This document shows positions 1 through 64,000 of a stretch of DNA of 64,000 nucleotides, in pieces. How positions within the stretch are numbered: position 1 is the stretch's first letter; the number at the start of each line of letters is the position of its first letter. A program made the position numbers and the translations under genes. Source of the DNA: Nitrospirota bacterium (GTDB lineage Bacteria > Nitrospirota > Thermodesulfovibrionia > Thermodesulfovibrionales > SM23-35); contig JBFMCL010000012.1 in assembly GCA_040754395.1 (NCBI GenBank), positions 1 to 64,000 of the forward strand, given 5' to 3'. Below the pieces are notes generated by a model. The model was not told the DNA's origin and did no database searches. It saw nothing but the letters and a program-made list of their open reading frames with translations.

Positions 1-114
1 CGTGTTATACGAGAAATGCTTTTCGAAAGAAAGGCTATCATAGATATCCTTACATTAAAGCCTGATAGATTAAAAATAAGCGAGGACACTCCTATCCAAG
101 GGGCTCTATTTTAA
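1..114 (+). CDS. C-terminal end of an unidentified protein (cut by window edge)
   Basis: An open frame enters from the left edge and runs 37 codons to a TAA at 112-114. The visible tail is mixed charged and hydrophobic, with a KPDRLKISED stretch before the end. It is too short to assign to a family, and the start lies outside the window. The downstream gene begins 60 bases later with its own putative promoter overlapping this stop codon, so the two are probably transcribed separately. Confidence 0.5.
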   Translation, partial: RVIREMLFERKAIIDILTLKPDRLKISEDTPIQGALF

Positions 115-139
115 CCGGACAGTAATGTCTTCGTATAAT
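111..139 (+). promoter_or_regulatory. Putative sigma-70 promoter for the OsmC-like gene
   Basis: A perfect TATAAT at 134-139 sits 17 bases after TTAACC (111-116), a 4/6 match to the -35 consensus. A second TATAAT follows at 141-146. Expected transcription start is near 146-152, leaving a short leader before the coding start. Confidence 0.4.
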
Positions 140-174
140 GTATAATTACGCATTCAAAGTGCAAGAGAACGGAG

Positions 175-594
175 GTGGTTGGAATAGAGATCAGGATTAC
201 CTTTCCCGGGAAGAAAAAAGTCGATGCTGAACTCAACGGATTCACAATTCACACCGACCAGTTGCCAAAATATGGCGGTGAGGGATCAGCCCCTTCACCA
301 TTCGAACACTTTCTTGCGTCTATCGGCACATGTGCGGGTATTTATGTCCTCAGTTTCTGTGAAGAAAGGAAGATCCCTGCCGGGGATATCTCGCTTGTTC
401 AGCGTCTCGAATACGGAAAAACGGATGATGGCAAGGTATATATCAAAAAAATCGTCATCGAAATTCTTGTTCCCCCGGACTTCCCTGAGAAATATCACAA
501 GGCACTTGTAAAAGTCGCCGAACAGTGTGCAGTGAAAAAAACAATTATGAAACCGCCTGCTTTTGAGGTAAAGACGACTGTAAAACAGCATTAG
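175..594 (+). CDS. OsmC/Ohr-family protein
   Basis: This is a 139-residue OsmC-fold protein, about the usual length for the family. Members are cytosolic dimers, several of which reduce organic hydroperoxides with a pair of cysteines. Here the two family cysteines are visible: C53 in the GTCAG segment and C118 in EQCAV. The KYGGEGSAPSPFE segment before the first cysteine is also typical of OsmC-like proteins. The annotated start is GTG at 175, which overlaps a GGAGG Shine-Dalgarno (171-175). Family members usually begin at the MEIR-like segment, so the real start could be the ATA at 184, correctly spaced from GGAGG. The substrate is unknown. It has no link to the polysaccharide locus downstream. 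Confidence 0.88.
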   Translation: MVGIEIRITFPGKKKVDAELNGFTIHTDQLPKYGGEGSAPSPFEHFLASIGTCAGIYVLSFCEERKIPAGDISLVQRLEYGKTDDGKVYIKKIVIEILVPPDFPEKYHKALVKVAEQCAVKKTIMKPPAFEVKTTVKQH

Positions 595-615
595 CGGAGC
601 CTTTGTTTCCGGCGC

Positions 616-783
616 TCAGAAAAGCCTTGGCTGAAGGTAATCTTCATACGCTTTGCAGAGGTAGTTCTTTTTGCAGTTTGAAGCGCATGCGTTTATATAT
701 TGAAACCCTTCTTTTTCAGGACACCAGATCTTGTCTGTTTTCCGGTTTATGGTATCTTTCATGATCACAGGTTTCTTGTTCAT
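616..783 (-). CDS. Small four-cysteine protein, unknown function
   Basis: This 55-residue frame on the minus strand occupies an otherwise empty gap. It encodes a basic N-terminal third, then cysteines at 21, 33, 37 and 43 (WCPEKEG, ACASNC, YLCKAY), ending QPRLF. The spacing C-x11-C-x3-C-x5-C suggests a small metal-binding or disulfide-stabilised knuckle. No signal peptide is visible, so it is probably cytosolic. The start is ATG at 783, with a weak AGGAC about ten bases upstream. A TATAAT lies on the minus strand at 855-860. Short Cys-rich proteins of this look occur in anaerobic bacteria, but I cannot name a family. The even cysteine spacing and lack of any overlapping gene support a real gene. 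Confidence 0.6.
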   Translation of the reverse strand: MNKKPVIMKDTINRKTDKIWCPEKEGFQYINACASNCKKNYLCKAYEDYLQPRLF

Positions 784-854
784 GTATATTCAGTCCTACC
801 GCTTTCACGGTGGTACGGAATATCCCAAGTGTCAGAATATACAGTGATAATTAC

Positions 855-860
855 ATTATA
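855..860 (-). promoter_or_regulatory. Candidate -10 box for the small Cys-rich gene
   Basis: The minus strand reads TATAAT here, about 70 bases upstream of the small gene's ATG. No convincing -35 hexamer is seen at 16-18 bases. The rest of 784-997 holds no gene I can support. Confidence 0.3.
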
Positions 861-986
861 CTAAACGCATTTGACAATATCGTATGCTGTTTATCATAGA
901 ACAATCCCCCTGCTTTTGTCTCACGAAATATCCTCCCTCACACTGAGGCGCAAATGACACATGCGCACCCTTCCCTGTGTTGAATG

Positions 987-992
987 TATAAT
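987..992 (+). promoter_or_regulatory. Candidate -10 box very close to the PfkB start codon
   Basis: A perfect TATAAT lies only five bases before the ATG at 998. If used, transcription would begin at or next to the start codon, giving a leaderless mRNA. This fits the lack of a Shine-Dalgarno sequence. No good -35 hexamer is seen at 16-18 bases. Confidence 0.35.
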
Positions 993-997
993 ACTCA

Positions 998-1939
998 ATG
1001 CACGTCGTCGGCATTGGACAGTGTTCCCTCGATTATCTTGCGATTGTTGATTCCTACCCCCGCCCGGACACCAAGAAAGAGGTGATTGAATGGCATGAAC
1101 AAAGCGGAGGTCCGGTAGCCACCGCCCTTGTTGCCCTTTCACGGCTTGGCATGCAATGCAGGTTTTTCGGGATTACGGGGGATGATGATACTGAAAAGAA
1201 AATCAGGGACTCACTGGCAGCTGAAAAAATTGACACGCAAGGTCTTCTCAGGAGATCAGCCGGAATATCCCAGCTCGCATTCATCGTAATTGAGAAGGGA
1301 ACTGCCGGAAGAACGATATTCTGGCAAAGACCTTCCGGGGAGCCTCTGAAACCTGAAGAACTTGACGATAATTTTCTGGATGATTGCAGTTTCCTGATTC
1401 TTGACGGTCTCATGAGCGATGTTTCAATTTACGCGGCAGCAAAAGCAAGGAAACGGAAAATACCGGTCATGCTTGATGCAGGCCGGGCACGTCCAGGTAT
1501 GCTTGAAATAGCCAGATTGTCTGACTATCTGGTAACCGCAGAGGAGTTCGCAGTGGATCTCGGTTGGTCTCTGACCCAGAAGGCTTTGCAGGAGGAAAAG
1601 AAAAGACTTGGGGTAAAGGTTTTGACAGTCACACAGGGAAATCTTGGCAGTATAACGGTTACAGATAATCAGTCATTTCATGTACCCGCCTTCCACGTGA
1701 ATGCCCTTGACACCACGGGAGCAGGCGATGTATTCCACGGAGGATACATCTACGGTATTTTGCAGGGGTGGGACCTCAGGGACACTGTAACGTTTGCATC
1801 CGCTATAGCTGCTATGAAATGCAGGAAAATCGGAGGGAGAGCAGGTATCCCGACATTCAATGAAATCAGACAGTTCCTTCAGGAAAGAGGATTTCCCCTG
1901 CTGAAGGATTGGCGGGATCCGGATAGCTCTCGATTTTGA
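998..1939 (+). CDS. PfkB-family carbohydrate kinase
   Basis: This 313-residue protein has the full ribokinase/PfkB layout. It starts with the VVGIGQCSLDYL strand, has a GG-containing sugar-binding region (SGGPVATALVAL, residues 37-48), and ends with the signature DTTGAGDVFHGG at 238-249. D244 is the expected catalytic base, and the GAG forms the anion hole. Family members phosphorylate sugars or nucleosides with ATP in the cytosol; the substrate cannot be read from sequence. The start at 998 matches the family's usual beginning, although no ribosome-binding site precedes it. It stands alone between two apparent promoters. Confidence 0.9.
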   Translation: MHVVGIGQCSLDYLAIVDSYPRPDTKKEVIEWHEQSGGPVATALVALSRLGMQCRFFGITGDDDTEKKIRDSLAAEKIDTQGLLRRSAGISQLAFIVIEKGTAGRTIFWQRPSGEPLKPEELDDNFLDDCSFLILDGLMSDVSIYAAAKARKRKIPVMLDAGRARPGMLEIARLSDYLVTAEEFAVDLGWSLTQKALQEEKKRLGVKVLTVTQGNLGSITVTDNQSFHVPAFHVNALDTTGAGDVFHGGYIYGILQGWDLRDTVTFASAIAAMKCRKIGGRAGIPTFNEIRQFLQERGFPLLKDWRDPDSSRF

Positions 1940-2116
1940 AATGCCGACAGTAGCCTATAGATAGCCGAATCAAGGAACCCCTGATGAAAAACCATAAATC
2001 TTTCAATTGATATATCGGAATTTTAGGACGTCTGCGGGAATGCAGCATCAGCAGCCGACGCACTCTCATATACCATATTTGTTTTTCTGAAAACAGAAAC
2101 CCCCTTCTTTTCTTTC

Positions 2117-2125
2117 TGGTATAAT
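2117..2125 (+). promoter_or_regulatory. Extended -10 promoter for the MscS-like gene
   Basis: TGGTATAAT is an extended -10 element (TGn + TATAAT) with no clear -35. It lies 33 bases before the preferred ATG at 2158, leaving a normal leader of about 25 bases. Confidence 0.45.
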
Positions 2126-2157
2126 TGAACAATCATGTTTTTTCACAGGTTTTCCAC

Positions 2158-3204
2158 ATGACAGGACTGATAGAGTCCCTTAATATTTCTGAATCACCAT
2201 ATGTCAATGCTGCAATATCTTTGTGTGTAATTTTCATAGTTGCCAAAATCGCCGATATCCTGATCGACAAGGTTTTCCGGAAATTCACAAGGTTTACAAA
2301 AAATGATGCCGACGACAGGATAATTGACGTGATCCACAAACCCGTCTATCTGACCATTGTATTGATTGGATGTCCTTTTGTCATTGCATACCTTACCACT
2401 TCTCCAAACATCATTTTCTACACCAATAACATCGTATACTCCCTGATAGCCATAATATGGGCCATCACTGTCATCAAAATATCTGGCATTATCATTGATA
2501 ACTCCCTCGACAGGACTTCTGATGCAACAGGATTAAGAAAAGATGTTGTTCCTCTGGTAGAAAATGTCTTCAAGATATTCATAATCGCTGCTGCGCTTAT
2601 GGGCATACTGACCATTTGGGAGGTGAATATCACTCCCCTTCTGGCATCTGCCGGCATTGTAGGGGTTGCAATCGCCATAGCTGCAAAGGATACTCTATCC
2701 AATTTTTTTGGCGGAATAAGCATTTTCATGGACAGACCGTATAAGATAGGAGACTATATTGTGCTCGAAACAGGAGAGAGAGGTGAAGTTGTTGCAATTG
2801 GAATCAGGAGCACGAGGATACAGACAAGGGACGACATACTTATCACGATCCCCAATTCGATCATTGCAAACTCGAAAATTGTCAATGAAAGCGCTCCGAT
2901 CCCTAATTTCAGGGTCAGAATACCCGTATCGGTCGCCTACGGTAGTAATATCGACCTCGTTGAAAAGACTTTGCTGGAGATTGCAATAAAAAACGGCAAC
3001 ATTCTCTCTGATCCTGCTCCCCGTGTCAGGTTCAGGGCGTTCGGAGACTCCGCCCTGAATTTTGAGCTCCTTTGCTGGGCAAAGGAGCCGGCATTGAGGG
3101 GTCTCACACTCCATGAAATAAACTGTGAGATTTACAGAAACTTCAATGCGTCCGGGATCACCATACCCTTTCCGCAAAGAGATCTGCACATCTATCCGAA
3201 GTAG
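2158..3204 (+). CDS. MscS-family mechanosensitive ion channel
   Basis: This is a small-conductance mechanosensitive channel that would open under hypo-osmotic membrane tension in the inner membrane. Three to four hydrophobic helices occupy the first 150 residues. The conserved pore and beta-domain junction follows: a Gly/Ala-rich helix (ASAGIVGVAIAIAAKDTL), then the FGGISIFMDRPYKIGDYI stretch typical of MscS. A soluble C-terminal domain carries the TRDDILITIPNS segment. A TTG at 2125 would add eleven residues, but it lies inside the -10 box, so ATG 2158 is preferred, preceded by a weak AGG. The length of 348 residues is normal. The following hypothetical gene starts only eight bases after the stop and may be co-transcribed. 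Confidence 0.9.
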   Translation: MTGLIESLNISESPYVNAAISLCVIFIVAKIADILIDKVFRKFTRFTKNDADDRIIDVIHKPVYLTIVLIGCPFVIAYLTTSPNIIFYTNNIVYSLIAIIWAITVIKISGIIIDNSLDRTSDATGLRKDVVPLVENVFKIFIIAAALMGILTIWEVNITPLLASAGIVGVAIAIAAKDTLSNFFGGISIFMDRPYKIGDYIVLETGERGEVVAIGIRSTRIQTRDDILITIPNSIIANSKIVNESAPIPNFRVRIPVSVAYGSNIDLVEKTLLEIAIKNGNILSDPAPRVRFRAFGDSALNFELLCWAKEPALRGLTLHEINCEIYRNFNASGITIPFPQRDLHIYPK

Positions 3205-3212
3205 CCATTGAG

Positions 3213-3944
3213 ATGAAACCGCTTAAAGGGTTTGAACATTATCTTTCGATAGAAGATGCCAATTTGTCCAGAAGCATCGAACTTTTGGATGAGGATTACC
3301 AGCTCGTCATGGATCTGGACAATTTATTTGATCTCTGCCTGAAGATCACTCTGCCCGATACTCCGAACCTCCGGGTATCCGCATTTCTCTCCCTGATATC
3401 ACACCAGGAGTTCTATGCTGGCATCGCCGCATTCCTGAGATTTCACAAAACTCAATCCTTCCGCTGTCTGAGATCTGCCCTCGACAGCACCTTCACTGCC
3501 TATTACCTTTTGAAGAATCCGGAGGCATCTGAAATCTACCTTGAAAAAAGCAGAAATCCCTCCCGGTGGGAGGAACTTTTCAGGAACATTAAATCGACCA
3601 TCAAGATGAATCAGAAGACATTCCCGCTGGCAGCAGGGTTGCCGGAAATCCATGACCTTTGCAGCAAATTTGCCCATGCAGACCCTGAAGGGATTCTCCA
3701 CAGATATTTCATGGATAAGGTCGAGAAGAGACTGGGCGCTCACTATTTCGATTATGAACAGACCCACGACGAATACAGAAAATGGTTTGCCTTTTTCCTG
3801 TTCTACTTCTTCAAGGTGTTCCTGATTTACTGGAACGAGATGTTCAGAACCCGCGCAGGAAGGGAGAAAAAAGCGATTGAATATCTTGTCAGGAAATACA
3901 AAACACGGATTGGCGAGTTCAGAAAAAAATATCCTTTCCGGTAA
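3213..3944 (+). CDS. Hypothetical all-helical protein
   Basis: This 243-residue protein is predicted to be soluble and mostly alpha-helical, with many aromatic residues. A central segment, QSFRCLRSALDSTFTAYYLL, resembles the Arg- and Glu/Asp-rich helices of HEPN-like or DUF5677-like proteins, but I would not assign it to either. The C-terminus is strongly basic (RKYKTRIGEFRKKY). No signal peptide is visible, and any membrane helix would be marginal (FAFFLFYFFKVFLIYW). It begins eight bases after the MscS stop, which suggests an operon with the channel. Its function is unknown. Confidence 0.7.
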   Translation: MKPLKGFEHYLSIEDANLSRSIELLDEDYQLVMDLDNLFDLCLKITLPDTPNLRVSAFLSLISHQEFYAGIAAFLRFHKTQSFRCLRSALDSTFTAYYLLKNPEASEIYLEKSRNPSRWEELFRNIKSTIKMNQKTFPLAAGLPEIHDLCSKFAHADPEGILHRYFMDKVEKRLGAHYFDYEQTHDEYRKWFAFFLFYFFKVFLIYWNEMFRTRAGREKKAIEYLVRKYKTRIGEFRKKYPFR

Positions 3945-3983
3945 TCGGGTAAAACCCTGAAGATTTCCTGGGTACCAGTTAAC

Positions 3984-4181
3984 TCACTTTGTTTCACCTC
4001 CTGATAATCTTGCGACCCGGGGACTAGTTTTTCGCACCCATTTGCGTATCATCGCTGAAGCCTCAGATATGCTGCTCAGAGACGACCGGAATGCTTTTTG
4101 GGGGTATCCCGAAAGGTTCAGGTAAAGGAGCATCTGTGCCGCATTTTTCACGCATTCAGGTAATTTGAAGGGTTCTCTCAT
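3984..4181 (-). pseudogene. Possible remnant of a transposase N-terminal domain
   Basis: This minus-strand frame of 65 codons reads like the helix-turn-helix start of a DDE transposase. An FKLPECVKNAA segment is followed by LLYLNLSGY, then a SSISEAS..IRKWVRK recognition-helix-like stretch and a stop. The catalytic part is absent, and no terminal inverted repeats are visible. The likeness is from memory of IS6/IS240-like and related transposases and is weak. The alternative is that this roughly 300-base gap (3945-4251) holds no gene at all. Confidence 0.3.
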
Positions 4182-4251
4182 GGCATTTATTTTGCATTAT
4201 CATGAGGAGAGAACCAATAGAAAGCAGAATGGAAAGAAATCCTAAATAACA

Positions 4252-4647
4252 ATGGAAAACAGACCTGAAATGGGAGAAAATATCGATTTATTCAATAGAT
4301 ATGTATCTCTTCCCGAAGACATAAAGATTCTGCTCAAGAAAGCCAGGGAGAAGTCATCGGCGGTCAGCAGAGAACAATTTTTGGCAGAAGTAATGACAGG
4401 AAAGTGTCCGGAATGCGGTAGCAGTGAGACAAAAAATTGTGAGAAGGCAGAGGGGATAGAGGATTTCACCGTAGGACTTTGTGTGAGATGCGGATTCCTG
4501 TGGTGTTCAGAGTGTGGTAAGCCGCTGAGCAAAACCTTGCATTGCATCCACTGGGACATATGCAGGAAATGTGAAATAAGCGATGAGTCGGGATACTGCG
4601 GCAACGATCTTCTTGAATGCAAAAAACTCAGGGATGTTCCGGAATAA
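4252..4647 (+). CDS. Cysteine-rich putative zinc-binding protein
   Basis: This 131-residue cytosolic protein has a helical, charged N-terminal 45 residues. A cysteine-rich region follows with four CxxC pairs: CPEC (52-55), CVRC (77-80), CSEC (85-88) and CRKC (104-107), plus C63, C98, C116 and C123 and H97 or H100 nearby. The pattern suggests two or three zinc-ribbon or rubredoxin-like knuckles. I do not recognise the family, so the role is open. Ribosome binding is weak (GAAAGAAA), and ATG 4252 is the first in-frame Met after an upstream stop; Met7 is an alternative start. It is a monocistronic gene ahead of the regulatory pair. Confidence 0.7.
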   Translation: MENRPEMGENIDLFNRYVSLPEDIKILLKKAREKSSAVSREQFLAEVMTGKCPECGSSETKNCEKAEGIEDFTVGLCVRCGFLWCSECGKPLSKTLHCIHWDICRKCEISDESGYCGNDLLECKKLRDVPE

Positions 4648-4823
4648 ACATGGTTACGCAGCATGTTCCGGCAGTGATGGTCAAGTGAACTTTACAAAAA
4701 GTATACTGTCAGTACGGTATTCAGGCTGATGACTCTTCCTTAATAGGGGTAATAATACCTGTAACCTCCAGTTATTCTTTGAGTTTACGATAGAAGTTCA
4801 GGAATCTCCTACAAATTTAACTC

Positions 4824-4851
4824 TTGACTCTTTAACAAAAACCGTTAAAAT
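4824..4851 (+). promoter_or_regulatory. Sigma-70 promoter with embedded inverted repeat, ahead of the kinase gene
   Basis: TTGACT (4824-4829) and TAAAAT (4846-4851) are separated by 16 bases. The spacer and -10 region contain the inverted repeat TTTAAC-N7-GTTAAA (4831-4849), which could be an operator. A related TTTAACTC lies just upstream. The kinase ATG follows about 48 bases after the -10. Confidence 0.5.
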
Positions 4852-4899
4852 AATATTGTCGGGATTAAAATTTTAGTTTGAGGGGAAAACGAGATATTC

Positions 4900-5910
4900 A
4901 TGCAAAAGAGAAAAAGTGCCCGTCTTGCACTGACTGTAGACAATAGACTCAGAATTACTTCGTGGAACAGTGCATTTGAGCAAATATACAAAGGTCTTCT
5001 TTCCAATCCGAAAAGCCTGCACTATAGTATAGTGATGCCGGTTGTTTACAAATCCGGAGAAGACGCGGTAAAACTGGCTATCAAAAACGGGAAACCGCTC
5101 AGGCTCAATAATCATCAGCTTTTTTTCCTTTGTGACAAAGCCCGTGCAGATATCCAGATTTCGCCCCTGAAAGACAAAAACGGCAAAGTTTCCAGTGCAA
5201 GAATAACGGTCAGGCCCCGCCTCAGTTGTGAAACGTACCGGGACATTGAGCAGGACAGATTCACTGAGATAGGAAAGGTTGCAGCAACCCTTGCGCACGG
5301 CGTAAGAAATCCGTTAAACGCAATAAAAGGCGCTGTTATTTACTTGCGGGAAAAGTATTCCCGGGAAAAAAAGCTGACGGAGTTTACCCAAATTATTGAA
5401 GACGAGATATCACGGCTCGACCAGTTCATCGCGAATTTTCTCAGCACCTCCCTGGTCGATAAGGCTCTTCACAAAGCTGATCTGAACGCAATTCTGAAAA
5501 AAACCGCCATCATGATATCTCTTGCTGCACAATCTCACGGGATAGAGGCTGTGTTCGAATACGGGAACATTTCTCCGGTTATGATGAACCCTTTCTATTT
5601 TGAACATGCCATCCTGAATATCATCAACAATGCTCTGGAAGCCATGCCATCCGGTGGCAGGTTGCGGGTGAGATCCATTCCCGTAGTCCGTTCGAACTGT
5701 GAGTTTGCATTAATCGAGGTTTCTGATTCGGGCGGAGGGATGCCGGAAGGTATATCTGAGAAGGCCCCTGCAGCGTCAAAAAGCAAAGGAAAAGGACTGG
5801 GGCTCTTCATCACACGTGAGATACTCCGGTCAAGCGGTGGTCATCTTGAAATCAAGAGCCGGAAAGGGATTGGGACAACGGTACAGCTCTATCTCCCAGT
5901 AATGTCATGA
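4900..5910 (+). CDS. NtrB-like soluble sensor histidine kinase
   Basis: This 336-residue kinase has no transmembrane segment, so it should sense a cytosolic signal. Residues 1-105 form a PAS-like sensor (LTVDNRLRITSWNSAFEQI). The dimerisation/phosphoacceptor helix carries H133 in LAHGVRNPLNAIKG. The ATP-binding domain shows an N box (NIINNALEAM, N243/N244), a G1 box (DSGGGMPEG) and a G2 box (SKGKGLGLFI). It would autophosphorylate H133 and pass phosphate to the overlapping response regulator. Its stop codon overlaps that regulator's start (ATGATGG), indicating translational coupling. The arrangement resembles kinase/regulator pairs placed next to exopolysaccharide loci. Confidence 0.92.
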   Translation: MQKRKSARLALTVDNRLRITSWNSAFEQIYKGLLSNPKSLHYSIVMPVVYKSGEDAVKLAIKNGKPLRLNNHQLFFLCDKARADIQISPLKDKNGKVSSARITVRPRLSCETYRDIEQDRFTEIGKVAATLAHGVRNPLNAIKGAVIYLREKYSREKKLTEFTQIIEDEISRLDQFIANFLSTSLVDKALHKADLNAILKKTAIMISLAAQSHGIEAVFEYGNISPVMMNPFYFEHAILNIINNALEAMPSGGRLRVRSIPVVRSNCEFALIEVSDSGGGMPEGISEKAPAASKSKGKGLGLFITREILRSSGGHLEIKSRKGIGTTVQLYLPVMS

Positions 5911-7253
5911 TGGCCGCAAAAGGCAATATTCTTGTTGTTGACGATGAGCCGAATGCGAGAAAAGTGCTTTCTGCCATCCTTTCGGACGCCGGGTATCGGG
6001 TTATTGAATCCATGGATGCAGAAAAAGCAATGAAACGCATCTCAAGGGGCGATGTGGACCTGGTAATTACAGACGTAAAAATGCCCGGTATGAATGGCAT
6101 GCAACTATTCGATAACATTACTAAATACCATTCTGATATCCCGGTTATCTTTCTTACCGCATACGGAACAGTTGAATCCGCAGTTACCGCGATGACCGAG
6201 GGAGCGTCGTATTATTTCATTAAACCTCCGGACTACATAAAGCTCAAGCATACCATCAAGAAGGCATTGGATCAGCGACATTCTCAAAGGGAATTGATGT
6301 TCCAGAAAAAAACTCCGCAAGGGGAAAACCGCAGCGTTCAGATGATCGGTTCTACACCACAGATGAAAAAAATATTTACCACGATCGAAACCGTACGGGA
6401 TTCAGCAAGCAGCGTGCTCCTTTGTGGTGAAACAGGAACGGGAAAAGAACTTGTTGCACGTTTGCTTCATTGCACAAGCAGAAGGAAAGAAAAGCCTTTC
6501 GTCGCGGTCAACTGTGCCGCTATACCGCGGGACCTTATTGAATCAGAACTATTCGGCTTTGAAAAAGGCGCTTTTACCGGTGCCCTTTCATCGAGGACCG
6601 GAAAGATTGAAGAAGCTTCTGAAGGCACCCTTTTTCTTGATGAAATCGGAGACCTCGAACTGCCGCTTCAGGCAAAACTTTTGAGAGTTCTTCAGGAAAA
6701 CGAGATTGAGAGGCTCGGCAGCAACAGAAAAATCAGGGTCGAATTCCGTCTGATTTCTTCGACTAACCGCGATATTAAAAAGATGATTGCCGAAGGGGCA
6801 TTCAGAGAAGATCTTTTTTACAGGATTAATGTCATACAGATACATTTACCCCCGCTGAAGGAAAGGGCAGATGACATACCCCAGTTAGTAACGGAGTTTC
6901 TCGGTGAATTCTGCAGCCGGGAGAATAAATCGCTCACCATTACCGATGACGTAGTGAAGATATTGCAGAAATATCACTGGCCCGGCAATATCAGGCAACT
7001 GAAAAACACCATAGAAAGAGCAACAATCCTTGCAAAAGACCGCTCCATAACGATCAAAGAACTGCCTGAGGATATTGCTTCACAGAAAGACTCCTCCGGA
7101 ACAGATACAAAGAAAACCCTGAAGGATTTGGAAATGCAGGTCATCACAAGAACGCTGGCTGAATGTAATGGCAATAAATCTAGGGCCGCAAAGATGCTCG
7201 GCATTTCCAGGAAGACATTCTACAAAAGGCTGAGAGATAATTCCGTTAAATAA
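5907..7253 (+). CDS. NtrC-family sigma-54 response regulator
   Basis: This 448-residue protein has three standard parts. The receiver has acidic pocket DDE (12-14), phosphoacceptor D56 and K106. The AAA+ domain has Walker A GETGTGKE (174-181) and the sigma-54-contacting loop GAFTGA (221-226). A Fis-type helix-turn-helix is at the C-terminus (NGNKSRAAKMLGISRKTFYKRL). It would oligomerise when phosphorylated by the upstream kinase and open sigma-54 promoters. A good -24/-12 element lies about 220 bases downstream of its stop, before the NusG-like gene. Its start overlaps the kinase stop; either ATG of the ATGATG pair may be used. A paralogue lies at 16561-17904. Confidence 0.94.
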   Translation: MMAAKGNILVVDDEPNARKVLSAILSDAGYRVIESMDAEKAMKRISRGDVDLVITDVKMPGMNGMQLFDNITKYHSDIPVIFLTAYGTVESAVTAMTEGASYYFIKPPDYIKLKHTIKKALDQRHSQRELMFQKKTPQGENRSVQMIGSTPQMKKIFTTIETVRDSASSVLLCGETGTGKELVARLLHCTSRRKEKPFVAVNCAAIPRDLIESELFGFEKGAFTGALSSRTGKIEEASEGTLFLDEIGDLELPLQAKLLRVLQENEIERLGSNRKIRVEFRLISSTNRDIKKMIAEGAFREDLFYRINVIQIHLPPLKERADDIPQLVTEFLGEFCSRENKSLTITDDVVKILQKYHWPGNIRQLKNTIERATILAKDRSITIKELPEDIASQKDSSGTDTKKTLKDLEMQVITRTLAECNGNKSRAAKMLGISRKTFYKRLRDNSVK

Positions 7254-7272
7254 TCTGTTTCCAATGGATACA

Positions 7273-7283
7273 GTTCCCGGAAC
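7273..7283. promoter_or_regulatory. Palindrome GTTCCCGGAAC, possible activator site
   Basis: This is an 11-base perfect inverted repeat (GTTCC-C-GGAAC), about 200 bases upstream of the sigma-54 promoter. That is a typical distance for an NtrC-type enhancer. No second copy is visible nearby, so the assignment is tentative. Confidence 0.3.
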
Positions 7284-7469
7284 AAGTGTTTACTTTGGGC
7301 ACATTTTTTACTTTCTGAGTATCGTCTTTTTATGCATTACCTCTATTAAAAAATTCAGATAACTCGACGTAACCTTTCTTCATATCCCTTTAATTTGTTT
7401 TAGTTGTCCCGTATTCTTCAAGTTGTTGTTTAATACATATGAATTATTTTCTGCAAAAAAGACCTATCT

Positions 7470-7483
7470 GGCATTGATTATGC
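7470..7483 (+). promoter_or_regulatory. Sigma-54 (-24/-12) promoter before the NusG-like gene
   Basis: The sequence TGGCAT-N5-ATGCT has GG at 7470-7471 and GC at 7482-7483, separated by exactly ten bases. It matches the TGGCAC-N5-TTGCW consensus at most positions. The expected transcription start is near 7494. It lies between a sigma-54 activator gene and the first gene of the polysaccharide operon, so activator and target are adjacent. It is the only convincing sigma-54 element I found in the intergenic stretches. Confidence 0.65.
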
Positions 7484-7495
7484 TTTATGAAAGGA

Positions 7496-7511
7496 TGTCT
7501 CTGGGGGGACA
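7496..7511 (+). promoter_or_regulatory. Hairpin at the 5' end of the predicted leader
   Basis: TGTCTC (7496-7501) can pair with GGGACA (7506-7511) around a TGGG loop, with one G-U pair. It falls at the very 5' end of the transcript predicted from the sigma-54 promoter. It could stabilise the mRNA or be a loading signal for the NusG-like factor; both are guesses. Confidence 0.25.
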
Positions 7512-7533
7512 CAATACGTCCGAGGGGGAATCA

Positions 7534-8031
7534 ATGCAGGAATGGTTTGCTTTGTATGTGAAGTCAAAACACGAATTTGTCACTGACAGTGCATTAAAGG
7601 AAAAAAACATCGAGACTTTTCTCCCTTCAATACCAAAGCGAAGACAATGGAAGGACAGGCAAAAAACAGTCGAGTTTCCTCTTTTTCCCGGGTATCTTTT
7701 TGTTCATCTTCAGCCGCGTTCTGATGAATTCATGAAGGTGCTCAAGACAAAAGGGGCGGTCACATTCGTTTCATTAGACTCGGGAGTTCCTACGCCGGTA
7801 AATCATGAGGAATTTTCTTCCCTGAGACTCATGATAGAAAGCGGCAAAGAACTGGACATTTATCCCCATCTCAAGGAGGGAAGCCATATTAGGATCAGGC
7901 GCGGACCCCTCAAGGGAGCTGACGGATTTCTCTTGAAAAAAGAAGCCAATTATATGTTTATCGTCAATATCAATCTCCTTGGCAGAAGCATCGGACTTAA
8001 TATCAGTTCTGATGACGTAGAAGATGCCTGA
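7534..8031 (+). CDS. NusG/RfaH-like transcription antitermination factor
   Basis: This 165-residue NusG paralogue has an N-terminal NGN domain beginning WFALYVKSKHE and including FPLFPGYLFVHL, plus a C-terminal KOW motif (EGSHIRIRRGPLKGADGFLL). Specialised NusG proteins (RfaH, UpxY, LoaP types) sit at the start of long polysaccharide operons and keep RNA polymerase from terminating. That is exactly the position here. The start chosen is ATG 7534, three bases after a strong GAGGGGGA. An upstream in-frame extension to 7423 would cross the sigma-54 promoter and is rejected. Likely targets are the downstream genes, which contain intrinsic terminators (17970 and 48077). Confidence 0.9.
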   Translation: MQEWFALYVKSKHEFVTDSALKEKNIETFLPSIPKRRQWKDRQKTVEFPLFPGYLFVHLQPRSDEFMKVLKTKGAVTFVSLDSGVPTPVNHEEFSSLRLMIESGKELDIYPHLKEGSHIRIRRGPLKGADGFLLKKEANYMFIVNINLLGRSIGLNISSDDVEDA

Positions 8032-8119
8032 TATTTCAGTGCATTCTTTCAGTAACCAACGGTAAATATTTCGTCCAAGTATCATCATTACCTTCTCGGT
8101 ACTGTTTCTGTAACTGAGG

Positions 8120-8135
8120 GGGCGGAGCACCGCCC
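8120..8135 (+). promoter_or_regulatory. GC-rich hairpin between the NusG-like and receiver genes
   Basis: GGGCGG (8120-8125) pairs perfectly with CCGCCC (8130-8135) around AGCA. No T-tract follows, so it is not a standard terminator. It lies just before the receiver gene's ATG and could act as a pause site or block ribosome binding. Confidence 0.35.
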
Positions 8136-8144
8136 GGATACTGT

Positions 8145-8540
8145 ATGGCCAGCACTACCGAAAAACACATGAAAAGGGTTCTGATAATAGATGAAAGCAC
8201 GTTTTCGCGGGTATGTTCCGCACTCCTTGAACTTGAAGGATACAAGACGAAAAGTTTCAGCAGCAGCGAATGCTTGCCCGAAAAGCTCAATTATCAAACT
8301 TTTTGCCTGCTGATAACAAGTTATCCTCTCGATGCCGTCATGCTCGAGAAAGTGAAAACAATTAACCTCCCGACAATCATCCTTACCGACCATGTGGACA
8401 GGGAGATACTGCGCCTTCTTGATAATCTTCCGCAATCATTCTGCATGGTAAAGCCTCTTGACTATGAAAAGTTCAGGTTTCTGGTAAACGAAATAGCGCT
8501 TCAGGGTGTTTCCGGCTTAGAGGGTTATTCTGTTTTCTGA
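8145..8540 (+). CDS. Degenerate (phosphorylation-dead) receiver-domain protein
   Basis: This stand-alone receiver-like protein of 131 residues has strands and helices in CheY order. It keeps an acidic pair (D16, E17), the Thr of LTD (T81) and the conserved Lys in VKPLDYEKF (K103). The phosphoacceptor position, expected in the LLITSYPLD segment, is Ser59 instead of Asp. It is probably not phosphorylated and may act as a constitutive adaptor or partner for the kinase or NtrC-like proteins. No output domain is present. Met9 (8169) is an alternative start that fits the domain edge better. It sits between the antiterminator and export genes, so its role is likely tied to polysaccharide control. 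Confidence 0.75.
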   Translation: MASTTEKHMKRVLIIDESTFSRVCSALLELEGYKTKSFSSSECLPEKLNYQTFCLLITSYPLDAVMLEKVKTINLPTIILTDHVDREILRLLDNLPQSFCMVKPLDYEKFRFLVNEIALQGVSGLEGYSVF

Positions 8541-8575
8541 AATAATTTGTTCACACAAAAAAGGTGTATGAGAAT

Positions 8576-9622
8576 ATGGTCAGATTACTGAGAAATGAAA
8601 TGATACAAAGTCTGCTGGCGCTAACGGCATTTCTTCTCCTGCTGCTTCTTTCTTCCTGTGCGGGACGTGACATACGTCCCGAAGCACTGATCGCGCAGCA
8701 CACCTCTGAGACAAAAACTGAAAGACTGAATGCAGAGATACTCCAGAAAAGCACTGCGTTTCAAAAAATGTCCTCTGCAGCTGATTATATAATCGGTCCT
8801 GAAGATCTACTTGAAATAACCCTCTTTCAGGCAAAGGAACTGGATACTGTAGCGCGTGTCAGCGCTTCGGGTTTCATAAAATTACCCTTGATTGACAAGG
8901 TAGAAGCTTCTGGCCACACCACATCAGAACTTGAGCACATTATTGCCGGAAAATACAAGACGTACCTCTCAGAACCGGTGGTCGGGATATTCATTAAAGA
9001 GTACAGAAGCCAGCAGATTACCGTGCTCGGTTCTGTACAGAAGCCCGGGGTATACTATGTTTCTGGCCAGAGATCCCTTTTGGAGCTTCTTTCTTTGGCC
9101 GGAGGTCTCAGCGGAGATGCGGGTGACATCTGCATAGTCCAGAGAAGCACTCTACCGGATACAGGCGATCAGCAGACAACCAACAATATCGTTGTTGATC
9201 TGGACCAGCTATTGATAAAAGGGCAGATTGCATTCAATATTCCGATGCACGCCGGCGACGTAATTCTCGTTCCGAAGAGCGGTATTTTCTTTGTAGACGG
9301 TGCAGTCAGAAGTCCGGGATCTTTTCCACTGAAGGGGAAAATGACGTTCACACAGGCCATCAGTATTGCTAAGGGGTTGGATATGGATGCAACGAAGTCA
9401 GATATCAAGATATACCGTGATTCCGGAAAGCAGGAAAGAGATGTTATTATTATTGATTATGATGAAATCCTTGAAAGAAAAATCCCGGATGTTGAAATAA
9501 AAGACAAGGATGTTATTATCGTATCGAGCAGCAGTTTCAAAAGATTTCTGGGCGGGCTGGCAGGATATTTCAATTTCGGCTATTTCGGGTTCAGCGGTGT
9601 TCGTCCAGGTATTGGGTTTTAA
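8576..9622 (+). CDS. Wza-type polysaccharide export lipoprotein
   Basis: This is an outer-membrane polysaccharide export protein. The N-terminus is a lipoprotein signal: basic residues, a long Leu run and the lipobox LSSC. The mature part begins with the poly_export domain (DYIIGPEDLLEITLF), followed by SLBB-type segments (QQITVLGSVQKPGVYYV and GIFFVDGAVRSPGSFPL). E. coli Wza forms an octameric channel, and homologues work with a Wzc-type kinase, which is the next gene here. The C-terminus ends FGFSGVRPGIGF after a short hydrophobic stretch. ATG 8576 is chosen; GTG 8564 would add four residues but has no ribosome-binding site. Confidence 0.92.
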   Translation: MVRLLRNEMIQSLLALTAFLLLLLLSSCAGRDIRPEALIAQHTSETKTERLNAEILQKSTAFQKMSSAADYIIGPEDLLEITLFQAKELDTVARVSASGFIKLPLIDKVEASGHTTSELEHIIAGKYKTYLSEPVVGIFIKEYRSQQITVLGSVQKPGVYYVSGQRSLLELLSLAGGLSGDAGDICIVQRSTLPDTGDQQTTNNIVVDLDQLLIKGQIAFNIPMHAGDVILVPKSGIFFVDGAVRSPGSFPLKGKMTFTQAISIAKGLDMDATKSDIKIYRDSGKQERDVIIIDYDEILERKIPDVEIKDKDVIIVSSSSFKRFLGGLAGYFNFGYFGFSGVRPGIGF

Positions 9623-9643
9623 CGACTGCATAAAGGGAAACTT

Positions 9644-11977
9644 ATGGATAACAAATATGAACTGAAACAGTTTGAGCCCAAGGATAGCTCAATTTCCACG
9701 TACATAGAGTATCTCCAAAATAAAGACAAAGAGGAGTTTCATCTGAGGGACTATCTCAATATCATCCTTAAGCGGAAATCGATGGTACTCATTTTCCTGG
9801 TTTCCGTCATTGTCATCACCTTGATATTTTCCCTTCTGAAGATTCCTTTTTACCGGGCAACCGCCGTTCTGAAAATCGAGAGTGAGACCCCGAGAGTCCT
9901 TTCCTTTCAGGGAGTTCAGATCGATGCTCTTGGCGCCAACTATTATCAGACCCAGTATGAAATCCTGAAAAGCAGAAGCCTTGCTGGAAGAGTAATAGCT
10001 AACCTGGAACTGCAGAAGAATGAGAATTTCCTTCCCCCCGCAGACATCCCGACCAGACTGAAAAGGTTCATCTTTGACAATACTGTCGGACTGTTTGTAG
10101 ATTTTTACCGTTTTCTTACCGCACCAAAACCCGAAAAAGAGCCACAAGCAAACAGCAACACCTCAGAGGGACTATATGAAATACCAGATTACATGATAGA
10201 TTCTCTTATCTCACGTATTGTGGTAGCTCCCGTAAAAAACTCCCAGCTCGTTAAAGTGAGTTTCATATCACAGAATCCGGAACTTTCTATGGATGTGACA
10301 AATGCAGTTGCACAGACCTATATAACCTTCGATCTGGAGACCAGAATATATGCCAGCAAAGAAGCAAAAAATTTCCTGCAGTCGCAGATTGAAGTAATGA
10401 AACAGAAAGTGGAGGAATCAGAGCAGACACTTAACGCATATGCGGCAAAAAATGGAATAGTATTTAACAGCAACAATAACAACCTCTATTCACAAAAGCT
10501 GTCCGATATTTCTGCTGCCTTGAACAGCGTTACCACGGAGAGAATTCAGAAAGAGGCGTTATACCGCGAGGTAAAGGACTCCGGACCCAACAATCCAATC
10601 ATACTGAACAACCCTATGATACAGGGTTTGTGGAAACAGCATGCATCGCTTGAAGCAGAATATGATAATCTCTTGAAAATATACACTCCCGAGTACCCGA
10701 AGATGAAGAGTCTCAAAAATCAGATGGATTCTGTAGTTAACAGAATCTCTCAGGAAACCACAAAAATCATCCAATCAGCTGAGCTAGATTACAAGAATGC
10801 ACTGAAAAAGGAAGAAAATCTCACAAGGGCGCTGAATTCTCAAAAACAGCAGGTACTCTCCTTTCAGGGCTCTGCTGCGCAATATGAAGTACTCAAGAGG
10901 GATGTTGACGTGAACAAAGGCTTGTACAACAGCCTCCTTCAACGCCTGAATGAAGTAAGCGTCTCTGCAAGCAACAAAGCTACGAATATCCAGCTTCTTG
11001 ATAAGGCCATCTTGCCCAAATATCCGTTCCAGCCGAATATCCCTTTTAATATCATCCTCTCTATCATCTTCGGTCTCGCGGGCGGAGTCGGTCTCGCATT
11101 TCTGGCCGAGTATTTTGACAGCAGTATCAAAGACACAGATGATATTGAAAGAAAAGCCCGCCTTCCAATCCTCGGTGTTATTCCTGACGTCTATGACGTA
11201 AAGCATGTATCTGTTTCCTCACGGCCAAAAATTATTCATCTGGAGTCGAATCCACCAACTTCTCATACTCCTGTAGTTGTCAACAATAAAAAGGTCAGCC
11301 CGGTGTTGGAAGCGTTCCGTTCAATCGGCGCTTTTATCCTCTTGTCTTCTTCATCGAAGCCTCCGAAAACCATGCTTATTACTGGTCCCGATGCGAAAGT
11401 AGGCAAGACTTCGACCTGTATCAATATCGCCAATGCCTTGCTGGAATCACTCGGGAAAGGTATTATTATTGACGCCGACATGCGAAGGCCTATGCTGCAT
11501 AGTGCGTTCGGCCTCGATAACTCAGTCGGACTTTCCTCTTTTCTTGCTGGTCATGTAGATTTTGATTCTGCTGACAACGGTCTCATCAAGCCTTCGAGCA
11601 TGCGCGGGCTCAGCGTTCTGACTTCAGGTCCCGTGCCACCCAATCCGTCCGAACTTATAGGTTCCACACGCATGCAGGACCTCATTTATGCACTCCAGCC
11701 ATTCTTTGAATTTGTCCTTATCGACTCTCCTCCTGTTATGGGGTTGCCTGATGCGATTTATCTCAGCAAGATTGTTGACGGTACCGTGCTGGTGGTAAAA
11801 GCAAATGAAACCCCGATAAAGGTTCTGCAGGAAACCAAAAAGGTATTTACGGGAATCGATGCAAGGATCCTTGGTGTCGTGCTAAACGGAGTAAAGGAAA
11901 GCGACCTTAAATACGGCTCATATAACTACTATCATTCTGCATACTACTCGTCTTATTTTGGCGACAAGGAAAAGTAG
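9644..11977 (+). CDS. Wzc-type polysaccharide co-polymerase / tyrosine autokinase
   Basis: This 777-residue inner-membrane protein has a Wzz domain with one TM helix near residue 40 and a second near residue 470. A long periplasmic coiled-coil region lies between them, and a cytosolic bacterial tyrosine kinase domain follows. The kinase has Walker A GPDAKVGKTS (K588), Walker A' IIIDADMRRP and Walker B FVLIDSPPV. The last 21 residues hold seven tyrosines (757, 760, 762, 763, 767, 768, 771), the usual autophosphorylation cluster. Cycles of phosphorylation control chain length and export through the Wza-like partner encoded 21 bases upstream. Fusion of both modules in one chain is typical of Gram-negative bacteria. 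Confidence 0.94.
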   Translation: MDNKYELKQFEPKDSSISTYIEYLQNKDKEEFHLRDYLNIILKRKSMVLIFLVSVIVITLIFSLLKIPFYRATAVLKIESETPRVLSFQGVQIDALGANYYQTQYEILKSRSLAGRVIANLELQKNENFLPPADIPTRLKRFIFDNTVGLFVDFYRFLTAPKPEKEPQANSNTSEGLYEIPDYMIDSLISRIVVAPVKNSQLVKVSFISQNPELSMDVTNAVAQTYITFDLETRIYASKEAKNFLQSQIEVMKQKVEESEQTLNAYAAKNGIVFNSNNNNLYSQKLSDISAALNSVTTERIQKEALYREVKDSGPNNPIILNNPMIQGLWKQHASLEAEYDNLLKIYTPEYPKMKSLKNQMDSVVNRISQETTKIIQSAELDYKNALKKEENLTRALNSQKQQVLSFQGSAAQYEVLKRDVDVNKGLYNSLLQRLNEVSVSASNKATNIQLLDKAILPKYPFQPNIPFNIILSIIFGLAGGVGLAFLAEYFDSSIKDTDDIERKARLPILGVIPDVYDVKHVSVSSRPKIIHLESNPPTSHTPVVVNNKKVSPVLEAFRSIGAFILLSSSSKPPKTMLITGPDAKVGKTSTCINIANALLESLGKGIIIDADMRRPMLHSAFGLDNSVGLSSFLAGHVDFDSADNGLIKPSSMRGLSVLTSGPVPPNPSELIGSTRMQDLIYALQPFFEFVLIDSPPVMGLPDAIYLSKIVDGTVLVVKANETPIKVLQETKKVFTGIDARILGVVLNGVKESDLKYGSYNYYHSAYYSSYFGDKEK

Positions 11978-12025
11978 TTTTATCCGGATTACCATTCAAA
12001 TGCATTCGGAAAGACTTGCAGAGAG

Positions 12026-12652
12026 ATGCCCTTCAATGGAAACAGGAAGCATGTTTTTTTTTCTGCTGCCGGCCTTATAAGCAGATTCTATGAGGGTTGC
12101 CCCGTAAACGAAATTTACGATAAGGGCGTACGATATTATGATATCCTGCTCCATCTTCTCGAAAACCCGGACGCTGTCGAAAGCCTTTCAGGCCTTACGA
12201 AAATACCGCCTGAAAAAATCCGTTCTGCCGCATTGAAGATCATTCATCTGCTCATGTTCAATAGAAATCAGAATCCTTATCTCACCCTTGGGTTACCAGA
12301 TCAGGCAACAGCAGCCGATGTCAAGCACAGGTGGAAAAGACTCCTTTTATTGATCCACCCTGACAGGTCACCGTCCTTCAAGGGAAATGAGACAATGACC
12401 CGGAGAATAAATGAGGCATACAGGAACATTGCAAATCTGGGGCCAAATGACGTTCCGAGTTACAGCCATGAAGATCGGAACACCAATGAATCAGCGGCTT
12501 TCACTGCCAGTTATGCTGCAGGGGGGAATATGCATGTCCAATCGCTGCTATCCCGTCATTATAAGTATCTCCGGCATCTTCCGACAATAATTGTCATCAC
12601 CGCCGTCTCGCTGGCTTTCTTGAGCCTACTAATCTTTATCCTGCTGAAATAA
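12026..12652 (+). CDS. Membrane-anchored J-domain protein
   Basis: This 208-residue protein has an unassigned N-terminal helical region (1-80). A J domain follows (about 83-140, NPYLTLGL...) with the HPD tripeptide at 111-113, then a polar linker and a single C-terminal TM helix (188-207, tail anchor). J domains stimulate Hsp70 ATPase, so it would recruit DnaK to the inner membrane. Its position directly after the Wzc-like kinase suggests a role in assembling or controlling the export complex, which is inference. It lacks the Gly/Phe and zinc-finger regions of true DnaJ. No dedicated Hsp70 gene is in the window. Confidence 0.82.
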   Translation: MPFNGNRKHVFFSAAGLISRFYEGCPVNEIYDKGVRYYDILLHLLENPDAVESLSGLTKIPPEKIRSAALKIIHLLMFNRNQNPYLTLGLPDQATAADVKHRWKRLLLLIHPDRSPSFKGNETMTRRINEAYRNIANLGPNDVPSYSHEDRNTNESAAFTASYAAGGNMHVQSLLSRHYKYLRHLPTIIVITAVSLAFLSLLIFILLK

Positions 12653-12664
12653 TTCTCAGAACAT

Positions 12665-13816
12665 ATGGAAATCCCTTTTCACAAGCCGTACATTACTGAA
12701 GACGAAATATCAGGAGTTGTCAATGCACTGAGTTCAGGATGGATAACCATGGGACCAACCACGGTGAATTTCGAAAATACTTTCAGGGAATACATCGGTA
12801 CGAGGAATGCCGTATCAATGAACTCCTGCACCGCCTGTCTTCATCTGGCACTCAAAACAATCGGGCTCAAGGAAAATGATGAGGTTATACTACCCGCCAT
12901 GACTTTCACTGCAACAGCCGAAGTCATCACCTACTTCAGGGCAAAACCCGTACTGGTAGATATAGAAAAGGAAACGGGAAATATCGATTATAGAAATATC
13001 GAGGAACATATTAACGGGAAAACGAAGGCAATTATCCCCGTACATTATGCAGGGCAGCCCTGCGATATGGACGAAATTGCCGCGATAGCCAAAAAATATC
13101 GTCTTTCAGTCATTGAGGATGCTGCACATGCCGTCCCCGCCTGGTACAAAAATAAAAAAATAGGGACACTCTCCGATATGACGTGCTTCAGTTTCTACGC
13201 AACCAAACCGATCACCACAGGTGAGGGTGGCATGGTGACTACCGAAAATGATGAGTGGGCTGACAGGCTCAGAATGCTACGGTTGCATGGAATCTCTCGA
13301 GATGCTTGGAAAAGATATACAAAAGAAGGATCATGGTATTACGAGGTCATGGAGGCAGGATACAAGTATAACCTGACTGACCTCCAGGCAGCTCTCGGTC
13401 TGGCCCAGCTCAGAAAAGCCGACTGGATGTGGCAGAGACGGAAAAACATTGCCGCACTCTATTCAGAAGCTTTTACGCCATGTGATGAGCTCATCACTCC
13501 TTACGTAAAATCTGACAGGAAAAGCTCATGGCACCTGTATGTGATCAAGCTCAATCTTGAGAAACTCAGAATTGACAGGAATCAGTTCATTGAAGAGCTA
13601 AAGAAACGGGGGATACTGACATCTGTCCATTTTATTCCCCTTTACAGGCACCCGTATTACAGGAATGCCCATGGATATTCCCTGAATGGTTTTTCAATGT
13701 CTGAATGGTTTTATGAGAGGGTCATCTCGCTCCCGATCTATCCCGGCATGACAAATGAGGATGTACGATCAGTAACAGATGCTGTGGCAGATATCGCAAA
13801 AAATTTTAGCAATTGA
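12665..13816 (+). CDS. DegT/DnrJ/EryC1-family sugar aminotransferase
   Basis: This 383-residue PLP enzyme converts a 4-keto (or 3-keto) nucleotide sugar to an amino sugar. Visible signatures are the substrate-binding NSCTACLHLAL segment (residues 54-64), the HYAGQPCDM turn, the VIEDAAHA motif whose Asp contacts the PLP ring nitrogen, and the PLP lysine in YATKPITTGEGG. Its stop overlaps the TTG start of the next gene, an initiating sugar transferase. A 4,6-dehydratase follows that. The trio parallels PglE-PglC-PglF of bacillosamine-type pathways, so a UDP-4-amino-4,6-dideoxy-HexNAc product is a fair inference. The acetyltransferase of that pathway is not adjacent. Confidence 0.92.
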   Translation: MEIPFHKPYITEDEISGVVNALSSGWITMGPTTVNFENTFREYIGTRNAVSMNSCTACLHLALKTIGLKENDEVILPAMTFTATAEVITYFRAKPVLVDIEKETGNIDYRNIEEHINGKTKAIIPVHYAGQPCDMDEIAAIAKKYRLSVIEDAAHAVPAWYKNKKIGTLSDMTCFSFYATKPITTGEGGMVTTENDEWADRLRMLRLHGISRDAWKRYTKEGSWYYEVMEAGYKYNLTDLQAALGLAQLRKADWMWQRRKNIAALYSEAFTPCDELITPYVKSDRKSSWHLYVIKLNLEKLRIDRNQFIEELKKRGILTSVHFIPLYRHPYYRNAHGYSLNGFSMSEWFYERVISLPIYPGMTNEDVRSVTDAVADIAKNFSN

Positions 13817-14397
13817 AACGTCTGTTTGATTTTGTTTTTTCCTCTCTTGGCATTATTGTGTTACTGCCTTTATTTGCAGGTATTGCCCTTGCGATAAAAA
13901 TGGACAATGCAGGACCAGTCTTTTTCAGGCAGGAAAGAATCGGCAAAGATTTCAAGGCATTCAGAATTTACAAATTCCGTACCATGGCTCATAATTCCGG
14001 ACAAAATGGACCAAAGATCACGTCCTCACACGACAAGCGTATTACGAGAACAGGGAAATATCTGAGAAGGTACAAACTTGATGAATTGCCGCAGTTATTC
14101 AATGTCCTGAAGGGAGACATGAGTTTTGTAGGGCCAAGGCCTGAAGTTGAGGAATACGTGAATATCTATAAATCAGATTATTCGAGACTGCTCAGGATTC
14201 GTCCGGGGATTACTGATCCGGCGTCGATTCAATATTCCAATGAGGAAACTATCCTAGCATCCGCAGACAACTGGGAAGAGGCATACAAAAAAAAAATTCT
14301 TCCAGAAAAAATCAGGTTGTCTTTGCACTACGTTGATCACCATAACCTCTCAACGGATCTGAAGCTTATCTGTAAAACAATTCTGAAAATAACCTAG
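13813..14397 (+). CDS. Initiating sugar-phosphate transferase (PglC/WcaJ-type)
   Basis: This 194-residue protein transfers a sugar phosphate from a nucleotide sugar to undecaprenyl phosphate, starting each repeat unit. It has one N-terminal hydrophobic helix (FSSLGIIVLLPLFAGIALAI) and the catalytic region with RQERIGKD, YKFRTM, a DELPQLFNVLKGDMSFVGPRP block and a conserved C-terminal part. The compact size matches the monotopic PglC class, not the large WbaP/WcaJ class with extra TM helices. It begins with TTG, overlapping the aminotransferase stop, which suggests both gene coupling and a 4-amino-sugar substrate. It acts on the cytosolic face of the inner membrane. Confidence 0.92.
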   Translation: MKRLFDFVFSSLGIIVLLPLFAGIALAIKMDNAGPVFFRQERIGKDFKAFRIYKFRTMAHNSGQNGPKITSSHDKRITRTGKYLRRYKLDELPQLFNVLKGDMSFVGPRPEVEEYVNIYKSDYSRLLRIRPGITDPASIQYSNEETILASADNWEEAYKKKILPEKIRLSLHYVDHHNLSTDLKLICKTILKIT

Positions 14398-14429
14398 AAG
14401 AAATTTAGACAAATCAGGATCAGGGAAAG

Positions 14430-16514
14430 ATGGGTAAAACATTCACCAGAATATACAGGGACGTGAAAAAAGCGATCATACAGCATCGTCGTCTGTTTAT
14501 TGTTCTCGTGCTTCTTCTTCAGGCAATTGTTGCCAACTATTTGGCATTTATCATCCGTTTCGAGTCAAAGCTCTCTCCCTTTTATCTGAATCAGTTTCTC
14601 ACCTACCTCCCTTTGCTCGTATTCATACGTTTTGTCTTTATCATGCAGTCGGGTCTGCACAAAGGCTTATGGCGATACGCAAGTGTCAGCGATCTGATGA
14701 AAATCATTCATTCTACGACAATCGGAAGCATACTTTTTCTTCTCATTGTAAGATTTGTGATAGGCGAGGAAGATTATCCGCGATCAATCTTTTTCCTGGA
14801 CTGGATTATTTTCATTTCGATATCAGGCGGGAACAGACTGTTCATAAGGGTTTTCAGGGAATATATGACACACAACCCGTCGAAGAAAAAGATATTGTTT
14901 GTCGGAGCAGGTGATGCTGCAGAAATGCTTGTGCGGGAAATGATGTATAAACGCGATAGTTCATACAGTCCCATCGGATTTATCGACAACGATATACAAA
15001 AAAGAGGAAGCACCATCCATGGCATACCTATCCTCGGGACATACAGCATGCTCGACGAGATCATACAGCAACACAAACCTGATGAAGTACTTATCACTGA
15101 AGCCGATACCCAGAAGACTATCAGAGAAATATACGAAATATGCAAACCGCATAACATTACCATCAAGAAACTACCCGGCATAAACGACATCCTCGGCGGC
15201 AATATTTCCGTATCGACCAAAATAGGCCAGATACTCGTAAAGGCAAATCTGGTGACAGAGCAACAGGTGCAGGAAGCTCTTTCACTGCAGAAAAATGAGG
15301 GAGGCAGGCTTGGAGCGAAGCTTGTAAAGCTCGGCTACATCACCGAGGAGAAGCTGGTCTCCCTTCTCAATAAGCATTATGGCATCTCACATATCACGCC
15401 TATCTCACTTGAAGATCTGCTTCAGCGCGAACCTGTCGACACTAATATCACCTCATTAAGAGAGTTCATTCACGGCAAGCGTGTCCTGGTGACAGGAGCC
15501 GGCGGTTCAATCGGATCAGAACTTTCAAGGCAGATACTGAGATATTGTCCCTCTCATCTTATACTGATGGACAGGTATGAAAACAGTTTATTTGATATCG
15601 ACCTCGAACTCAGAACCAGGGAAAACGGATCAACTATTTCTACAATAATCGCAGATATACAGGATGTTATGAGCCTGGAACGTATCTTTGCTAAGAACAC
15701 GCCCCATATCGTATTTCATGCGGCAGCATACAAGCATGTCCCGCTTATGGAATACAATCCGATCGAAGCGGTCAAAAACAATATTTTCGGTACAAAGAAC
15801 CTCCTTGAATCTGCTGCAAAATACCGGGCAGAGAATTTTGTCCTCATATCCACTGATAAGGCTGTCAATCCGACGAATATCATGGGAGCAACCAAACGGG
15901 TCGCCGAGTTCCTTACAGTGAATATGGACGCCTTATCCGAAACGAAATTCACTACCGTGCGTTTTGGCAATGTGCTCGGTACCAATGGCAGCGTTGTCCC
16001 GATCTTCAAGGAACAACTCAAGAAGGGAGGGCCTCTCACCGTTACCCATCCAGATGCGGAGCGTTTCTTCATGCTCATTCCTGAGGCAGTACATCTTGTG
16101 CTTATGGCAGCTGCATCGGGAAAAGGGGGAGAAATATTCGTCCTGGATATGGGGGAGCGGGTCAGGATTATTGACATGGCCGAGAATTTCATTCGTCTGT
16201 CAGGATTCATTCCCTACAGGGAAATTCAGATTGACTTCATTGGTCTCAGACCGGGAGAAAAACTCCATGAAGAGCTCTTTGATATTTCAGAAAAAGCCAT
16301 AACAACATCCCATAAAAAGCTGTTGATGGCTGTCCCTGAAGTTCCTTCGATGGCATCACTGAAACAGCATATGATGAATTTAGAACGCTGCATACAGTGT
16401 TATTCTGTCAGCGATGCATTGCAGGTAATTCAACATATCGTGCCGAATTACATCAGACAGGATAACGCAGGTACTCCTGCCCCTCAATTTATGGGTGTGC
16501 ACACAGAAATATAG
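14430..16514 (+). CDS. Membrane NDP-sugar 4,6-dehydratase (PglF/WbpM/CapD-type) with inserted MshEN-like domain
   Basis: This 694-residue protein has four N-terminal TM helices, then a Rossmann-like region (ILFVGAGDAAEMLV). The catalytic SDR domain has GAGGSIG at 356-362 and the family motif with Met in place of Tyr (M485...K489). It would make UDP-4-keto-6-deoxy-HexNAc. Unusually, residues 264-319 between the two Rossmann parts hold two tandem motifs of the GspE/MshE N-terminal type: IGQILVKANLVTEQQ...Q and RLGAKLVKLGYITEEKL. In MshE this domain binds c-di-GMP. The second copy keeps R-L-G...G-I...L...L but has His instead of the last Gln; the first has Lys for Arg and Asn for Gly. Ligand binding is therefore possible, not certain. 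The gene belongs with the upstream aminotransferase and transferase. Confidence 0.9.
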   Translation: MGKTFTRIYRDVKKAIIQHRRLFIVLVLLLQAIVANYLAFIIRFESKLSPFYLNQFLTYLPLLVFIRFVFIMQSGLHKGLWRYASVSDLMKIIHSTTIGSILFLLIVRFVIGEEDYPRSIFFLDWIIFISISGGNRLFIRVFREYMTHNPSKKKILFVGAGDAAEMLVREMMYKRDSSYSPIGFIDNDIQKRGSTIHGIPILGTYSMLDEIIQQHKPDEVLITEADTQKTIREIYEICKPHNITIKKLPGINDILGGNISVSTKIGQILVKANLVTEQQVQEALSLQKNEGGRLGAKLVKLGYITEEKLVSLLNKHYGISHITPISLEDLLQREPVDTNITSLREFIHGKRVLVTGAGGSIGSELSRQILRYCPSHLILMDRYENSLFDIDLELRTRENGSTISTIIADIQDVMSLERIFAKNTPHIVFHAAAYKHVPLMEYNPIEAVKNNIFGTKNLLESAAKYRAENFVLISTDKAVNPTNIMGATKRVAEFLTVNMDALSETKFTTVRFGNVLGTNGSVVPIFKEQLKKGGPLTVTHPDAERFFMLIPEAVHLVLMAAASGKGGEIFVLDMGERVRIIDMAENFIRLSGFIPYREIQIDFIGLRPGEKLHEELFDISEKAITTSHKKLLMAVPEVPSMASLKQHMMNLERCIQCYSVSDALQVIQHIVPNYIRQDNAGTPAPQFMGVHTEI

Positions 16515-16560
16515 ACTGTGCCTGACATGAAACGGCATCTTATTTTCCGCAAATCGGACA

Positions 16561-17904
16561 ATGAACAATAAAGGCAATATCCTGATAGTCGACGACGAAC
16601 CCAATGCGCTAAGGGTGCTTTCTGCCATTCTCTCCGAGGAAGGTTACAGGGTTTTTGATTCCATAAATGTCGAAAATGCCATTGACTTGCTGCATCATGA
16701 AGATCTGGATGCAGTGGTAACTGACCTCAGAATGAAGGATAGAGACGGCATTGACCTGTTCAAATACGTGAGCAATAATTTTGCTGACATCCCGGTAATT
16801 TTTCTTACAGCGTATGGAACCGTTGAGTCCGCTGTTTCCGCCATCGCTCAGGGAGCATTCTATTATTTTATCAAGCCACCCGATTACATGAAACTGAAAG
16901 GTATCATCGCAAGGGCAGTGGAACAGCGATTTCTCAAGAGAGAGATTCAAATACTCAGGAAAAAACTTGCATTCAGGGACAATCATCACCGGATCATCGG
17001 AAACAATCACGAGATATGCAGGATACTGGACACTATTGAATCAGTAAAAGATTCTCCAAGCAGCGTTCTCATTAAGGGAGAAACAGGTACCGGCAAAGAG
17101 ATGGTTGCCAAAGCTCTGCACTATCAGAGCTGCAAAAAACATATGCCCTTTATCACAATAAACTGTGCAGCCATCCCAAAGGAACTGCTTGAGTCCGAGC
17201 TTTTCGGTTACGAAAAGGGAGCCTTTACCGGTGCGGTTTCAAGAAGAATAGGAAAGCTTGAAGAGGCTTCTGGCGGCACCCTTTTCCTTGACGAAATAGG
17301 TGAACTTGAGCTTTCATTGCAGACGAAATTCCTGAGAGTGCTGCAGGAGCGAGAAATTGAAAGAATCGGGAGCAACAAAAAGATCAAGGTAGATTTCAAG
17401 CTCATATCATCAACAAATCGTGATTTCACGAAAGAAGTGCGAGAAGGAAGATTCAGGGAAGACCTGCTTTACCGGATTAACATTGTGGAGATTCAATTGC
17501 CACCGCTGCGGGAGAGAAAGGAAGACATACCTTTGTTTATCTCCGAATTTACCAAGGATTTCTGTGCCAGGGAGAATAAAAAAATCACGGTATCTGATCA
17601 GGCAATACAAGTTTTGCAGAACTATTCATGGCCTGGCAATGTCAGACAACTGAGGAATATCATCGAGATGCTAATAGTCCTTGCAAAAGGCAACAACATT
17701 ACAATAAGGGATTTGCCGGAGGAAATTTTCTCTGAAAATCCGCATAAAGCAGGAAACAATTATGTGAAAACCCTTCGGGAACTGGAGACACAGGCAATAC
17801 AGGATGCAATACGGGAATGCAACGGAAACAAGTCCAAAGCTGCGAAGATTCTCGGAATATCGAGAAAAGCGTTCTACAAGCGTCTCAAAGATATCACCGT
17901 TTAG
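16561..17904 (+). CDS. Second NtrC-family sigma-54 response regulator (orphan)
   Basis: This 447-residue paralogue of the regulator at 5907-7253 has the same three-part design and strong similarity throughout. The receiver phosphoacceptor is D55, Walker A GETGTGKE lies near 173-180, GAFTGA is at 220-225, and the Fis helix-turn-helix contains NGNKSKAAKILGISRKAFYKRL. The DNA-recognition helices of the two proteins are almost the same, so they may bind the same sites. No kinase gene is adjacent; the kinase at 4900 could serve both. It ends the first export block and is followed by a terminator. Feedback on the sigma-54 promoter at 7470 is a likely role. Confidence 0.92.
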   Translation: MNNKGNILIVDDEPNALRVLSAILSEEGYRVFDSINVENAIDLLHHEDLDAVVTDLRMKDRDGIDLFKYVSNNFADIPVIFLTAYGTVESAVSAIAQGAFYYFIKPPDYMKLKGIIARAVEQRFLKREIQILRKKLAFRDNHHRIIGNNHEICRILDTIESVKDSPSSVLIKGETGTGKEMVAKALHYQSCKKHMPFITINCAAIPKELLESELFGYEKGAFTGAVSRRIGKLEEASGGTLFLDEIGELELSLQTKFLRVLQEREIERIGSNKKIKVDFKLISSTNRDFTKEVREGRFREDLLYRINIVEIQLPPLRERKEDIPLFISEFTKDFCARENKKITVSDQAIQVLQNYSWPGNVRQLRNIIEMLIVLAKGNNITIRDLPEEIFSENPHKAGNNYVKTLRELETQAIQDAIRECNGNKSKAAKILGISRKAFYKRLKDITV

Positions 17905-17969
17905 TAATGTGCTACATGATATTTGCAATATCAGCCATATATTCACTATAAATATCTTTTGGCAATGCG

Positions 17970-18003
17970 AAGAGGAGGTATTTTGCTCTCCTCTTTAATT
18001 TTA
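17970..18003 (+). terminator. Intrinsic terminator after the second NtrC-like gene
   Basis: AAGAGGAG (17970-17977) and CTCCTCTT (17988-17995) form a perfect 8-bp stem with a ten-base loop. TAATTTT follows. The T-run is imperfect, so termination may be partial. It separates the export block from the CDP-sugar genes. The remaining bases to 18153 show a TATACT at 18041 without a -35, and nothing else. Confidence 0.55.
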
Positions 18004-18153
18004 CTCCTACGATGTATCCGAAGGAAACATAATCATAATGTATACTGTAGTCATTGGATACAATATCACAATACCTCATTCCAGGTTTTCTTATAGACAT
18101 ATATCTGCAAACGGACATGTATCTATTGTCTCATCATATCTGAGGAGGTTTTT

Positions 18154-18927
18154 ATGAAGGCGGTTATTCTTGCAGGTGGATTCGGCACCCGCTTTTCTGA
18201 AGAAACGGTATCACGTCCCAAACCGATGATAGAAATTGGCGGAAAACCGATACTTTGGCATATTATGAATATTTACTCTTTTCACGGAGTAAATGAATTC
18301 TTGATAGCAGTGGGATACAAAGCTGAAATTATCAAGGAATATTTTCTCAATTTTTATTCAATCAACAATGACATTACCATAGACCTTTCAAATGGCAAGA
18401 CTACTGTACATAATGGTAATAATCAGCCAAACTGGAAAGTTCATATAATAGATACCGGATTGTATACGCAGACAGGCGGACGCCTTAAACGCCTCGGCAA
18501 ATGGCTCGAAAATGAAGATATATTCATGTTCACCTATGGAGACGGTGTTGCAGACATAGACTTGAACGATCTTCTCTCGTTCCACAGATCCCATGGCAAA
18601 CTGGCTACCGTTACCACAGTGCGTACACCAGCCCGATTTGGTCGGATCGGATTTGATGGGGACAGGATTGCAGAATTCTATGAAAAACCCGAATCCGGAG
18701 AGGGATGGATCAGCGGTGGCTATTTTGTTCTCAATGCTCAAGTTTTTGACTATATCGATAATGATAGCACTATTTGGGAACGAGACCCTGTTGAAACCCT
18801 GGCCAAGGATGGTCAATTAATGGGGTTCCGGCATTATGGTTTCTGGTCATGCATGGACACATTAAAGGAAAAAAACTATTTGGAAGAACTGTGGAATTCC
18901 GGCAAGTCACCCTGGAAGATATGGTAA
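18154..18927 (+). CDS. rfbF: Glucose-1-phosphate cytidylyltransferase
   Basis: This 257-residue nucleotidyltransferase makes CDP-glucose from CTP and glucose 1-phosphate, the entry step to CDP-6-deoxyhexoses. The N-terminal nucleotide-binding signature AGGFGTRFSEET and the following RPKPMIEIGGKPILWHI are diagnostic of RfbF. YGDGVAD supplies the metal-binding Asp. The start is clear: AGGAGG (18142-18147) stands seven bases before the ATG. CDP-glucose 4,6-dehydratase follows, confirming the CDP pathway over the dTDP one. Length is standard. Confidence 0.96.
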   Translation: MKAVILAGGFGTRFSEETVSRPKPMIEIGGKPILWHIMNIYSFHGVNEFLIAVGYKAEIIKEYFLNFYSINNDITIDLSNGKTTVHNGNNQPNWKVHIIDTGLYTQTGGRLKRLGKWLENEDIFMFTYGDGVADIDLNDLLSFHRSHGKLATVTTVRTPARFGRIGFDGDRIAEFYEKPESGEGWISGGYFVLNAQVFDYIDNDSTIWERDPVETLAKDGQLMGFRHYGFWSCMDTLKEKNYLEELWNSGKSPWKIW

Positions 18928-19074
18928 TCTGGAACAATGCAACCGTTTCTGAAAAGCTTCAAGATTTTCTCTGCCGTGGTTACGGCTTGTTCTGACCTGT
19001 CTTGTTCAGCCGGAAAGACTCACAGCAATCGGGAACAATAAATTCACTTATCAAAGATCGGACCAGCCTTTGCT

Positions 19075-20148
19075 ATGAATAAGATTTTCTGGAAGGGAAA
19101 GAAAGTCCTGATTACAGGACATACGGGATTCAAGGGAAGCTGGCTGTCTTTATGGCTGCAGTCCAAAGGAGCACTTGTTACAGGGTATGCTTTACCGCCA
19201 CATACCGTCCCGAATCTGTTTGATGCAGCGCAAATAGCGGACGGAATGATATCGATTATCGGTGATATCCGGAATCTGGATTTTTTGCAGTCTGTTGTGG
19301 CTGAACATCGTCCTGAAATTATTTATCATATGGCTGCACAAGCGCTGGTCCGTCACTCTTACAGCTATCCCGTTGAAACATATTCCACCAATGTTATGGG
19401 AACCCTGAATGTACTTGAAGCGATACGCCACACAGACAGTGTTCGCGCTGCCGTTATCATTACGAGTGACAAGTGCTATGAAAACAAGGAATGGGTCTGG
19501 GGGTATCGCGAAAACGATCCCATGGGAGGACATGACCCTTATTCAAGCAGCAAGGGATGTGCTGAACTGATAGTGTCAGCGTACCGCAATTCATTTTTTT
19601 CCTCAGATGATACGTCTCGCAGCCTTGCGGTGGCAAGCACCAGGGCAGGAAACGTCATCGGTGGCGGAGACTGGTCTAAAGACAGGCTTATTCCCGATAT
19701 CATGAATGCGTTCATAGAAAAAAGGTCTGTTGTAATTCGCAACCCAAATGCGATACGACCATGGCAGCATGTGTTAGATCCGCTGTCCGGATATTTGCTT
19801 CTTGCAGAAAAATTATGGACAGAAGGCAGGAAATTTTCCCAGGCTTGGAATTTTGGTCCTGATGAGAATGATATGATAAGCGTATTGAAAATTACCGAGT
19901 TCTTGAGTCATCTCTGGGGAGATGGAGCCAGATGGGAATTCGATTCTTCCCGAAATCCACACGAAGCCCACTGCCTGAGGCTTGACTGCTCCAAAGCGAG
20001 GAATATTCTTGGATGGTCGCCCAAACTGAACGTGCAAAAAGCTTTGGAATGGACTATGGAATTCTATCGCAAATATCATCGTGAAGAAGATGTCTTACAG
20101 CTACTCAAAAACCAGATTACCCGCTACGAACTTGATCAAATTGAATAA
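19075..20148 (+). CDS. rfbG: CDP-glucose 4,6-dehydratase
   Basis: This 357-residue SDR enzyme converts CDP-glucose to CDP-4-keto-6-deoxyglucose in the cytosol. The NAD-binding motif GHTGFKGSWL (residues 15-24) is typical of RfbG. The catalytic region has TSDKCYEN and YSSSKGCAEL (Tyr and Lys of YxxxK). The last residues extend into the region before the C-methyltransferase gene, whose preferred start lies 19 bases past this stop. About 150 bases separate it from rfbF with no visible promoter. No rfbH (3-dehydrase) is found nearby, so the product keeps its 3-hydroxyl or is branched at C3. Confidence 0.95.
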   Translation: MNKIFWKGKKVLITGHTGFKGSWLSLWLQSKGALVTGYALPPHTVPNLFDAAQIADGMISIIGDIRNLDFLQSVVAEHRPEIIYHMAAQALVRHSYSYPVETYSTNVMGTLNVLEAIRHTDSVRAAVIITSDKCYENKEWVWGYRENDPMGGHDPYSSSKGCAELIVSAYRNSFFSSDDTSRSLAVASTRAGNVIGGGDWSKDRLIPDIMNAFIEKRSVVIRNPNAIRPWQHVLDPLSGYLLLAEKLWTEGRKFSQAWNFGPDENDMISVLKITEFLSHLWGDGARWEFDSSRNPHEAHCLRLDCSKARNILGWSPKLNVQKALEWTMEFYRKYHREEDVLQLLKNQITRYELDQIE

Positions 20149-20167
20149 TATTCAGGCACATACAATC

Positions 20168-21421
20168 ATGCTTCAGCAGCATAATAACACTCAGCATATC
20201 TGCAGGTTTTGCAGCAATGCCCTGACGTCTTCCTTTGTTGATCTTGGCATGTCTCCGCTGGCAAATGCATATTTGAAGGAAGAACAACTTCACAGGATGG
20301 AGCCTTTTTACCCGCTTCATACTCATGTATGTGAGAAATGCTATCTGGTCCAGTTACCGGAATTTCAATCATCAGCGAATATTTTCAGCGATTATGCATA
20401 CTTTTCATCCTACTCCGACACGTGGCTTATGCATGCCAAAAACTATACAGATAGAATGGTCAAACGTTTCGGATTTCACTCAGATCACCAGATTATTGAG
20501 ATAGCAAGCAATGACGGGTATCTCCTCCAATACTTTAAAAATTTGGGGTTCCCTGTACTCGGGGTAGAACCTGCAAAAAACGTGGCAATGGCCGCACAGG
20601 CTGCAGGCATTCCTACACTGGTCAAGTTTTTTGGGGTTCAGACTGCTGAGGAGATGGCGAGTGACAACATTCTTGCAGATCTGCTCATAGGAAACAATGT
20701 ACTCGCTCATGTCCCGGATATCAACGACTTTGTAAAGGGACTGAAAATAGTGTTAAAACCACAGGGCATTCTCACCCTTGAGTTTCCTCATCTCATGCGT
20801 TTAATGGAAGGCAACCAGTTCGATACAATTTATCATGAACACTTCTCATATTTTTCTTTTCTCACCGTCGAAACCATTTTTGCAAAATACGGACTGACTC
20901 TTTTCGATGTTGATGAACTTGTCACACACGGAGGTTCCCTCCGTATTTATTGCCGCCATACAGAAGACATATCCAGACCAGTGAGCAATCAGGTGATTGC
21001 CCTGAAGGAAAGGGAAATATCTGCCGGATTCAGAAATCTCAGTCACTATCATTCCTTTTCAGAGAGGGTACTGGAAGCGAAACGAAAAATACTGAGTTTC
21101 TTAATATCAGCCAAACAGGAAGGAAAATCTGTCGCGGGATACGGCGCACCAGCCAAGGGAAACACCCTGCTCAACTACTGCGGTATCAGAACGGATTTTG
21201 TTGATTATACTGTCGACCGGAGCCCTTACAAACAGGGACTGTACCTCCCCGGAACACATATTCCCATTCATCACCCAGACAGAATTCGTGACACGACACC
21301 CGACTACCTTTTGATACTTCCATGGAATCTTAAGGATGAGATCATGGAACAGATGTCATATATCCGGGAATGGGGGGGGAAATTCGTAGTGTTTATCCCT
21401 GAGGTTACAGTGTATGAATAA
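20168..21421 (+). CDS. SAM-dependent sugar C-methyltransferase (TylC3-like)
   Basis: This 417-residue enzyme has the three-part layout of NDP-sugar C-methyltransferases. An N-terminal zinc-binding domain has cysteine pairs C12/C15 and C55/C58. A central SAM-binding Rossmann domain follows (IIEIASNDGYLLQYF). The C-terminal domain begins near SVAGYGAPAKGNTLL. TylC3 adds a methyl group at C3 of a 4-keto-6-deoxy sugar; here the donor product of rfbF-rfbG is the natural substrate. The start chosen is ATG 20168; the longer frame from 20081 would overlap rfbG by 68 bases and adds residues unlike the family. The product is probably a CDP-6-deoxy-3-C-methyl-4-ketohexose. Confidence 0.92.
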   Translation: MLQQHNNTQHICRFCSNALTSSFVDLGMSPLANAYLKEEQLHRMEPFYPLHTHVCEKCYLVQLPEFQSSANIFSDYAYFSSYSDTWLMHAKNYTDRMVKRFGFHSDHQIIEIASNDGYLLQYFKNLGFPVLGVEPAKNVAMAAQAAGIPTLVKFFGVQTAEEMASDNILADLLIGNNVLAHVPDINDFVKGLKIVLKPQGILTLEFPHLMRLMEGNQFDTIYHEHFSYFSFLTVETIFAKYGLTLFDVDELVTHGGSLRIYCRHTEDISRPVSNQVIALKEREISAGFRNLSHYHSFSERVLEAKRKILSFLISAKQEGKSVAGYGAPAKGNTLLNYCGIRTDFVDYTVDRSPYKQGLYLPGTHIPIHHPDRIRDTTPDYLLILPWNLKDEIMEQMSYIREWGGKFVVFIPEVTVYE

Positions 21422-21505
21422 ATGGATGCAGGAGGGAATCTGCATACACTTCAAAACCATCTCCCAATCTACTCTTAAACTTATTTCCCCATACACACAT
21501 TACTG

Positions 21506-22111
21506 ATGATATTTACCGAAACCAAACTTAAAGGTGCCTATATCATCGAACTTGAAAAGCTGCAGGACAATCGCGGTTTTTTCGCGCGAACCTTCTGCCG
21601 CAGGGAATTTGAAGCCCGCAGACTCAATCCCAATATTGTGCAGTGCAATATCTCATACAATAAGAAAAAGGGCACGCTGCGGGGCATGCATTATCAGGCT
21701 GCTCCATATCAGGAGGCAAAGCTGATCAGCTGCATAAGGGGAGCAATTTATGATGTGATCATAGACATCCGTCCGGATTCTCCCACATACCGCCAATGGT
21801 TATCAGTCGAGCTGACAGCTCACCACCCTCCATTGACTATCGAGACTTCTCATTCACCCATCAACTTATCAACCCATAAGCTATTATATGTTCCGGAAGG
21901 TTTTGCGCACGGTTTTTTAACGCTCTCAGATAATGCTGAGGTTTGCTATCAGATGTCCGAATTCTATATGCCCGACTATGCACGGGGCATTAGATGGAAC
22001 GACCCTGCTTTCAATATCAAATGGCCGATTGCTATTGCGGCAATGTCTGAGAAAGATATGCAATATCCGGATTTTTTGGATAATCATATCGAACGTGCAC
22101 AACCCGTATGA
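21506..22111 (+). CDS. rfbC: NDP-4-keto-6-deoxysugar 3,5-epimerase (RfbC family)
   Basis: This 201-residue cupin enzyme belongs to the dTDP-4-dehydrorhamnose 3,5-epimerase family. Visible hallmarks are FFARTF, the RGMHYQ motif with the catalytic His, VIIDIRPDSPTY and YVPEGFAHGF. Before the last motif it carries about fifteen extra residues (THKLL preceded by HHPPLTIETSHSP) compared with typical RfbC. With rfbF-rfbG and the C-methyltransferase upstream, its substrate is more likely the C-methylated CDP-sugar than dTDP-4-ketorhamnose. No rmlA, rmlB or rmlD lies in the window. The start is ATG 21506 with no strong ribosome-binding site. Confidence 0.88.
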   Translation: MIFTETKLKGAYIIELEKLQDNRGFFARTFCRREFEARRLNPNIVQCNISYNKKKGTLRGMHYQAAPYQEAKLISCIRGAIYDVIIDIRPDSPTYRQWLSVELTAHHPPLTIETSHSPINLSTHKLLYVPEGFAHGFLTLSDNAEVCYQMSEFYMPDYARGIRWNDPAFNIKWPIAIAAMSEKDMQYPDFLDNHIERAQPV

Positions 22112-22193
22112 TTCTGATCCACAGGAAAGACTCAGGAAAGGCCGTGATGACATACAATTGTACCAAGCATTATATCTTCACGGTTAAAACGAT

Positions 22194-23507
22194 ATGAGTT
22201 TCACAGGTCGCAAAACAGATATGAATTTTGAAAAGACCGGGAGAGAAATGCATGCACTCATAACGGAATTATATCCCATCTGCCGAAGCATAACAGGAAA
22301 AGGGGTGCGAAAGACACTGGATATTCTGGGGAGATATATTCCGCTGGAAATTCATCAGGTTCCCACCGGCACACCGGTATACGACTGGACAGTACCGAAA
22401 GAATGGAACATAGAAGATGCATACGTGAAAAATTCGAAGGGTGACAAAATCATCGATTTTAAGGCAACAAATCTTCATATCCTCAATTACAGCATCCCTT
22501 TAAAGAAAAAAGTGTCTTTGCAGGAACTCAGGGAACACCTGTTCACGCTGCCTGATTATCCTGACTGGATTCCCTACCGGACTTCTTACTACAAGAATAA
22601 TTGGGGGTTCTGCATAAGCCATAATCAGTATCTGAATCTTAATGACCCGGAGTATGAGGTATTCATCGATACATCTCTCGACAATGGCCATTTAACCTAT
22701 GGCGAATATTTCATTAAGGGTCAGGAAGCAGACGAAATTCTCATATCGTGCCATATCTGCCACCCTTCCCTTTGCAATGATAATCTTTCGGGAATTGCCG
22801 TCACTTCATTTCTTGCAGAATACCTGACCCGGAAACAGTCAAGATACTCCTACAGATTTCTCTTTATCCCCGGAACCATCGGCTCGATAGCATGGCTTTC
22901 TCTCAATGAACACAGGATTGCAAATATAAAACATGGCCTCGTTGCAGCATGCCTGGGAGACCCCGGGAAATTTACCTACAAAAAAAGCCGTCTGGGCAAC
23001 GCAGAAATTGACAGGGCCGTTCTGTGCACATTGAGGGACTCGGGAGAAGATTTCGGGATACTCAACTTTGTTCCGTACGGCTATGATGAACGCCAGTATT
23101 GCTCCCCCGGATTCAACCTTCCGGTCGGCTGTCTCATGAGAACTCCGTATAGCAGATACCCTGAATATCATACATCAGCTGACAATCTCGATTTTGTGCG
23201 TCCTGCATCTCTTGCCGGCTCATTTGCACTGCTTCTGTCCATTCTGAATATTCTTGAAAACAACAGGAAATTTCTCAACAAAAATCCCAAATGTGAGCCA
23301 CAACTTGGCAAAAGGGGATTATATCAGGCCATAGGCGGAGAAAATGACAAGAAAAGCATGGAAATTGCTATGCTTTGGATACTCAATCTGTCAGACGGGT
23401 ACAATTCACTAATTGATATCGCTGAAAGATCCGGCATCCGATTCTCACATCTGCGACAGGTTGTCGATATCCTTCTATCGCATTCTCTGCTGAAAGAGGT
23501 TCAATGA
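22194..23507 (+). CDS. M28-like hydrolase (DUF4910-type) with C-terminal winged helix
   Basis: This 437-residue protein resembles the DUF4910/aminopeptidase-like family often seen in surface-glycan loci. The metal-binding pattern is visible: SCHICHPSLCNDNLSG (His plus Asp), FIPGTIGS, and YHTSADNLDFV with a late His. The last 60 residues look like a winged-helix segment. Family function is not established; it may act on an amide or peptide bond in sugar-linked substituents. No signal peptide is visible, so it is cytosolic. The next gene begins one base after this stop. Met11 is an alternative start. Confidence 0.78.
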   Translation: MSFTGRKTDMNFEKTGREMHALITELYPICRSITGKGVRKTLDILGRYIPLEIHQVPTGTPVYDWTVPKEWNIEDAYVKNSKGDKIIDFKATNLHILNYSIPLKKKVSLQELREHLFTLPDYPDWIPYRTSYYKNNWGFCISHNQYLNLNDPEYEVFIDTSLDNGHLTYGEYFIKGQEADEILISCHICHPSLCNDNLSGIAVTSFLAEYLTRKQSRYSYRFLFIPGTIGSIAWLSLNEHRIANIKHGLVAACLGDPGKFTYKKSRLGNAEIDRAVLCTLRDSGEDFGILNFVPYGYDERQYCSPGFNLPVGCLMRTPYSRYPEYHTSADNLDFVRPASLAGSFALLLSILNILENNRKFLNKNPKCEPQLGKRGLYQAIGGENDKKSMEIAMLWILNLSDGYNSLIDIAERSGIRFSHLRQVVDILLSHSLLKEVQ

Positions 23508-23508
23508 C

Positions 23509-24471
23509 ATGAGTCTCCCTGCCGGTCAGTCAAAAACTCGCAAAGGAGTATCCGGGAAAAAGATTCTGGTTACCGGAGGAAGTGGTTTTATAGGTTCGCA
23601 TTTATGCAAAATTCTCCTCGAGAGCGGTGCCGAAGTATATAGTGTTACCCGCAAAAAAATCCTCCACAGGAATGATGGTATTCAGTGGCAACAAGGTGAT
23701 CTCACCGAATACGAATTCGTTCATAGTCTTGTGAATACCGTGCGGCCGGATATAATTTATCATCTTGCGAGCCATGTATTCGGCTCACGTGATTTGAGCA
23801 TGGTAATGCCAACATTCAGGAATAACCTGGTGACCACGATAAACCTCCTGACGGCTGCGGCACCGTCTCGATATATCCGTGTTATCCTCACCGGTTCCAT
23901 GGAGGAACCGATGGATTGCGACGAGAGGTTTCCCTCCTCTCCCTATGCCGCTTCAAAATGGGCATGTACCGGCTATGCACGCATGTTTCATGCGCTGTAC
24001 AAAGTACCTGTGGTTATCGCGCGTGTTTTTATGGTGTATGGACCCGGGCAAAGTGACCTCAAGAAGCTCGTTCCCTATGTTACGCTCTCCTGTCTGCGCA
24101 ACGAGGTCCCGCGTCTTAGCAGTGGAACACGCAAGGTCGACTGGATCTATGTGACGGATGTTGTTGAGGGACTTATTGCAATTGCTTCCGCACCTGCAAT
24201 AGAAGGGGAAACTATCGATTTGGGTTCGGGAAGCCTGGCACCAGTTCGGACCGTTGTTGAATACATCAGACATCTCGTCAGCCCGCAGATTGAGCCGCTA
24301 TTCGGAGCCCTGAACGATCGTCCGATGGAACAAATTCGCGCTGCAAATATCCGTGATACTTACGACAAGATAGCATGGAAGCCGGTAGTCTCACTGCAAA
24401 CAGGTTTGGCTCATACGGTTGAATGGTACAGGAGAACCCATATTGATGTCAAAACAAACATTTCGGAGTGA
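23509..24471 (+). CDS. NAD-dependent nucleotide-sugar epimerase/dehydratase (SDR)
   Basis: This 320-residue extended SDR protein has NAD(P)-binding motif VTGGSGFIGSHL (residues 21-32), HLASHVFGS, and the catalytic YAASKW (Tyr/Lys). It follows the CDP-sugar genes, so 4-ketoreduction or epimerisation of the C-methylated CDP-sugar is the likely job. This would be the final step of that pathway. It starts one base after the preceding stop and its own TGA overlaps the GTG of the transporter gene, so these genes are translationally coupled. Substrate cannot be fixed from sequence. Confidence 0.88.
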   Translation: MSLPAGQSKTRKGVSGKKILVTGGSGFIGSHLCKILLESGAEVYSVTRKKILHRNDGIQWQQGDLTEYEFVHSLVNTVRPDIIYHLASHVFGSRDLSMVMPTFRNNLVTTINLLTAAAPSRYIRVILTGSMEEPMDCDERFPSSPYAASKWACTGYARMFHALYKVPVVIARVFMVYGPGQSDLKKLVPYVTLSCLRNEVPRLSSGTRKVDWIYVTDVVEGLIAIASAPAIEGETIDLGSGSLAPVRTVVEYIRHLVSPQIEPLFGALNDRPMEQIRAANIRDTYDKIAWKPVVSLQTGLAHTVEWYRRTHIDVKTNISE

Positions 24472-25328
24472 AATATTATCTGATGAAAAAAAATTATAGT
24501 GTGTCAGAATCACCGGTAATACTCCTCAGGCCTTCACCCGGCTGGGTTGCACTGAAACTGAACGAGCTGTGGGATTACAAAGAACTGCTGTACTTCCTTA
24601 TCTGGCGGGATGTAAAGGTGCGTTATAAACAGACGGTGCTTGGAGCTGGTTGGGCAATCATACAACCTTTTTTTACCATGGTAGTATTCAGCCTTTTCTT
24701 CGGCAAATTGGCGAAAATGCCGTCCGATGGGATCCCTTATCCCATATTCAGCTATGCTGCCCTCGTACCCTGGACTTTCTTCACTAATGGTCTGAACAAA
24801 GCTTCCAACAGTCTCGTCAGCAATGCGAACCTGATCAAGAAAGTCTATTTCCCGAGACTCTGTATCCCTATTGCATCCGTATTATCGGGTGTCTTTGATT
24901 TCCTCCTTTCGTTCACGGTGCTGATTGCGATGATGTTCTACTATAATCTTACGCCCACCATAAATATCGTCTGGTTGCCCTGTCTGCTTCTGCTGGCACT
25001 ATGCGCTTCCCTGAGTGTCTCTCTCTGGCTGTCGGCGATGAATGTCCAGTTCAGGGACGTGCGCTATATCGTACCGTTCATTATCCAGTTCTGGATGTTC
25101 GCAACCCCGATAGTCTACCCCAGCAGTCTTCTGCCTGAGCCCTGGCGGACTGTTTACGGCATTAATCCGATGGTCGGAGTGGTCGAAGGCTTCAGATGGG
25201 CCCTGCTGGGAACAACTACCGCGCCGGGTTCCATAATTATTGTGTCATCGTTGGTAACCTTCCTGCTTCTCGTCAGCGGCGCATTCTATTTTCGCCGTAT
25301 GGAAAAATCTTTTGCGGATGTCGCATGA
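24468..25328 (+). CDS. ABC-2 polysaccharide exporter permease (Wzm-like)
   Basis: This 286-residue inner-membrane protein has about six TM helices. Diagnostic segments are LIWRDVKVRYKQTVLGAGWAIIQP near the N-terminus, the NANLIKKVYFPR loop and QFRDVRYIVPFIIQFWMFATPIVYP. It would move lipid-linked glycan across the inner membrane with the ATPase encoded next, whose ATG overlaps its stop (ATGA). GTG 24468 overlaps the preceding stop; ATG 24483 is an alternative start. Presence of Wzm/Wzt implies at least one glycan of this locus is built completely in the cytosol. Confidence 0.94.
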   Translation: MKYYLMKKNYSVSESPVILLRPSPGWVALKLNELWDYKELLYFLIWRDVKVRYKQTVLGAGWAIIQPFFTMVVFSLFFGKLAKMPSDGIPYPIFSYAALVPWTFFTNGLNKASNSLVSNANLIKKVYFPRLCIPIASVLSGVFDFLLSFTVLIAMMFYYNLTPTINIVWLPCLLLLALCASLSVSLWLSAMNVQFRDVRYIVPFIIQFWMFATPIVYPSSLLPEPWRTVYGINPMVGVVEGFRWALLGTTTAPGSIIIVSSLVTFLLLVSGAFYFRRMEKSFADVA

Positions 25329-26641
25329 ATACCTCAAACAAAGATATCACTATCCGTCTGGACCGGATCAGTAAGCAATTCCGGATCGGGAAGCAACAGT
25401 CCGGGTACAGGACTCTCCGGGATACCATTGCAGACTCCCTGTTAGCACCATTCCGCCGTGCAGTAAGACTCATGCGGGGACAGGCATCAGCAGCCTCTGA
25501 ATTAAATGAGACCATCTGGGCCTTGAAGGATATATCAATGGAAATCAGCAAGGGTGAAGTCGTCGGACTGATCGGACGGAACGGAGCAGGCAAGAGCACC
25601 CTGCTGAAAATCCTTTCCCGCATCACGGAGCCTACTGAGGGATCCGCGGAGATCCGTGGAAGAGTCGGTTCACTCCTTGAGGTGGGAACAGGTTTTCATC
25701 CCGAACTGACGGGGCGGGAGAATGTCTATCTGAACGGGACAATACTCGGTATGAAGCGGACTGAAATCGCAGACAAGTTTGATGAAATAGTCGGTTTTGC
25801 GGAAATCGAAAAATTCATTGACACCCCGGTGAAGCATTATTCGAGCGGGATGTACCTGCGGCTTGCCTTTGCGGTAGCAGCCCACCTCGAAACAGAAATC
25901 GTCTTTGTGGACGAAGTCCTTGCAGTGGGTGATGCACGTTTCCAGAAAAGGTGCATCAGCAAGATGGAAGATATTGGCAGGGAGGGAAGGACAGTCCTCT
26001 TCGTCTCTCACAATATGCCCGCCGTCACCCGTCTCTGCAAGCGCACTATACTCCTTGAAGAAGGCCGTATAATCCAGGATGGCCCTACAAAGCAGGTCGT
26101 TTCCGGATACCTGCGGTCGCAATACGGATTGACCGGCGTCAGGGAGTGGAACGATCCTTCGACTACGCCTGGAAACGATATCGTCCGGATGCATGCGATC
26201 CGTGTTGTTGCAGAGGACGGTGTTGGGACCGATGCGATCGATATCAGGAAGAAAATCGGTCTTGAAATTGAATTCGAAGTTCTCAGGGAAGGATATCCCC
26301 TCATCCCGAACTTCGGGGTTTTAAACGAAGACGGGCAGATCGTCTTCGTCACAATAGATCAGGACACTGAATGGAGAAATATTCCGCGTCCCAAAGGGAA
26401 GTTCATAAGCACCGTCTGGATCCCCGGGAATCTGATGGCCGAGGGCACGTTTTTTGTCGGAGGGGGCATCGCAACCGAACAGCCGTTTACGGTCCATTGC
26501 GACCAGCCGTATGCGGTTGCGTTCCAGGTAATCGACACCCTTGAGGGAAATTCTGCCCGGGGCGACTATACAAGAAACCTTCCCGGAATCATCAGACCCC
26601 TCCTTCCGTGGAGCACGAAATTCAGTCCCAATGGGAAATAG
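25325..26641 (+). CDS. ABC exporter ATPase with glycan-binding C-terminus (Wzt-like)
   Basis: This 438-residue protein has an ATPase domain with Walker A GRNGAGKST, the signature YSSGMYLRLAFA and Walker B EIVFVDEVLAVGD. A C-terminal extension from about residue 260 is beta-rich and matches the Wzt_C type, which in E. coli O8/O9a recognises the capped chain end before export. That predicts a terminal modification of the glycan; the methyltransferase and acyltransferases of the locus are candidates. The start is ATG 25325, overlapping the permease stop. A longer frame from 25196 runs inside the permease gene and is rejected. Confidence 0.94.
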   Translation: MNTSNKDITIRLDRISKQFRIGKQQSGYRTLRDTIADSLLAPFRRAVRLMRGQASAASELNETIWALKDISMEISKGEVVGLIGRNGAGKSTLLKILSRITEPTEGSAEIRGRVGSLLEVGTGFHPELTGRENVYLNGTILGMKRTEIADKFDEIVGFAEIEKFIDTPVKHYSSGMYLRLAFAVAAHLETEIVFVDEVLAVGDARFQKRCISKMEDIGREGRTVLFVSHNMPAVTRLCKRTILLEEGRIIQDGPTKQVVSGYLRSQYGLTGVREWNDPSTTPGNDIVRMHAIRVVAEDGVGTDAIDIRKKIGLEIEFEVLREGYPLIPNFGVLNEDGQIVFVTIDQDTEWRNIPRPKGKFISTVWIPGNLMAEGTFFVGGGIATEQPFTVHCDQPYAVAFQVIDTLEGNSARGDYTRNLPGIIRPLLPWSTKFSPNGK

Positions 26642-26681
26642 CCATCCATAATCAGACATCTCAGATGACGGGAAGTACGAT

Positions 26682-27374
26682 TTGACAATAAACCCTCACA
26701 AGATATCTGTACTCCTTACGTTAAGAAATATGTTGATCATGTTTCTCACTTTTTTGCCGGGGAATACCGGGGCAAAATGGAGGGCATGGTATTACCGGAA
26801 GAAGTTTAGGAAATGCGGAAAAAATCTGAGGATCGGGAAAGGTGTCATTATAGAGGGTGCAGAGCATGTTACCGTAGGAGATAATGTACATATTGACCGG
26901 TATTGTATCATAGAAGCAGGAAAATTGAAGCTCACAACATGCAAGAAAATCATCTCTCAGAATGATAGTGACATCCCGGCAGGGGAATTAATCCTTGGAA
27001 ACAATATTCACATCGTCTCCTTCAGCATGCTGATTGCTGAGGGAGGTATTATGATTTCGGACAACTGCACTCTGAGTGCGGGGTCGAAAATCTATTCGAT
27101 CACCAATCTCGCTTATGATCCGGATAACAGGACGAAAAGGATTTCGATTATGCCATATGAGCAGGCGCCTTTTCTTATAGCCCCGGTCGTTCTCGAGCAG
27201 AACGTATGGATAGGCTTGCATGGCATCGTAATGCCCGGGGTCAGGCTCGGAAGAGACTCCTTTGTAGTAAGCAACTCGCTCGTAATGCACTCGTTTCCCG
27301 AGAATTCCTATATTGCCGGACAGCCTGCGAAAAGGATACGTGAAAGATTTCTCACCGAACATGCACAGGCCTGA
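26682..27374 (+). CDS. Left-handed beta-helix acyltransferase
   Basis: This 230-residue protein has hexapeptide repeats from about residue 45 onward (IGKGVIIEGAEHVTVGDNVHI, then LGNNIHIVS, ISDNCTLSAG). The late block NVWIGLHGIVMPGVRLG is typical of sugar O- or N-acetyltransferases. The N-terminus contains one hydrophobic stretch (MLIMFLTFLPG). It probably acetylates a sugar of the repeat unit, using acetyl-CoA in the cytosol. The apparent start is TTG 26682; an internal ATG exists at 26730. It is the first gene after the ABC exporter pair. Confidence 0.85.
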   Translation: MTINPHKISVLLTLRNMLIMFLTFLPGNTGAKWRAWYYRKKFRKCGKNLRIGKGVIIEGAEHVTVGDNVHIDRYCIIEAGKLKLTTCKKIISQNDSDIPAGELILGNNIHIVSFSMLIAEGGIMISDNCTLSAGSKIYSITNLAYDPDNRTKRISIMPYEQAPFLIAPVVLEQNVWIGLHGIVMPGVRLGRDSFVVSNSLVMHSFPENSYIAGQPAKRIRERFLTEHAQA

Positions 27375-27383
27375 TGCTCTCAT

Positions 27384-28466
27384 ATGAAGATACATATTAT
27401 CAGTGATGATATCCAACGCTTCGAAGACCTTAGAGAAAACTGGCACGCCGTGTATTCAGCCGACCCAAATACCACCGTCTTTCTGTCCTGGGCCTGGCTG
27501 CGTGGCTGGATAGCAGCAACCCCTTATAAATGGATAGTATTGGCAGCTCAGACGATGCCCGGATCGCCTTATGTGGCTTTTATGATCGTCGGAATGCACC
27601 ATGCAGAAATAAATGGCAGACCACAGGTGATTCTTTACATGGGTGGCAATCCGTTTTCATATCATACAGGGTTTATCTGTTTACCTGAGCATGCTGAAAA
27701 AGCGTTACCTGCCTTAGCCACATTTATCAAGAATACTTTGAACTGGCATATTTTTCATTTGAAGGAAGTCACTGATCCCCGATTAGATTTTTTTCTGAAA
27801 TGCTTTGGCCGGATGAAGTTTCAGATCAGGGAATACGACAAAACCCCATGGGTATACATTCCGCTGCCTGAAACAGTCGAACACTACGTGGAAAAAATGC
27901 TCGGGTCAAAGACCCGTCAGGAGTTAAAGCGCAGGACCCGGTTGATCGAAAACCTGAAAGAATTTCACATCTCCCATCTTGACGGTGACAGTATCCATTC
28001 AGGCATTGAGACACTGCTGGGACTTTGGCAGGCACAGTGGGGAGAGCAATCCGAGGAAACTTTAAATATGTTTCGTTCCCTATTCATGTATTGCTTCAAA
28101 AATGATCTGCTGGTGTCAAGAATATTATGGGATGGTAACGTTCCAATCGCGGGAAGCATAAGCTTTATCGACAGACAAAAAAAATACAAGGTTGCCTCAT
28201 TGAATGTTTTCAATGGCTCGTATCACAAATTTTCTCCGGGTTCTGTAATGTGTTTGCTGAGTATCAGATATGCAATCGAACAAGGCTTACGGGTATTCGA
28301 TCTTGGTGTGCACAATAAGACATACAAATACTCCTTTGGCGGACATGAAGGGTTGAACAGGAACGTTATGATCAGCAATATCGGATACATGAAAAATCTC
28401 CGGAGACAGTTGAAAATAAGAACGAGGATAAGAAACCTGCTGGGCGTCTTAAAGGATAAGGGATGA
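27384..28466 (+). CDS. FemAB/BioF2-like GNAT acyltransferase
   Basis: This 360-residue protein has the double-GNAT layout of the CelD/BioF2-like group. Typical signs are FLSWAWLRGW near the N-terminus, a central basic segment (RQELKRRTRLIENL) and the PIAGSISFI...YKVASLNVFNG strand region, ending with FDLGVHNKTYKYSFGG. Such enzymes transfer acyl or aminoacyl groups; the FemAB relatives use aminoacyl-tRNA. In a glycan locus the likely target is an amino sugar. ATG 27384 follows the previous stop by nine bases. The exact donor and acceptor are unknown. Confidence 0.78.
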   Translation: MKIHIISDDIQRFEDLRENWHAVYSADPNTTVFLSWAWLRGWIAATPYKWIVLAAQTMPGSPYVAFMIVGMHHAEINGRPQVILYMGGNPFSYHTGFICLPEHAEKALPALATFIKNTLNWHIFHLKEVTDPRLDFFLKCFGRMKFQIREYDKTPWVYIPLPETVEHYVEKMLGSKTRQELKRRTRLIENLKEFHISHLDGDSIHSGIETLLGLWQAQWGEQSEETLNMFRSLFMYCFKNDLLVSRILWDGNVPIAGSISFIDRQKKYKVASLNVFNGSYHKFSPGSVMCLLSIRYAIEQGLRVFDLGVHNKTYKYSFGGHEGLNRNVMISNIGYMKNLRRQLKIRTRIRNLLGVLKDKG

Positions 28467-28542
28467 GCACATCTTCCGGTGTGTTGCCCGAACCCCGCAG
28501 GCAAATAATGATTAGATAGTCCCCATATTGGCTTACAGACTC

Positions 28543-29334
28543 ATGAATGATATGTTGATTCAATCAGTTCTGATATGCGCACATCCTGACGACGAAGTGC
28601 TTTGGTTCAGCTCTGTGCTGGAGAAAGTAGACAAGGTAATCATCTGTTTCATGGGTGTAAGATCAGATCCGGATTGCCGTATCGAACGGCAATCAGCGCT
28701 CAACGAGTATCCCCTGAGAAATGTTCATTGCCTCGGACTCGACGAGTCAGAAACCTTTTACGGAGTCGACTGGGATAATCCTGTAACAACCGAGTACGGT
28801 CTCGAAATAGCCGATAAAAAATATCCTGACCGTCTGTACAGAGAAAATTACTTGAGTCTCATAAAAATGCTGACACCGGAACTGGAAGGATATCAGAACG
28901 TGTTTACTCATAATCCCTGGGGAGAGTACGGGAGTGATGAGCATGTGCAGATACACAGGGCCGTTACCGATATACAGAAGTCAGGGCATTATACCATGTG
29001 GTTCCCCAACTATGTCAGTAACAAATCATGCGGACTGATGGCGAGTCAGATGGACGCCATAAATTTGTCATACATCACACTGCAGACGAATAAAGAACTG
29101 GCTGCCCGGATACAGCGTCTTTACCAGAAGCACAAATGCTGGACCTGGTACGATGACTGGCAGTGGTTTAAAGAGGAAACTTTTCTCTCAAAGCCGGCTG
29201 CTGCGGAAAATGCCATGGGTTCCGGCCGGACCGTTCCCATGAACTTTATAAGAGTTCCTGCTCCTGAAAAACAGGCCAGGCGGAAGCGATTTTCAGGCGC
29301 TTCTCTCGTAGAATTCCTGACGGGCAGAGGCTGA
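28543..29334 (+). CDS. PIG-L family N-deacetylase-like protein
   Basis: This protein carries the zinc-binding AHPDDE motif at the N-terminus and a late HNPWGEYGSDEHVQIHRAV segment with the HxxH-type ligand. PIG-L/LmbE enzymes remove acetyl groups from GlcNAc-type sugars. It would free an amine on a sugar of this glycan, giving a substrate for the neighbouring FemAB-like enzyme. The start is uncertain: TTG 28528 extends it by five residues, and ATG 28552 is also possible. The C-terminus is basic (EKQARRKRFSG). Confidence 0.85.
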   Translation: MNDMLIQSVLICAHPDDEVLWFSSVLEKVDKVIICFMGVRSDPDCRIERQSALNEYPLRNVHCLGLDESETFYGVDWDNPVTTEYGLEIADKKYPDRLYRENYLSLIKMLTPELEGYQNVFTHNPWGEYGSDEHVQIHRAVTDIQKSGHYTMWFPNYVSNKSCGLMASQMDAINLSYITLQTNKELAARIQRLYQKHKCWTWYDDWQWFKEETFLSKPAAAENAMGSGRTVPMNFIRVPAPEKQARRKRFSGASLVEFLTGRG

Positions 29335-29442
29335 ATATCCAGATGGTGTTCCTGTCCCGGCAAACCATCATCACAGTTCCTTAAGAACACATTTTTCAGA
29401 AAATAAAAAAATCCGGGCATTCCATTCAAGGAAGGGATAATA

Positions 29443-30633
29443 ATGGCTAAATCGAAAAAAAATGCATTTACTGTTCCTCTTGCACGTCCTGACATTACCG
29501 GCAAGGAAATACGAACCGTCCTTGCGGTGCTCAGGACACCGTATCTGAGCTTCGGTCCCCGACTGGAGGAGTTTGAGAAGAAATTTGCAGCGTATACCGG
29601 TTCACGGTACGCCGTCGCAGTAAACAGCGGGACGGCGGGCCTGCATCTGGCAATCAAGAGCCTGGAGATTGACAGGAATGACGCAGTCATTACCACCCCT
29701 TTCAGTTTTATCGCGTCTGCGAACTGCATTTTATACGAAAACGCATTGCCGGTCTTCATCGATATCAACGAGGACACGTTCAACATTGATTCAGACCTGA
29801 TTCAGCAGTTTCTGAAAAAGGAATGCAGACGTGACAGGAAATCGGGCAGGCCCGTGCACAGAAAATCAGGAAGAACGGTGAAGGCGGTACTTCCCGTACA
29901 TGTCTTCGGCAATCCCTGTGAGATGCATCAGATCATGGAACTTGCACGGGAATACAAGCTCTCAGTCATCGAGGATGCCTGTGAGGCAGTCGGTGCGGAG
30001 TATCATGGCAAAAGGACAGGAAGCATAGGCGACGTCGGGGTGTTTGCATTCTATCCGAACAAGCAGATTACCACCGGGGAAGGCGGCATTATCACGACAA
30101 ATAATGAAAATGTGGCGAATCTCTGCAAAAGCCTCAGGAATCAGGGCAGAGACCACTACGGTGGCTGGCTCGCCCACAGGCGCTTGGGATATAATTACAG
30201 AATCAGTGACATCAATTGCGCACTTGGAATTTCACAGCTGGAGAGAATAGAAGAGATACTTCAAAAACGCGAAAAAATTGCTTTCATGTATAATGCCTTG
30301 CTCAACGGGTTCGTAAAAACTCCCGAAACGCAGAACCGCTCAAAAAGAAGCTGGTTTGTATATGTAATATGCCTTCCCGATGAGTACGAAAAGGAGACAA
30401 GAGACGATATTCTTGCAAAGCTGACTGATAGGGGGATAGGATGCAGCAACTATTTCCCTCCTATCCATCTCCAGCCGTTTTATCGGGAAACTTTCGGCTA
30501 CACAGAAGGCGACTACTGTATTACAGAACGGATATCGGCAAGGACAATAGCTCTGCCTTTTCATAATAATCTGAAGAAGTCCCAGATTGCCTATGTAACG
30601 GATAATCTGAAGGATATTCTGAATATAACCTGA
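29443..30633 (+). CDS. DegT/DnrJ/EryC1-family sugar aminotransferase with basic insert
   Basis: This is a second PLP-dependent sugar aminotransferase of 396 residues. It shows NSGTAGLHLAI, VIEDACEAVGA with the PLP-contacting Asp, and the PLP lysine in YPNKQITTGEGG. Between the usual FLKK helix and AVLPVHVFGNP it carries about fifteen additional basic residues. They include an imperfect tandem repeat, KSGRPVHR-KSGRTVK. This insert is unusual for the family. A strong AAGGAAGGG precedes the ATG. It probably makes a second amino sugar, which the nearby deacetylase and acyltransferase genes could then modify. Confidence 0.9.
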   Translation: MAKSKKNAFTVPLARPDITGKEIRTVLAVLRTPYLSFGPRLEEFEKKFAAYTGSRYAVAVNSGTAGLHLAIKSLEIDRNDAVITTPFSFIASANCILYENALPVFIDINEDTFNIDSDLIQQFLKKECRRDRKSGRPVHRKSGRTVKAVLPVHVFGNPCEMHQIMELAREYKLSVIEDACEAVGAEYHGKRTGSIGDVGVFAFYPNKQITTGEGGIITTNNENVANLCKSLRNQGRDHYGGWLAHRRLGYNYRISDINCALGISQLERIEEILQKREKIAFMYNALLNGFVKTPETQNRSKRSWFVYVICLPDEYEKETRDDILAKLTDRGIGCSNYFPPIHLQPFYRETFGYTEGDYCITERISARTIALPFHNNLKKSQIAYVTDNLKDILNIT

Positions 30634-30638
30634 TAACG

Positions 30639-31886
30639 ATGAAAAAAATTATTAAGAAGGCATTCAGAAGTCTTGGCATAGAGGTGTCCCGATACAGACC
30701 GCATCTGCCGAGCAGATTTGACCCCCTCAAGTTTAGTGATGCATGCGTAAGCCTTAAGACTGGAAAAGAGTTCAGAGGGAATATGCTTCTTTCCTTTATT
30801 ATCGAACCCTTCATGACCGAAGAAGGTGGTCATGTTTCGCAGGCCCATACCAATCCCGTTGATTCGGTACAGATAGCCCAGATATTCCTGGATCTTGGAT
30901 ATGACGTGGACGTCATCCATTACAGGAATACCACATTTATTCCCCAAAAAAACTATGCGTTCTTCGTCGGTGCGAGGACAAACTTCCAGAGAATCGCCAC
31001 ATTACTGAACAGGGGTTGTATCAAGATTGTGCATCTGGACACCGCACACTGGGTATTCAATAATTATGCTACATTCCGAAGGTCCCTTGAGGTACAGCAA
31101 CGCAAGGGGATATCCATACCGGATAGCAACAGAATTATCGAACAGAATTTGGCAATTGAATACGCAGATTATGGCACGATCGTCGGCAATCACTTTACTG
31201 CCGGCACTTATGCATATGCAAAAAAACCGATATTTGTGATTCCGCATTCAACCTGCGCGGTGTATCCGTGGCCGGAAGAAAAGAGTTTTGAACTCTGCAA
31301 AAAAAATTATGTCTGGTTTGGAAGTCACGGATTTGTTCACAAGGGACTCGATCTTGCACTGGATGCTTTTGCCGGAATGCCGGACTTCCATTTATATGTC
31401 TGCGGCCCGCTGGACAGTGAGCCAGCTTTCACCTCTGCATACCAGAAAGAACTCTTCCAGATGCCCAATATTCATTCGATCGGATGGGTTGATATACGCA
31501 GCCCTCAGTTCATCGATATCATGAACCGATGTGTTGGAACCGTCTACCCTTCCTGTGCGGAATGCGGGGCGGGCAACGTACTGACATGCATGCAGACAGG
31601 GATAATCCCTGTTCTCAGCATTGAATCCGGATCTGATATCGATCTGGCATTCGGGAGAACCCTTCAGACTTCCTCTGTTGAGGAAATACAGCAGACTGTG
31701 CGTCATATTTCCGACCTTTCTCCCGATGAACTGCAGCGTATGGCCCGTGATGCCTGGACATTCGCAAGGACCAATCATACTGTTACACGGTTTGCTGAAG
31801 AGTATAAAAAAGTGATTTCGCATATTTCCCAGGCAACCACTTCGGGAAGAATTCCCGAATACGGTGATTTTGCGCGTCACAGATAA
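30639..31886 (+). CDS. GT-B fold glycosyltransferase (GT4-like)
   Basis: This 415-residue protein appears to have two Rossmann-like halves. The C-terminal half has WFGSHGFVHKGLDLALDAF followed by FHLYVCGPL, then the donor-binding acidic region SCAECGAGNVLTCMQTGIIPV. In GT4 enzymes the corresponding E-x7-E contacts the nucleotide sugar; here the residues are CAECGAGN. The N-terminal half begins with a short basic segment, so membrane association is likely. It starts five bases after the aminotransferase stop. Linkage and donor cannot be deduced. Confidence 0.82.
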   Translation: MKKIIKKAFRSLGIEVSRYRPHLPSRFDPLKFSDACVSLKTGKEFRGNMLLSFIIEPFMTEEGGHVSQAHTNPVDSVQIAQIFLDLGYDVDVIHYRNTTFIPQKNYAFFVGARTNFQRIATLLNRGCIKIVHLDTAHWVFNNYATFRRSLEVQQRKGISIPDSNRIIEQNLAIEYADYGTIVGNHFTAGTYAYAKKPIFVIPHSTCAVYPWPEEKSFELCKKNYVWFGSHGFVHKGLDLALDAFAGMPDFHLYVCGPLDSEPAFTSAYQKELFQMPNIHSIGWVDIRSPQFIDIMNRCVGTVYPSCAECGAGNVLTCMQTGIIPVLSIESGSDIDLAFGRTLQTSSVEEIQQTVRHISDLSPDELQRMARDAWTFARTNHTVTRFAEEYKKVISHISQATTSGRIPEYGDFARHR

Positions 31887-32004
31887 TTTTTTTATTCACT
31901 GCCTTTCCTTTGCCAGTCAGTGAAGTTATGTACACACTGCAAATCAGATTTCTTTACGAAATTTTGATATTTATATCGCACCCATAACAGGAGGGGAAAA
32001 AAAG

Positions 32005-35000
32005 ATGAGGAAGAGAAGAAAAACACTCTATTATCTGGTGTATTGCATGCTGCTGATGAATATTATCGCTGCAGGCACTGCATCAGCCGTGGCAGTATGT
32101 CCTTCTGAGATGCTTCACTACTGGAAGCTCGATGAAGGCAGTGCACCATATGACGACTTTTACGGCACCAACAATGCGACCTGTACTGTCTGTCCTTCTC
32201 CCGTAGCAGGGAGAGTCAACGGCGCCCAGCAGTTCACCGCGACAACCAATGTGTCTGCAGTTGATGACGGCACCTTTGACTGGGACAACTCCCAGAGCTT
32301 TTCCGTGGAAGTATGGATGAAGACTGCCAGCTGCTCGGGAACCGACGTGCTGGTCGGCAGGGATGACAGCGCCACCCCGGTTCACTGGTGGGTGGGATGC
32401 ACCAACGGTATCGCAGAGGCATATCTCATCGATTCCAACAACAACGGCTACGGCGTGGGGGGGACTACCCTCCTTACCGACAACAGCTGGCATCATCTCG
32501 TCTTTGTCAGGAATGCGGCTGCAAACACCATATCTCTTTATGTAGACGGGCAGCTCGAGGATTCGGTCAGCACCGCCTATACCGGAACCTTTAATTCCAC
32601 CGCCGCTCTCAATTTCGGCTGGCTGAATCTTTCCACAGGATACCATTTCTCAGGCGCTCTCGACGAAATTGCGCTCTACAACAGAGCCCTCCCCCTTGCA
32701 GAAATCAGTCAGCATTACAAAGATGGTTCCATCGGGTTACGATGGGGCTATTGTGCCTGCTCCTCTCCGGTCAGAATAATGCAACTTGGCGACTCGATCA
32801 CCTTTGGAGAACCACCGTATGACCCCATACTGGTCAAAGGGTTCAGGCAACCACTGTACCAGTCATTGACAGATGCCGGATATTCATTCGATTTTGTCGG
32901 AAGCATGCAAGATGGAGACATCAGCCTTTTTGACATCGACCACGAGGGACACGGCGGCTGGGCTGCAAAAAGAGAAAGGCCGCCTTACGGAGGCGGCATC
33001 GCACCCTATGTTCAGGGCATCCTCACTACAAATCCTGCTGATGTCGTGCTGCTTCATATCGGGACGAATGATGTGTCTGACGGGCTCGAAAATGCGAATG
33101 ATGTTGCCGAGATACTCGACAATATCGATATTTTGAGCAATGATATAGTGGTAGTCCTTTCAAAAATCATCCGCCGCACAGACGACAAGGCCGTTAAAAC
33201 AACACTCTTTAACAATGCTGTGGGAGCAATGGCGACGACCAGGATTGCCAGCGGCGACAGAATTGTCGTTGTGGATCACGAGAATGCGCTGAATTATTCC
33301 ACTGACATGGCAAGTGTTCTTCATCCCAATCAGACCGGATACAACAAGATGGCCAATGTCTGGTTTAATGCCCTCAGGGCATTTCTCCCTGTCTGTGCAG
33401 AACCTGCTATGCCGCCGTGTCCTTCTGAGATGCTTCACTACTGGAAGCTCGATGAAGGCAGTGCACCATATGACGACTTTTACGGCACCAACAATGCGAC
33501 CTGTACTGTCTGTCCTTCTCCCGTAGCAGGGAGAGTCAACGGCGCCCAGCAGTTCACCGCGACAACCAATGTGTCTGCAGTTGATGACGGCACCTTTGAC
33601 TGGGACAACTCCCAGAGCTTTTCCGTGGAAGTATGGATGAAGACTGCCAGCTGCTCGGGAACCGACGTGCTGGTCGGCAGGGATGACAGCGCCACCCCGG
33701 TTCACTGGTGGGTGGGATGCACCAACGGTATCGCAGAGGCATATCTCATCGATTCCAACAACAACGGCTACGGCGTGGGGGGGACTACCCTCCTTACCGA
33801 CAACAGCTGGCATCATCTCGTCTTTGTCAGGAATGCGGCTGCAAACACCATATCTCTTTATGTAGACGGGCAGCTCGAGGATTCGGTCAGCACCGCCTAT
33901 ACCGGAACCTTTAATTCCACCGCCGCTCTCAATTTCGGCTGGCTGAATCTTTCCACAGGATACCATTTCTCAGGCGCTCTCGACGAAATTGCGCTCTACA
34001 ACAGAGCCCTCCCCCTTGCAGAAATCAGTCAGCATTACAGTAACGGACTGAACGGCTTTGGCTATTGCACGCCAACCTTCACCGTCACCGGTTCCGCACC
34101 CGGCGGACATGGCACTATCTCCTGCGTGCCTTCTACTGTCAACTCGGGCGCTTCCTCCACCTGCACCATGACCCCCGATGCAAACTATCACCTCTCGGCG
34201 CTCACTGACAACGGGACTAATGTCCTCGGTTCGGTCGTCAATAACCAGTACACCATCTTCAACATCACCGCAAACCATACCGTCGTTGCCACCTTCGCCA
34301 TTAACACCTACACCCTTACCGTAGCAAAATCAGGTAAAGGGAACGGTACGGTAACCAGCATTCCTTCAGGAATCAACTGCGGTGGTGATTGTTCTGAAGC
34401 ATTTAATACCGGGACTTCCGTTACCCTTATTGCCACAGCATCCTCTGATTCAAACTTCACCGGATGGAACGGCGGGGGCTGTACGGGCACGGGAAACTGC
34501 ACGGTGATCATGAATAGTGCAGTTACTGTTACCGCCTCGTTTGATGGCAAGTATTTCATATCGGGAACTGTCCGGACGCCGAGCGGCTCAACTCCGGGAA
34601 GTCCTATCCGCGGCGTAACAATCACCCTTGGGGGAGATGCCGGCGGCACTGCCATAACCGATAAAAACGGGTATTATCAGTTCGCGGGATTGCCGAACGG
34701 TAATTACACACTCACCCCCAGTATGCTCAATTATTCATTTACCCCCGCGACCAGAGCTGTCGCATTATCCGAGAGGAATATGTACTCGCAGAATTTCACG
34801 GGAACATATTCTGTGAGTGGCACCCATTCACTGTCCGGCAAAATTCTCACGGCCCAGGGCAGTCCATTATCCGGGGTAACCGTAGCGCTGAACGGAAGCG
34901 CAACAGGCACCACACAGACAGACATCCTCGGCAATTACACATTTTCAGGACTGTCGAACGGGAACTATACCGTCACGCCCGGGATGGCCGGCTATACTTT

Positions 35001-35352
35001 TGCGCCTGAATTCAGAACAGTCACCATCAGCGGGTTCAGTATGTCGGGAATGAACTTTACCGGAACCTTGACAGGCGGAGGGATATACTCAATATCAGGC
35101 ACTGTGCGTTTGCCAAGCGGCGCGTTTCCGGGCAAACCAGTACCGGGCGTCGTGGTATCATTAACAGGAGATTCTACCGGGACCACCACCACGGATAATT
35201 ACGGAAATTATACCTTCAGGTCGCTGCCGAATGGTAATTTCACTATCGCTCCGTCAAAAACAGGGTATACATTTACCCCGACTGAAAGAAATGTCACGAT
35301 AGACAAAAGAAACCTGTATATGCAGGACTTTACTGCGGTGCTGGAACAATAA
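32005..35352 (+). CDS. Secreted LamG-SGNH-LamG protein with beta-repeat C-terminus
   Basis: This 1115-residue exported protein has a signal peptide (residues 1-28). It continues with a LamG-like domain (32-238), an SGNH hydrolase domain (about 257-455), a second LamG-like domain (472-678), two Cys-containing beta-repeat units and three carboxypeptidase-regulatory-like repeats (TDNYGNYTF types). SGNH blocks are visible: GDSITFG with S264, HGG, GTND (353-356) and LHPN with H440. The Asp expected three residues before that His is Ser437; the nearest Asp is D434. The two LamG copies are identical at DNA level. SGNH enzymes often remove acetyl groups from glycans, and LamG domains bind them, so it may edit the exported polysaccharide. 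A strong AGGAGGGG precedes the ATG. Confidence 0.9.
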   Translation: MRKRRKTLYYLVYCMLLMNIIAAGTASAVAVCPSEMLHYWKLDEGSAPYDDFYGTNNATCTVCPSPVAGRVNGAQQFTATTNVSAVDDGTFDWDNSQSFSVEVWMKTASCSGTDVLVGRDDSATPVHWWVGCTNGIAEAYLIDSNNNGYGVGGTTLLTDNSWHHLVFVRNAAANTISLYVDGQLEDSVSTAYTGTFNSTAALNFGWLNLSTGYHFSGALDEIALYNRALPLAEISQHYKDGSIGLRWGYCACSSPVRIMQLGDSITFGEPPYDPILVKGFRQPLYQSLTDAGYSFDFVGSMQDGDISLFDIDHEGHGGWAAKRERPPYGGGIAPYVQGILTTNPADVVLLHIGTNDVSDGLENANDVAEILDNIDILSNDIVVVLSKIIRRTDDKAVKTTLFNNAVGAMATTRIASGDRIVVVDHENALNYSTDMASVLHPNQTGYNKMANVWFNALRAFLPVCAEPAMPPCPSEMLHYWKLDEGSAPYDDFYGTNNATCTVCPSPVAGRVNGAQQFTATTNVSAVDDGTFDWDNSQSFSVEVWMKTASCSGTDVLVGRDDSATPVHWWVGCTNGIAEAYLIDSNNNGYGVGGTTLLTDNSWHHLVFVRNAAANTISLYVDGQLEDSVSTAYTGTFNSTAALNFGWLNLSTGYHFSGALDEIALYNRALPLAEISQHYSNGLNGFGYCTPTFTVTGSAPGGHGTISCVPSTVNSGASSTCTMTPDANYHLSALTDNGTNVLGSVVNNQYTIFNITANHTVVATFAINTYTLTVAKSGKGNGTVTSIPSGINCGGDCSEAFNTGTSVTLIATASSDSNFTGWNGGGCTGTGNCTVIMNSAVTVTASFDGKYFISGTVRTPSGSTPGSPIRGVTITLGGDAGGTAITDKNGYYQFAGLPNGNYTLTPSMLNYSFTPATRAVALSERNMYSQNFTGTYSVSGTHSLSGKILTAQGSPLSGVTVALNGSATGTTQTDILGNYTFSGLSNGNYTVTPGMAGYTFAPEFRTVTISGFSMSGMNFTGTLTGGGIYSISGTVRLPSGAFPGKPVPGVVVSLTGDSTGTTTTDNYGNYTFRSLPNGNFTIAPSKTGYTFTPTERNVTIDKRNLYMQDFTAVLEQ
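32098..32719 (+). repeat. Perfect 622-bp direct repeat, copy 1
   Basis: It is identical base for base to 33418-34039 and begins on the same codon position. It encodes the first LamG-like domain. The copies are offset by 1320 bases (440 codons), so recombination between them would delete one LamG copy plus the SGNH domain without shifting the frame. Confidence 0.97.
33418..34039 (+). repeat. Perfect 622-bp direct repeat, copy 2
   Basis: This is the second identical copy, encoding the second LamG-like domain. Sequence identity stops abruptly on both sides. This indicates recent duplication or ongoing gene conversion, unless it is an assembly error. Confidence 0.97.
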
Positions 35353-35581
35353 CATTTCACATGGGAAAAACAGGTCCGCCGGCTAAACTGTTCCCGCGGT
35401 CATGAATTCATTCGGTCCCGGGATCTGCCGCACACACTACCGAACCCGTCTCACAACCGGTTTTGCGTATTTAGTCTCATTGCCGCAAGCCCAAGCGCCT
35501 GCGCGACGGACAATCCGGAATGACATGCCAGCGGGCGTATCATTGTAACGAGACAGGTTCTTGTAAAGAAAGGAGATGACG

Positions 35582-37018
35582 ATGAAGCAGAGACCATTAC
35601 AGAGGATATCTATTCTCCTTTGTCTCATTTGTCTCGTATTGGGAGCCTGCAGTGGCAGCGGGGGTTCTTCGGGCAGTGCAGGTTCCCACACTACCGTTAC
35701 TGTCTCGGGACCTCTGATGGTTGATTCGTTAAATCCACGGTATTTTGCAGACGGCAACGGAAAAACAGTGCTTCTTTCCGGATTTGAGTTCTGGGATGTG
35801 CTTCTTGCCGACGGCCAGCCTGCGCGCGAGGCCATATCATGGGAAACATTCCTCAAAGCTTCCCGGAAGCATAGCACCAATTTCATCAGATTATGGGTAT
35901 GGAATGAATTGACCAGATTTCGTCATGCGCCAGATGCTCCATGGTACACAAGTAAGGAAATCTGGATGAGAACGGGCCCTGGACTTGCCCTGGACGAAAA
36001 ACCGAAATTCGATCTGACAAAATTCAATCAGGCCTATTTCGACGAACTTCATGCCCGGGTCAGTCAGGCTGCGGAGAAAGGGTTTTATGTATCGGTCATG
36101 CTGTTCGAGGGATGGTCATTGCGATACATGGAGGCTCCATGGAACTGGAACGGTCATCCGTTCAATCCCCGGAACAATATCCAGAACCTGAACGGGGACG
36201 TGGACGGCGACAGTCTTGGAACGGAGGTACACACTCTCCAGGTACCTGAAATCACCCGTATCCAGGAACAGTATGTGAAAAAAGTCATTGATACGCTGAA
36301 TGATCTCGACAATGTACTGTTCGAAATATGCAACGAAGACCATGAAGGTTCAACTGCCTGGCAATACCATATGATTGCGTATATCAGGGATTATGAAAAG
36401 AACCACAAACCGAAACAGCATCCCGTATGGATGTCCACCCAGTATGTCCGCTCCGACCCCGGCGTGCAGTTTAACACTGTTTTGCTCGACAGTCCGGCAG
36501 ATTGCATTTCACCAAATCCCTATGGCGGCTATAAGGACGATCCGCCCGCATCTGACGGGCGAAAAATCATCATCTCTGACTCCGACCATCTCTGCGGATG
36601 CATTCTTGACCATACCTGGGTTTGGAAAAGCTTTACGAGGGGTCTGAACATTGTGAACTATATGGAACTGCCTGAATTACTGGACAACAATACAAAGCAT
36701 GTCGCAGCCCGGAATGCTATGGGACATGTCCTTCAGTATGCCAACAGGATAGACCTGTCATCGATGATTCCGAGCACCGACCTGTCATCGACAAAATACT
36801 GTCTGGCAAATCCGGGGAAAGAATATATTGTCTACCAGCCTGAGGCAGGAAAAAATTTTACCCTGCTACTCCCGGCAGGCAGATATGAATTCGAATGGTT
36901 CAACCCGTCTACCGGTCGCACGGGAGCGAAGGGAGTTATCGAAACCGGGGGAGCAAGGGAATCTTTCAGTTCCCCATTTGGGGGTGATGCGGTTCTCTAC
37001 ATTTATATGAGCATATGA
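35582..37018 (+). CDS. Lipoprotein glycoside hydrolase (GH-A-type TIM barrel)
   Basis: This 478-residue protein has a lipoprotein signal ending LGAC. A Gly/Ser linker follows, then a (beta/alpha)8-type domain. Early strands show [20 protein letters not shown] and [10 protein letters not shown]. The likely acid/base is E252 in LFEICNEDH, the Asn-Glu pair of GH-A clan enzymes. The C-terminal 60 residues ([15 protein letters not shown]...) resemble the small beta domain found after DUF4038-type hydrolases. It would cut or trim a polysaccharide in the periplasm or at the outer membrane. ATG 35582 is preferred because AAAGGAG (35569-35575) abuts the earlier ATG at 35576. Its stop overlaps the next gene's start. 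Confidence 0.85.
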
Positions 37019-37743
37019 TACTGAATAACGCACGCTCCAGGTTTGTCTCTGCATGGACACGCTTCTGGATGAAACGTTCCGGGCTTGGCAGGACTGGCAG
37101 GATGAGCACACGCCTTGCAGCTCTCTTTGTCCCTGCCTATAAGTCACGTTGCCCCCTCGCCCGCATCTCAGTTAAAGGGTATATTTCGCCTTCAGCGGTT
37201 ATTAACCATGACAGGCTGGCGTTTGGCAGGCATGTCTTCATTGGTGACAGAGTTGTGATATACAAGGCTCACGAAGGAGGAGGGGTTGAAATCGGTATGG
37301 GCTCACATGTGCACAATGACACAATAATAGAGACAGGATCAGGCGGAAGCCTCGCAATAGGCGAAAACACCCATATCCAGCCACGCTGCCAGTTCTCAGC
37401 ATATAAATCCCCGATATTCATCGGAAACGGGGTCCAGATTGCACCAAACTGCGCGTTCTATCCTTACAATCACCGTATGTCTCCATGTGAACCGATACAC
37501 AGGCAACCCCTGACATCGAAAGGGGGTATTCATATTGGTGATGATGCATGGATAGGAGTCGGGGTAATTGTGCTTGACGGAGTACGCATTGGCAGAGGCG
37601 CGGTTATTGGGGCCGGTGCAGTAGTGACCCGGGACGTCCCTGACGAAGCGATTGCTGCCGGTGTGCCGGCGAAGGTGATCGGGATGAGAAGCAGCATCCC
37701 GTCTGAAGACGGAGGGAAAACCGGCAAAGAGGTGCTCCGGTGA
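37015..37743 (+). CDS. Left-handed beta-helix O-acetyltransferase-like protein
   Basis: This 242-residue protein has a basic, helical N-terminal 45 residues, then hexapeptide repeats ([20 protein letters not shown] onward). The terminal block [20 protein letters not shown]...[11 protein letters not shown] is a classic galactoside/maltose acetyltransferase-like end. It probably acetylates a sugar with acetyl-CoA. Its ATG overlaps the glycoside hydrolase stop, and its own stop overlaps the GTG of the next glycosyltransferase, so it is part of a coupled series. It ends with a charged tail. Confidence 0.88.
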
Positions 37744-38690
37744 TCGGTGGTAGTCAGCCTCTGGTGAGCGTTCTTACCCCTGTGTACAATGGTGAAAAAT
37801 ACCTAATTGAGTGTATCGAGAGCGTGCTTGCCCAGACATATCAAAACTGGGAATATATCATCGTGAACAACTGCAGTACAGACCGTACGCCGGAGATCAT
37901 TCACCAATATGCTGAAAAAGACCCGAGGATCATACTCCATACCAATGATACGCTGCATAAAGTAATCCAGAATCATAATATTGCATTTAGTCTTATTTCA
38001 GACAAAAGCAAATACTGTAAAGTTCTCCAGTCAGACGACTGGCTGTTCCCGGAATGCATTCAGAGGATGACTGAGGTGGCAGAGCAATATGCATCTGTAG
38101 GCATAGTGGGATCCTACCGGCTCGACGAGGACATCGTGAACTGTGACGGACTCAAATACCCGAGCACCGTCGTTCCCGGACGAGAGATATGCCGGGCAAC
38201 CCTTCTCGGCGGTCCCTATGTGTTTGGCTCTCCGACGACAGTCATGTTCCGGTCCGATCTGATCCGTCAGAAAAAACCTTTCTACAATGAAAACAACCTG
38301 CATGCCGATACCGAGGCATGCTATGACATCCTGCGAGACAGTGACTTCGGCTATGTCCATCAGGTTCTCTCATTCACCCGGAGGCATAATGAGACGGAAT
38401 CATCATATGCAAAGAGGATGAACACATACCTTTCCGGGAGTCTGATCATTCTTAAGAAATACGGGCCTGTATATTTAAGTGAACAGGAATATAACAGACG
38501 TGTGGAAAAACATCTGAATGAATATTATCTGTTCCTTGCGAGCAGCTTTCTGAAAAAAAGAGACAAATCCTTCTGGGAATACCACAAAAAAAGCCTGCAG
38601 GATCTCGGGGTTGGGCTCAGTTACACGAGACTGGCAGGAAAATCATTTCTGATCCTGTATAACCGGATACTGAGACAATTGCAAATATGA
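37740..38690 (+). CDS. GT2-family glycosyltransferase
   Basis: This 316-residue GT-A enzyme starts [22 protein letters not shown], with the NDP-binding NNCSTDRT and the metal-binding LQSDDW (DxD equivalent). The C-terminal part carries no TM helix and is basic, consistent with peripheral attachment to the inner membrane. GTG 37740 overlaps the acetyltransferase stop. It transfers one sugar to the lipid-linked repeat; donor and linkage are unknown. Confidence 0.92.
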
Positions 38691-38720
38691 TTTTGATAAT
38701 TGTATTGATCACATTCAATA

Positions 38721-39737
38721 ATGCTGTACAACTGCTACCGTATCCGAAAATATATTCGGATAGATCTCTTTGTATCACCTGTCATAGATGAAATGAACAC
38801 CCGGAAAGATATTTCTGTACTGATAGCAACCTACAGGCGTCCCGACATCCTTTCATTTACTCTGGACAGTTTCAGATCTTTGCGAGTAGATGGCCTTCAT
38901 TGGGAAATTCTGGTGATAGACAACGCCGGGGACGAAGACACCAGAAAGATTATTGATGGATATCAGGATATATTGCCAGTGAAGTATTTCGTCGAACCGA
39001 AAAGAGGAAAGAATAATGCGCTCAATCATGCGCTTCCCATCGCCCGAGGCAAAATCCTTGTGTTTACGGATGACGATATCATTGCTGACCCCGACTGGCT
39101 CATGGAAATATGGGAGGGAACACAACGCTGGCCTGAGCATGCAATTTTCGGGGGAAAGATACTGCCGAAATTTCCTGTACAAACCCATAACATCCCTACC
39201 GACTCCTCTCATTGGATGATACGCGGCGCATACGCAATTGCAGACTGGAACCTGGAAGAGGGGGTTTACCCTGCCGACAAGGTATGGGGGGCAAACATGG
39301 CTGTCCGTTCTGAGATATTTCACAACGGTGTGATATTCAATTCAGGAGTGGGACCGAGTGGTCCTGACTATGTCCCGGGAAGTGAAGTGGAACTTGTTGC
39401 GAGATTGGTCAAAGCCGGTTATCATCCCGTATATCTGCCGAAATCATTTGTGTATCACCAGATACGACCGGAGCAGCTTACTACCAGGTGGTTGTATCAG
39501 AGAGCGTTTAAGATAGGCCGCAGTGCGGTCTTTTTCAAAGGCGTCACAGAAGACGGTACGCTATTCGGCATTTCGAAATCCCTGTGGTACCAGATGGCAA
39601 AGGCATTTCTGGTCTATACCTATGTCTCCCTCACGAAAGATCACAGATCCAAGGTTTTATGCGGGTTGGACTACTGGTACAAACGAGGCATGGCATATCA
39701 GTATAAAATAAGTCTTTCTGCACAAATAGACGAGTAA
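38721..39737 (+). CDS. GT2-family glycosyltransferase
   Basis: This GT-A enzyme's core begins ISVLIATYRRPDILSFTLDSF. The nucleotide-binding VIDNAGDEDT follows, then a DxD-type LVFTDDDIIADPDWL and later GPDYVPGSEVELVARL. The C-terminal 90 residues are basic and aromatic. The frame is open from ATG 38721, but homology begins at Met25 (ATG 38793), which is the more likely start. Neither has a good ribosome-binding site. The protein is about 314-338 residues, normal for the family. Confidence 0.9.
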   Translation: MLYNCYRIRKYIRIDLFVSPVIDEMNTRKDISVLIATYRRPDILSFTLDSFRSLRVDGLHWEILVIDNAGDEDTRKIIDGYQDILPVKYFVEPKRGKNNALNHALPIARGKILVFTDDDIIADPDWLMEIWEGTQRWPEHAIFGGKILPKFPVQTHNIPTDSSHWMIRGAYAIADWNLEEGVYPADKVWGANMAVRSEIFHNGVIFNSGVGPSGPDYVPGSEVELVARLVKAGYHPVYLPKSFVYHQIRPEQLTTRWLYQRAFKIGRSAVFFKGVTEDGTLFGISKSLWYQMAKAFLVYTYVSLTKDHRSKVLCGLDYWYKRGMAYQYKISLSAQIDE

Positions 39738-39825
39738 TGAAGCATTTCCGTTGTAAACAGTGCATAAGTTCCACGAAAAAATGCCTGATATATTGAACCG
39801 TACAGCCTGAAACAACGAAATATTT

Positions 39826-40734
39826 ATGAAAACACAGAACTTTCCACTGGTAAGCATTATAATCCCAACCTATAACAACAGCTCCGTAGTCTGCCAGGCG
39901 ATTGACTGCGCATTGAAACAAACATACGAAAACAGAGAAATTATTGTTATTGACGACGGGTCCACGGATCATACCGGAGCAATGCTTGAAGAGCGCTACA
40001 AAGGCAGAATCATATACATACGACAGGACAACAAAGGTCCGGGTAGCGCACGGAATAAGGGTATCAGCTACGCATCCGGCAAGTATCTGCAGTTCCTCGA
40101 TGCCGATGATCTTCTGGCCCCTGACAAGATACGGATTCAGGTCAGCAGCCTGCACGGCATCCGGGATAAGGCTCTGAGCTACTGCGATTATGCCCGTTGT
40201 GACGTGAATGACATTACTGTAACATACAGACGAACAAGTCCCGTATTGCAGAATGAAAATCCGTTTGATGATATACTGACGAAATGGGAGAATGAAATAA
40301 GCATACCCTCACACTGCTTCATCTTCGACGCAGCTTTTTTTAAAGAATGCGGGATAGCGTTTGATGAAACATTGAGAGCGAATGAGGACTGGGAATGCTG
40401 GATGAACGTGTTTGCATTGAATCCGAGGGTAGTTTATATCGACAAGGTCCTTGCATATTACCGCGTTAGGAAGAATTCAAGGTGCTCAAACAGACTTGAC
40501 ATGAGAAAGAGCTATCTGATGGCAATTGACAAACAGATACAAAAGCATCGTCTGGACAAGGAGATAGTCAGAAAGCTCGCGCGCAGAAGGAAACAGGTGC
40601 AAAAATCTTTCCGTGATGTGGCTCCTTTAAAAATGTTCGTCAGGGACATGTTGCGCCGTTCAACATGGGGGACAAAACTACTCGACACAAGACGTAAGAG
40701 CCTTCACCGCAAAGTGAAAGGCATTTTCACATAG
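39826..40734 (+). CDS. GT2-family glycosyltransferase
   Basis: This 302-residue GT-A enzyme starts VSIIIPTYNNSSVVCQAIDCAL, with VIDDGSTDHT and the metal-binding LDADDLLAPDK. A later NEDWECWMNVF matches the ED catalytic region of this family. The last 60 residues are highly basic (RKLARRRKQVQKSFRD), probably for membrane surface binding. A short gap of 88 bases precedes it, without a recognisable site. The next gene starts eight bases after its stop. Confidence 0.92.
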   Translation: MKTQNFPLVSIIIPTYNNSSVVCQAIDCALKQTYENREIIVIDDGSTDHTGAMLEERYKGRIIYIRQDNKGPGSARNKGISYASGKYLQFLDADDLLAPDKIRIQVSSLHGIRDKALSYCDYARCDVNDITVTYRRTSPVLQNENPFDDILTKWENEISIPSHCFIFDAAFFKECGIAFDETLRANEDWECWMNVFALNPRVVYIDKVLAYYRVRKNSRCSNRLDMRKSYLMAIDKQIQKHRLDKEIVRKLARRRKQVQKSFRDVAPLKMFVRDMLRRSTWGTKLLDTRRKSLHRKVKGIFT

Positions 40735-40742
40735 ACTATCTG

Positions 40743-41909
40743 ATGGAAGATTTTCGATCATTCACTGCACAGCCGAAAGTCAGGTTAATCGCCTTTTATC
40801 TGCCTCAATATTACCCTATTCCGGAAAATGACGAATGGTGGGGAAAAGGGTTTACCGAGTGGACAAATGTCGCAAAGGCTAAACCTCTCTTCAAAGGGCA
40901 TTATCAGCCTAAGATTCCTGCAGATCTCGGCTTTTATGACCTCAGGGTGCCGGAGACAAGACAGGCACAGGCTGACCTTGCAAAGAGATACGGAATCGAA
41001 TCCTTCTGCTACTGGCATTACTGGTTCGGAGGCAGACGGATTCTTGAGCGGCAGGTTAGTGAAATGATAGCAACCCGGCAGCCTGACTTTCCCTTCTGCC
41101 TCGGATGGGCGAACCAGTCATGGACCGGCATATGGCACGGTGCCCCTGACCGAATATTGATAGAACAAACATACCCCGGGATGAATGACCATATTGCGCA
41201 TTTTTACTCTCTGATGCCTGCGTTTTTGGATGACAGATATATGAAACTCGACGGACAACCGCTATTCATTGTCTATCGTCCACTGGACATCCCCGAGTCA
41301 AGAAAATTCACCGATTTGTGGAGGGAGCTCGCTTCGAAAGAAGGTCTCAAGGGCCTATATTTTGTTGGTGAAGCGAGCAGGCATCAGACATGGTTTCCTC
41401 AGGAACACGGATTTGACGGTTCTTTCAGAATGACCATTGCGCCACCGGTCGAGTGGTTCTCCTGGAAACATCCTCTCAGACATCTGAGACTGTTGTGGCA
41501 AAGAAGGGTGCGCAATCTTCCTCTGGTATACCGTTATGAGGATGTACTGCCATTTCTTGATTGCGATAATCTCAACGGTGCGGGCATTTATCCGTGTATT
41601 CTTCCAAACTGGGACAATACCCCCAGAAGCGGCCGTAACGGTGTGGTCCTGCATGAATCGACGCCTGATTTATTCAGGGTTCATGTGCGCCGGCAATTGC
41701 AGAAAACACTGGAGAAAACAAGAGAACATAGGCTTGTGTTTATCAAATCCTGGAATGAATGGGCGGAAGGAAATTACCTGGAACCTGATATGAGATTCGG
41801 GCATGCATATCTGCAGGTTCTTGCCGACGAAGTTTTCCTCCTGGAACGTGATACAATTGCCGGGGATTCAAAGGCCAGTCCGCTGACAGTCGAGATGGCA
41901 AATAAATAG
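40743..41909 (+). CDS. WbsX-like / GH99-like domain protein
   Basis: This 388-residue protein matches the WbsX family (glycoside-hydrolase-99-like domain). It opens RLIAFYLPQYYPIPENDEWWGKGFTEW. Further conserved pieces are the GIESFCYWHYWFGGRRIL strand, FPFCLGWANQSWTG, and SWNEWAEGNYLEPD near the C-terminus. These proteins are common inside O-antigen and capsule loci; they have been annotated as glycosyltransferases but have a hydrolase-like fold. The true reaction is not settled. No signal peptide is seen, so it acts in the cytosol. Confidence 0.88.
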   Translation: MEDFRSFTAQPKVRLIAFYLPQYYPIPENDEWWGKGFTEWTNVAKAKPLFKGHYQPKIPADLGFYDLRVPETRQAQADLAKRYGIESFCYWHYWFGGRRILERQVSEMIATRQPDFPFCLGWANQSWTGIWHGAPDRILIEQTYPGMNDHIAHFYSLMPAFLDDRYMKLDGQPLFIVYRPLDIPESRKFTDLWRELASKEGLKGLYFVGEASRHQTWFPQEHGFDGSFRMTIAPPVEWFSWKHPLRHLRLLWQRRVRNLPLVYRYEDVLPFLDCDNLNGAGIYPCILPNWDNTPRSGRNGVVLHESTPDLFRVHVRRQLQKTLEKTREHRLVFIKSWNEWAEGNYLEPDMRFGHAYLQVLADEVFLLERDTIAGDSKASPLTVEMANK

Positions 41910-41953
41910 TTATCTCCCATTTCGAATTCGCTGATGACAACTTTCATAACGCC

Positions 41954-43129
41954 ATGTTTTTAGTCGCCGAACCAATCTGCTGGGGGATGGAACATGTCCC
42001 TTTCAATGCCGGATTGCTGAGAACAATACGCCTTGCGTTCCCTGCGGAAAGAGTGCACTTTTTTGGTGAAAAATCTCATGTAGAACATGTGAAGGGGTAC
42101 ATAGGGCCACAATTTGCTCATGCCATCGTCTGGGAGCCATTGGTATTGCCCCCCCGACATGCCGGTTTCTCGAGCCGTTTGCATGCGGACATCAGGTTGA
42201 TACGGTGCCTACTTGACAAGATGAATGGGGATCCTTTAAACCATGTACTGGTAATTACCGGCAATCCTTCTATCCTGTGGGCTCTTAAGTTTTTCGTGCA
42301 CACCGTTCACGGAGACAAAAATATTCAGGTCATTTTCCATGGGATACTCTCTTCCCTCGGCTCCCGGAGGTCTCTGAGGCCATTCAGGCGTTACTGCGAT
42401 ATCAGGGCATCTCTGAGCAAATTCAATCACAGGAGAATCCAGTACATCGTCCTTGAAGAATCGATCCGCGATGCAGTAGTGCGGTGCCTTTCTTCCCTGA
42501 AAGACCGAATGGTGGTGCTGGACCATCCCATTCCCCTGGATGGGGATGCCCACGAGGCAAATGATTTCAGTTTTCCTGTGCAATTCGGGTTCCTGGGTCT
42601 GGCAAACGAACATAAAGGGTTTTCAAAATATCTGACAGTTGCCAGGGAGATAACTTCGAAATATCCGGGAAGGGCGAAATTCCATGTAATCGGAAGGGTA
42701 CAGAATCAGTACAAACATCTGCGCATTCCGGAGATTGATTTCCTTGGCGAAAAACCGGGGTCAGAGAGGTTAAGCCGGGATGAATATGCGCAGCACGTCA
42801 ATAAACTTCACTTTACCTGTCTCTTCTATCAGGACCGTCATTATGAGTTCAGCGCTTCCGGTGTGTTGCTGGACAGTATTGCATGGGAGAAACCCGTCAT
42901 TGCATCGCAGCTTCCGATATTCAGAAATATCGAAACTGTATTTGGCAACATCGGGTATTTGTGCGATAACGGCAGCTTCAGCAGAACGATAGAAACTATT
43001 CTTACCAGGACCGATTCCGATCACTACAGACAACAGGTTCTCAATATGCGGAAAGTGAAAGTATCGAGGTCACCGGAATCACTTGCCGGGAAATACCGTG
43101 AGCTTGTCGATATACTAAAGCATGTGTAA
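41954..43129 (+). CDS. GT-B fold glycosyltransferase-like protein
   Basis: This 391-residue protein has an N-terminal half with ICWGMEHVPFNAGLLRTIRLAFP and a C-terminal half containing FGFLGLANEHKGFSKYLTVAREI and FHVIGRVQN. The donor region FSASGVLLDSIAWEKPVIASQLP resembles GT4 enzymes, with Ser in place of the first Glu. That substitution makes catalytic assignment less certain. The gene sits between the WbsX-like gene and wecB, in an unbroken series of glycan genes. It has no TM helix. Confidence 0.72.
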   Translation: MFLVAEPICWGMEHVPFNAGLLRTIRLAFPAERVHFFGEKSHVEHVKGYIGPQFAHAIVWEPLVLPPRHAGFSSRLHADIRLIRCLLDKMNGDPLNHVLVITGNPSILWALKFFVHTVHGDKNIQVIFHGILSSLGSRRSLRPFRRYCDIRASLSKFNHRRIQYIVLEESIRDAVVRCLSSLKDRMVVLDHPIPLDGDAHEANDFSFPVQFGFLGLANEHKGFSKYLTVAREITSKYPGRAKFHVIGRVQNQYKHLRIPEIDFLGEKPGSERLSRDEYAQHVNKLHFTCLFYQDRHYEFSASGVLLDSIAWEKPVIASQLPIFRNIETVFGNIGYLCDNGSFSRTIETILTRTDSDHYRQQVLNMRKVKVSRSPESLAGKYRELVDILKHV

Positions 43130-43147
43130 GGCATACTTGTCTCTCTA

Positions 43148-44335
43148 ATGAAAAAACTCTCACCTGCATCAAAATGGCTCATAGTCGCGGGGGCGAGACC
43201 GAACTTCATGAAGATCGCTCCGTTGATCCATGCAATAAGGGAATCGAATGCCCGCAACGCACGCATAAGTCCGGTCATAGTGCATACCGGCCAGCACTAT
43301 GACAAGGTACTCTCCCAGATTTTTTTCGATGATCTTGGGATTCCTGAGCCGGACTTCAATCTCGGCATAGGTTCCGGCAGCCATGCGGAACAGACAGGAA
43401 GGATTATGATCGCGTTTGAACAGGTGGCTCTGGCGCAGAATCCTGATCTCGTGGTAGTTGCAGGCGATGTGAATTCGACCATCGCCTGTGCCCTGGTCGC
43501 TGCAAAACTCAGCATCCCCGTAGCCCATATTGAGGCTGGATTGAGATCATTCGACAAAACCATGCCGGAGGAGATAAACAGGATACTGACCGACCGGATC
43601 AGTGACTTCCTGTTCACGCCTTCGCGGGATGCTGACGAGAATCTCAGGAAGGAAGGTATCGCCGCTGAAAAAATCTTTTTTGTCGGAAACATCATGGTGG
43701 ACAGCCTGATGCTTATCATGAAACACATCCACAAATCACGGATATTGTCGATGCTCGGGAAAATCCTCGACCATCACACAGGATATGCCATGATCACCCT
43801 CCACCGGCCCTCAAATGTTGACGACAAAAGGACACTGGAGCAAGTACTGGGATGTATCAAAGAACTTTCAAGGGATATGCCGATGCTGTTTCCGGTACAC
43901 CCGAGGACAGCAAAGCAGATCAATGATTTTGGACTTGGCCGGAACATCACGTGGCTGGATGCTGATTACCATATTATGCGCGGACAAAACGCCAGTAATA
44001 TCTATGGTCTGCCCCCGCTCGGCTACCTTGATTTTGTTACCCTGATGGCAAGGGCAAAAGTCATTTTTACTGATTCCGGAGGCATTCAGGAGGAAAGCAC
44101 TGTCCTCGGGATACCGTGCATTACCCTGAGAGAGAATACCGAAAGACCTGTCACCGTCACAGAGGGAACAAATACCATTACGGGGAATGATCCGGAAAAA
44201 ATAACCGGTGCCTTCATACGCGCAATATCGCCGGGAGAAAAGAGTATCAGAAGTATCCCTGCACTGTGGGACGGGAAGACAGCACCGAGGATAGTCGAAA
44301 TTTTGGCCTCAAAATATTTTTCTGCTCAATCATGA
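43148..44335 (+). CDS. wecB: UDP-N-acetylglucosamine 2-epimerase (non-hydrolysing)
   Basis: This 395-residue cytosolic enzyme interconverts UDP-GlcNAc and UDP-ManNAc. Family signatures are VAGARPNFMKIAPLIHAI at the start, VHTGQHYDKVLS, the VAGDVNST strand, HIEAGLRSFDKTMPEEINR and the C-terminal TDSGGIQEEST with LRENTERPVT. Length and motifs are complete, so it should be active. ManNAc or a derivative (ManNAcA or similar) is therefore probably part of the repeat, though no ManNAc dehydrogenase is in the window. It ends the block before the promoter at 44435. Confidence 0.95.
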   Translation: MKKLSPASKWLIVAGARPNFMKIAPLIHAIRESNARNARISPVIVHTGQHYDKVLSQIFFDDLGIPEPDFNLGIGSGSHAEQTGRIMIAFEQVALAQNPDLVVVAGDVNSTIACALVAAKLSIPVAHIEAGLRSFDKTMPEEINRILTDRISDFLFTPSRDADENLRKEGIAAEKIFFVGNIMVDSLMLIMKHIHKSRILSMLGKILDHHTGYAMITLHRPSNVDDKRTLEQVLGCIKELSRDMPMLFPVHPRTAKQINDFGLGRNITWLDADYHIMRGQNASNIYGLPPLGYLDFVTLMARAKVIFTDSGGIQEESTVLGIPCITLRENTERPVTVTEGTNTITGNDPEKITGAFIRAISPGEKSIRSIPALWDGKTAPRIVEILASKYFSAQS

Positions 44336-44434
44336 GTGGGAAACAGCTCCAACTAAAGTTGCAGAAGTCTTTTCAACCTTATGTGTGCATGGAATCTATA
44401 ACTTTCTGCGCTATTTATTAAAACCATTTGGCGA

Positions 44435-44461
44435 TTGACAATATTCTGCTTTTCTTATACT
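44435..44461 (+). promoter_or_regulatory. Sigma-70-like promoter before the golvesin-domain gene
   Basis: A perfect TTGACA (44435-44440) is followed by TATACT (44456-44461) with a 15-base spacer; TACTAA two bases later gives 17. The region is AT-rich. It would start a separate transcript for the secreted protein gene 65 bases downstream. Confidence 0.5.
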
Positions 44462-44525
44462 AATGTATATATAGGAATACCAGTAAATCAGCCGGCCATA
44501 TCCAAAAAGGGGGAATAACGGAGTC

Positions 44526-47312
44526 ATGCAAAAGAGAAAAAAACATATCACTTTTTTCCTTATTAACCTGCTTCTGACATGTTTTCTTTTATCTTCAGGC
44601 TATGCATTTGCGGACGTCATTATCGATAACGGACAGGCAGGCACATCCTATACCGGAACATGGGGAATTTCCGGGGGTACCCTGCCTTATGGCACAAACA
44701 GCCTCTGGTCGAGGGACGGGGCCACGTATACCTGGCAATTCTCTTCACAACCTGCAGGCACATATGAAGTGTACATGTGGTGGTCTGGCTACGCAACGAG
44801 AGCAACAAGCATAGCGGTAGACATCTACCACCGTGACGGGCAAAGCACCGTTACGGTAAATCAGCAGTTGAACGCAGGCCAGTGGAACAGCCTCGGGCAA
44901 TACTATTTTGACACAAGTGGAAGAGTAACAATTATTGCAGCCAATGGCTCCACAGTAAGCACCTGTGCTGATGCGGTACGATTTGCCCCGGTCTCAACGA
45001 ACTCTCCTCCCACCGCGTACATTGACTCAATAACTCCCAATCCGGCAAACCCCGGTCAGACCGTTTCATTCTCAGGGCATGGCACCGACTCCGACGGGAC
45101 GATCGCCGCATATCAGTGGAGTTCAAACATCAACGGTCTCCTCAGCACAGAGAGCGCATTCTCTTCCTCAACCCTCTCTGCAGGAACACATACGATCTCT
45201 TTCAGGGTTCAGGACAATGAGGGGGCATGGTCTGCACCAGTTGCCCAGACACTGCAGGTAGGCGCTCCTCCAGTCGAATACATCATAGACAATGGTGCTG
45301 CAGGCACCTCATTTACTGGCACATGGGCTATTTCAGGAGCTTCAAATCCTTACGCAATAGATTCGGTCTGGAGCCGCGACGGCACCACCTATACCTGGAC
45401 ATTCACTCCTGCGGTTTCAGGAAACTACGACCTCTCCATGTGGTGGACAGTCTGGCCTTCGCGGAGCACAGCCGTGCCTGTTGACATCACCTTCTACGGC
45501 GGAACTTCACGAGTGGTTATCAACCAGCAGCTCAACGGCGGCAAATGGAACCTGCTCGGCAACTTCTCCTTCCTCGCCGGCCAGAGCTACACCGTAAGAA
45601 TAACCTCGCAGCCCGGGCCGTCAAGTACCTGCGCAGATGCGGTCAAATTCTCGCGGGTATCTGACCTGAATGCCCCTCCTGTGGCCACCATCGATTCTGT
45701 CACTCCCAACCCTGCCCTTCCCGGGGAAACCGTAACCTTCACCGGGTCAGGCTCGGATACCGACGGTACGATCACCGGCTACAGCTGGCGCTCCAGCAGA
45801 GACGGCGTAATCGGCACCGCTGCGTCTTTCAGCACCTCGGCCCTCTCAGAGGGAATACACACCATATATTTCAAGGTTCAGGACAACAACGGCGTATGGT
45901 CGCCGGAAATAAGCCATACTCTGAATATCGGCAATCAGGTCTCAAATACCGAACATATATATTTCTGTCTAACATTCTTTGGAGCAAATGACAAAGCCTT
46001 GTTGATTGCAACCTTGCAGGATGTTGGCGCGGTTCAGCAGGGTAATGTCTGGACTTATACAAATAGTGCACTGGGGAAAGATTATGTAATTCATATTGTG
46101 GAAGATATAGAAACCATGAAGCAGGCATTATATACGGAAAATGCGCATGTGATTGTAAAAGGACATTCCAACTACGGACTGGGTGGGGTTTTTATCCCGG
46201 ATTACGCATATGAACATCAAGTGCTCAACAATATTCGGTATATCGATGATGACCTGATTTTTAATTACTCCTCTCCATGGATTTCCGTAAATGTTGCAAG
46301 CTGCATCATAAGTCACGCATTCCCAAACTGGTGGCCAATTCTGCAGGATGGCACAAACGGCATCATGCCATATGATTTTGGGGATCCAAGGGGGAATCCT
46401 CCTTACAATTACTATTTAACCTATCAAATACCCGGCGATCCGAATATTTACAAAGTCGAGACCGTACGAAACAGCGCACGCGAGCGGTTTCCGGATTCAG
46501 GAGTGCCTGCATGGTATTCACCTGACGGCTCAAGCCCGAATCCGTCAAATCCTTCACACCGTCAGTACTATATCACGAACCCTGATAATTCCTTCTTATC
46601 CGCTGGCAGATGGCTTTGGACTAATAATTCTTATGCCGGCAGTCTGACCGGATTCTATGGCTTTCATTATTGCCGCATTAACGCAGGTTCGGGCAGCAGC
46701 CAGGCTTCATGGCGCTTTTCCATACCTGTCAGCGGCAGTTACAATGTATCTGCATGGTGGCCGTCATCTCCGCTTAACACATCTCAAGCCAAGTATACTG
46801 TGAACCATGCCACCGGCAGCACGTTAGTGATGCAAAATCAGCAGGTTAATGGTAGCGTTTGGAACAACCTCGGAACCTTTTCTTTCAATACCGGTGAGTA
46901 TTCAGTAGTACTAACTGACCAATCCGGCTCCGGGCAAATTGTTGCTGATGCAATCCGGGTAACAAATTCTGCAAATCCAAGCATTGATATCACGGTAGAT
47001 AACTCTTTTTGCCCTAAATCACATTATTATAAAAAGTCGATCGTCTTCAGGAGACAGCTTGAAATAGAACCGGAAAAACTGAAATATAAGCGGATGCTGT
47101 ATGATGCATGCACGACAGGAAGCTACTACCTTGAGGCGTTTCAGAGAGGAACCATGTTCTTCACGGTTATTGGCTCGAGGACATATGGGAGCTATAAATA
47201 TCTCAAGGCGTATCTGGAGGGAAAAAGTGATCAGGAGATATGGACAATACTGCAGGCATACGACCCGGTATACGATTATTATTACTTCGATAAATCGCCG
47301 TCAGAACAGTAA
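44526..47312 (+). CDS. Secreted golvesin/PKD protein with split caspase-like domain
   Basis: This 928-residue protein has a signal peptide (1-29). Two golvesin-type beta domains (VIIDNGQAGTSYTG and YIIDNGAAGTSFTG) each precede a PKD-like domain (TPNPANPGQTVSFSGHG, TPNPALPGETVTFTGSG). From about residue 475 a new alpha/beta domain begins: AHVIVKGHSNYGLGG carries H547, with the NVASCIISH strand further on. A third golvesin-like domain interrupts it. The sequence then resumes with LYDACTTGSYYL (C862) and IGSRTYGSYKYLKAYLEG. The His-then-Cys arrangement resembles caspase-like (clan CD) proteases, whose motifs are HG and DxCxSG. Protease activity is only inferred. The golvesin domains are probable carbohydrate or surface binding modules. 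GGGGGA precedes the ATG. Confidence 0.85.
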   Translation: MQKRKKHITFFLINLLLTCFLLSSGYAFADVIIDNGQAGTSYTGTWGISGGTLPYGTNSLWSRDGATYTWQFSSQPAGTYEVYMWWSGYATRATSIAVDIYHRDGQSTVTVNQQLNAGQWNSLGQYYFDTSGRVTIIAANGSTVSTCADAVRFAPVSTNSPPTAYIDSITPNPANPGQTVSFSGHGTDSDGTIAAYQWSSNINGLLSTESAFSSSTLSAGTHTISFRVQDNEGAWSAPVAQTLQVGAPPVEYIIDNGAAGTSFTGTWAISGASNPYAIDSVWSRDGTTYTWTFTPAVSGNYDLSMWWTVWPSRSTAVPVDITFYGGTSRVVINQQLNGGKWNLLGNFSFLAGQSYTVRITSQPGPSSTCADAVKFSRVSDLNAPPVATIDSVTPNPALPGETVTFTGSGSDTDGTITGYSWRSSRDGVIGTAASFSTSALSEGIHTIYFKVQDNNGVWSPEISHTLNIGNQVSNTEHIYFCLTFFGANDKALLIATLQDVGAVQQGNVWTYTNSALGKDYVIHIVEDIETMKQALYTENAHVIVKGHSNYGLGGVFIPDYAYEHQVLNNIRYIDDDLIFNYSSPWISVNVASCIISHAFPNWWPILQDGTNGIMPYDFGDPRGNPPYNYYLTYQIPGDPNIYKVETVRNSARERFPDSGVPAWYSPDGSSPNPSNPSHRQYYITNPDNSFLSAGRWLWTNNSYAGSLTGFYGFHYCRINAGSGSSQASWRFSIPVSGSYNVSAWWPSSPLNTSQAKYTVNHATGSTLVMQNQQVNGSVWNNLGTFSFNTGEYSVVLTDQSGSGQIVADAIRVTNSANPSIDITVDNSFCPKSHYYKKSIVFRRQLEIEPEKLKYKRMLYDACTTGSYYLEAFQRGTMFFTVIGSRTYGSYKYLKAYLEGKSDQEIWTILQAYDPVYDYYYFDKSPSEQ

Positions 47313-47371
47313 TATTATGTTAGGAAAATTCTTGATAACGTCAATTAATACAATTGCGGAGGGTTATGTAC

Positions 47372-48043
47372 ATGAACATTAAGAAAACATTGTTCGCATT
47401 ATTGTTCGTCGGGATATTTACTGCTGCACATGCTCAGGAGCCTGTAAGGCCTGACGTGTCCCGTATGTTCGATTTTGACAGGGAAGCAAAGATAAATCAT
47501 CTCAGCAATATCAGTGCGGAAGAAGCTTTCAACAATCTGACATCGCCAGACTTTATGCTAAACGATGATCTCCTTCACAAAGCAGTATTCAAAGCTTTTG
47601 AATTCAGAAAATCGGATGCGATTGCCATTGTTGTGCAGGCTCTGAGGACAGCGCAGCATCAGTCAGTGAAGAATACGCCGGAAACTGAGAACAGATTATA
47701 TATCTCAAGAAAATTTCTTGAAATCTTCCCTGAAGACACTACTGGAACACTGTTAAAATTATATGCCTCAGCCGATGCACCCACAAGGTCCAGAATTCTC
47801 TATGTGGCAGGCAATATGCCCGGCCAGCCCATCAGAGAACTTCTCATCAAAGCGCTCGACGATAAGACAACCTTTGAGAAAGAGAATCCGGAAATAGCCG
47901 GACTGCCTTTGCGCATTTGCGATGCGGCATATAATCAACTTGTAATTCGCTATAAGATTCAAAATGTTCTCAGGACAATTGGAAACGATTTGACAATCCA
48001 GACCAGAGATTACCATATAAATATCCTCAAAAAGTATTTGTAA
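47372..48043 (+). CDS. Exported helical-repeat protein, unknown function
   Basis: This 223-residue protein has a signal peptide (MNIKKTLFALLFVGIFTAAHA, cleaved after AHA). The mature part is helical, with HEAT-like repeat character (DLLHKAVFKAFEFRKSDAIAIVVQAL and GTLLKLYASADAPTRSRILYVAG). It is probably periplasmic. I do not recognise a named family. GGAGGG (47358-47363) is well spaced for ATG 47372; earlier in-frame starts lack this. It lies 59 bases after the golvesin gene, with a terminator behind it, so the two form a small unit that may act together outside the cytoplasm. Confidence 0.75.
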   Translation: MNIKKTLFALLFVGIFTAAHAQEPVRPDVSRMFDFDREAKINHLSNISAEEAFNNLTSPDFMLNDDLLHKAVFKAFEFRKSDAIAIVVQALRTAQHQSVKNTPETENRLYISRKFLEIFPEDTTGTLLKLYASADAPTRSRILYVAGNMPGQPIRELLIKALDDKTTFEKENPEIAGLPLRICDAAYNQLVIRYKIQNVLRTIGNDLTIQTRDYHINILKKYL

Positions 48044-48076
48044 GTTTTTCCCTGCAGACTTTTACTCACTCATCTG

Positions 48077-48097
48077 CCTGAGAGATCAGGTGTTTTT
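48077..48097 (+). terminator. Intrinsic terminator with GAGA loop
   Basis: CCTGA (48077-48081), a GAGA tetraloop, and TCAGG (48086-48090) form a 5-bp stem extendable by two wobble pairs, followed by TG and five T residues. It ends the golvesin unit only 12 bases before the next glycosyltransferase gene, which has no visible promoter of its own. Confidence 0.6.
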
Positions 48098-48108
48098 CGC
48101 TTATTCAC

Positions 48109-49380
48109 ATGAAAAAGGTATTGATTATCGCTTTCTACTTTCCACCCTGCATAAACATGGGAGCCCAGAGACCATACAGGCTTGCAAAATATCTTTCCAG
48201 TAATGGATGGGAGCCAATAATTCTTACGAAAACACTTCCGGGAAAGCCTCCTGATGGAATTCGTATTATTGAAACCCCGTATAAGGATGTTATCGGAACC
48301 CTCAAGTCATCCTTCGGGTTTGACAGACAAAAGGGAATTCATGAACAAATGCATATTCAGGAGTCAAAAAATTACTCCCATTCAGCATGGAAAAGTAAAA
48401 TCATAAAAATTATGAGAGAAATAATTGCCTTTCCCGACGATTTCATCGGATGGCAAAAATTTGCGCTAGAATCGGCCTGTGAATTGCTTGATAATGTGCG
48501 AATTGATGCAATTATCAGTACTTCTTACCCAGTCACATCACATGTAATAGCATCGAAACTAAAAAGGAAATACCGTATCCCCTGGGTAGCCGATTTTCGG
48601 GATCTCTGGACACAAAATCATTACGTCAGGAAATACAGGTTGATTCATCTTGCCGAGAAATTCTTGGAGAAGAAAACACTCTCAGGGGCTGATCTGCTTG
48701 TGACGGTGCATCCTCTTACTGACATGCTAAGGGAAATGCACAGGGACAAGAATGCCTTATGCATTACCAACGGATATGATCCAGCCGATTATCCGGAGAC
48801 AGAGCTGCAGCTGTCCGGGAAATTTTCAATAACCTATACCGGAATACTCTATGCCGGGAAACGTGATCCGTCGATGCTTTTCAGGGTCATAGATCAATTA
48901 ATACAGGATCGCAAGATTGACAGAGACCGGTTAGAGATAAATTTCATCGGATGTTCTGAGAAGTGGCTGAGAGAGGAAGTGAAATCCTACGGGCTGGAAA
49001 AAATCGTCCGCATACAGGGGATGATCCCCAGGGAGGAAGCACTCAGGATTCAGAGAGAATCTCAGGTGCTGCTCATAATACGTTGGAATAACAAAAAGGA
49101 AGAACAGATTATACCGGGAAAATTATTTGAATATTTTGGTGCGAGAAGACCGATTCTTGCTATCGGGGCCGGAGGTGTTGTGCAAGACATTCTGGAAAAA
49201 ACCCAGACTGGCAGGTTCGCTGACAATGACAAGTCATTAAGTGATATCATTCTGCAATATTATCGTGAATATATGGGTGATGGTACGGTCAGTTATTCTG
49301 GCAATCAGACTGTTGTCGATTACACTTACCCTTCTATTGCACGCCAATATGCAGAAGTTTTGAATACGCTGCCATGTTAA
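48109..49380 (+). CDS. GT4-family glycosyltransferase
   Basis: This 423-residue GT-B enzyme starts VLIIAFYFPPCINMGAQRPYRLAKYL, a typical glycosyl transferase 4-like N-terminal domain. It includes IPWVADFRDLWTQN, which is diagnostic of this subgroup. The C-terminal half has the SITYTGILYAGKRDP strand and the donor-binding IPGKLFEYFGARRPILAIG with Glu. It acts at the inner membrane's cytosolic face. It follows a terminator by only 12 bases, so its expression would depend on read-through or an unseen promoter. It overlaps the polymerase/ligase gene by seven bases. Confidence 0.92.
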   Translation: MKKVLIIAFYFPPCINMGAQRPYRLAKYLSSNGWEPIILTKTLPGKPPDGIRIIETPYKDVIGTLKSSFGFDRQKGIHEQMHIQESKNYSHSAWKSKIIKIMREIIAFPDDFIGWQKFALESACELLDNVRIDAIISTSYPVTSHVIASKLKRKYRIPWVADFRDLWTQNHYVRKYRLIHLAEKFLEKKTLSGADLLVTVHPLTDMLREMHRDKNALCITNGYDPADYPETELQLSGKFSITYTGILYAGKRDPSMLFRVIDQLIQDRKIDRDRLEINFIGCSEKWLREEVKSYGLEKIVRIQGMIPREEALRIQRESQVLLIIRWNNKKEEQIIPGKLFEYFGARRPILAIGAGGVVQDILEKTQTGRFADNDKSLSDIILQYYREYMGDGTVSYSGNQTVVDYTYPSIARQYAEVLNTLPC

Positions 49381-50747
49381 TTGAATCTCTGAGTTTGTAT
49401 AAAAAATATTCGTCGAAAAAATTACTCTGGATACTGTCTGGAATATCCATTGCGGCATTTGTGTCATATTCTATTGCGAATGCCAAATTGATTTATCTTG
49501 GCGTTTTATTTGCGCCTTTGTTCATTTACCTGTCGATCTCCAAGCCATTCATTTTTCCGTTCGGGGCATATGTATTCCTTCTCCCATTCGATTCAGTGCT
49601 TGCCATTTCAGGTTCCGGGGGAGCAACGATCACAAAACTGCTTGGAATTATTACAATATTTGTTTTTTTGACCAAATCGCTGATTGAAAAGAAATTTGAA
49701 AAACCTGACAGAGCAACATTGTACTGGATACTCTTCATCATATATGCGCTCACATCTTTCTTCTGGGCAATTGTTCCGGAGGTGGTCCAGGCAAGATTCA
49801 TGACGGCAATCGGGTTACTGCTGTTGTATCTTGTCGTAGCTTCATACGGAGTACAGAAAAATGATTTCGCACTCATCAAATATTTTCTTTTGGCAGGTGG
49901 GGTCTCTGCTGCTCTCATTACAATATATAAGTTCAGAACCTACGGGATGGTATATGATACGACAGATTATGTCCGGACATCCCTTACAATGGGAGATCGG
50001 GCTTCGGAGCTCAATAAATTTGCGTTCAGCCTGTTGCTGTCCGTCTCAATAAGCATTGAATTGCTCCTTAATGAAAAGAAAAAATGGCTGAAAATACTTC
50101 TTTTGTCGGGATTATCTGTCATTATTCTCTGCCTGCTCCTGAACGGTTCGCGTGGTGGCCTGATCGGGGTAGGTGTCATATTTATTTCCTATATTCTATC
50201 GCAAAAGAAGCGATTGTCCATATGGGCTTTGGTACTTTGCATGGCGGTGCTGCTCGTTTCTCTCAGCCCCAATTATTTTACGAAAAGGTGGGATCAGGCG
50301 GTCGAAACCGGTGGCTCCGGAAGGTTGATAATATGGAGCACAGGGCTGGCTGCTGCAGACAAATACTGGACGGTCGGGGCAGGGCTCGACAATTTCCCCT
50401 ATGTATACAACGAGTTCGGAAGTTTTACACCTTACAGCACGAAGATGGGCCGAGGCGCCCACAATATCTATCTGAGCACATTTATTGAACTTGGCATCAT
50501 CGGATTGTTACTTTTGTTACTGGGAATGATAACTCATTACCGGGCCATACGCACCTACGATCAGAGCGCCAGCGCACAGATGCTGAAGGCGGCGTTCTGG
50601 GCGATGCTTGTCTCATGTTTCTTCCTTGATGCGATATGGACAAAGACATTCTGGATGCTTTGGATTCTGATAATGATGTACAGAAATGTTGTGGATAAGG
50701 AACACCTCATAAATCATCTGATCCTGTCCGGCAAGATCAGGCAATGA
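49374..50747 (+). CDS. O-antigen polymerase/ligase (Wzy/WaaL-type)
   Basis: This 457-residue integral membrane protein has 11 or so hydrophobic helices. The conserved Wzy_C-type region LLNGSRGGLIGVGVIFIS and the periplasmic-loop end RGAHNIYLSTFIELGIIGLLLLL are clear. Such proteins polymerise repeat units or ligate chains in the periplasm, and sequence alone cannot separate the two. A polymerase would imply a Wzx flippase, but none is seen in the window. The ABC exporters could instead go with a ligase role. Its ATG overlaps the preceding glycosyltransferase stop. Confidence 0.88.
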   Translation: MLIESLSLYKKYSSKKLLWILSGISIAAFVSYSIANAKLIYLGVLFAPLFIYLSISKPFIFPFGAYVFLLPFDSVLAISGSGGATITKLLGIITIFVFLTKSLIEKKFEKPDRATLYWILFIIYALTSFFWAIVPEVVQARFMTAIGLLLLYLVVASYGVQKNDFALIKYFLLAGGVSAALITIYKFRTYGMVYDTTDYVRTSLTMGDRASELNKFAFSLLLSVSISIELLLNEKKKWLKILLLSGLSVIILCLLLNGSRGGLIGVGVIFISYILSQKKRLSIWALVLCMAVLLVSLSPNYFTKRWDQAVETGGSGRLIIWSTGLAAADKYWTVGAGLDNFPYVYNEFGSFTPYSTKMGRGAHNIYLSTFIELGIIGLLLLLLGMITHYRAIRTYDQSASAQMLKAAFWAMLVSCFFLDAIWTKTFWMLWILIMMYRNVVDKEHLINHLILSGKIRQ

Positions 50748-50773
50748 TGCGCAATTAATACGGGGTAAAGACA

Positions 50774-52237
50774 ATGCACCAACATAATCTCCATCCTCCG
50801 ACCTCTTTTTCTGAACAGGGACAGATGCTCAGTTCGTTTGATACGCTTCCTGACGATATGCAAAAGCGTATTGTACAGTCAATTATCATAAATGACAGGA
50901 TGAGCATGGCCGGGCACGAGCTTGGGAGGCTTCATATTATGCTGACCCGTTCACTCTGGCGTTTCAGAAAAAAAATATCAGGCAATCAAATGAACCGCTT
51001 TAAGACGTTATTAGAAATTCTGGCCAGAGCAGCTCAAAGCGGCCCGGCTCATATGCTATATGCCCTGTACCGTCTCAAAAGAAGCTGCCGGGATAATCTT
51101 CTGTCGGATTCAACAATGCAATCTATCGTTGATGCCCGTGGAAAGGATATCAAAGACTATGCGGTCTGCTTTGCCCGGCATATCCCTCAGCTTGAAGCAT
51201 ATCGGGGATTCTGGCATGATCACGCCCGCAATAACTCGTATGGGGTTATCCTTGGGATAGACCTTATTCCGTCTCAGGAAGGCTGCTGGTTCATTGAAAG
51301 TAATCTCAACTTTGGGATGAGCACCACCCGTTCTTCCTTGTATGATACAGATCCATTCGTACAGAATCTTCTCAGATTCACAACAGAAAAGGGATATGGC
51401 AACCTCATGTTTGTCAATAATACCCATGCAAATATGAACAGACGCATGGCTGCTCAGCTTGAGAAAGAAGCCCGGCGCAATAATGTCCAACTGAGTATTG
51501 TCGAAGATGCATATATTCCAGACGCACAGTATGGGCAAAGTTTTGGAATCCCCTCTCTCAAAACGGAAGATACCTTAGTGGTACGTACAAAATTTTACCG
51601 CACCAGTCTCGATTATCTGCTGCAGAACAAACTCGCAAGCAGCAGGGCATTAAGAATCTATCAGCAGAATTCTCCTGAACCCGCCCTTCTGCTCCCGCGA
51701 ACGGAAGCTTCCCCCATTATCAGCAGGAACTTCCTGGATGAACCATTTCCCAATATGGTGATGAAATATCCCGGACATGATGAAGGCAAGGGAATTCTGT
51801 TTCTGAAAGCATCATCAGCAGAACATGCAGCCGAACTTTTAATGCAATCGGGAGAGTCATACCGCCGAAAAGGTTTTATAAACAGGATATACTCTGCAGT
51901 TGAAAACCAGAAGCCAGTATTCCAGCCATACATCCGATCTCATCTTCTTGAAGGAAGAAGACTTTATAAGGTACGCGCGCATATATTACTGGCACCCACC
52001 GGCATTTGCTTTCTCTCAGCCCATCGTGTCACCGCCCGGCACTCCGTACCCCACCACCTGCCATTGGGAATAGTGCATGACTCAAGACCATATCTGGTAA
52101 ACCTTGCTACCAGTTCTGCATATGAAATACTTCCTCCGGATGAGGAAGTCGACGTGAAGAATGCTGCCACGGCTGTAGCAAGGGGGCTGTCATGGGCATT
52201 GTCTTACGGATTTGATATTTATTCTGAAGAACACTGA
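50774..52237 (+). CDS. Putative ATP-grasp-like ligase
   Basis: This 487-residue soluble protein is not firmly recognised. A central segment GVILGIDLIPSQEGCWFIESNLNFGM looks like the substrate/metal loop of ATP-grasp or glutathione-synthetase-like enzymes (acid-x-N-x-N). Later PNMVMKYPGHDEGKGILFLKA resembles the nucleotide-binding lysine strand and flexible loop. The order suggests a permuted or divergent ATP-grasp fold. Such enzymes make amide or peptide bonds with ATP. The next gene, an asparagine-synthetase homologue, starts 15 bases later; the pair probably acts together. Start ATG 50774 follows GGGG at a suitable distance. Confidence 0.6.
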   Translation: MHQHNLHPPTSFSEQGQMLSSFDTLPDDMQKRIVQSIIINDRMSMAGHELGRLHIMLTRSLWRFRKKISGNQMNRFKTLLEILARAAQSGPAHMLYALYRLKRSCRDNLLSDSTMQSIVDARGKDIKDYAVCFARHIPQLEAYRGFWHDHARNNSYGVILGIDLIPSQEGCWFIESNLNFGMSTTRSSLYDTDPFVQNLLRFTTEKGYGNLMFVNNTHANMNRRMAAQLEKEARRNNVQLSIVEDAYIPDAQYGQSFGIPSLKTEDTLVVRTKFYRTSLDYLLQNKLASSRALRIYQQNSPEPALLLPRTEASPIISRNFLDEPFPNMVMKYPGHDEGKGILFLKASSAEHAAELLMQSGESYRRKGFINRIYSAVENQKPVFQPYIRSHLLEGRRLYKVRAHILLAPTGICFLSAHRVTARHSVPHHLPLGIVHDSRPYLVNLATSSAYEILPPDEEVDVKNAATAVARGLSWALSYGFDIYSEEH

Positions 52238-52251
52238 AACCTGCGAATACA

Positions 52252-54114
52252 TTGCATACTTCATTCCGATCATCTTCGACCACTCCTTATAACTGGGAAA
52301 TACATCCGGCAAGTCATCTGACCGGGTGGATGGCAATAAAAGGTAACACGCCCCCTGCACAGTTGAAAGAAATTCTGCAGGTAGGGCTCAATTCCTTCAT
52401 GGGTGATTATGGCACAAAAAAGACCATAATAGTAAAGGATCATTTTGTATTCGGCTTTATTGTTCCTGCATCCCCGTTTCCTTTGACAACATGGTCATAT
52501 TTTGAAGATGAGGAAGGCTGTTGCTTCATTGATGGTGTCTTTTATGACAAGTATCTTTACCATCAACCGGTTGATGGTGAAGATGTTCTTCTTGCAAAAC
52601 ACATAATAGATAATTTCAGACGCATGAATGTCAAAGCGATCGAGGAACTTAACGGTTCTTTCAGAGGTTTTATATATGATTTCAGGAATACGCACCTGAC
52701 AACATTCATAGACCGTCTTGGAACGAAGATTCTCTACTGGTCGCGGGAAGGAAACAACCTCATTGTGACCACAAATCTTGCGAGTTTTTCAAAACTGAAA
52801 AATCTTTCACTCGATGAAATCGCAGCATTTCAGTTCCTTACGGTCGGCTTTCCCATCGGCAACAGGACACTGCTGAAAGACATACAGATTCATACCCCGG
52901 GTATGACCAACAGTTTCAGGGATTCCTCCGAGGAAACCCGTCGATATTGGAATATTCCGCATCGTATGCAGGGCATCTCTCTGAATGCCTGCGTTGAAAT
53001 GATTATGGAATCAGTCGAGGATCATGTTGAACGCGTCTACAATAAATCTCAGGTCAAACTCGGTCTTGCGCTATCAGGAGGTCATGATTCGAGGGTAATA
53101 CTTAATGCTCTTGTATCCAGAAAAGTGCCATTCGTTCCTGTGCTTTGGAGAGATAATAACTTTAATGACAGAATTGCGCTAAACTTGTGTTCATTACTCA
53201 ATAAGGAACCAATTATTGCTGACGACGTTGACGTCAATGCACTTGATGACATTCAAAAAAATATCTTTTTGTATTCAGACGGGCATTATCTGAATTCTTT
53301 CGGTTTCATACGTTTGGGAAAACTTTGTTATGATCGTCACATACCGAGTTTGCTTATCGGATTCAGCGGCGATAAAATAAGCGGTTCTCTAACATATCCT
53401 GACCCGGCATACCTGAAGAATATCAGAGAGCTTGCACAATACACCCTCAACAATCAGATGGAGCTCTTTTCTTTTGACCAGGCCCAATCCCTCTTATTGA
53501 CTTCTGATACTAGACTGACGGATGTTACGTTTTCAGAGTGGGAAGACAGCTTTGCCAAAATCACTCCCCGTGAACATTTGTCTGACATTTCCATATTGCA
53601 GGGATTTGCGAATCGGAATCACAAGCGAGTCCGGTTAGCTATGCTACCGGCCGAACAGTATGTGCAAGATCTTTTTCCCTATCTGGACAGTAAGGTGCTG
53701 AATTCCTATTTCAGCCTGCCCTTTGATTTCCTGAAACATCAGAAGGCGCACTGTTTTGCTGGATTCCGGAGAGTCAGGGATTTCAGAAAATATCCGGCAA
53801 GTAATTACCCTATTTCTCTTGCACAGGAGGCTCTTGTACCCAAATTTCTCTATTTTCTGAGACTCCTGAAGTTAAAGGGACAAAGATTATCAACATCGAT
53901 AAGACCACAAAAATACAGGGGAGTCTGGAATCAATTACATGAAGAAATATTGGATGAAATAGTCCAGTCGCCCCTGTTTGATTCCGGATTGCTACGAAGA
54001 ATGTATACTGAAAAAAGTATATATCCGGCGGAACTGTATAAGCTCCATACGCTTGTCAGATTTTACGATTTCTATGTCTGTGGAAATCAAAGCAAGATGT
54101 GGCAAGCATTATAG
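52252..54114 (+). CDS. Asparagine-synthetase-like protein with degenerate glutaminase domain
   Basis: This 620-residue AsnB homologue has an N-terminal Ntn-type domain (to about 200, with [10 protein letters not shown]...). It lacks the N-terminal catalytic cysteine of real glutamine amidotransferases, since the frame opens MHTSFRSS. The C-terminal ATP-pyrophosphatase domain has the PP-loop [13 protein letters not shown] near residue 277. It would activate a carboxylate as an acyl-adenylate and join it to an amine other than glutamine-derived ammonia, as beta-lactam synthetase does. A TTG codon at 52252 is the apparent start. Its neighbours suggest a glycan or its substituent as substrate, which is inference. 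Confidence 0.8.
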
Positions 54115-54142
54115 CGCGCTGCAATTCATAACGATTTCTCAA

Positions 54143-54649
54143 ATGCGAAAACTTATCGCTTACGTTTGTTACCTCTTCTATAATCTCGGCCCACGATGGC
54201 TTCCGAATTCCGATCCTTATATATTCCGGTGGTGTAAATGGATCAGATATGTTCTCGGAAAAGGGATCATTATGAAATGCGGTAAAAATGTGAACATACA
54301 GAATCGTGCACGTTTCGGTCACAATCTATCGGTCGGGGACAATTCCGGGCTAGGTGAAAATTGCCGGGTCGGCTCAGGCACAATCATCGGGAATAACGTC
54401 ATGATGGGAGCTGATGTCATCATTGTCACGCAGAACCATAAATATACCCGGGAAACCTTCGAGGGATTCATAAAAAAACCGGTGATTATTGAGGACAACG
54501 TATGGATCGGCTACCGTGTGATTATTTTGCCCGGGGTACGTGTCGGAAAAAATGCCATTATCGGTGCAGGGGCTGTGGTTACAAAAGACGTTCTACCCTA
54601 TTCTATTGTAGGCGGCGTTCCTGCAAAAGTGATTAAAATGCGTGAATAA
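54143..54649 (+). CDS. Hexapeptide-repeat acyltransferase
   Basis: This 168-residue protein has a short hydrophobic N-terminal helix ([13 protein letters not shown]) and then left-handed beta-helix repeats ([20 protein letters not shown] onward). The characteristic C-terminal block is [26 protein letters not shown]. It belongs to the sugar O-acetyltransferase group. The frame is open from 53978, but that part overlaps the AsnB-like gene by 137 bases in another frame. ATG 54143 restores a normal family start and is preferred. The next gene's ATG follows its stop by one base. Confidence 0.88.
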
Positions 54650-54650
54650 C

Positions 54651-55871
54651 ATGAAAGTGCTTGTCATTTCATACATGTTTCCCTGCAAAAGACATCCGAT
54701 ATCCGGTATTTTTATTGCGAATTTATTGAAAGAACTGGCCACCAAACTGGATGAATTGGTCGTCATCACTCCTCGGCCATATATTCCCAAATTTCTGTTA
54801 AAATTCAAAAAAGACTGGGACAAGTGGTTTATTGATCCACTTTTTTCTAAAGAAGGTTCAATTGAGATCATCAGACCTTATGTGTTGAATCTCAAAGGAG
54901 TATCTTACGACGGGGTTAATGGTATTTTAACGCAATACTCCTTATTACACTTGGTAAAAAATCTTAGTATAAAAAAGCAATTTGACCTCATTTTAGGCTA
55001 TAACATGATTCCCGAAGGTATCACAGTTGTAAGATTGGCAAATAAGTTGAATTTACCCGTTGCTTTTTGGGCTATCGGATCTGATGTCAATGCATATTCG
55101 CATCATAATAAAATAAATTATTTCCTGTCAAAAAAATCCATTGAGAATTCCGATCTGGTGATTACCGAAAGCAAGGATCTTGAAATGAAAGTTCGTTCAT
55201 TTACTCAAAAATCAATAAACGTAAAAACTTTTTATAAAGGTATCCATATCGAGGCATTTCAAAATCTCCCTGAAAGACATATAATTATCAATAAACTTTC
55301 TCTTGATCCTCAAAAAAAATACCTGTTATTTGTCGGAAGAATTTCTCGTGATAAAGGCATTTATGATATCGCTGCTGCTTTTGCGAATATTGCGGGTAAA
55401 TATCCTCACTGTGACTTAATAATGATTGGTGAAGATATAGAAAAAGAAAATATAATGATGACATTGAGAGAAAATGGGTTACAGGATCGAGTTCAATTCA
55501 GAGGCATAGTATCTCACAGAGATGTCGCACATTATATGAAAATTGCGGAACTCCTTGTTCTCCCTACTTGGGCTGAAGGGCTGCCGAATGTTGTTATGGA
55601 GGCAATGGCCATTGGCCTTCCGGTTGTAGCAAGTAATGTCGATGGTATTCCTGAAGTCCTGCAAAATGAAGTTACCGGCCTTTCAGTTCCTGCAAGAAAT
55701 GTCGATAAATTGACTGATGCCATAACGCGGATGCTTGATGACAGTGCATTGAGGGAAACTTGCACTGCGAATGCAAAAAAACTGGTATATGAAAATTTCG
55801 ACGTGAAAAAAAATGTCAATTTGCTCTATGACATGCTTGTTGAGATCAAAAACAACCATTCACCTCACTGA
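54651..55871 (+). CDS. GT4-family glycosyltransferase
   Basis: This 406-residue GT-B enzyme begins VLVISYMFPCKRHPISGIF. It has VAFWAIGSDVNAYSHHN in the first half and the donor domain with YLLFVGRISRDKGIYDIAAAF. The E-x7-E region is LLVLPTWAEGLPNVVMEAMAIGLPVVAS. All elements of an active GT4 are present. ATG 54651 is preferred to the GTG at 54642, which overlaps the acyltransferase stop. Base composition is visibly AT-richer than the genes at 32-44 kb, which may point to recent acquisition. Confidence 0.94.
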   Translation: MKVLVISYMFPCKRHPISGIFIANLLKELATKLDELVVITPRPYIPKFLLKFKKDWDKWFIDPLFSKEGSIEIIRPYVLNLKGVSYDGVNGILTQYSLLHLVKNLSIKKQFDLILGYNMIPEGITVVRLANKLNLPVAFWAIGSDVNAYSHHNKINYFLSKKSIENSDLVITESKDLEMKVRSFTQKSINVKTFYKGIHIEAFQNLPERHIIINKLSLDPQKKYLLFVGRISRDKGIYDIAAAFANIAGKYPHCDLIMIGEDIEKENIMMTLRENGLQDRVQFRGIVSHRDVAHYMKIAELLVLPTWAEGLPNVVMEAMAIGLPVVASNVDGIPEVLQNEVTGLSVPARNVDKLTDAITRMLDDSALRETCTANAKKLVYENFDVKKNVNLLYDMLVEIKNNHSPH

Positions 55872-55904
55872 CACTTCTTTATTTCTTCTTATTTCCCCGG
55901 GGGC

Positions 55905-57026
55905 ATGAATAAAAAGGTCTGTATCATTCATAAGGTTGACACCCTGGATCCGCGTTCTTTCTATAAGGAAGGACGTTCACTTTCCAGGGCCGGATTTGAA
56001 GTGGTAATTATGGGAACTTTCCGGAACAACATGACAATTGACGGCATCAGAATTCTCGGGTTCGGTCCAGCGAGAAACCGCTTTGCCCGTTTTCTTGCCA
56101 CAAATTATCGTATTTTTCTGAGTGCGGTGAAAGAGAGGGCAGCGGTATATCATTTCCATGACATCGATTTCATTCCATGGGCAATCCTGCTGAAGGCATT
56201 TACCAGAGCCAAAGTCATATATGACATTCATGAAGCATATCCTGAATATATGTTACTGAAAACATATATCCCGAAATATACGAGACGCTTGCTTTCTTCC
56301 TTCATATTCATATTGGAGCATTCTGCTGTGAAATTCTTCGACGGTATCATTCCCAATGATAATTATATTGCCGAGAGCTTCCGGCATAAAAATAACATCA
56401 CTGTCTTCAACTTTCCCACACTGGATTTTTTTAAAGATGGCAACAGGATTCCGTGGAAAGAAAGAAAATATGATCTTTTCTATCACGGCACTTTGCCACA
56501 ATACCATTTTGAAAGAATGATGAATATCGCAGAAAAGCTTACTACAGACAATATTCCGAACAAATGGGGGATTGTTGCCAAAGACGGACCGGTCAAGGAA
56601 TGGGCGAGAGCGGCATTGATGAAGAGAAAATTAACGTCGAATTTCGACTTTTTGCCCTATACCGATTACCTGAATATATATGATTATTTAATGAATGCAC
56701 GGATTGGCATCATTCCTCTCCCGCCATATGAGAAATTTATGAAGAATATTCCATTGAAACTGTTTGAATTCATGGGATGTAAACTTCCGGTCGTATTGTC
56801 TGACCTTCCACCTTCCCGGCAATTCATTATAGGCGAGGATTGCGCGATCCCTGTCGAGCCGGACAATGTCGGGAAATATGCAGACGCGATTGTTTTTCTG
56901 CTGGACAACCCGGTCAGAGCTGAGGAGATGGGAATGAAAGGACAATCCCTTGTGTTGAATAAATATAATTGGGATAAGGAAGAAGAGAAACTCCTGAAGC
57001 TCTACAATGAACTGATATACACATGA
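55905..57026 (+). CDS. GT4-like glycosyltransferase
   Basis: This 373-residue GT-B protein begins KVCIIHKVDTLDPRSFYKEGRSL. The HFHDIDFIPWAILLKAF and VIYDIHEAYPEY segments are typical of one GT4 subgroup. The donor domain shows YDLFYHGTLPQYHFERM and LKLFEFMGCKLPVVLSDLPP, with the Glu of LFEFMG. It is AT-rich like its upstream neighbour. A GGGGG stretch lies close to the ATG. It overlaps the YdjC-like gene by four bases (ATGA). Confidence 0.88.
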   Translation: MNKKVCIIHKVDTLDPRSFYKEGRSLSRAGFEVVIMGTFRNNMTIDGIRILGFGPARNRFARFLATNYRIFLSAVKERAAVYHFHDIDFIPWAILLKAFTRAKVIYDIHEAYPEYMLLKTYIPKYTRRLLSSFIFILEHSAVKFFDGIIPNDNYIAESFRHKNNITVFNFPTLDFFKDGNRIPWKERKYDLFYHGTLPQYHFERMMNIAEKLTTDNIPNKWGIVAKDGPVKEWARAALMKRKLTSNFDFLPYTDYLNIYDYLMNARIGIIPLPPYEKFMKNIPLKLFEFMGCKLPVVLSDLPPSRQFIIGEDCAIPVEPDNVGKYADAIVFLLDNPVRAEEMGMKGQSLVLNKYNWDKEEEKLLKLYNELIYT

Positions 57027-57877
57027 ATCGCAAAAGTACACGATCTTCTCCCAGGGTTATCATCAATGCTGACGATTTCGGCATTACCGATGGAGTAAAC
57101 AAAGCCATATTCCGGCTTGCAGGGGCCGGAATCATCACAAGTACTTCCGTTATGTGCAATATGCCCTATTATACCGATATCACTGAACTCAGAGATACGG
57201 TAGGGGTAGGAATACATTTGAACCTAACTCTCGCGAAACCGGTTGCAGAGCCCGCCAAAATCCCAACACTCATCAATAAAAATGGCAATTTTCATCCCTT
57301 ACCGGAACTGATAAGACGAATGAACCTCCGGTCTGTATCCAAACAGGAGGTGGCTTTTGAACTTCGAGCTCAAATCAGCCGTCTTCTTGATATGGGGATA
57401 CAGCCGGATCATATCAACTCTCACGAGTCATTTCTCAAATATCCTTTTTTTAAAAACATAGGTGTGGAAATAGCTCAGGAATTTGGCATAAAATCATTCC
57501 GGTCCTTTCTGCAGAGGAAATTTGACTTTTCCCGCCTGCTCAGTCCCAGAAAAACATTGATATCTCTCTACCTCTTTGTGCAGAAAAAAGGACTCAGACG
57601 ATCCGGCTTTAATCTGGCTGACAGATATGATTCATTAATATCTTTCGGTCTTGATCATGATACGGCCTTAAGGAAGCTTCAACAGATATTTAAGGATTTG
57701 CCACAGGGAATTCTTGAAATCGTTGTGCATCCCGGATATGTCGACGAGAACAGCAGCTTTTTGGGTGAATATGTATTCGAAAGGGAAATTGAGTTAAATG
57801 CGCTTATGAGTGATTCCTTCAAAAGCATTTTGAATGCTTCAGGTGTAATTTTGATCAGTTTCTCTTCGATCCATTGA
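57023..57877 (+). CDS. ChbG/HpnK (YdjC-like) deacetylase
   Basis: This 284-residue protein belongs to the YdjC/ChbG group of metal-dependent carbohydrate deacetylases. The opening RVIINADDFGITDGVNKAI carries the metal-binding Asp pair. GIHLNLTLAKPV and INSHESFLKYP supply histidines, and IVVHPGYVDE is the late His motif. It would remove an N-acetyl group from a sugar or glycolipid. The second His site is INSHESF, not the usual DGHQH form, so one ligand may differ. It sits directly before a CapK-like adenylating enzyme, suggesting deacetylation followed by a new acyl group. Confidence 0.85.
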   Translation: MNRKSTRSSPRVIINADDFGITDGVNKAIFRLAGAGIITSTSVMCNMPYYTDITELRDTVGVGIHLNLTLAKPVAEPAKIPTLINKNGNFHPLPELIRRMNLRSVSKQEVAFELRAQISRLLDMGIQPDHINSHESFLKYPFFKNIGVEIAQEFGIKSFRSFLQRKFDFSRLLSPRKTLISLYLFVQKKGLRRSGFNLADRYDSLISFGLDHDTALRKLQQIFKDLPQGILEIVVHPGYVDENSSFLGEYVFEREIELNALMSDSFKSILNASGVILISFSSIH

Positions 57878-57880
57878 GCA

Positions 57881-59305
57881 ATGCTACGCGATTGGAAAAT
57901 GGAATTATACTGGCGGTTCCCGGTATTCCTCCAGGAAAAGGTGCTGAGCATATATGCAAAGCATCTGGACAGAATCTACTATGGTCACGAATATCATACG
58001 TGGAAACAATGGCTGACAGATTTTAGAAATCTTCCTTTTCCCGAGATTGAATCGTGGCAGAATGATCGGGTGCGTTATATTCTTCAATCCATTAGCAGCA
58101 AAGTACCATTCTACAGGGAAAGTTACAAGCATCATAACACGGATATCGTGCAGTCTAAAGATAATCTCTATCTGCTGCCCTTACTGGAAAAGCAGTCGAT
58201 CAGGCAGAATGAGATGAATTTTCTCGCCAATGGTCTCACGCCCAAATCGCTCTGGCTGGAGAAAACCAGTGGGACAACCGGGACAGCGCTCAGAATATAT
58301 TGGCCGATGTCGATGGTTGCACAATGGTGGGCCATTATAGAACTCATGGTCAGACATGTTGCAGGTGTATCGCAGGAAATTCCACGTGCAATGATGGGGG
58401 GGCGTCCTATTGTAAAAGGCGAAACATGCAAGCCTCCGTACTGGCGTTATAACAAAAACTGGAAGCAACTGTATTTGTCCAGTTATCATATTTCAAAAAA
58501 ATCTTCGCAGGCTTATATTGACGCATTAAGAAAATATGAGAGTCAATGGATAACAGGCTACGGCTCGGCGATTGCGGCGCTGGCTGAAAACGCTCTGGAA
58601 AGGGGTCTGGAGCCGTATCCTCTCAAAGCGGTTATAGTGAGCGGTGACACACTTTTGCCTGGAATGCGCCACAGTATCGAAAAATATTTTCAATGCAGAT
58701 GCTTCGACCATTATGGACAGTGCGAAGGAGTGGCAATGGCGATGGAATGCCCAAGCGGTCGCAAACATGTCATTCCGATGATCGGGATTATAGAAATTCT
58801 GAGGCAAGACGGATCATATTGCCAACCCGGAGAGATTGGAGAAGTTGTCGCAACAGGCCTTTTAAATGACGCAATGCCGTTAATCCGTTACCGCGTAGGA
58901 GATTACGCAGCATGGGCAGAGGATCAACATTGTTCATGTGGGAATCCCAACCCGATAATTACTGATTTAACAGGACGCGTGGATGACTATCTTATCACCG
59001 CCGACGGCAGAAAAGTTGGCCGGCTGTCTGCATTCAGGAGAAGTCCTTCCATTCATTCTGCGCAGCTTGTTCAGGATAAACCAGGGCATGCCTTCCTTCT
59101 TGTGCGTCCCGGATCAAAGTACAAGTCTGCAGACGCCGAAGCTGTCCGAGCCGACATTACGGAAAGAGTGGGGAAATTCGCTATAGATATAATTGAGGTT
59201 CAGGAAATTCCAAAAACCCCTCAGGGTAAAGCTATTTTGGTTGTTCGGCTTGATGAGCGTATTGAGATGAGAAGTAATTATTCAATATTGTTTAATATCA
59301 ATTGA
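57881..59305 (+). CDS. CapK / phenylacetate-CoA-ligase-like adenylating enzyme
   Basis: This 474-residue protein is an ANL-superfamily member of the CapK/PaaK type, common in capsule loci. The ATP-binding P-loop is LEKTSGTTGTALRIY (about residue 127). ITGYGSAIAALAE and YGQCEGVAMAMEC form the middle motifs, and PLIRYRVGDYA precedes the hinge DLTGRVDDYLI. It would activate a carboxylic acid as an adenylate and pass it on. The substrate is unknown, and no acyl carrier protein is adjacent. ATG 57881 follows the deacetylase stop by three bases. A short four-Cys-like motif (HCSCGNPNP) lies before the hinge. Confidence 0.88.
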   Translation: MLRDWKMELYWRFPVFLQEKVLSIYAKHLDRIYYGHEYHTWKQWLTDFRNLPFPEIESWQNDRVRYILQSISSKVPFYRESYKHHNTDIVQSKDNLYLLPLLEKQSIRQNEMNFLANGLTPKSLWLEKTSGTTGTALRIYWPMSMVAQWWAIIELMVRHVAGVSQEIPRAMMGGRPIVKGETCKPPYWRYNKNWKQLYLSSYHISKKSSQAYIDALRKYESQWITGYGSAIAALAENALERGLEPYPLKAVIVSGDTLLPGMRHSIEKYFQCRCFDHYGQCEGVAMAMECPSGRKHVIPMIGIIEILRQDGSYCQPGEIGEVVATGLLNDAMPLIRYRVGDYAAWAEDQHCSCGNPNPIITDLTGRVDDYLITADGRKVGRLSAFRRSPSIHSAQLVQDKPGHAFLLVRPGSKYKSADAEAVRADITERVGKFAIDIIEVQEIPKTPQGKAILVVRLDERIEMRSNYSILFNIN

Positions 59306-59318
59306 TTACGGCACTTTT

Positions 59319-60356
59319 ATGGATATCCCTTTAGTATCTATCGTCATTCCATGCAGAAATGAATCAAGGTTTATCGGCAAATGTCTTGACTCGATTCTCG
59401 CAAACGATTACCCGAAGGATAAATTGGATATTCTCGTGATAGATGGGATGAGTGAAGATGCTACCAAATCCGCGTTAAAGACTTATATGGAAAAGTTCTC
59501 CTTTATCAGGGTGTTCGATAACCACCGGAAAATTGTCCCATCGGCTATGAATATCGGCATCAGACATGCATTGGGCAGAATAATCATCAGAATGGATGCC
59601 CACAATATATATAACAGTGATTATATTTCAAAAAGTGTTCGATATCTGAAGGAATACGATGTCGATAATGTAGGCGGCATCTGGATTACCTTACCCGGTG
59701 CAGATACTGTTATTGCCCGATCAATCGCTTTGGCACTCACACACCCTTTTGGCGCAGGCAACGCATACTACAGATTAGGCGTAAAAAAACCTGAACTTGT
59801 AGACACTGTTCCTTTCGGATGCTACAAGAAAGAGGTATTTGACAGAATCGGCCTTTTTGACGAGGATCTGATCCGGAATCAGGACGATGAATTCAATGCA
59901 AGACTCATCGCGAACGGGGGGAAGATACTTCTTGCTCCCGATATAATCTCTTTCTATCATGCACGGGATTCTCTCCGAAAAATTGCAAAAATGTTTTTTC
60001 AATATGGGTACTTTAAGCCTCTGGCGGCAAAAAAAATTGGGAAAATTTTCACCCTGAGGCAGTTGGTACCACCTGCTTTTATGCTGAGCCTGATTACTTT
60101 CGGTGCACTCTCATTTGTGCATATATTTTTCTTTTATGTGTTCTTGTCGATTTTTCTTATCCATCTGATTTGCAACATATTCTTTTCCGCATCAATCGCA
60201 ACCAAAAAAGGCATAGTTTATCTGATAGTTCTTCCATTTGTGTTTCTTGCGATCCATTTGAGTTATGGATGGGGGTACCTCAAAGGAATTATGGATTTCA
60301 TCCTATTGAAAAAACACCGTGCGAACAGGCTGAAGGACATGTCCCTGTCAAGGTAA
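59319..60356 (+). CDS. ExoA-like membrane GT2 glycosyltransferase
   Basis: This 345-residue GT-A enzyme closely resembles the succinoglycan ExoA type. It starts LVSIVIPCRNESRFIGKCLDSIL, with VIDGMSEDAT, the metal site IIRMDAHNIY and the late NQDDEFNARL. The C-terminal third contains two or three TM helices (LVPPAFMLSLITFGALSFVHIFFFYVF and IVYLIVLPFVFLAIHL by segment), anchoring it in the inner membrane. It begins 13 bases after the CapK-like gene. The donor is unknown. Confidence 0.93.
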   Translation: MDIPLVSIVIPCRNESRFIGKCLDSILANDYPKDKLDILVIDGMSEDATKSALKTYMEKFSFIRVFDNHRKIVPSAMNIGIRHALGRIIIRMDAHNIYNSDYISKSVRYLKEYDVDNVGGIWITLPGADTVIARSIALALTHPFGAGNAYYRLGVKKPELVDTVPFGCYKKEVFDRIGLFDEDLIRNQDDEFNARLIANGGKILLAPDIISFYHARDSLRKIAKMFFQYGYFKPLAAKKIGKIFTLRQLVPPAFMLSLITFGALSFVHIFFFYVFLSIFLIHLICNIFFSASIATKKGIVYLIVLPFVFLAIHLSYGWGYLKGIMDFILLKKHRANRLKDMSLSR

Positions 60357-60360
60357 TCAT

Positions 60361-61062
60361 ATGGAGACCCGGCAGGAAATCGATCGTATCAAAAAAACGT
60401 ATGCGCGCAGAAAAGAAGAGATTTCTCCTGATCGATATTCATATTTCTCGCCCTCGCATCTTTTTATCGTACAGAGCAGGGAGCAGGCAGTATTGAAAAC
60501 ACTTAAATCGAAAGGATTCTCAGACCTGAAAGATAAAAAGATACTTGATATAGGATGTGGAGACGGCAACACACTGAGGAATTTCATTCAATATGGAGCA
60601 TCGCCAGAAAATTGCTTCGGGATAGACCTCCTTCCTGACAGAATCCAACAAGCCTCCAGACTATCTCCGAATCTCCATTTTACATGCGGAGATGCATCGA
60701 GTCTACCGTTTAAGGATGCAATTTTCGATATTGTATTACAATATACAGTATTCACCTCTATCTTCGATCAAGACATGAAAAAGAATATTGCCGACGAGAT
60801 GAAAAGGGTCTTGAAGCATGAGGGCATCATTGTCTGGTATGATTTTTTTGTAAACAATCCCCGAAATCCGAATGTAAGGGGTGTGAAGCAGCAGGAGGTT
60901 CGCAGTCTTTTCAAAGGGTATGATATTCAGATATATTTCCTGACATTAGCACCCCCGCTGGTAAGGCTTCTTGCCCCCGTCTCATTAACGTTCTGCCATA
61001 TTCTTGAAAAACTGCCAATTCTTTGTACACACCATCTCGCAATAATCAGAAAATTGGGCTAA
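60361..61062 (+). CDS. SAM-dependent methyltransferase (class I)
   Basis: This 233-residue cytosolic protein has the Rossmann motif I KILDIGCGDGNTLRNF (about residue 60), a motif II acidic FGIDLLPDR and a motif IV region IFDIVLQYTVF. It matches Methyltransf_11-type enzymes. In this setting it may O-methylate a sugar or cap the chain end, which Wzt-type exporters can require. It starts four bases after the ExoA-like gene, so the two are coupled. It is the last gene before a change to a strong, separate ribosome-binding site. Confidence 0.9.
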   Translation: METRQEIDRIKKTYARRKEEISPDRYSYFSPSHLFIVQSREQAVLKTLKSKGFSDLKDKKILDIGCGDGNTLRNFIQYGASPENCFGIDLLPDRIQQASRLSPNLHFTCGDASSLPFKDAIFDIVLQYTVFTSIFDQDMKKNIADEMKRVLKHEGIIVWYDFFVNNPRNPNVRGVKQQEVRSLFKGYDIQIYFLTLAPPLVRLLAPVSLTFCHILEKLPILCTHHLAIIRKLG

Positions 61063-61166
61063 ATTATTTTCGTTTCGAGTGATGAATAGCCGTGTGAGCA
61101 TAATCACATTGCATTTACATGGATTTCTGATAACATATTTATAAGGTTTTTTCCAAGGAGGGTTAT

Positions 61167-62243
61167 ATGAAAAAGAAATACCATAGGATGAATGCTCTGA
61201 AAGTATGTTATGCAGTGTTTTTTGCTCTATTAATAATACTTCCGGGCAAAGAAATATACGCTGAGCAATTTTTTAAAACTCAGAATACCTGGCATGAAAA
61301 AGTACCTTCGAATCCAATCCTTAATAAAGATTCTGCAAACATTGTCAAAGATATTCTCTTGAATGCATCGACAATGTATGTTAATCAGGGACAGGATTGG
61401 AGTGTTCCCGTCTGCTATGCAGCAGCGAATACCCCAATTATTGCAGTTGAGGTTAAGAGCACACTACATGGTGAGTATATTCGTTCTCAGGGATGGGATA
61501 AGGTTCCTATTCCTCAAGGTTGTATGCCAGCAGGCAATTCTGCCACTTGTGCTGGGCAATATCGGGATGGACATATGGTTGTCATTAGCAGCGATAATAA
61601 ATGGTCATGGGAATTTTTTGGGGCTTCTTATTGCAATGGGAAATGGTCAACAAAAACCATGAGAAAATGGGATTTGCAGGGGAATGGAATAAATTATCCA
61701 TTTGATAATCGCAGTTCCCAAAGAGCAGCATCGGTCCCTCTTTTACATGGTCTACTGACCTATCAAGAAGTTTCTACAGATACAATCAATCATGCACTGG
61801 CTTTTTCCTATAATGCCGAAACTGATAAAGATCATATGACTATCTATCCTAGCGGAAATTATAGGAAGGGCATAAGCGCAAGAATCTATGCAATGAAACT
61901 GGGGGAACGATTACAATTAGATCCTTCTGTTGATTGCAATTCACTGAATTTGACTGTTTTTGGAAAAAGAATTTGTAAGGCTTTGCAGGCATATGGAATG
62001 ATTTTTGTTGAAAATACCGGGCCTGGATATAATTATGTTTTCGCAGAAATCTCGAGTTCCTGGGGTACTCAAATTGGAGACATAAGTGCCATACCACTCA
62101 ATAAACTCAGAGTTGTGGAACCTGTGTGCAGTGATTGTGCAGTATGCCCAAATTGTGTCACACCCACCCCGGCGCCACCCCCACCACCACCCCCTGATCC
62201 TGCACCTGTACCTCCGCCAGGGTCTCCCCAGTTATTGCCCTAA
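61167..62243 (+). CDS. Secreted protein of unknown function with polyproline tail
   Basis: This 358-residue exported protein has an N-terminal signal peptide (to about residue 33, after YAEQ-like residues). The conserved core includes NQGQDWSVPVCYA, SSDNKWSWEFFGA, a DTINHALAF motif, a LDPSVDCNSL segment and YGMIFVENTGPGYN. I know this pattern from a broad family of secreted bacterial proteins with an 'IDHAL' motif, but its function is not established. The tail holds CSDCAVCPNCV and then a run of seven prolines. AAGGAGGG is well placed before the ATG. A strong terminator follows. It is somewhat AT-rich. Confidence 0.82.
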   Translation: MKKKYHRMNALKVCYAVFFALLIILPGKEIYAEQFFKTQNTWHEKVPSNPILNKDSANIVKDILLNASTMYVNQGQDWSVPVCYAAANTPIIAVEVKSTLHGEYIRSQGWDKVPIPQGCMPAGNSATCAGQYRDGHMVVISSDNKWSWEFFGASYCNGKWSTKTMRKWDLQGNGINYPFDNRSSQRAASVPLLHGLLTYQEVSTDTINHALAFSYNAETDKDHMTIYPSGNYRKGISARIYAMKLGERLQLDPSVDCNSLNLTVFGKRICKALQAYGMIFVENTGPGYNYVFAEISSSWGTQIGDISAIPLNKLRVVEPVCSDCAVCPNCVTPTPAPPPPPPPDPAPVPPPGSPQLLP

Positions 62244-62253
62244 CAGATCACAC

Positions 62254-62304
62254 CGGATGTCTGAGTGAGGAGTTGAGTCATTCAGACATCCGAATGATTT
62301 TTTT
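62254..62304 (+). terminator. Strong intrinsic terminator
   Basis: CGGATGTCTGA (62254-62264) and TCAGACATCCG (62282-62292) form a perfect 11-bp stem that extends inward by four pairs to a nine-base loop. Seven T residues occur at 62298-62304. It ends the long glycan block. The remaining bases to 62499 show no gene and no clear promoter. Confidence 0.85.
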
Positions 62305-62499
62305 ATATAATCGGTTACTTACCATTTTTTTTCATTAAGAGGCAGATTTATCCCGTTCCGCCAAGATCAAGAAGGCATTTTTACGCTACCGTCTGAAGCG
62401 CACGTGCAAGCCGATTTTTTGCATGATATTGCACTGCAAGGACAGGTAACTTTTCTCTATTCCCGGGAACAATAATAATATCGTATCTCAAGAAATGCT

Positions 62500-63426
62500 A
62501 TGCCAAAGGTCAGCGTAATTATACCTACCTATAATCGTGCCGACTTTCTTTACTCGGCAATATCAAGTGTCTTAGCCCAGACGTTTCAGGATTTTGAAAT
62601 AATTGTAGTTGACGATGCTTCAACTGATGCGACACGAGATATCACAGAGGGGTTTAAAGAGAAGAGGCTGATTTATGTAAATCACAAAAAAAACAAAGGG
62701 GAGGCATTCTCCAGGAACTCCGGGGTAATGCAGGCCAAGGGCATCTATATCGCATTCCTTGATGATGACGATGAATGGTCGCCGGAGAAATTATCCAAGC
62801 AGGTTGATCTTCTTGATAATGCTGCAGATAACGTCGGCCTTGTCTACACCGGCTATTCGGTCATAGAAAAAAATAGTCAGAATGTTCTGTCGATCAAACT
62901 TCCTTCCAACAAGGGTGTCGTCTATGAAGACATCATACGCAGAAACTTCATTGGAACTCCGTCGACCGTGCTGATCAGAAGAGCCTGCATTGAAAAAGTG
63001 GGGTTATTTGATGAGGATATCGCGTACGGGCTGGATCATGATATGTGGATAAGAATTGCACAGTTTTTTCATTTTGATTACATAGGGGAGAGCCTTGTAA
63101 GGTATAACGTCCATCTGAACAGGATCACAAACAATACTCCGCTCAGGGCAAAGGGAATAGAGGATTTGACAAAAAAATACGGGAACGACTTCATTCTGAA
63201 CAATACCTTCTATCGGAACAGTCTGCTGCCCCTCGGAGTTCAGCTATGCATCCTTGGAGACATGAAAAACGGGATAAAATTGCTGAAAAAGGCTGTCAGG
63301 GCTGATCCCTTCATATTAAGAAATTATTTTTTTCTTGGCTCCGCCCTTTGCGGCGAAGCCAATTTTTCAAGAATAAGAAGAATGAAACATTATCTCTCTG
63401 CATTGATTCGGGATAACAGCAGTTAA
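62500..63426 (+). CDS. GT2-family glycosyltransferase
   Basis: This 308-residue GT-A enzyme begins VSVIIPTYNRADFLYSAISSVL. It has VVDDASTDATRDI, the metal-binding FLDDDDEWSPEKL, and GLDHDMWIRIAQFF in the catalytic ED position. The C-terminal part (NGIKLLKKAVRADPFILRNYFF) looks like a short helical repeat. It lies beyond the strong terminator, with the second exporter permease 39 bases downstream, so it may open a new glycan sub-operon. Confidence 0.92.
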   Translation: MPKVSVIIPTYNRADFLYSAISSVLAQTFQDFEIIVVDDASTDATRDITEGFKEKRLIYVNHKKNKGEAFSRNSGVMQAKGIYIAFLDDDDEWSPEKLSKQVDLLDNAADNVGLVYTGYSVIEKNSQNVLSIKLPSNKGVVYEDIIRRNFIGTPSTVLIRRACIEKVGLFDEDIAYGLDHDMWIRIAQFFHFDYIGESLVRYNVHLNRITNNTPLRAKGIEDLTKKYGNDFILNNTFYRNSLLPLGVQLCILGDMKNGIKLLKKAVRADPFILRNYFFLGSALCGEANFSRIRRMKHYLSALIRDNSS

Positions 63427-63465
63427 TAATATTGTGCAGTTCTTAATCAGAGAAACCGGGGGGGC

Positions 63466-64000
63466 ATGAGATCACTTGAATACAATGCTGATTTGGTGCT
63501 GCATCTCGTAAAACGCAGTTTCCATCTCCGTTACAAAGGTTCCGTTATAGGCATCCTTTGGTATCTTCTTTTCCCGCTTTCTCAGCTGCTTGTGCTTGTG
63601 TTCCTGTTCGGGAAAGTCGTACCTCTGAATATAGATGCGTACCCCGCCTTTGTTTTTTGTGCGCTGCTCCCCTGGGTATGGTTCAGCTCCTGCCTCAATT
63701 CATCTGCAAGCCTGTTTATTGCAAACCGGGACCTGATAAGAAAGCCGAACTTCGCCCCGCTGGTTCTGATAGTTGTTGATACTCTTTCGAATCTGCTCGC
63801 ATATCTCATATTCCTTCCGGTACTTTTTCTGATGCTCGCCCTTTATGATCATTATGTATCCCTCTCTCTCATATATTTTCCCCTGCTGATTCTCATACAG
63901 GGCCTGCTGATAATAGGACTGGGAATGATCATATCAACAATGAATGTCTTTTACCGCGATATACAGCAGATCGTGAGCGTGGGAGTTATGCTTTTGTTTT
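63466..64000 (+). CDS. ABC-2 polysaccharide exporter permease, second copy (cut by window edge)
   Basis: The frame starts at ATG 63466 after a run of G residues and stays open to the last base, giving 178 residues of a likely 260-280. The sequence MRSLEYNADLVLHLVKRSF, then RYKGSVIGILWYLLFP and the late MNVFYRDIQQIVSVG, match Wzm/TagG-type permeases. Four or five TM helices are visible. It is clearly different in sequence from the permease at 24468-25328. A Wzt-type ATPase is expected just beyond the window. Confidence 0.9.
   Translation, partial: MRSLEYNADLVLHLVKRSFHLRYKGSVIGILWYLLFPLSQLLVLVFLFGKVVPLNIDAYPAFVFCALLPWVWFSSCLNSSASLFIANRDLIRKPNFAPLVLIVVDTLSNLLAYLIFLPVLFLMLALYDHYVSLSLIYFPLLILIQGLLIIGLGMIISTMNVFYRDIQQIVSVGVMLLF

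Follow-up and report, generated by a model that had tools for sequence, protein, structure and literature searches.

An exopolysaccharide locus of a Nitrospirota bacterium, contained in the 64,000-nt stretch of DNA analysed here (the window), carries a sugar-nucleotide dehydratase gene with a stretch resembling the N-terminal domain of pilus-motor ATPases in its middle, which raises the question of what this stretch is, where it came from and whether it could place the first committed step of a glycan under the direct control of c-di-GMP, as the first-pass annotation had proposed. Judged by its sequence, the 694-aa product is a membrane-anchored dehydratase of the PglF/WbpM/CapD type with UDP-GlcNAc as the predicted substrate (Table 1). 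It is matched by the Pfam models PF02719 (377.8 bits) and PF13727 (48.7 bits), and the catalytic half of its full-length AF2 model aligned in Foldseek with PglF (5bjw) at 45% identity and a TM of 0.93 of the target. The AF2 model places the four anchor helices at residues 20-44, 50-74, 86-111, and 118-146, and WbpM is likewise membrane-anchored (PMC8987622). The motif TDKxnMx3K, a mark of the PglF/WbpM class of UDP-GlcNAc 4,6-dehydratases (PMC8987622), is intact, with T475, D476, K477, M485, and K489 invariant among 38 aligned sequences.

Table 1. Coordinates in the window of the dehydratase gene, its parts and its neighbours.
Feature	Position	Strand	Basis
EpsE-like polysaccharide export protein	8564..9622	+	–
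Chain-length/tyrosine autokinase (Wzc-like), same exopolysaccharide locus	9644..11977	+	–
DegT/PseC-like aminotransferase, probable next step	12665..13816	+	PF01041 441 bits; conserved neighbour
Small phosphoglycosyltransferase (Bac_transf)	13813..14397	+	PF02397 209.7 bits
PglF/WbpM/CapD-type UDP-GlcNAc 4,6-dehydratase (predicted substrate) with inserted MshEN_N domain, 694 aa	14430..16514	+	ORF, Pfam, Foldseek
Four long helices at the N-terminus forming the membrane anchor, residues 20-146	14487..14867	+	AF2 model
PF13727 (CoA_binding_3), last membrane helices and N-terminal Rossmann part, residues 81-246	14670..15167	+	Pfam
Inserted MshEN_N domain, 58 aa, residues 263-320	15216..15389	+	NF053729, comparison with insert-free relatives, AF2 of isolated domain
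24-residue c-di-GMP motif I, KIGQILVKANLVTEQQVQEALSLQ, residues 264-287	15219..15290	+	motif inspection, alignment
24-residue c-di-GMP motif II, RLGAKLVKLGYITEEKLVSLLNKH, residues 293-316, His316 replacing the last Gln	15306..15377	+	motif inspection, alignment
Ordinary CapD linker SLEDLLQREPV, common to insert-free relatives	15405..15437	+	comparison with relatives
Catalytic SDR domain (Polysacc_synt_2), residues 352-634	15483..16331	+	Pfam (PF02719)
Catalytic TDKxnMx3K motif, residues 475-489	15852..15896	+	alignment; motif per PMC8987622
Sigma-54 response regulator, conserved downstream neighbour	16561..17904	+	neighbourhood comparison, domain match

The insert lies between the two Rossmann parts of the enzyme, i.e., between the PF13727 and PF02719 matches, where, as had been noted, CapD and WbpM normally possess a short linker. 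Insert-free relatives read SVSQIKPLSLEDLLQREPV at this site (an example is DILDGNVSVSQIKPLSLEDLLQREPV), while the window protein runs from DILGGNISVS through 58 further residues to HITPISLEDLLQREPV; because both flanks are conserved, the edges of the insert are fixed to about one codon (15216-15389). The end of 15428 given by the first-pass annotation is therefore too far downstream and falls within the CapD linker. The NCBIfam model NF053729 (c-di-GMP_motif, MshE-related) matches residues 264-315 over positions 1-52 of its 53 with 62.9 bits (E 1.7e-17; cut-off 38 bits), and the two motifs are separated by a spacer of five residues, as in MshEN, which bears out the two tandem GspE/MshE-type copies described at first reading. 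NF053729 also matched all 29 orthologous inserts tested, and a phmmer search against the PDB returned the N-terminal domains of PilF, PilB, and MshE. Shuffled copies of the protein gave an expectation of 0.0026 single relaxed motifs per protein, under a pattern widened to take in the N and H of the window copy, against the two correctly spaced copies observed.

PF05157, which had been put forward as the profile for recognizing the domain, gave no match in the Pfam search of the window protein. This negative result does not refute the domain: PF05157 matches in the same genome begin where NF053729 matches end (e.g., C26:16496-16654, followed by 16655-16918), so that PF05157 models MshEN_C and not MshEN_N, and MshEN_C is absent in the window protein, in which the catalytic linker comes directly after the insert. 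PF05157 was thus rejected as unsuitable for testing the domain, and cases such as MshEN_N without MshEN_C escape annotation by this model. The missing half is not needed for binding in MshE, whose residues 1-62 (isolated MshEN_N) suffice to bind c-di-GMP at 0.35 uM (PMC5013675).

The AF2 model of the whole protein has a mean pLDDT of 80.8 and a pTM of 0.60, its confidence drops near residues 319-324, and its domain arrangement is therefore unreliable; moreover, the best 50 Foldseek matches listed for it concern the catalytic domain alone, so the insert was modelled separately. On its own, the insert was predicted as a four-helix bundle like that of MshE residues 1-62, with pLDDT 83-88 in the core. 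The first 18 Foldseek matches of this isolated model are all MshE, PilF, or PilB, the best being c-di-GMP-bound MshE (5htl_B; rmsd 0.8 A over 53 aligned columns, probability 1.00), for which the E-value is just 0.009 because the domain is so short. VIA-align gave a Z of 10.0 against 5htl_B, compared with about 6 for fumarase helices, so the modelled fold match exceeds background, though helical bundles score easily. Structure prediction thus yielded the expected MshEN-like fold and, together with the profile match and the comparison with relatives, leaves the domain identity, the host enzyme and the insertion place all well supported.

The conservation of the insert was analyzed in 31 aligned orthologues, in which ligand-related positions have a mean entropy of 0.67 bits compared with 1.49 bits in the rest of the insert (p 0.0005), a contrast that partly reflects fold constraint, as the Gly and Leu positions also stabilize the bundle. 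The binding glycines Gly266 and Gly295 are invariant, position 264 is Lys or Arg in all 31, and the Gln of motif I is retained in 30/31 and that of motif II in 22/31, such that the R/K, L, G, and Q ligand set is mostly kept across the family. The window copy itself carries Ile265 for Leu and fails the published relaxed motif, owing to His316 for the ligand Gln and Asn273 for the turn Gly. The Lys-for-Arg, Asn-for-Gly, and His-for-Gln substitutions had been read correctly in the first-pass annotation, while taking the Lys that opens motif I as a defect is unfounded, since PilF GSPII-B binds c-di-GMP with a Kd of 6 nM and a change of its Lys167 to Arg weakens binding 25-fold (PMC11731258).

His316 is a real doubt for the window copy and may weaken its binding, and the family could accordingly bind c-di-GMP with the window copy weakened or dead through His316 and Asn273, to which we attach only a small probability. 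His occupies this position in just 4/31 orthologues, and the non-binding GSPII-A required several changes, terminal Gln positions included, before it bound (positions 33, 39, and 62 changed jointly gave measurable binding; PMC12002112). Against this, PilF GSPII-B with Q218E, at the place equivalent to His316, still binds at 460 nM (PMC11731258), Asn is the commonest residue at turn position 273 (17/31), and the close relatives that share His316 retain the rest of the motif. In our judgement, c-di-GMP binding is highly probable for the insert family and probable, somewhat less so, for the window copy.

Another use of this fold is also documented. The N-terminal domain of PilB docks PilZ in Xanthomonas, and the insert shares its fold with the domain in the solved PilB/PilZ complexes, so that it could be a protein-docking or oligomerization module and not a nucleotide sensor, a reading to which His316 and Asn273 in the window copy lend something. 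We consider it improbable, as the polar ligand positions are kept across the family more than the fold needs.

The 31 orthologues show mean pairwise identities of 0.55 in the insert, 0.52 in the PF13727 part, and 0.70 in the catalytic part, and the corresponding dN/dS values, pooled over eight pairs with unsaturated synonymous sites, are 0.17, 0.17, and 0.11. The insert is therefore under purifying selection, at the same dN/dS as the N-terminal Rossmann part. Interdomain linkers are generally known to accept insertions, and a tolerant linker might harbor a sequence that resembles the domain by chance or is carried along neutrally; no tool result favors this, and the significant profile and fold matches, the retention over two phyla and the dN/dS of 0.17 make it scarcely credible.

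A survey of CapD homologues, proposed with the original observation, revealed the insert as a conserved trait of 31 distinct dehydratases from several Nitrospirota families and three anammox planctomycetes, with mostly uncultured carriers. Within the order of the host, the full arrangement is present in 19/149 genomes (own genome included) of four families, and a phylum sample of 396 genomes gave 21 full-arrangement matches, with a further family of the class among them. A pattern scan of 84,980 species, one genome each, detected the full arrangement at 26 loci of Nitrospirota and three of anammox Planctomycetota; it relied on two peptides from the insert family, so that fusions in other phyla could escape it. 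The arrangement occurs in 3/62 genomes of the order of the Scalindua genome, and a strong match was found in one genome only of a 246-genome planctomycete sample; this rarity suggests that the anammox planctomycetes acquired the insert-bearing dehydratase by horizontal transfer. Five genomes (G003, G048, G038, G077, and G093) possess the insert-bearing enzyme alongside a close relative that lacks the insert.

A first tree of the catalytic part united the 31 insert-bearing proteins in one clade (100/95) apart from 30 insert-free ones. A wider tree with closer insert-free proteins added required two changes, since two f9 proteins (L161 and L167) grouped with L040 with weak support, and the single-clade topology was not rejected (p-AU 0.24). 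Exactly one gain without loss, with which the first tree agreed, was dropped in view of the two changes in the wider tree; the phylogeny fits a single gain of the insert with no more than one loss. By sequence, the insert is most closely related to PilB-type ATPases of the host's order, from which it was most likely copied.

The dehydratase gene belongs to a conserved exopolysaccharide operon, with chain-length and export genes further upstream. Among insert-bearing loci, the gene order aminotransferase, phosphoglycosyltransferase, dehydratase, and sigma-54 regulator is recurrent, and in others the dehydratase gene comes directly after a Wzc-like gene. According to the dehydratase class and to the neighbouring aminotransferase and phosphoglycosyltransferase, the product is likely a UDP-4-amino-4,6-dideoxy sugar that starts an exopolysaccharide. 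Six proteins of one Nitrospirota family (L043, L044, and L046-L049; 909-939 aa) carry the phosphoglycosyltransferase as an in-frame N-terminal extension of the insert-bearing dehydratase, which puts sugar synthesis and lipid loading on a single chain. Two related sigma-54 response regulators stand on either side of the operon in the window (5907-7253 and 16561-17904), and in many loci such a regulator lies next downstream of the insert-bearing gene. As well, a gene at 12026-12652 within the exopolysaccharide operon encodes a protein with a DnaJ domain and a hydrophobic helix at its C-terminus, and similar genes occur near the dehydratase in L070, L073, L074, and L076. Elsewhere in the window (32005-35352), a 1115-aa protein possesses two near-identical Laminin_G_3 blocks flanking a GDSL-like stretch, which suggests a recent internal duplication.

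The genome as a whole encodes 24 GGDEF, 8 EAL, 38 PilZ, and 23 NF053729 matches, and an Rfam scan of the 64,000-nt window for c-di-GMP riboswitches or other RNAs gave nothing at the gathering threshold. Two tandem PilB-type ATPase genes (L011 and L012, G000:C26:16496-18808) encode equal-scoring MshEN domains (each 71.5 bits with NF053729 and 85.7 bits with PF05157). At least three successive MshEN-like motifs, spaced by about 28-30 residues, are present in L026 (G000:C3, 130 aa), L024 (G000:C14, 137 aa), L013 (345 aa), and L016 (377 aa), some of which have no other recognizable domain, and these proteins are possible multi-motif c-di-GMP binders or solenoids. Moreover, L018 (G000:C2), L021 (G000:C4), and L019 (G000:C17) join MshEN-like motifs to PilZ, DUF4388-like, or J-domain/TPR-like parts (assigned by eye, PilZ excepted) and thus represent further MshEN fusions.

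With moderate confidence we favor the following account. In a lineage ancestral to part of the Nitrospirota, the dehydratase would have gained the MshEN_N half of a PilB-type ATPase in its hinge, where the membrane/Rossmann half meets the catalytic half. The four-helix bundle would bind c-di-GMP and shift the relative seating of the two halves, which would place the dehydratase under direct c-di-GMP control. c-di-GMP is in general use as a promoter of matrix. For this reason, and because the function of the glycosyltransferase NfrB requires its MshEN domain (PMC8669469), c-di-GMP would by analogy most likely turn the enzyme on, with UDP-4-keto-6-deoxy-GlcNAc formed mainly at high c-di-GMP. The neighbouring aminotransferase would convert this product to an amino sugar, which the phosphoglycosyltransferase would load onto the lipid carrier to begin the exopolysaccharide.

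The main rival to activation is recruitment, whereby the insert binds c-di-GMP without changing catalysis and, at high c-di-GMP, gathers the dehydratase with the phosphoglycosyltransferase and further members of an assembly complex, or determines where it sits or how it oligomerizes. The operon shared with the phosphoglycosyltransferase and the fusion of the two in one family speak for it, as does the activity of the WbpM C-terminal region without the membrane region (PMC8987622), which makes the linker dispensable for catalysis. We hold recruitment to be rather unlikely, as the hinge location favors conformational control and the insert has no known partner.

Activation of the dehydratase by c-di-GMP, if true, would mean that the messenger acts at the entrance of the pathway, on the making of sugar precursors, and not at the polymer or secretion step; to our knowledge, the cases of direct c-di-GMP control over exopolysaccharides described so far concern the polymerizing or secreting machinery. 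It would also mean that a 58-residue c-di-GMP sensor is movable as a plug-in to the hinge of an unrelated enzyme. We lean slightly towards the broader view that c-di-GMP gates nucleotide-sugar supply, with a sensor captured from a pilus motor making the first committed glycan step allosteric, in a family retained across Nitrospirota and transferred to anammox bacteria, and with unregulated insert-free paralogues alongside in some genomes. The idea lends itself to direct testing, given the small size of the domain, the established assays for the enzyme class and the existence of insert-free paralogues.

MshE of Vibrio cholerae (PDB 5htl) shares with the insert the two 24-residue motifs, the five-residue spacer, the four-helix bundle, and most ligand positions, whereas its domain forms the N-terminus of an ATPase and the insert, which has Lys264, Asn273, and His316, lies without MshEN_C inside a sugar-nucleotide enzyme. 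The PilB-type ATPases of the host's Nitrospirota order, the likely source, are up to 73% identical over the 60-residue domain and differ in that the host protein is an ATPase carrying MshEN_C and motor domains as well. PglF (Campylobacter), WbpM (Pseudomonas), and CapD (Staphylococcus) belong to the same UDP-GlcNAc 4,6-dehydratase class with TDKxnMx3K, and both WbpM and CapD are membrane-anchored like the window protein; the insert-free relatives compared here have no such insert. Control of the dehydratase step by other means has a precedent in S. aureus CapD, which is inhibited by cell-wall precursors (PMC6441080). The EpsG tyrosine kinase (TIGR03029), also found in exopolysaccharide loci, has an N-terminal stretch matching the insert (E 7.8e-07), here as a terminal domain of a kinase. 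We found no published report in the open-access literature of an MshEN domain inside a nucleotide-sugar enzyme, a CapD/PglF/WbpM fusion included. The c-di-GMP-activated NfrB of Escherichia coli likewise ties MshEN to an exopolysaccharide enzyme, but it is a family 2 glycosyltransferase with a C-terminal MshEN, in contrast to precursor synthesis with an internal insert; MshEN in an exopolysaccharide enzyme is thus already known, and in a nucleotide-sugar dehydratase it is apparently new.

Follow-up and report, generated by a model that had tools for sequence, protein, structure and literature searches.

Within a 64,000-nucleotide stretch of DNA from an uncultured Nitrospirota bacterium (the window), one gene carries the same 622 bases on either side of its SGNH hydrolase domain. 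How did two domains of a single gene come to be identical, base for base? The gene and its parts are as follows.

32005 to 35352, plus strand: gene for a secreted protein of 1115 aa (ORF, translation and Pfam), whose order of parts is signal peptide, LamG1, SGNH, LamG2, B-repeats and three CarboxypepD_reg domains
32098 to 32719, plus strand: repeat copy 1, which is LamG1, residues 32-238 (identity to copy 2; Laminin_G_3; second-position type in the N-segment tree)
32719 to 32760, plus strand: probable residual first-position LamG tail, KDGSIGLRWGYCAC (gapless alignment to the tail NDGVVGLGWGYCGC of G157)
32749 to 33402, plus strand: SGNH/GDSL hydrolase domain, CE3-like, residues about 249-466 (local HMM; Pfam GDSL; 2VPT and 5B5S)
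32788 to 32808, plus strand: SGNH Ser block, GDSITFG
33055 to 33072, plus strand: SGNH Asn block, HIGTND
33313 to 33330, plus strand: SGNH His block (Block V), SVLHPN
33418 to 34039, plus strand: repeat copy 2, which is LamG2, residues 472-678 (identity to copy 1; Laminin_G_3; second-position type in the N-segment tree)
34081 to 34554, plus strand: InlB-type divergent B-repeats (Flg_new_2), limits approximate (Pfam PF18998)
34555 to 35349, plus strand: three CarboxypepD_reg (prealbumin-like) domains, limits approximate (Pfam PF13620)

The first-pass annotation had described a perfect, in-frame duplication of 622 bp flanking the SGNH domain, and our comparison bears this out. The two copies match at 622/622 bases with an offset of 1320 bp, both lie inside the one ORF, and the tract cannot be extended, as the next base at either end already differs between them. 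No other direct exact repeat of at least 40 bp was found on the plus strand of the window. The tract starts with the complete codon of the first conserved LamG residue (Cys32 in LamG1, Cys472 in LamG2) and stops where the LamG domain ends ('..SQHY'). The offset equals 440 codons, and the computed product of losing one unit is an open frame of 675 aa; recombination between the copies would therefore delete the SGNH domain and one LamG in frame, as had been proposed. The in-frame offset is in itself trivial: a domain that occurs twice in an ORF is necessarily in frame with itself. The repeat pairs of relatives have offsets of 1539 and 1575, likewise multiples of three.

To place the layout in its phylogenetic context, we scanned the genome contigs of relatives. 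Only two showed LamG-SGNH-LamG: Kmv42 (G014), of the same family, and WY3.bin121 (G153), of the same order. Kmv42 has been assigned to family SM23-35 of the Thermodesulfovibrionales (PMC7565565). The layout itself is thus not new: two further genera have it, and both LamGs are kept in all three. The Kmv42 locus is also syntenic with the window by tblastn, with Wzm (76% amino acid identity) and Wzt (63%) upstream and a DUF6298 gene (43%) downstream. Because the arrangement is shared by Kmv42 and WY3.bin121, and because the neighbors in Kmv42 are conserved, the two-LamG layout most likely predates the perfect identity. In the genes of both relatives SGNH is separated from LamG2 by a He_PIG domain. 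The window gene lacks it, and its history therefore includes at least one other rearrangement. SGNH genes with a single LamG or none also exist (G035, G045 and L058). The multi-LamG genes of G060 are only 25-30% identical to the window LamGs, and no homogenisation to the window LamG was seen among them.

We then compared silent sites within and between genes. Third-position identity in the LamG core is 100% within the window gene, 98% within the Kmv42 gene and 58% within the WY3.bin121 gene, compared with 31-45% between genera. Paralogous copies are thus more alike at silent sites than orthologous ones. Protein constraint does not account for this identity, since the same core is only 55-61% identical at the nucleotide level across genera.

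The Kmv42 pair preserves the edges of such a tract. Its two LamGs share an exact run of 348 nt in a core that is 99% identical overall and 98% identical at third positions, whereas the N segment falls to 48% and 32%, respectively, and the short C-terminal segment is 76% identical. The longest run of identical codons was reached in 0 of 20,000 shuffles. A 348-bp core with so abrupt a drop in its flanks is the pattern expected of gene conversion. As would be expected under conversion, the segment trees disagree on the place of Kmv42 LamG1, which clusters with the LamGs of G157, G169 and G165 in the N-segment tree (0.999) and with its own LamG2 in the core tree (0.989). These are FastTree local supports on short segments, and the C-segment tree, built from 23 columns, is poorly resolved. 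Within the same Kmv42 gene, CarboxypepD_reg domains 1 and 3 (L036:9129-9365 and 9654-9890) are 84% identical in DNA and have perhaps been homogenised too.

A third LamG, 85% identical, lies on contig C11 of the window's own genome. It belongs to a 779-aa protein without SGNH, encoded at a different locus and consisting of a signal peptide, LamG and B-repeats. Window LamG2 and the C11 LamG are 94% identical in the core (90% at third positions), with the differences interspersed, compared with 72% (56%) in the N segment and 58% (27%) in the C segment; here too, the shuffle test gave 0 of 20,000. Sharp-edged tracts with diverged homologous flanks are therefore present both in the Kmv42 run and in the C11 mosaic. 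Upstream of the C11 paralogue, at a distance of about 4.4 kb, lies a DDE transposase gene (PF13701; L035:2954-4342). The WY3.bin121 pair is less alike (core 80%, 58% at third positions) and had no significant identical-codon run in the shuffle test; its homogenisation would be an older event.

Since the tract of the window pair takes up the entire domain, a short tail is all that informs about its edge. Both window LamGs are of the second-position type in the N-segment tree, grouping with C11, Kmv42 LamG2 and G45 with moderate support. Directly after the tract, however, LamG1 continues as KDGSIGLRWGYCAC. A gapless alignment pairs this stretch with NDGVVGLGWGYCGC, the tail of the LamG that stands first in G157. 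The two tails share a 2-residue insertion that other LamGs lack. Because a first-position tail survives outside the tract, the simplest reading is that LamG1 was already present and was probably overwritten by LamG2.

Collectively, these results point to concerted evolution, in which recombination has repeatedly homogenised an old pair of LamG modules in an extracellular esterase encoded within a surface-polysaccharide cluster, a reading to which we assign a probability of roughly 80%. The LamG modules around SGNH would be an old pair, and a recent intragenic homologous recombination would have copied LamG2 over LamG1 across the whole domain. The exchange could have been non-reciprocal gene conversion, presumably of the RecA type, or an equivalent unequal exchange, the two being indistinguishable here. 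Similar but separate events would have affected Kmv42 (the 348-bp core), WY3.bin121 (earlier) and the window gene together with the LamG of its C11 paralogue. Under concerted evolution both modules would keep the same sugar specificity, and selection may have favored equal modules.

In bacteria, patterns of this kind are conventionally explained by homologous recombination within the gene in which transfer is non-reciprocal. Between bacterial tuf genes, conversion proceeds in uninterrupted blocks; the processivity fitted for strains deficient in mismatch repair is 0.998 (PMC5485169), which by our own arithmetic corresponds to about 500 nt. Concerted evolution of duplicated prokaryotic genes has been documented for 26 genes (PMC6053082). 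As in tuf, the rRNA operons and those genes, the copies within a genome are closer to each other than to orthologues, silent sites included, and, as in tuf, the blocks are sharp-edged with conversion tracts of hundreds of bases. In those systems whole duplicated genes are homogenised; here the units are smaller, namely two domains that lie 1.3 kb from each other in a single gene and a further domain in a second gene. The homogeneous intragenic repeats of Legionella pneumophila rtxA have been attributed to the same recombination processes (PMC2257941); in contrast to rtxA, the repeats here are two LamG modules set apart on either side of an enzyme domain, and they belong to an environmental Nitrospirota bacterium, with no link to a host or to virulence. 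The locus offers a clear example of gene conversion acting on domains within one bacterial gene, and traces of the process are seen between loci as well as in two or more genera. It indicates that two binding modules paired on a secreted enzyme can evolve as a unit. Homogenised pairs of this kind can also distort domain trees, and short-read assemblies can break at them or smooth over their differences.

The first-pass annotation had offered a very recent duplication as one option. In that case SGNH would at first have had one LamG as its neighbor, and a 622-bp copy of it would then have been inserted across the domain. That suggestion is right in that no difference has yet accumulated between the copies, and single-LamG and LamG-less SGNH genes do exist. 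Duplication at the level of the domain would likewise be compatible with a tract whose ends match those of the domain exactly. A fresh insertion, however, would not have supplied the first-position tail that follows LamG1 outside the tract, and LamGs on both sides of SGNH in two other genera, one of them syntenic, argue against it further. We consider a fresh duplication unlikely.

An assembly artefact, in which differing copies were smoothed by the assembler or one copy was written twice, is improbable as well, although parts of the data invite it. The window genome is a draft of 75 contigs, 622 bp exceeds short-read length, and De Bruijn assemblers are able to merge repeats that differ very little. 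Two contigs of relatives, G035:C120 (L039) and G036:C32 (L040), start precisely where the conserved LamG core does (DSFSIE..) and may be repeat-induced breaks; partner contig ends for the broken LamGs of G035 and G036 were sought and not found. The Kmv42 assembly was made with metaSPAdes from 2×150 Illumina reads, so no single read spans its 348-bp run. Exact identity in the window genome or in Kmv42 could therefore be assembler-smoothed. Smoothing, however, acts only on copies that are already near-identical, so the similarity needs a biological cause in any case. The two-copy layout also recurs in independently assembled genomes, and the C11 and Kmv42 mosaics retain sharply diverged flanks, beside which near-identity is not easily produced by smoothing. 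Assembly error, which the first-pass annotation had named as the plain alternative, thus may explain the last step to 100% but is unlikely to explain the high similarity as such.

Two further readings involve variation in the protein itself. The LamGs might act as cassettes, with exchange between the SGNH-less C11 gene and the esterase LamGs and with in-frame loss or regain of the esterase giving surface variants; we regard this as quite unlikely. The first-pass annotation had also raised a switchable gene. In that case recombination between the repeats, reversible or not, would yield an esterase-less form of 675 aa and hence two forms of the surface protein in a population. We regard this as very unlikely. 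In its favor, the deletion product is open and the C11 paralogue has just such an SGNH-less layout, albeit at another locus. Against it, the in-frame offset was to be expected anyway, neither an invertase or recombinase site nor a short-form allele was found, a deletion could be reversed only with a further donor, and all three genera retain both LamGs. Searches at the level of relatives, order, class and phylum yielded no genome of the same genus. Esterase-less forms in population data, if real, would raise the importance of the locus. The identity of the two copies thus appears to be the work of ordinary gene conversion, and not of a new duplication or of an established on/off switch.

We next considered what the homogenised modules flank. 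By sequence, the SGNH domain best matches the CE3 structure 2VPT (E = 1.9e-20) and also matches PDB 5B5S. By fold, 2VPT is again the top match, using a predicted model of modest confidence (mean pLDDT 62.6). Like the CE3 esterases CtCes3-1 (2VPT) and the Talaromyces acetyl esterase (5B5S), the domain keeps its Ser and His blocks, with Ser (GDSI), Asn (GTND) and His all present. Unlike those enzymes, it is flanked by LamG domains, is encoded in a polysaccharide-export cluster and lacks the Asp of the DxxH motif: Block V reads SVLHPN, with no Asp three or two residues before the His, where most relatives have one. Because this Asp is missing, we call the domain CE3-like rather than a CE3 member. 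Several SGNH enzymes work without the Block V Asp, and SGNH enzymes with a Ser-His dyad are known (PMC9487903); judged from its sequence the window domain may likewise use a dyad or have reduced activity.

LamG is a concanavalin-like binding fold. The LamGs are predicted to bind sugar and the SGNH domain to deacetylate, and the substrate may be the organism's own surface polysaccharide, which the enzyme would deacetylate or trim. Fold matches to the binding domains of clostridial neurotoxins and a Pfam Toxin_R_bind_N match raised a toxin function, which we rejected since the same general concanavalin-like fold occurs in the binding domains of sialidases and arabinanases. A literature search for LamG, SGNH and exopolysaccharide together found no paper.

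The gene lies within a cluster encoding an ABC polysaccharide exporter, glycosyltransferases and a hexapeptide transferase, with the following neighbors.

24468 to 26641, plus strand: ABC polysaccharide exporter, Wzm-like at 24468-25328 and Wzt-like at 25196-26641 (NCBIfam; tblastn synteny)
35576 to 37018, plus strand: DUF6298/apiosidase-like glycosidase gene, directly downstream (Pfam, tblastn; in the same place in Kmv42)
37015 to 38690, plus strand: hexapeptide transferase and GT2 glycosyltransferase (Pfam; tblastn to L038, 56% and 52%)

A single protein of G045 (L059:1077-3932, on G045:C14) combines an SGNH domain of the same subfamily with DUF6298 and CBM6. The fusion of SGNH and DUF6298 in that protein, together with their adjacent genes in the window, suggests that the two proteins may act together. 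Two long ORFs of the window gave no Pfam match at the thresholds used, one directly upstream of the LamG-SGNH-LamG gene (30639-31886) and one at 52252-54114. Golvesin/PKD repeat proteins occur in both clusters. The Kmv42 protein (L058:3540-8819) also holds an SGNH domain and has golvesin repeats that are up to 81-85% identical, and none were detected in the window protein (44526-47312).

Follow-up and report, generated by a model that had tools for sequence, protein, structure and literature searches.

An exported protein of a Nitrospirota bacterium, encoded in the 64,000-nucleotide stretch of DNA analyzed here (the window), carries a C-terminal region (residues 470–928) that we take, with a probability of roughly 0.72, for a clan-CD-like cysteine hydrolase or transpeptidase, nearest to family C11 and probably held on surface glycan, with a golvesin domain lodged in the loop between its predicted catalytic His and Cys and with a small exported partner. 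The most likely function of the pair is that of an exported His/Cys peptidase or transpeptidase and its accessory protein, an activity and a substrate that we infer. The features concerned are as follows.

44526..47312, + strand: exported protein of 928 residues (signal peptide, golvesin, PKD, golvesin, PKD, split caspase-like domain)
45933..46580, + strand: caspase-like domain, N-terminal half (residues 470–685), with H547 and the family-specific conserved stretch
46164..46166, + strand: CAT codon of H547, the predicted catalytic His, invariant in 22/22 proteins
46185-46580: family-specific conserved stretch from the His to the golvesin domain (residues about 554–685)
46590..46964, + strand: inserted golvesin-type domain (residues 689–813) between the His and Cys halves, by Pfam and structural match
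46989..47309, + strand: caspase-like domain, C-terminal half (residues 822–928), with C862
47016..47018, + strand: codon of K831, a hypothetical candidate self-cleavage site, K or R in 22/22 proteins
47109..47111, + strand: TGC codon of C862, the predicted nucleophile, invariant in 22/22 proteins
47354..48043, + strand: secreted partner protein of 229 residues, without a Pfam match

Domain layout of the exported protein

The protein begins with a signal peptide, recognized from sequence, and a Pfam search detects three Golvesin_C (PF25275) and two PKD domains, with a Golvesin_C score of 221.4 bits against a cut-off of 31.6. The best of the three Golvesin_C copies (residues 689–813) lies exactly between the motif of H547, which falls within HVIVKGHSNYGLGG (also given as VIVKGHSNYGLGG), and that of C862, which falls within MLYDACTTGSYY; the two residues are 315 positions apart. 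The initial annotation had described, at 46080–47290, a caspase-like domain split by a golvesin domain in a secreted protein with attached glycan-binding modules, within a polysaccharide locus. Both motifs and the insert between them are present as claimed, and the export signal, the Golvesin_C and PKD modules and the gene content of the window agree with that description. The domain is located correctly but extends slightly further, over residues about 470–928, and the golvesin domain does separate the motifs but shares the gap with a family-specific conserved stretch (residues about 554–685).

Conservation and distribution of the family

The family alignment comprises 22 homologues, 21 of them distinct (L018 and L053 are one gene), with about 36–70% identity; the distinct proteins span three bacterial phyla. 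All 22 share H547 and C862, the latter being the only invariant Cys, and N549, G551 and G553, which follow the His, and R856, which precedes the Cys, are likewise invariant. A dN/dS of 0.24 for two close homologues from two species points to purifying selection. The closest relative, 64–70% identical, comes from a metagenome-assembled genome (MAG) that shares its family with the genome of the window. By eye, a segment resembling SGNH/GDSL esterases (MPLGDSITFG) can also be made out in the polypeptide of the nearest homologue (L001:4632-9911), where it precedes the caspase-like domain.

When a single genome was scanned for each species, eight family loci emerged, in Nitrospirae, Planctomycetota and one Syntrophobacterales MAG. 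Among 395 genomes from the phylum of the window, full-length matches occur in 5, the remaining rows there being golvesin or PKD only; they also occur in one genome of the planctomycete sample (343 genomes) and in 4/345 genomes of a sample around L008. These low counts mark the family as rare and patchy. Whole-genome searches show that some single genomes carry several copies. The viral contigs scanned contained no relatives, and plasmid records matched the golvesin part and nothing else of the protein.

No Pfam or NCBIfam model covers residues 470–685 or 822–928, and the two halves spliced together gave no Pfam peptidase match in a scan at E up to 10, so that what is added here is a probable clan-CD family without a model in either database. 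This failure of the peptidase models to recognize the domain, the glycan-binding-type modules that surround it and the variation of the substrate-pocket position 860 (D in the window protein, D, E, G, S or N across the family and E, G, S or N in most relatives) would all suit a catalytically dead caspase fold that a surface glycoprotein retains for binding or for structure. We consider this unlikely, since pseudoenzymes usually lose one of their catalytic residues, whereas both predicted ones are invariant here in 22/22 proteins, including a member that lacks the insert.

The polysaccharide locus and the partner gene

The window holds a polysaccharide locus with genes for a Wzz-like chain-length protein, glycosyltransferases, a UDP-GlcNAc 2-epimerase, a Wzy_C ligase, an Asn-synthase-like protein and an ABC exporter, and the relatives also lie near polysaccharide genes (Wzt-type ABC exporters, pyruvyl transferase, PGA_cap). 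The partner, an exported protein of 229–250 residues without a convincing Pfam match, is encoded by the next gene in five loci (the window, L001, L014/L051, L018/L053 and L043/L050); five planctomycete proteins (L002, L003, L004, L035 and L054) carry it as a C-terminal fusion to the caspase-like protein. An adjacent or fused partner is a feature of the window's clade, and the gene fusion suggests that the partner acts with the caspase-like protein. In another clade (L005, L006, L008, L048 and L049), a gene for an ATP-grasp ligase lies directly downstream in all five loci.

Asn-synthase-like genes occur in four family loci and, with the ATP-grasp genes immediately downstream in five, they suggest amide-bearing polymers. 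Together with the glycan-binding-type modules of the protein itself, this would be consistent with an enzyme that is not a protease but a transpeptidase or transamidase and that hands its Cys acyl intermediate to an amine on a polysaccharide or peptide, in the manner of the clan-CD GPI transamidase with GPI. Such a restriction to transfer seems improbable, as the analysis turned up neither an acceptor nor a sorting motif and the locus genes could act on the glycan alone. We keep the broader reading of a His/Cys peptidase or transpeptidase.

Predicted fold of the caspase-like domain

The evidence on the fold is one AlphaFold2 model of residues 470–928, built from a 10-sequence alignment, in which H78 and C393 correspond to H547 and C862. 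Its mean pLDDT is 64.9 and its pTM 0.58, the core strands and helices lying mostly at about 85–95; model residues 88–157 and 214–255, which include most of the family-specific conserved stretch, are not resolved. A strand formed by residues 72–76 is followed two residues on by H78 and a second one, formed by residues 387–391, two residues on by C393, so that in this moderate-confidence model the end of one strand carries the His and that of its successor the Cys, as in clan CD. The predicted order of elements, b-a-b-b-a-b-His ... b-Cys-a-b-a-a-b, fits that clan.

In a VIA-align comparison (top 1000 chains), the first match is a xanthan lyase, aligned with the golvesin part at a Z of 13.4, and the second is iotapain (6nag), a secreted C11 peptidase, with a Z of 8.7 and an rmsd of 3.8 over 167 residues within the model range 3..459, which takes in both halves. 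Iotapain is the best match outside the golvesin fold, all carbohydrate-binding module (CBM) matches reaching 7.1 or less; its Z of 8.7 lies only slightly above the noise range of 7–8, and it is the one clan-CD chain among the matches listed. No C14 or C25 chain appears among these listed matches, which golvesin-fold structures fill; the Foldseek top list, dominated by golvesin-like lectin folds, holds no significant clan-CD match, and PDB searches with sequence profiles, built for the complete domain and for its halves separately, retrieved no clan-CD chain. It is the combination of a match spanning both halves with the identity between the residues predicted to be catalytic and the invariant ones that supports a clan-CD-like fold with an H547/C862 dyad, a predicted fold that is, on the same model, more C11-like than gingipain-like. 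The comparison with caspases and gingipains suggested at the outset is supported as to the clan, by the strand-then-His and strand-then-Cys arrangement and the iotapain match over both halves, but the closest fold among the matches listed is that of a C11 peptidase rather than a gingipain.

The moderate confidence of the model, the single clan-CD chain among the matches listed and the want of a profile-level sequence link (by hhalign, which misses C11 against C14 too) could also reflect an accidental resemblance of an unrelated Cys-containing domain, such as another α/β hydrolase or an adhesin, but this is likewise improbable, given that His follows one strand and Cys the next, that precisely these two residues are invariant and that the alignment extends over both halves.

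The golvesin domain as an insertion

The distance from His to Cys falls into three classes: 175 residues in L035, which has no insert, 308–315 residues with a golvesin domain, and 482–512 residues with a golvesin domain and two PKD domains. L035, a planctomycete protein of 688 residues, is the one natural insert-free member; it keeps both motifs, with 7 residues between the aligned half-blocks. With its halves joined in this way, L035 is direct proof that they form one domain into which golvesin has been inserted. The description of a caspase-like domain split by golvesin is upheld by this protein, by the order of elements and by the iotapain alignment over both halves, at the moderate confidence of the model. 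Gene fusion and frameshift were dismissed as origins of the split: the frame is open and conserved, and an insert-free homologue exists. Even L035 retains the conserved stretch that leads from the His motif to the point of insertion (YVDDDR, QAYPNW, PPYNYY, RFPD and WYS). The family tree does not show whether the PKD pair was lost, or acquired, on more than one occasion.

The inserted domain shares its fold with the C-terminal domain of a Paenibacillus xanthan lyase (6f2p; Golvesin_C), at an rmsd of 1.0 and 29% identity, and judging from this fold it may bind glycan. In the lyase the golvesin domain forms the end of the enzyme, whereas here another domain encloses it, with a predicted catalytic residue on either side; in the literature, we found no description of a golvesin domain inside a peptidase.

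Relation to families C11, C14 and C25

The His-Cys dyad characteristic of clan CD is conserved in 22/22 proteins for both residues. In the clan motif, the catalytic His is adjoined by a Gly (His-Gly) and the Cys is preceded by a small residue (PMC12445089). In the present family, the residue after the His is Ser, Ala or Gly, with a Gly preceding the His in most members, and the Cys follows Ala, Ser or Gly, or Ile in one member. PF03415, the C11 model, matched neither the whole protein at E up to 1 nor the spliced halves at E up to 10. The S1 Asp two residues before the Cys has been called conserved throughout C11 (PMC4850288); as the corresponding position 860 is not conserved in the family and no sequence match was obtained, we do not file the family as C11. 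Peptidase_C14 and Peptidase_C25 likewise gave no Pfam match with the whole protein or the spliced halves; with the caspases and metacaspases (C14) and the gingipains (C25), the family shares the clan-level His-Cys dyad. In hhalign, nothing rose above reversed controls against the C11, C14 and C25 profiles, a comparison that says little since C11 against C14 is missed as well; the Cys motif aligns locally, not significantly, with the D-x-C-x-S-G of C14. A separate gingipain-like (C25) protein, L098 (G000:C5:60872-61897), is encoded in a 1759-residue frame of the same genome.

The likeness to the C11 peptidases iotapain (Bacteroides thetaiotaomicron), clostripain and PmC11 consists in the predicted fold, export and the succession of His and Cys at successive strand ends, and D860/C862 of the window protein recalls Asp177/Cys179 of PmC11, with an Asp two residues before the nucleophile in both. 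The His-Cys spacing of 175–512 residues contrasts with 46 in PmC11 and 55 in clostripain (PMC4850288, PMC11296011); the loop of the family is occupied by a conserved stretch of 120–140 residues and by the golvesin and PKD domains. In clostripain and PmC11, an activation loop between His and Cys is self-cleaved (PMC11296011, PMC4850288), and K147 of PmC11 lies 32 residues before Cys179 (PMC4850288). K831, which lies 31 residues before C862 and is basic in 22/22 proteins, resembles K147 in this and is a purely hypothetical candidate for self-cleavage. The family offers natural insertion steps (none, golvesin, golvesin with two PKD domains) in what would be the loop that controls C11 activation.

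Proposed mechanism

We propose that the His half (470–685) and the Cys half (822–928) fold together, with the golvesin domain occupying the loop from the His strand to the Cys strand. Considering its domain types and its locus, the protein would be exported and then anchored on the capsule or exopolysaccharide through its golvesin and PKD modules. C862, activated by H547, would attack an amide bond either of a surface protein or of an amino-acid or peptide portion of the polysaccharide, and the 229-residue partner would work in a complex with the enzyme, as the gene fusion suggests. Since clostripain and PmC11 are activated by self-cleavage of the corresponding loop, the insert may, more speculatively, gate activity by being cleaved or moved on glycan binding. 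If active, such an enzyme would tie capsule assembly directly to proteolysis or amide transfer, and this in bacteria that have received little study.

GPI transamidase is a member of clan CD that passes a Cys acyl intermediate to the amine of GPI. A bolder version of our scheme, which we hold to be very doubtful, would make the proteins a new exported clan-CD family of glycan-gated transamidases, in which the loop golvesin senses nascent capsule and C862, with the fused or adjacent partner, joins a protein or peptide to the polysaccharide; the result would be a bacterial equivalent, on a caspase fold, of GPI transamidase or sortase.

Two further proteins of the locus may be mentioned. The 487-residue product of 50774-52237 has no Pfam or PDB match and is conserved in the syntenic locus L001; its slight resemblance to an ATP-grasp ligase was not supported as an assignment. 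The 1115-residue protein encoded at 32005-35352 combines LamG, GDSL-like, InlB-repeat and carboxypeptidase-regulatory-type domains.

Follow-up and report, generated by a model that had tools for sequence, protein, structure and literature searches.

What reaction could be performed by two neighbouring genes of a surface-polysaccharide locus, one of which (product P0001) appears to encode an ATP-grasp enzyme and the other (product P0002) a relative of asparagine synthetase AsnB that lacks the residue needed for glutamine hydrolysis? We addressed this question for one such pair in a 64,000-nucleotide stretch of a Nitrospirota genome (referred to as the window), by comparing both proteins, their neighbours and their relatives in other genomes with known systems.

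Genomic context and conservation of the gene pair

The reading frames of P0001 and P0002 are both intact and co-directional (Table 1), and they are separated by a gap of 14 bases; the adjacency described in an earlier note on this DNA therefore stands, although its figure of 15 bases does not. That note also placed the pair inside a polysaccharide locus, which agrees with our scan of the window genes. Genes encoding Wza, Wzz/Wzc-type and Bac_transf proteins and an ABC-2/Wzt exporter surround the pair, together with many glycosyltransferases, a Wzy/O-antigen-ligase family protein, sugar dehydratases and epimerases, and the wider locus additionally encodes two aminotransferases and a PIG-L deacetylase. 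Genes for uronic-acid synthesis were not found among the window genes scanned, and a uronic acid was dropped as the candidate acceptor because the UDP-sugar dehydrogenase family is absent among these genes.

Table 1. Window coordinates of the gene pair and of the conserved block around it. G014 is the relative genome described in the text.
Feature	Coordinates	Strand	Description	Basis or conservation
GT4-like glycosyltransferase	48109..49380	+		conserved in G014
Wzy_C / O-antigen-ligase family membrane protein	49374..50747	+	best NCBIfam match PEP_O_lig_1, below cut-off	conserved in G014
P0001	50774..52237	+	487 aa; probable circularly permuted ATP-grasp ligase	ORF, orthologue, distant relative, hhalign
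P0002	52252..54114	+	620 aa; AsnB family, without N-terminal Cys; PP-loop SGGHDSR; synthetase motif GFSGDKISG	
PP-loop-bearing stretch of P0002	53041..53100	+	includes SGGHDSR, residues 275-281	sequence
Hexapeptide-repeat acyltransferase	54143..54649	+		conserved in G014
TuaC-like glycosyltransferase	54642..55871	+		conserved in G014
GT4-like glycosyltransferase	55905..57026	+		conserved in G014
YdjC-like carbohydrate deacetylase	57023..57877	+	possible free-amine source	conserved in G014
PaaK / DVU_1553-like adenylate-forming ligase	57881..59305	+		conserved in G014
GT2 glycosyltransferase	59319..60356	+	final gene of the conserved block	

The pair is also present in a second genus, represented by the metagenome-assembled genome Kmv42 (JACUUX010000013.1; G014), in which the orthologues of P0001 and P0002 are adjacent and 65 bases apart, with best-match identities of 54% and 53%, respectively. 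Gene order in G014 is the same as in the window, running from the GT4 glycosyltransferase and the ligase family gene through P0001, P0002, the hexapeptide acyltransferase and the TuaC-like glycosyltransferase to the second GT4, the YdjC deacetylase, the PaaK-like ligase and the GT2 glycosyltransferase, so that about ten genes are syntenic in both genomes. Because this entire block is common to both, the co-conservation of P0001 and P0002 reflects a conserved module in which the pair itself is not singled out. P0002-type genes were identified in two of 395 Nitrospirota genomes (the window genome and G014), and P0001-type genes in three, the third being a relative in G337 with 26% identity that is located at a contig edge. 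Searches for further P0001 relatives returned none from viral contigs or plasmids and only that of Kmv42 from the genome contigs searched.

Several other proteins encoded in the window are of note. A DUF4910/DUF2172/HTH_47 protein at 22194-23504 belongs to the CA_C2195 family, which has been proposed to act in the synthesis of modified polysaccharides, perhaps through peptide or glutamine transacylation to an amino sugar (PMC4000134). A protein of 1115 aa with LamG, GDSL lipase and carboxypeptidase-regulatory domains (32005-35352) is encoded between the export genes and the glycosyltransferases, and a large secreted-looking protein at 44526-47312, also in the glycan locus, contains three Golvesin_C stretches and PKD domains; at the equivalent position G014 encodes a secreted-looking protein of nearly twice the length (L004:4546-9822). 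The genes at 61167-62243, 30639-31886 and 47354-48043 have no Pfam match, and the first and third of these have positional counterparts in G014.

P0002 is an AsnB relative without glutaminase features

P0002 aligns with AsnB proteins along its length. As the earlier note had observed, its PP-loop SGGHDSR is intact (residues 275-281, after an Ntn-like domain) and its N-terminal Cys is missing: the position of the Ntn nucleophile is occupied by Thr24 (H-L-T-G-W-M), and no Cys takes this position from either plausible start, TTG at 52252 or ATG at 52330. The glutamine-pocket motif NGE(I/F)YN of Cys-bearing relatives is replaced by IDGVFYD. These sequence comparisons confirm P0002 as an AsnB-superfamily protein that has lost features used for glutamine hydrolysis. 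The synthetase site is altered as well. In P0002 the GDGGDE motif of canonical synthetases reads GFSGDK, with the acidic residue missing, and the conserved Lys of R-x-K before Gly-Phe is likewise missing, the Lys column differing between the two orthologues. SGGxDS and Asp374 are kept, and the aspartate of GDK is present in both orthologues.

Profile searches placed P0002 at a distance from all curated families. The only cut-off passed was that of Pfam GATase_7 (25.6 bits vs 25), and the NCBIfam matches to asn_synth_AEB (6e-15) and the XrtA amidotransferase (3e-15) were far below cut-off and covered residues 118-288 only. The closest curated profiles are the amidotransferases TIGR03108, TIGR01536 and TIGR03104. 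An AsnB-family search of the genome that carries the window, which is 99.96% complete, returned a single match, taken as P0002. P0002 is thus apparently the only AsnB-family protein of this organism, and asparagine is presumably made another way.

Thr24 is located within a conserved HPxxHLTGWM stretch about 23 residues in, and both orthologues have a TTG start codon (window 52252-52330). Thr24 was considered as a Thr-type Ntn nucleophile and rejected, since this would require self-cleavage of some 23 residues, of which no evidence was found.

Among 56 AsnB-like proteins compared, SGGxDSR occurs in 18 of the 19 that lack the Cys and in none of the 37 that bear it. The single exception, L131, is cut by a contig end, and without it the association of Cys loss with SGGxDSR is 18/18 vs 0/37 (Fisher 9e-14, uncorrected for kinship). 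The Cys-less SGGxDSR proteins form one group in the tree, with a split support of 99/99 and long branches, and P0002 and its orthologue are on their own very long branch (length 4.3). Taken together, the missing Cys, the SGGxDSR motif and the tree grouping show that P0002 is a divergent member of this Cys-less class, whose NCBI name is asparagine synthase-related. Like P0002, the proteins from haloarchaeal plasmids, G007 and G016 combine SGGxDSR with the absence of the N-terminal Cys, and several of them are encoded in glycan loci. On the haloarchaeal plasmids L101, L104 and L144, a Cys-less AsnB gene recurs in a three-gene set, with genes for an alkaline phosphatase family protein and a GNAT protein after it, and in Halorussus vallis (L146:2501-6498) two tandem asparagine synthase-related genes overlap by four bases.

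P0001 is a probable circularly permuted ATP-grasp enzyme

Even with the threshold set at E<=10, searches of P0001 against Pfam and NCBIfam gave no match of relevance, and no score exceeded the cut-off for PF14403 (CP_ATPgrasp_2) or PF03738 (GSP_synth), both of which had no matches in the genome that carries the window. The three known members of the P0001 family share the invariant residues D163, E175-x-N177, R271, K331, D336-x-G338, Q384 and K399-x-R401, and the P0001 stretch GIDLIPSQEGCWFIESNLNFGM...R is similar to the motif GIDLVR-x-x-DGRYYVLEDN-x-x-x-PSG...R of COG2308, a family of circularly permuted ATP-grasp proteins. When a profile of the three members was compared by hhalign with 30 COG2308 proteins, residues 154-275 were matched with a score of 42.3 (E 1.4e-4, probability 53), a match carried mainly by one 109-column stretch and by only three query sequences. 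Scores of the controls reached at most 24.0 for 150 column-shuffled profiles and 20.4 for reversed alignments and twelve unrelated window proteins.

The order of motifs in P0001 is that of permuted ATP-grasp proteins, with D-x11-E-x-N first and a K-x-x-x-x-D-x-G loop late. The candidate ATP-binding loop (K331...D-E-G-K-G) follows the putative metal motif, as expected for the permuted form; metal- and ATP-binding roles for D163, E175, N177, K331, D336 and G338 are assigned by analogy. As in COG2308 and PF14403 proteins, the D-(11-12)-E-x-N motif opens the ATP-grasp unit, a Rossmann-like stretch comes next and a Lys/Gly-rich loop lies near the C-terminus, but the distance from ExN to the Lys is 156 residues in P0001 vs 205-209 in COG2308. 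Genes of COG2308 and PF14403 occur in operons with Alpha-E, transglutaminase and Anbu (PMC5666114). The neighbourhood of P0001 is unlike these operons, and Alpha-E and transglutaminase were not seen nearby.

Since the profile-profile match is well above the shuffled and unrelated controls and the motif order agrees with it, we consider P0001 likely to be an ATP-grasp enzyme, and it probably represents a new, rearranged (circularly permuted) branch. The earlier description of P0001 as a divergent ATP-grasp protein would accordingly hold for the superfamily, whereas mere divergence gives way to the permuted form. AlphaFold models of the whole protein and of its core, built from two sequences with the G337 relative left out, had pLDDT values of 34.7 and 38.9, too low for use, and a Foldseek search with the low-pLDDT core model gave TM values of about 0.2. 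Other families were also considered. Glutathionylspermidine synthetase was rejected as the closest family, its local alignment being in register in the second half but scoring within the shuffles; the score against the D-Ala-D-Ala ligase (Ddl) profile was not above the shuffles; and matches to PDB profiles of ribosomal S18 were judged to be chance.

Cys-less AsnB genes beside ATP-grasp genes in other genomes

The gene-neighbourhood search proposed in the earlier note recovered the pair side by side in a second genus, as described above, and Cys-less AsnB genes beside ATP-grasp genes elsewhere. In G016, a member of the Nitrospirota from the same family, a 308-aa ATP-grasp_3 protein (E 1e-8) is encoded directly upstream of a Cys-less SGGLDSR protein, and this pair adjoins ABC/Wzt genes of a polysaccharide locus. 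The pair is followed by a third gene (L098:7493-8848), whose product is PP-loop-like (FFSGGLDSF) and lacks any Pfam match. Two Haloterrigena plasmids each carry overlapping genes for a Cys-less SGGRDSR protein and a carboxylate-amine ligase of the ATP-grasp superfamily; Haloterrigena turkmenica, a cultured species whose genome is complete, has this pair on pHTUR02. By family match, neither of these ATP-grasp proteins resembles P0001, so that the association of an ATP-grasp with a Cys-less AsnB gene seems to have arisen on at least three occasions. The pairing is not obligatory, as G007 and most haloarchaeal loci have no ATP-grasp neighbour. Among the 25 commonest families in 38 neighbours of Cys-bearing AsnB genes there was no ATP-grasp, a comparison whose scope does not extend to single matches and from which no statistic was drawn.

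Comparison with known systems

Enzymes such as beta-lactam synthetase and lasso cyclase have the AsnB fold without glutaminase and use acyl-adenylate chemistry with a nucleophile other than ammonia. The analogy with beta-lactam synthetase drawn in the earlier note is retained here for mechanism only, because the synthetase site of P0002 departs from that of asparagine synthetase (GFSGDK vs GDGGDE, no conserved R-x-K). Against the lasso cyclase profile P0002 scores 31 bits vs a cut-off of 525, and it differs further in its glycan context and its altered synthetase motif. Models of the XrtA/PEP-CTERM exopolysaccharide locus are the best NCBIfam matches for P0002 and for the products of the genes at 49374 and 48109, and match the ligase at 57881 weakly, but all scores in the window are far under the cut-offs. 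XrtA amidotransferases keep the Cys, and we know of no ATP-grasp member of that locus.

The statement of the earlier note that it was aware of no named pathway combining such genes is weakened by the synthesis of the osmolyte NAGGN, where Ngg links two glutamines to give a product that AsnO amidates (PMC8070244), though AsnO keeps its Cys. The genes asnO (TIGR03104) and ngg (TIGR03103) are adjacent, seven bases apart in Azospirillum, and the likeness is that a gene for an AsnB-family amidotransferase adjoins one for an ATP-grasp peptide ligase. In contrast to the pair described here, the NAGGN product is a soluble osmolyte and there is no glycan locus, and Ngg, unlike P0001, is a cyanophycin-synthetase-like ATP-grasp protein with a GNAT domain. 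P0002 scores 39.9 bits vs a cut-off of 570.1 for TIGR03104, and P0001 has no match to TIGR03103; judged by these profiles, P0001 and P0002 are not members of the NAGGN pathway.

In the synthesis of teichuronopeptide and O-antigen, ATP-grasp ligases are linked to a second ligase, and successive action of the two has been proposed (PMC4431377). An ATP-grasp aminoacyl ligase has been proposed for a DUF4910 glycan locus (PMC4000134), and the VPS polysaccharide of Vibrio carries a glycine amide on a uronic acid (PMC3901696).

Proposed function of the pair

We give an even chance to the reading that P0001 and P0002 constitute a two-ligase module that supplies the surface glycan of this locus with an amide-linked substituent. 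P0001 would couple a carboxylate to an amine by way of an acyl phosphate, and P0002 would form an acyl adenylate from a carboxylate at the PP-loop, the acyl group then going to an amine that is not ammonia derived from glutamine. The acceptor would likely be an amino sugar, because a YdjC deacetylase is present in the block, aminotransferases and a PIG-L deacetylase are encoded in the locus, and uronic-acid genes are missing among those scanned. The order of steps, the substrates and the attachment to the glycan are inferred. The adjacency and shared occurrence of the two genes in a syntenic block, the match and motif order of P0001, the loss of the Cys and the NGE motif from P0002, the pairings in G016 and Haloterrigena and the published precedents speak for this reading; the conservation of the entire block and the many Cys-less SGGxDSR proteins that have no ATP-grasp neighbour speak against it. 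The adenylation activity of P0002 is assumed here, as the protein has neither the acidic residue of GDGGDE nor the Lys that canonical synthetases conserve. A broader proposal, which we advance tentatively and consider doubtful, is that P0001 is the first member of a new family of circularly permuted ATP-grasp amide ligases that serve surface glycans specifically. Together with the Cys-less SGGxDSR AsnB class it would constitute an undescribed two-ligase pathway that places amino-acyl or peptidyl amides on polysaccharides of bacteria and archaea, and in different lineages non-homologous ATP-grasps would have taken the place of the ATP-grasp half.

AsnB enzymes with a disabled glutaminase use free ammonia, and P0002 could be an ammonia-dependent amidotransferase whose carboxylate substrate, either a sugar uronate or what P0001 produces, becomes a primary amide; P0001 would make the acid that P0002 amidates, a division of labour like that of Ngg and AsnO. 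That its closest curated profiles are amidotransferases, and that the NAGGN genes are likewise adjacent and of the same make-up, speaks for such an activity. We regard it as rather improbable given that the Cys is missing in all members of the class and the NGE pocket in P0002 as well, that the synthetase motif is altered and that no uronic-acid synthesis gene is among the window genes scanned.

That the synthetase site conserves neither its catalytic Lys nor its acidic residue would also be compatible with a degenerate or structural AsnB-like protein, or one acting solo, with P0001 alone being a ligase (or another enzyme) and the two genes being neighbours only through their shared glycan locus; relatives such as that in G007, which has no ATP-grasp neighbour, fit this explanation. 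The Ser-Gly-Gly-x-Asp-Ser PP-loop kept across the class, the GDK aspartate of both orthologues and the two further cases of a Cys-less AsnB gene beside an ATP-grasp gene of another family make it unlikely. Even less credence is given to P0002 being the ammonia-using asparagine synthetase of the cell, with P0001 unrelated to it. Although the single AsnB-family match in a nearly complete genome would suit this role, G014 encodes a Cys-bearing AsnB (locus L014) in addition to the P0002 orthologue, both genomes have the gene inside the glycan block, and 393 of the 395 Nitrospirota genomes lack it.

Several bacterial polysaccharides carry amide-linked amino acids, and, to our knowledge, most of the enzymes that attach these are unassigned. 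SGGxDSR without the Cys, sometimes together with an ATP-grasp gene, marks candidate amide-forming enzymes across bacteria and archaea. If the two-ligase reading is true, the circularly permuted ATP-grasp fold would also act in glycan modification, outside the known Alpha-E/transglutaminase operons.
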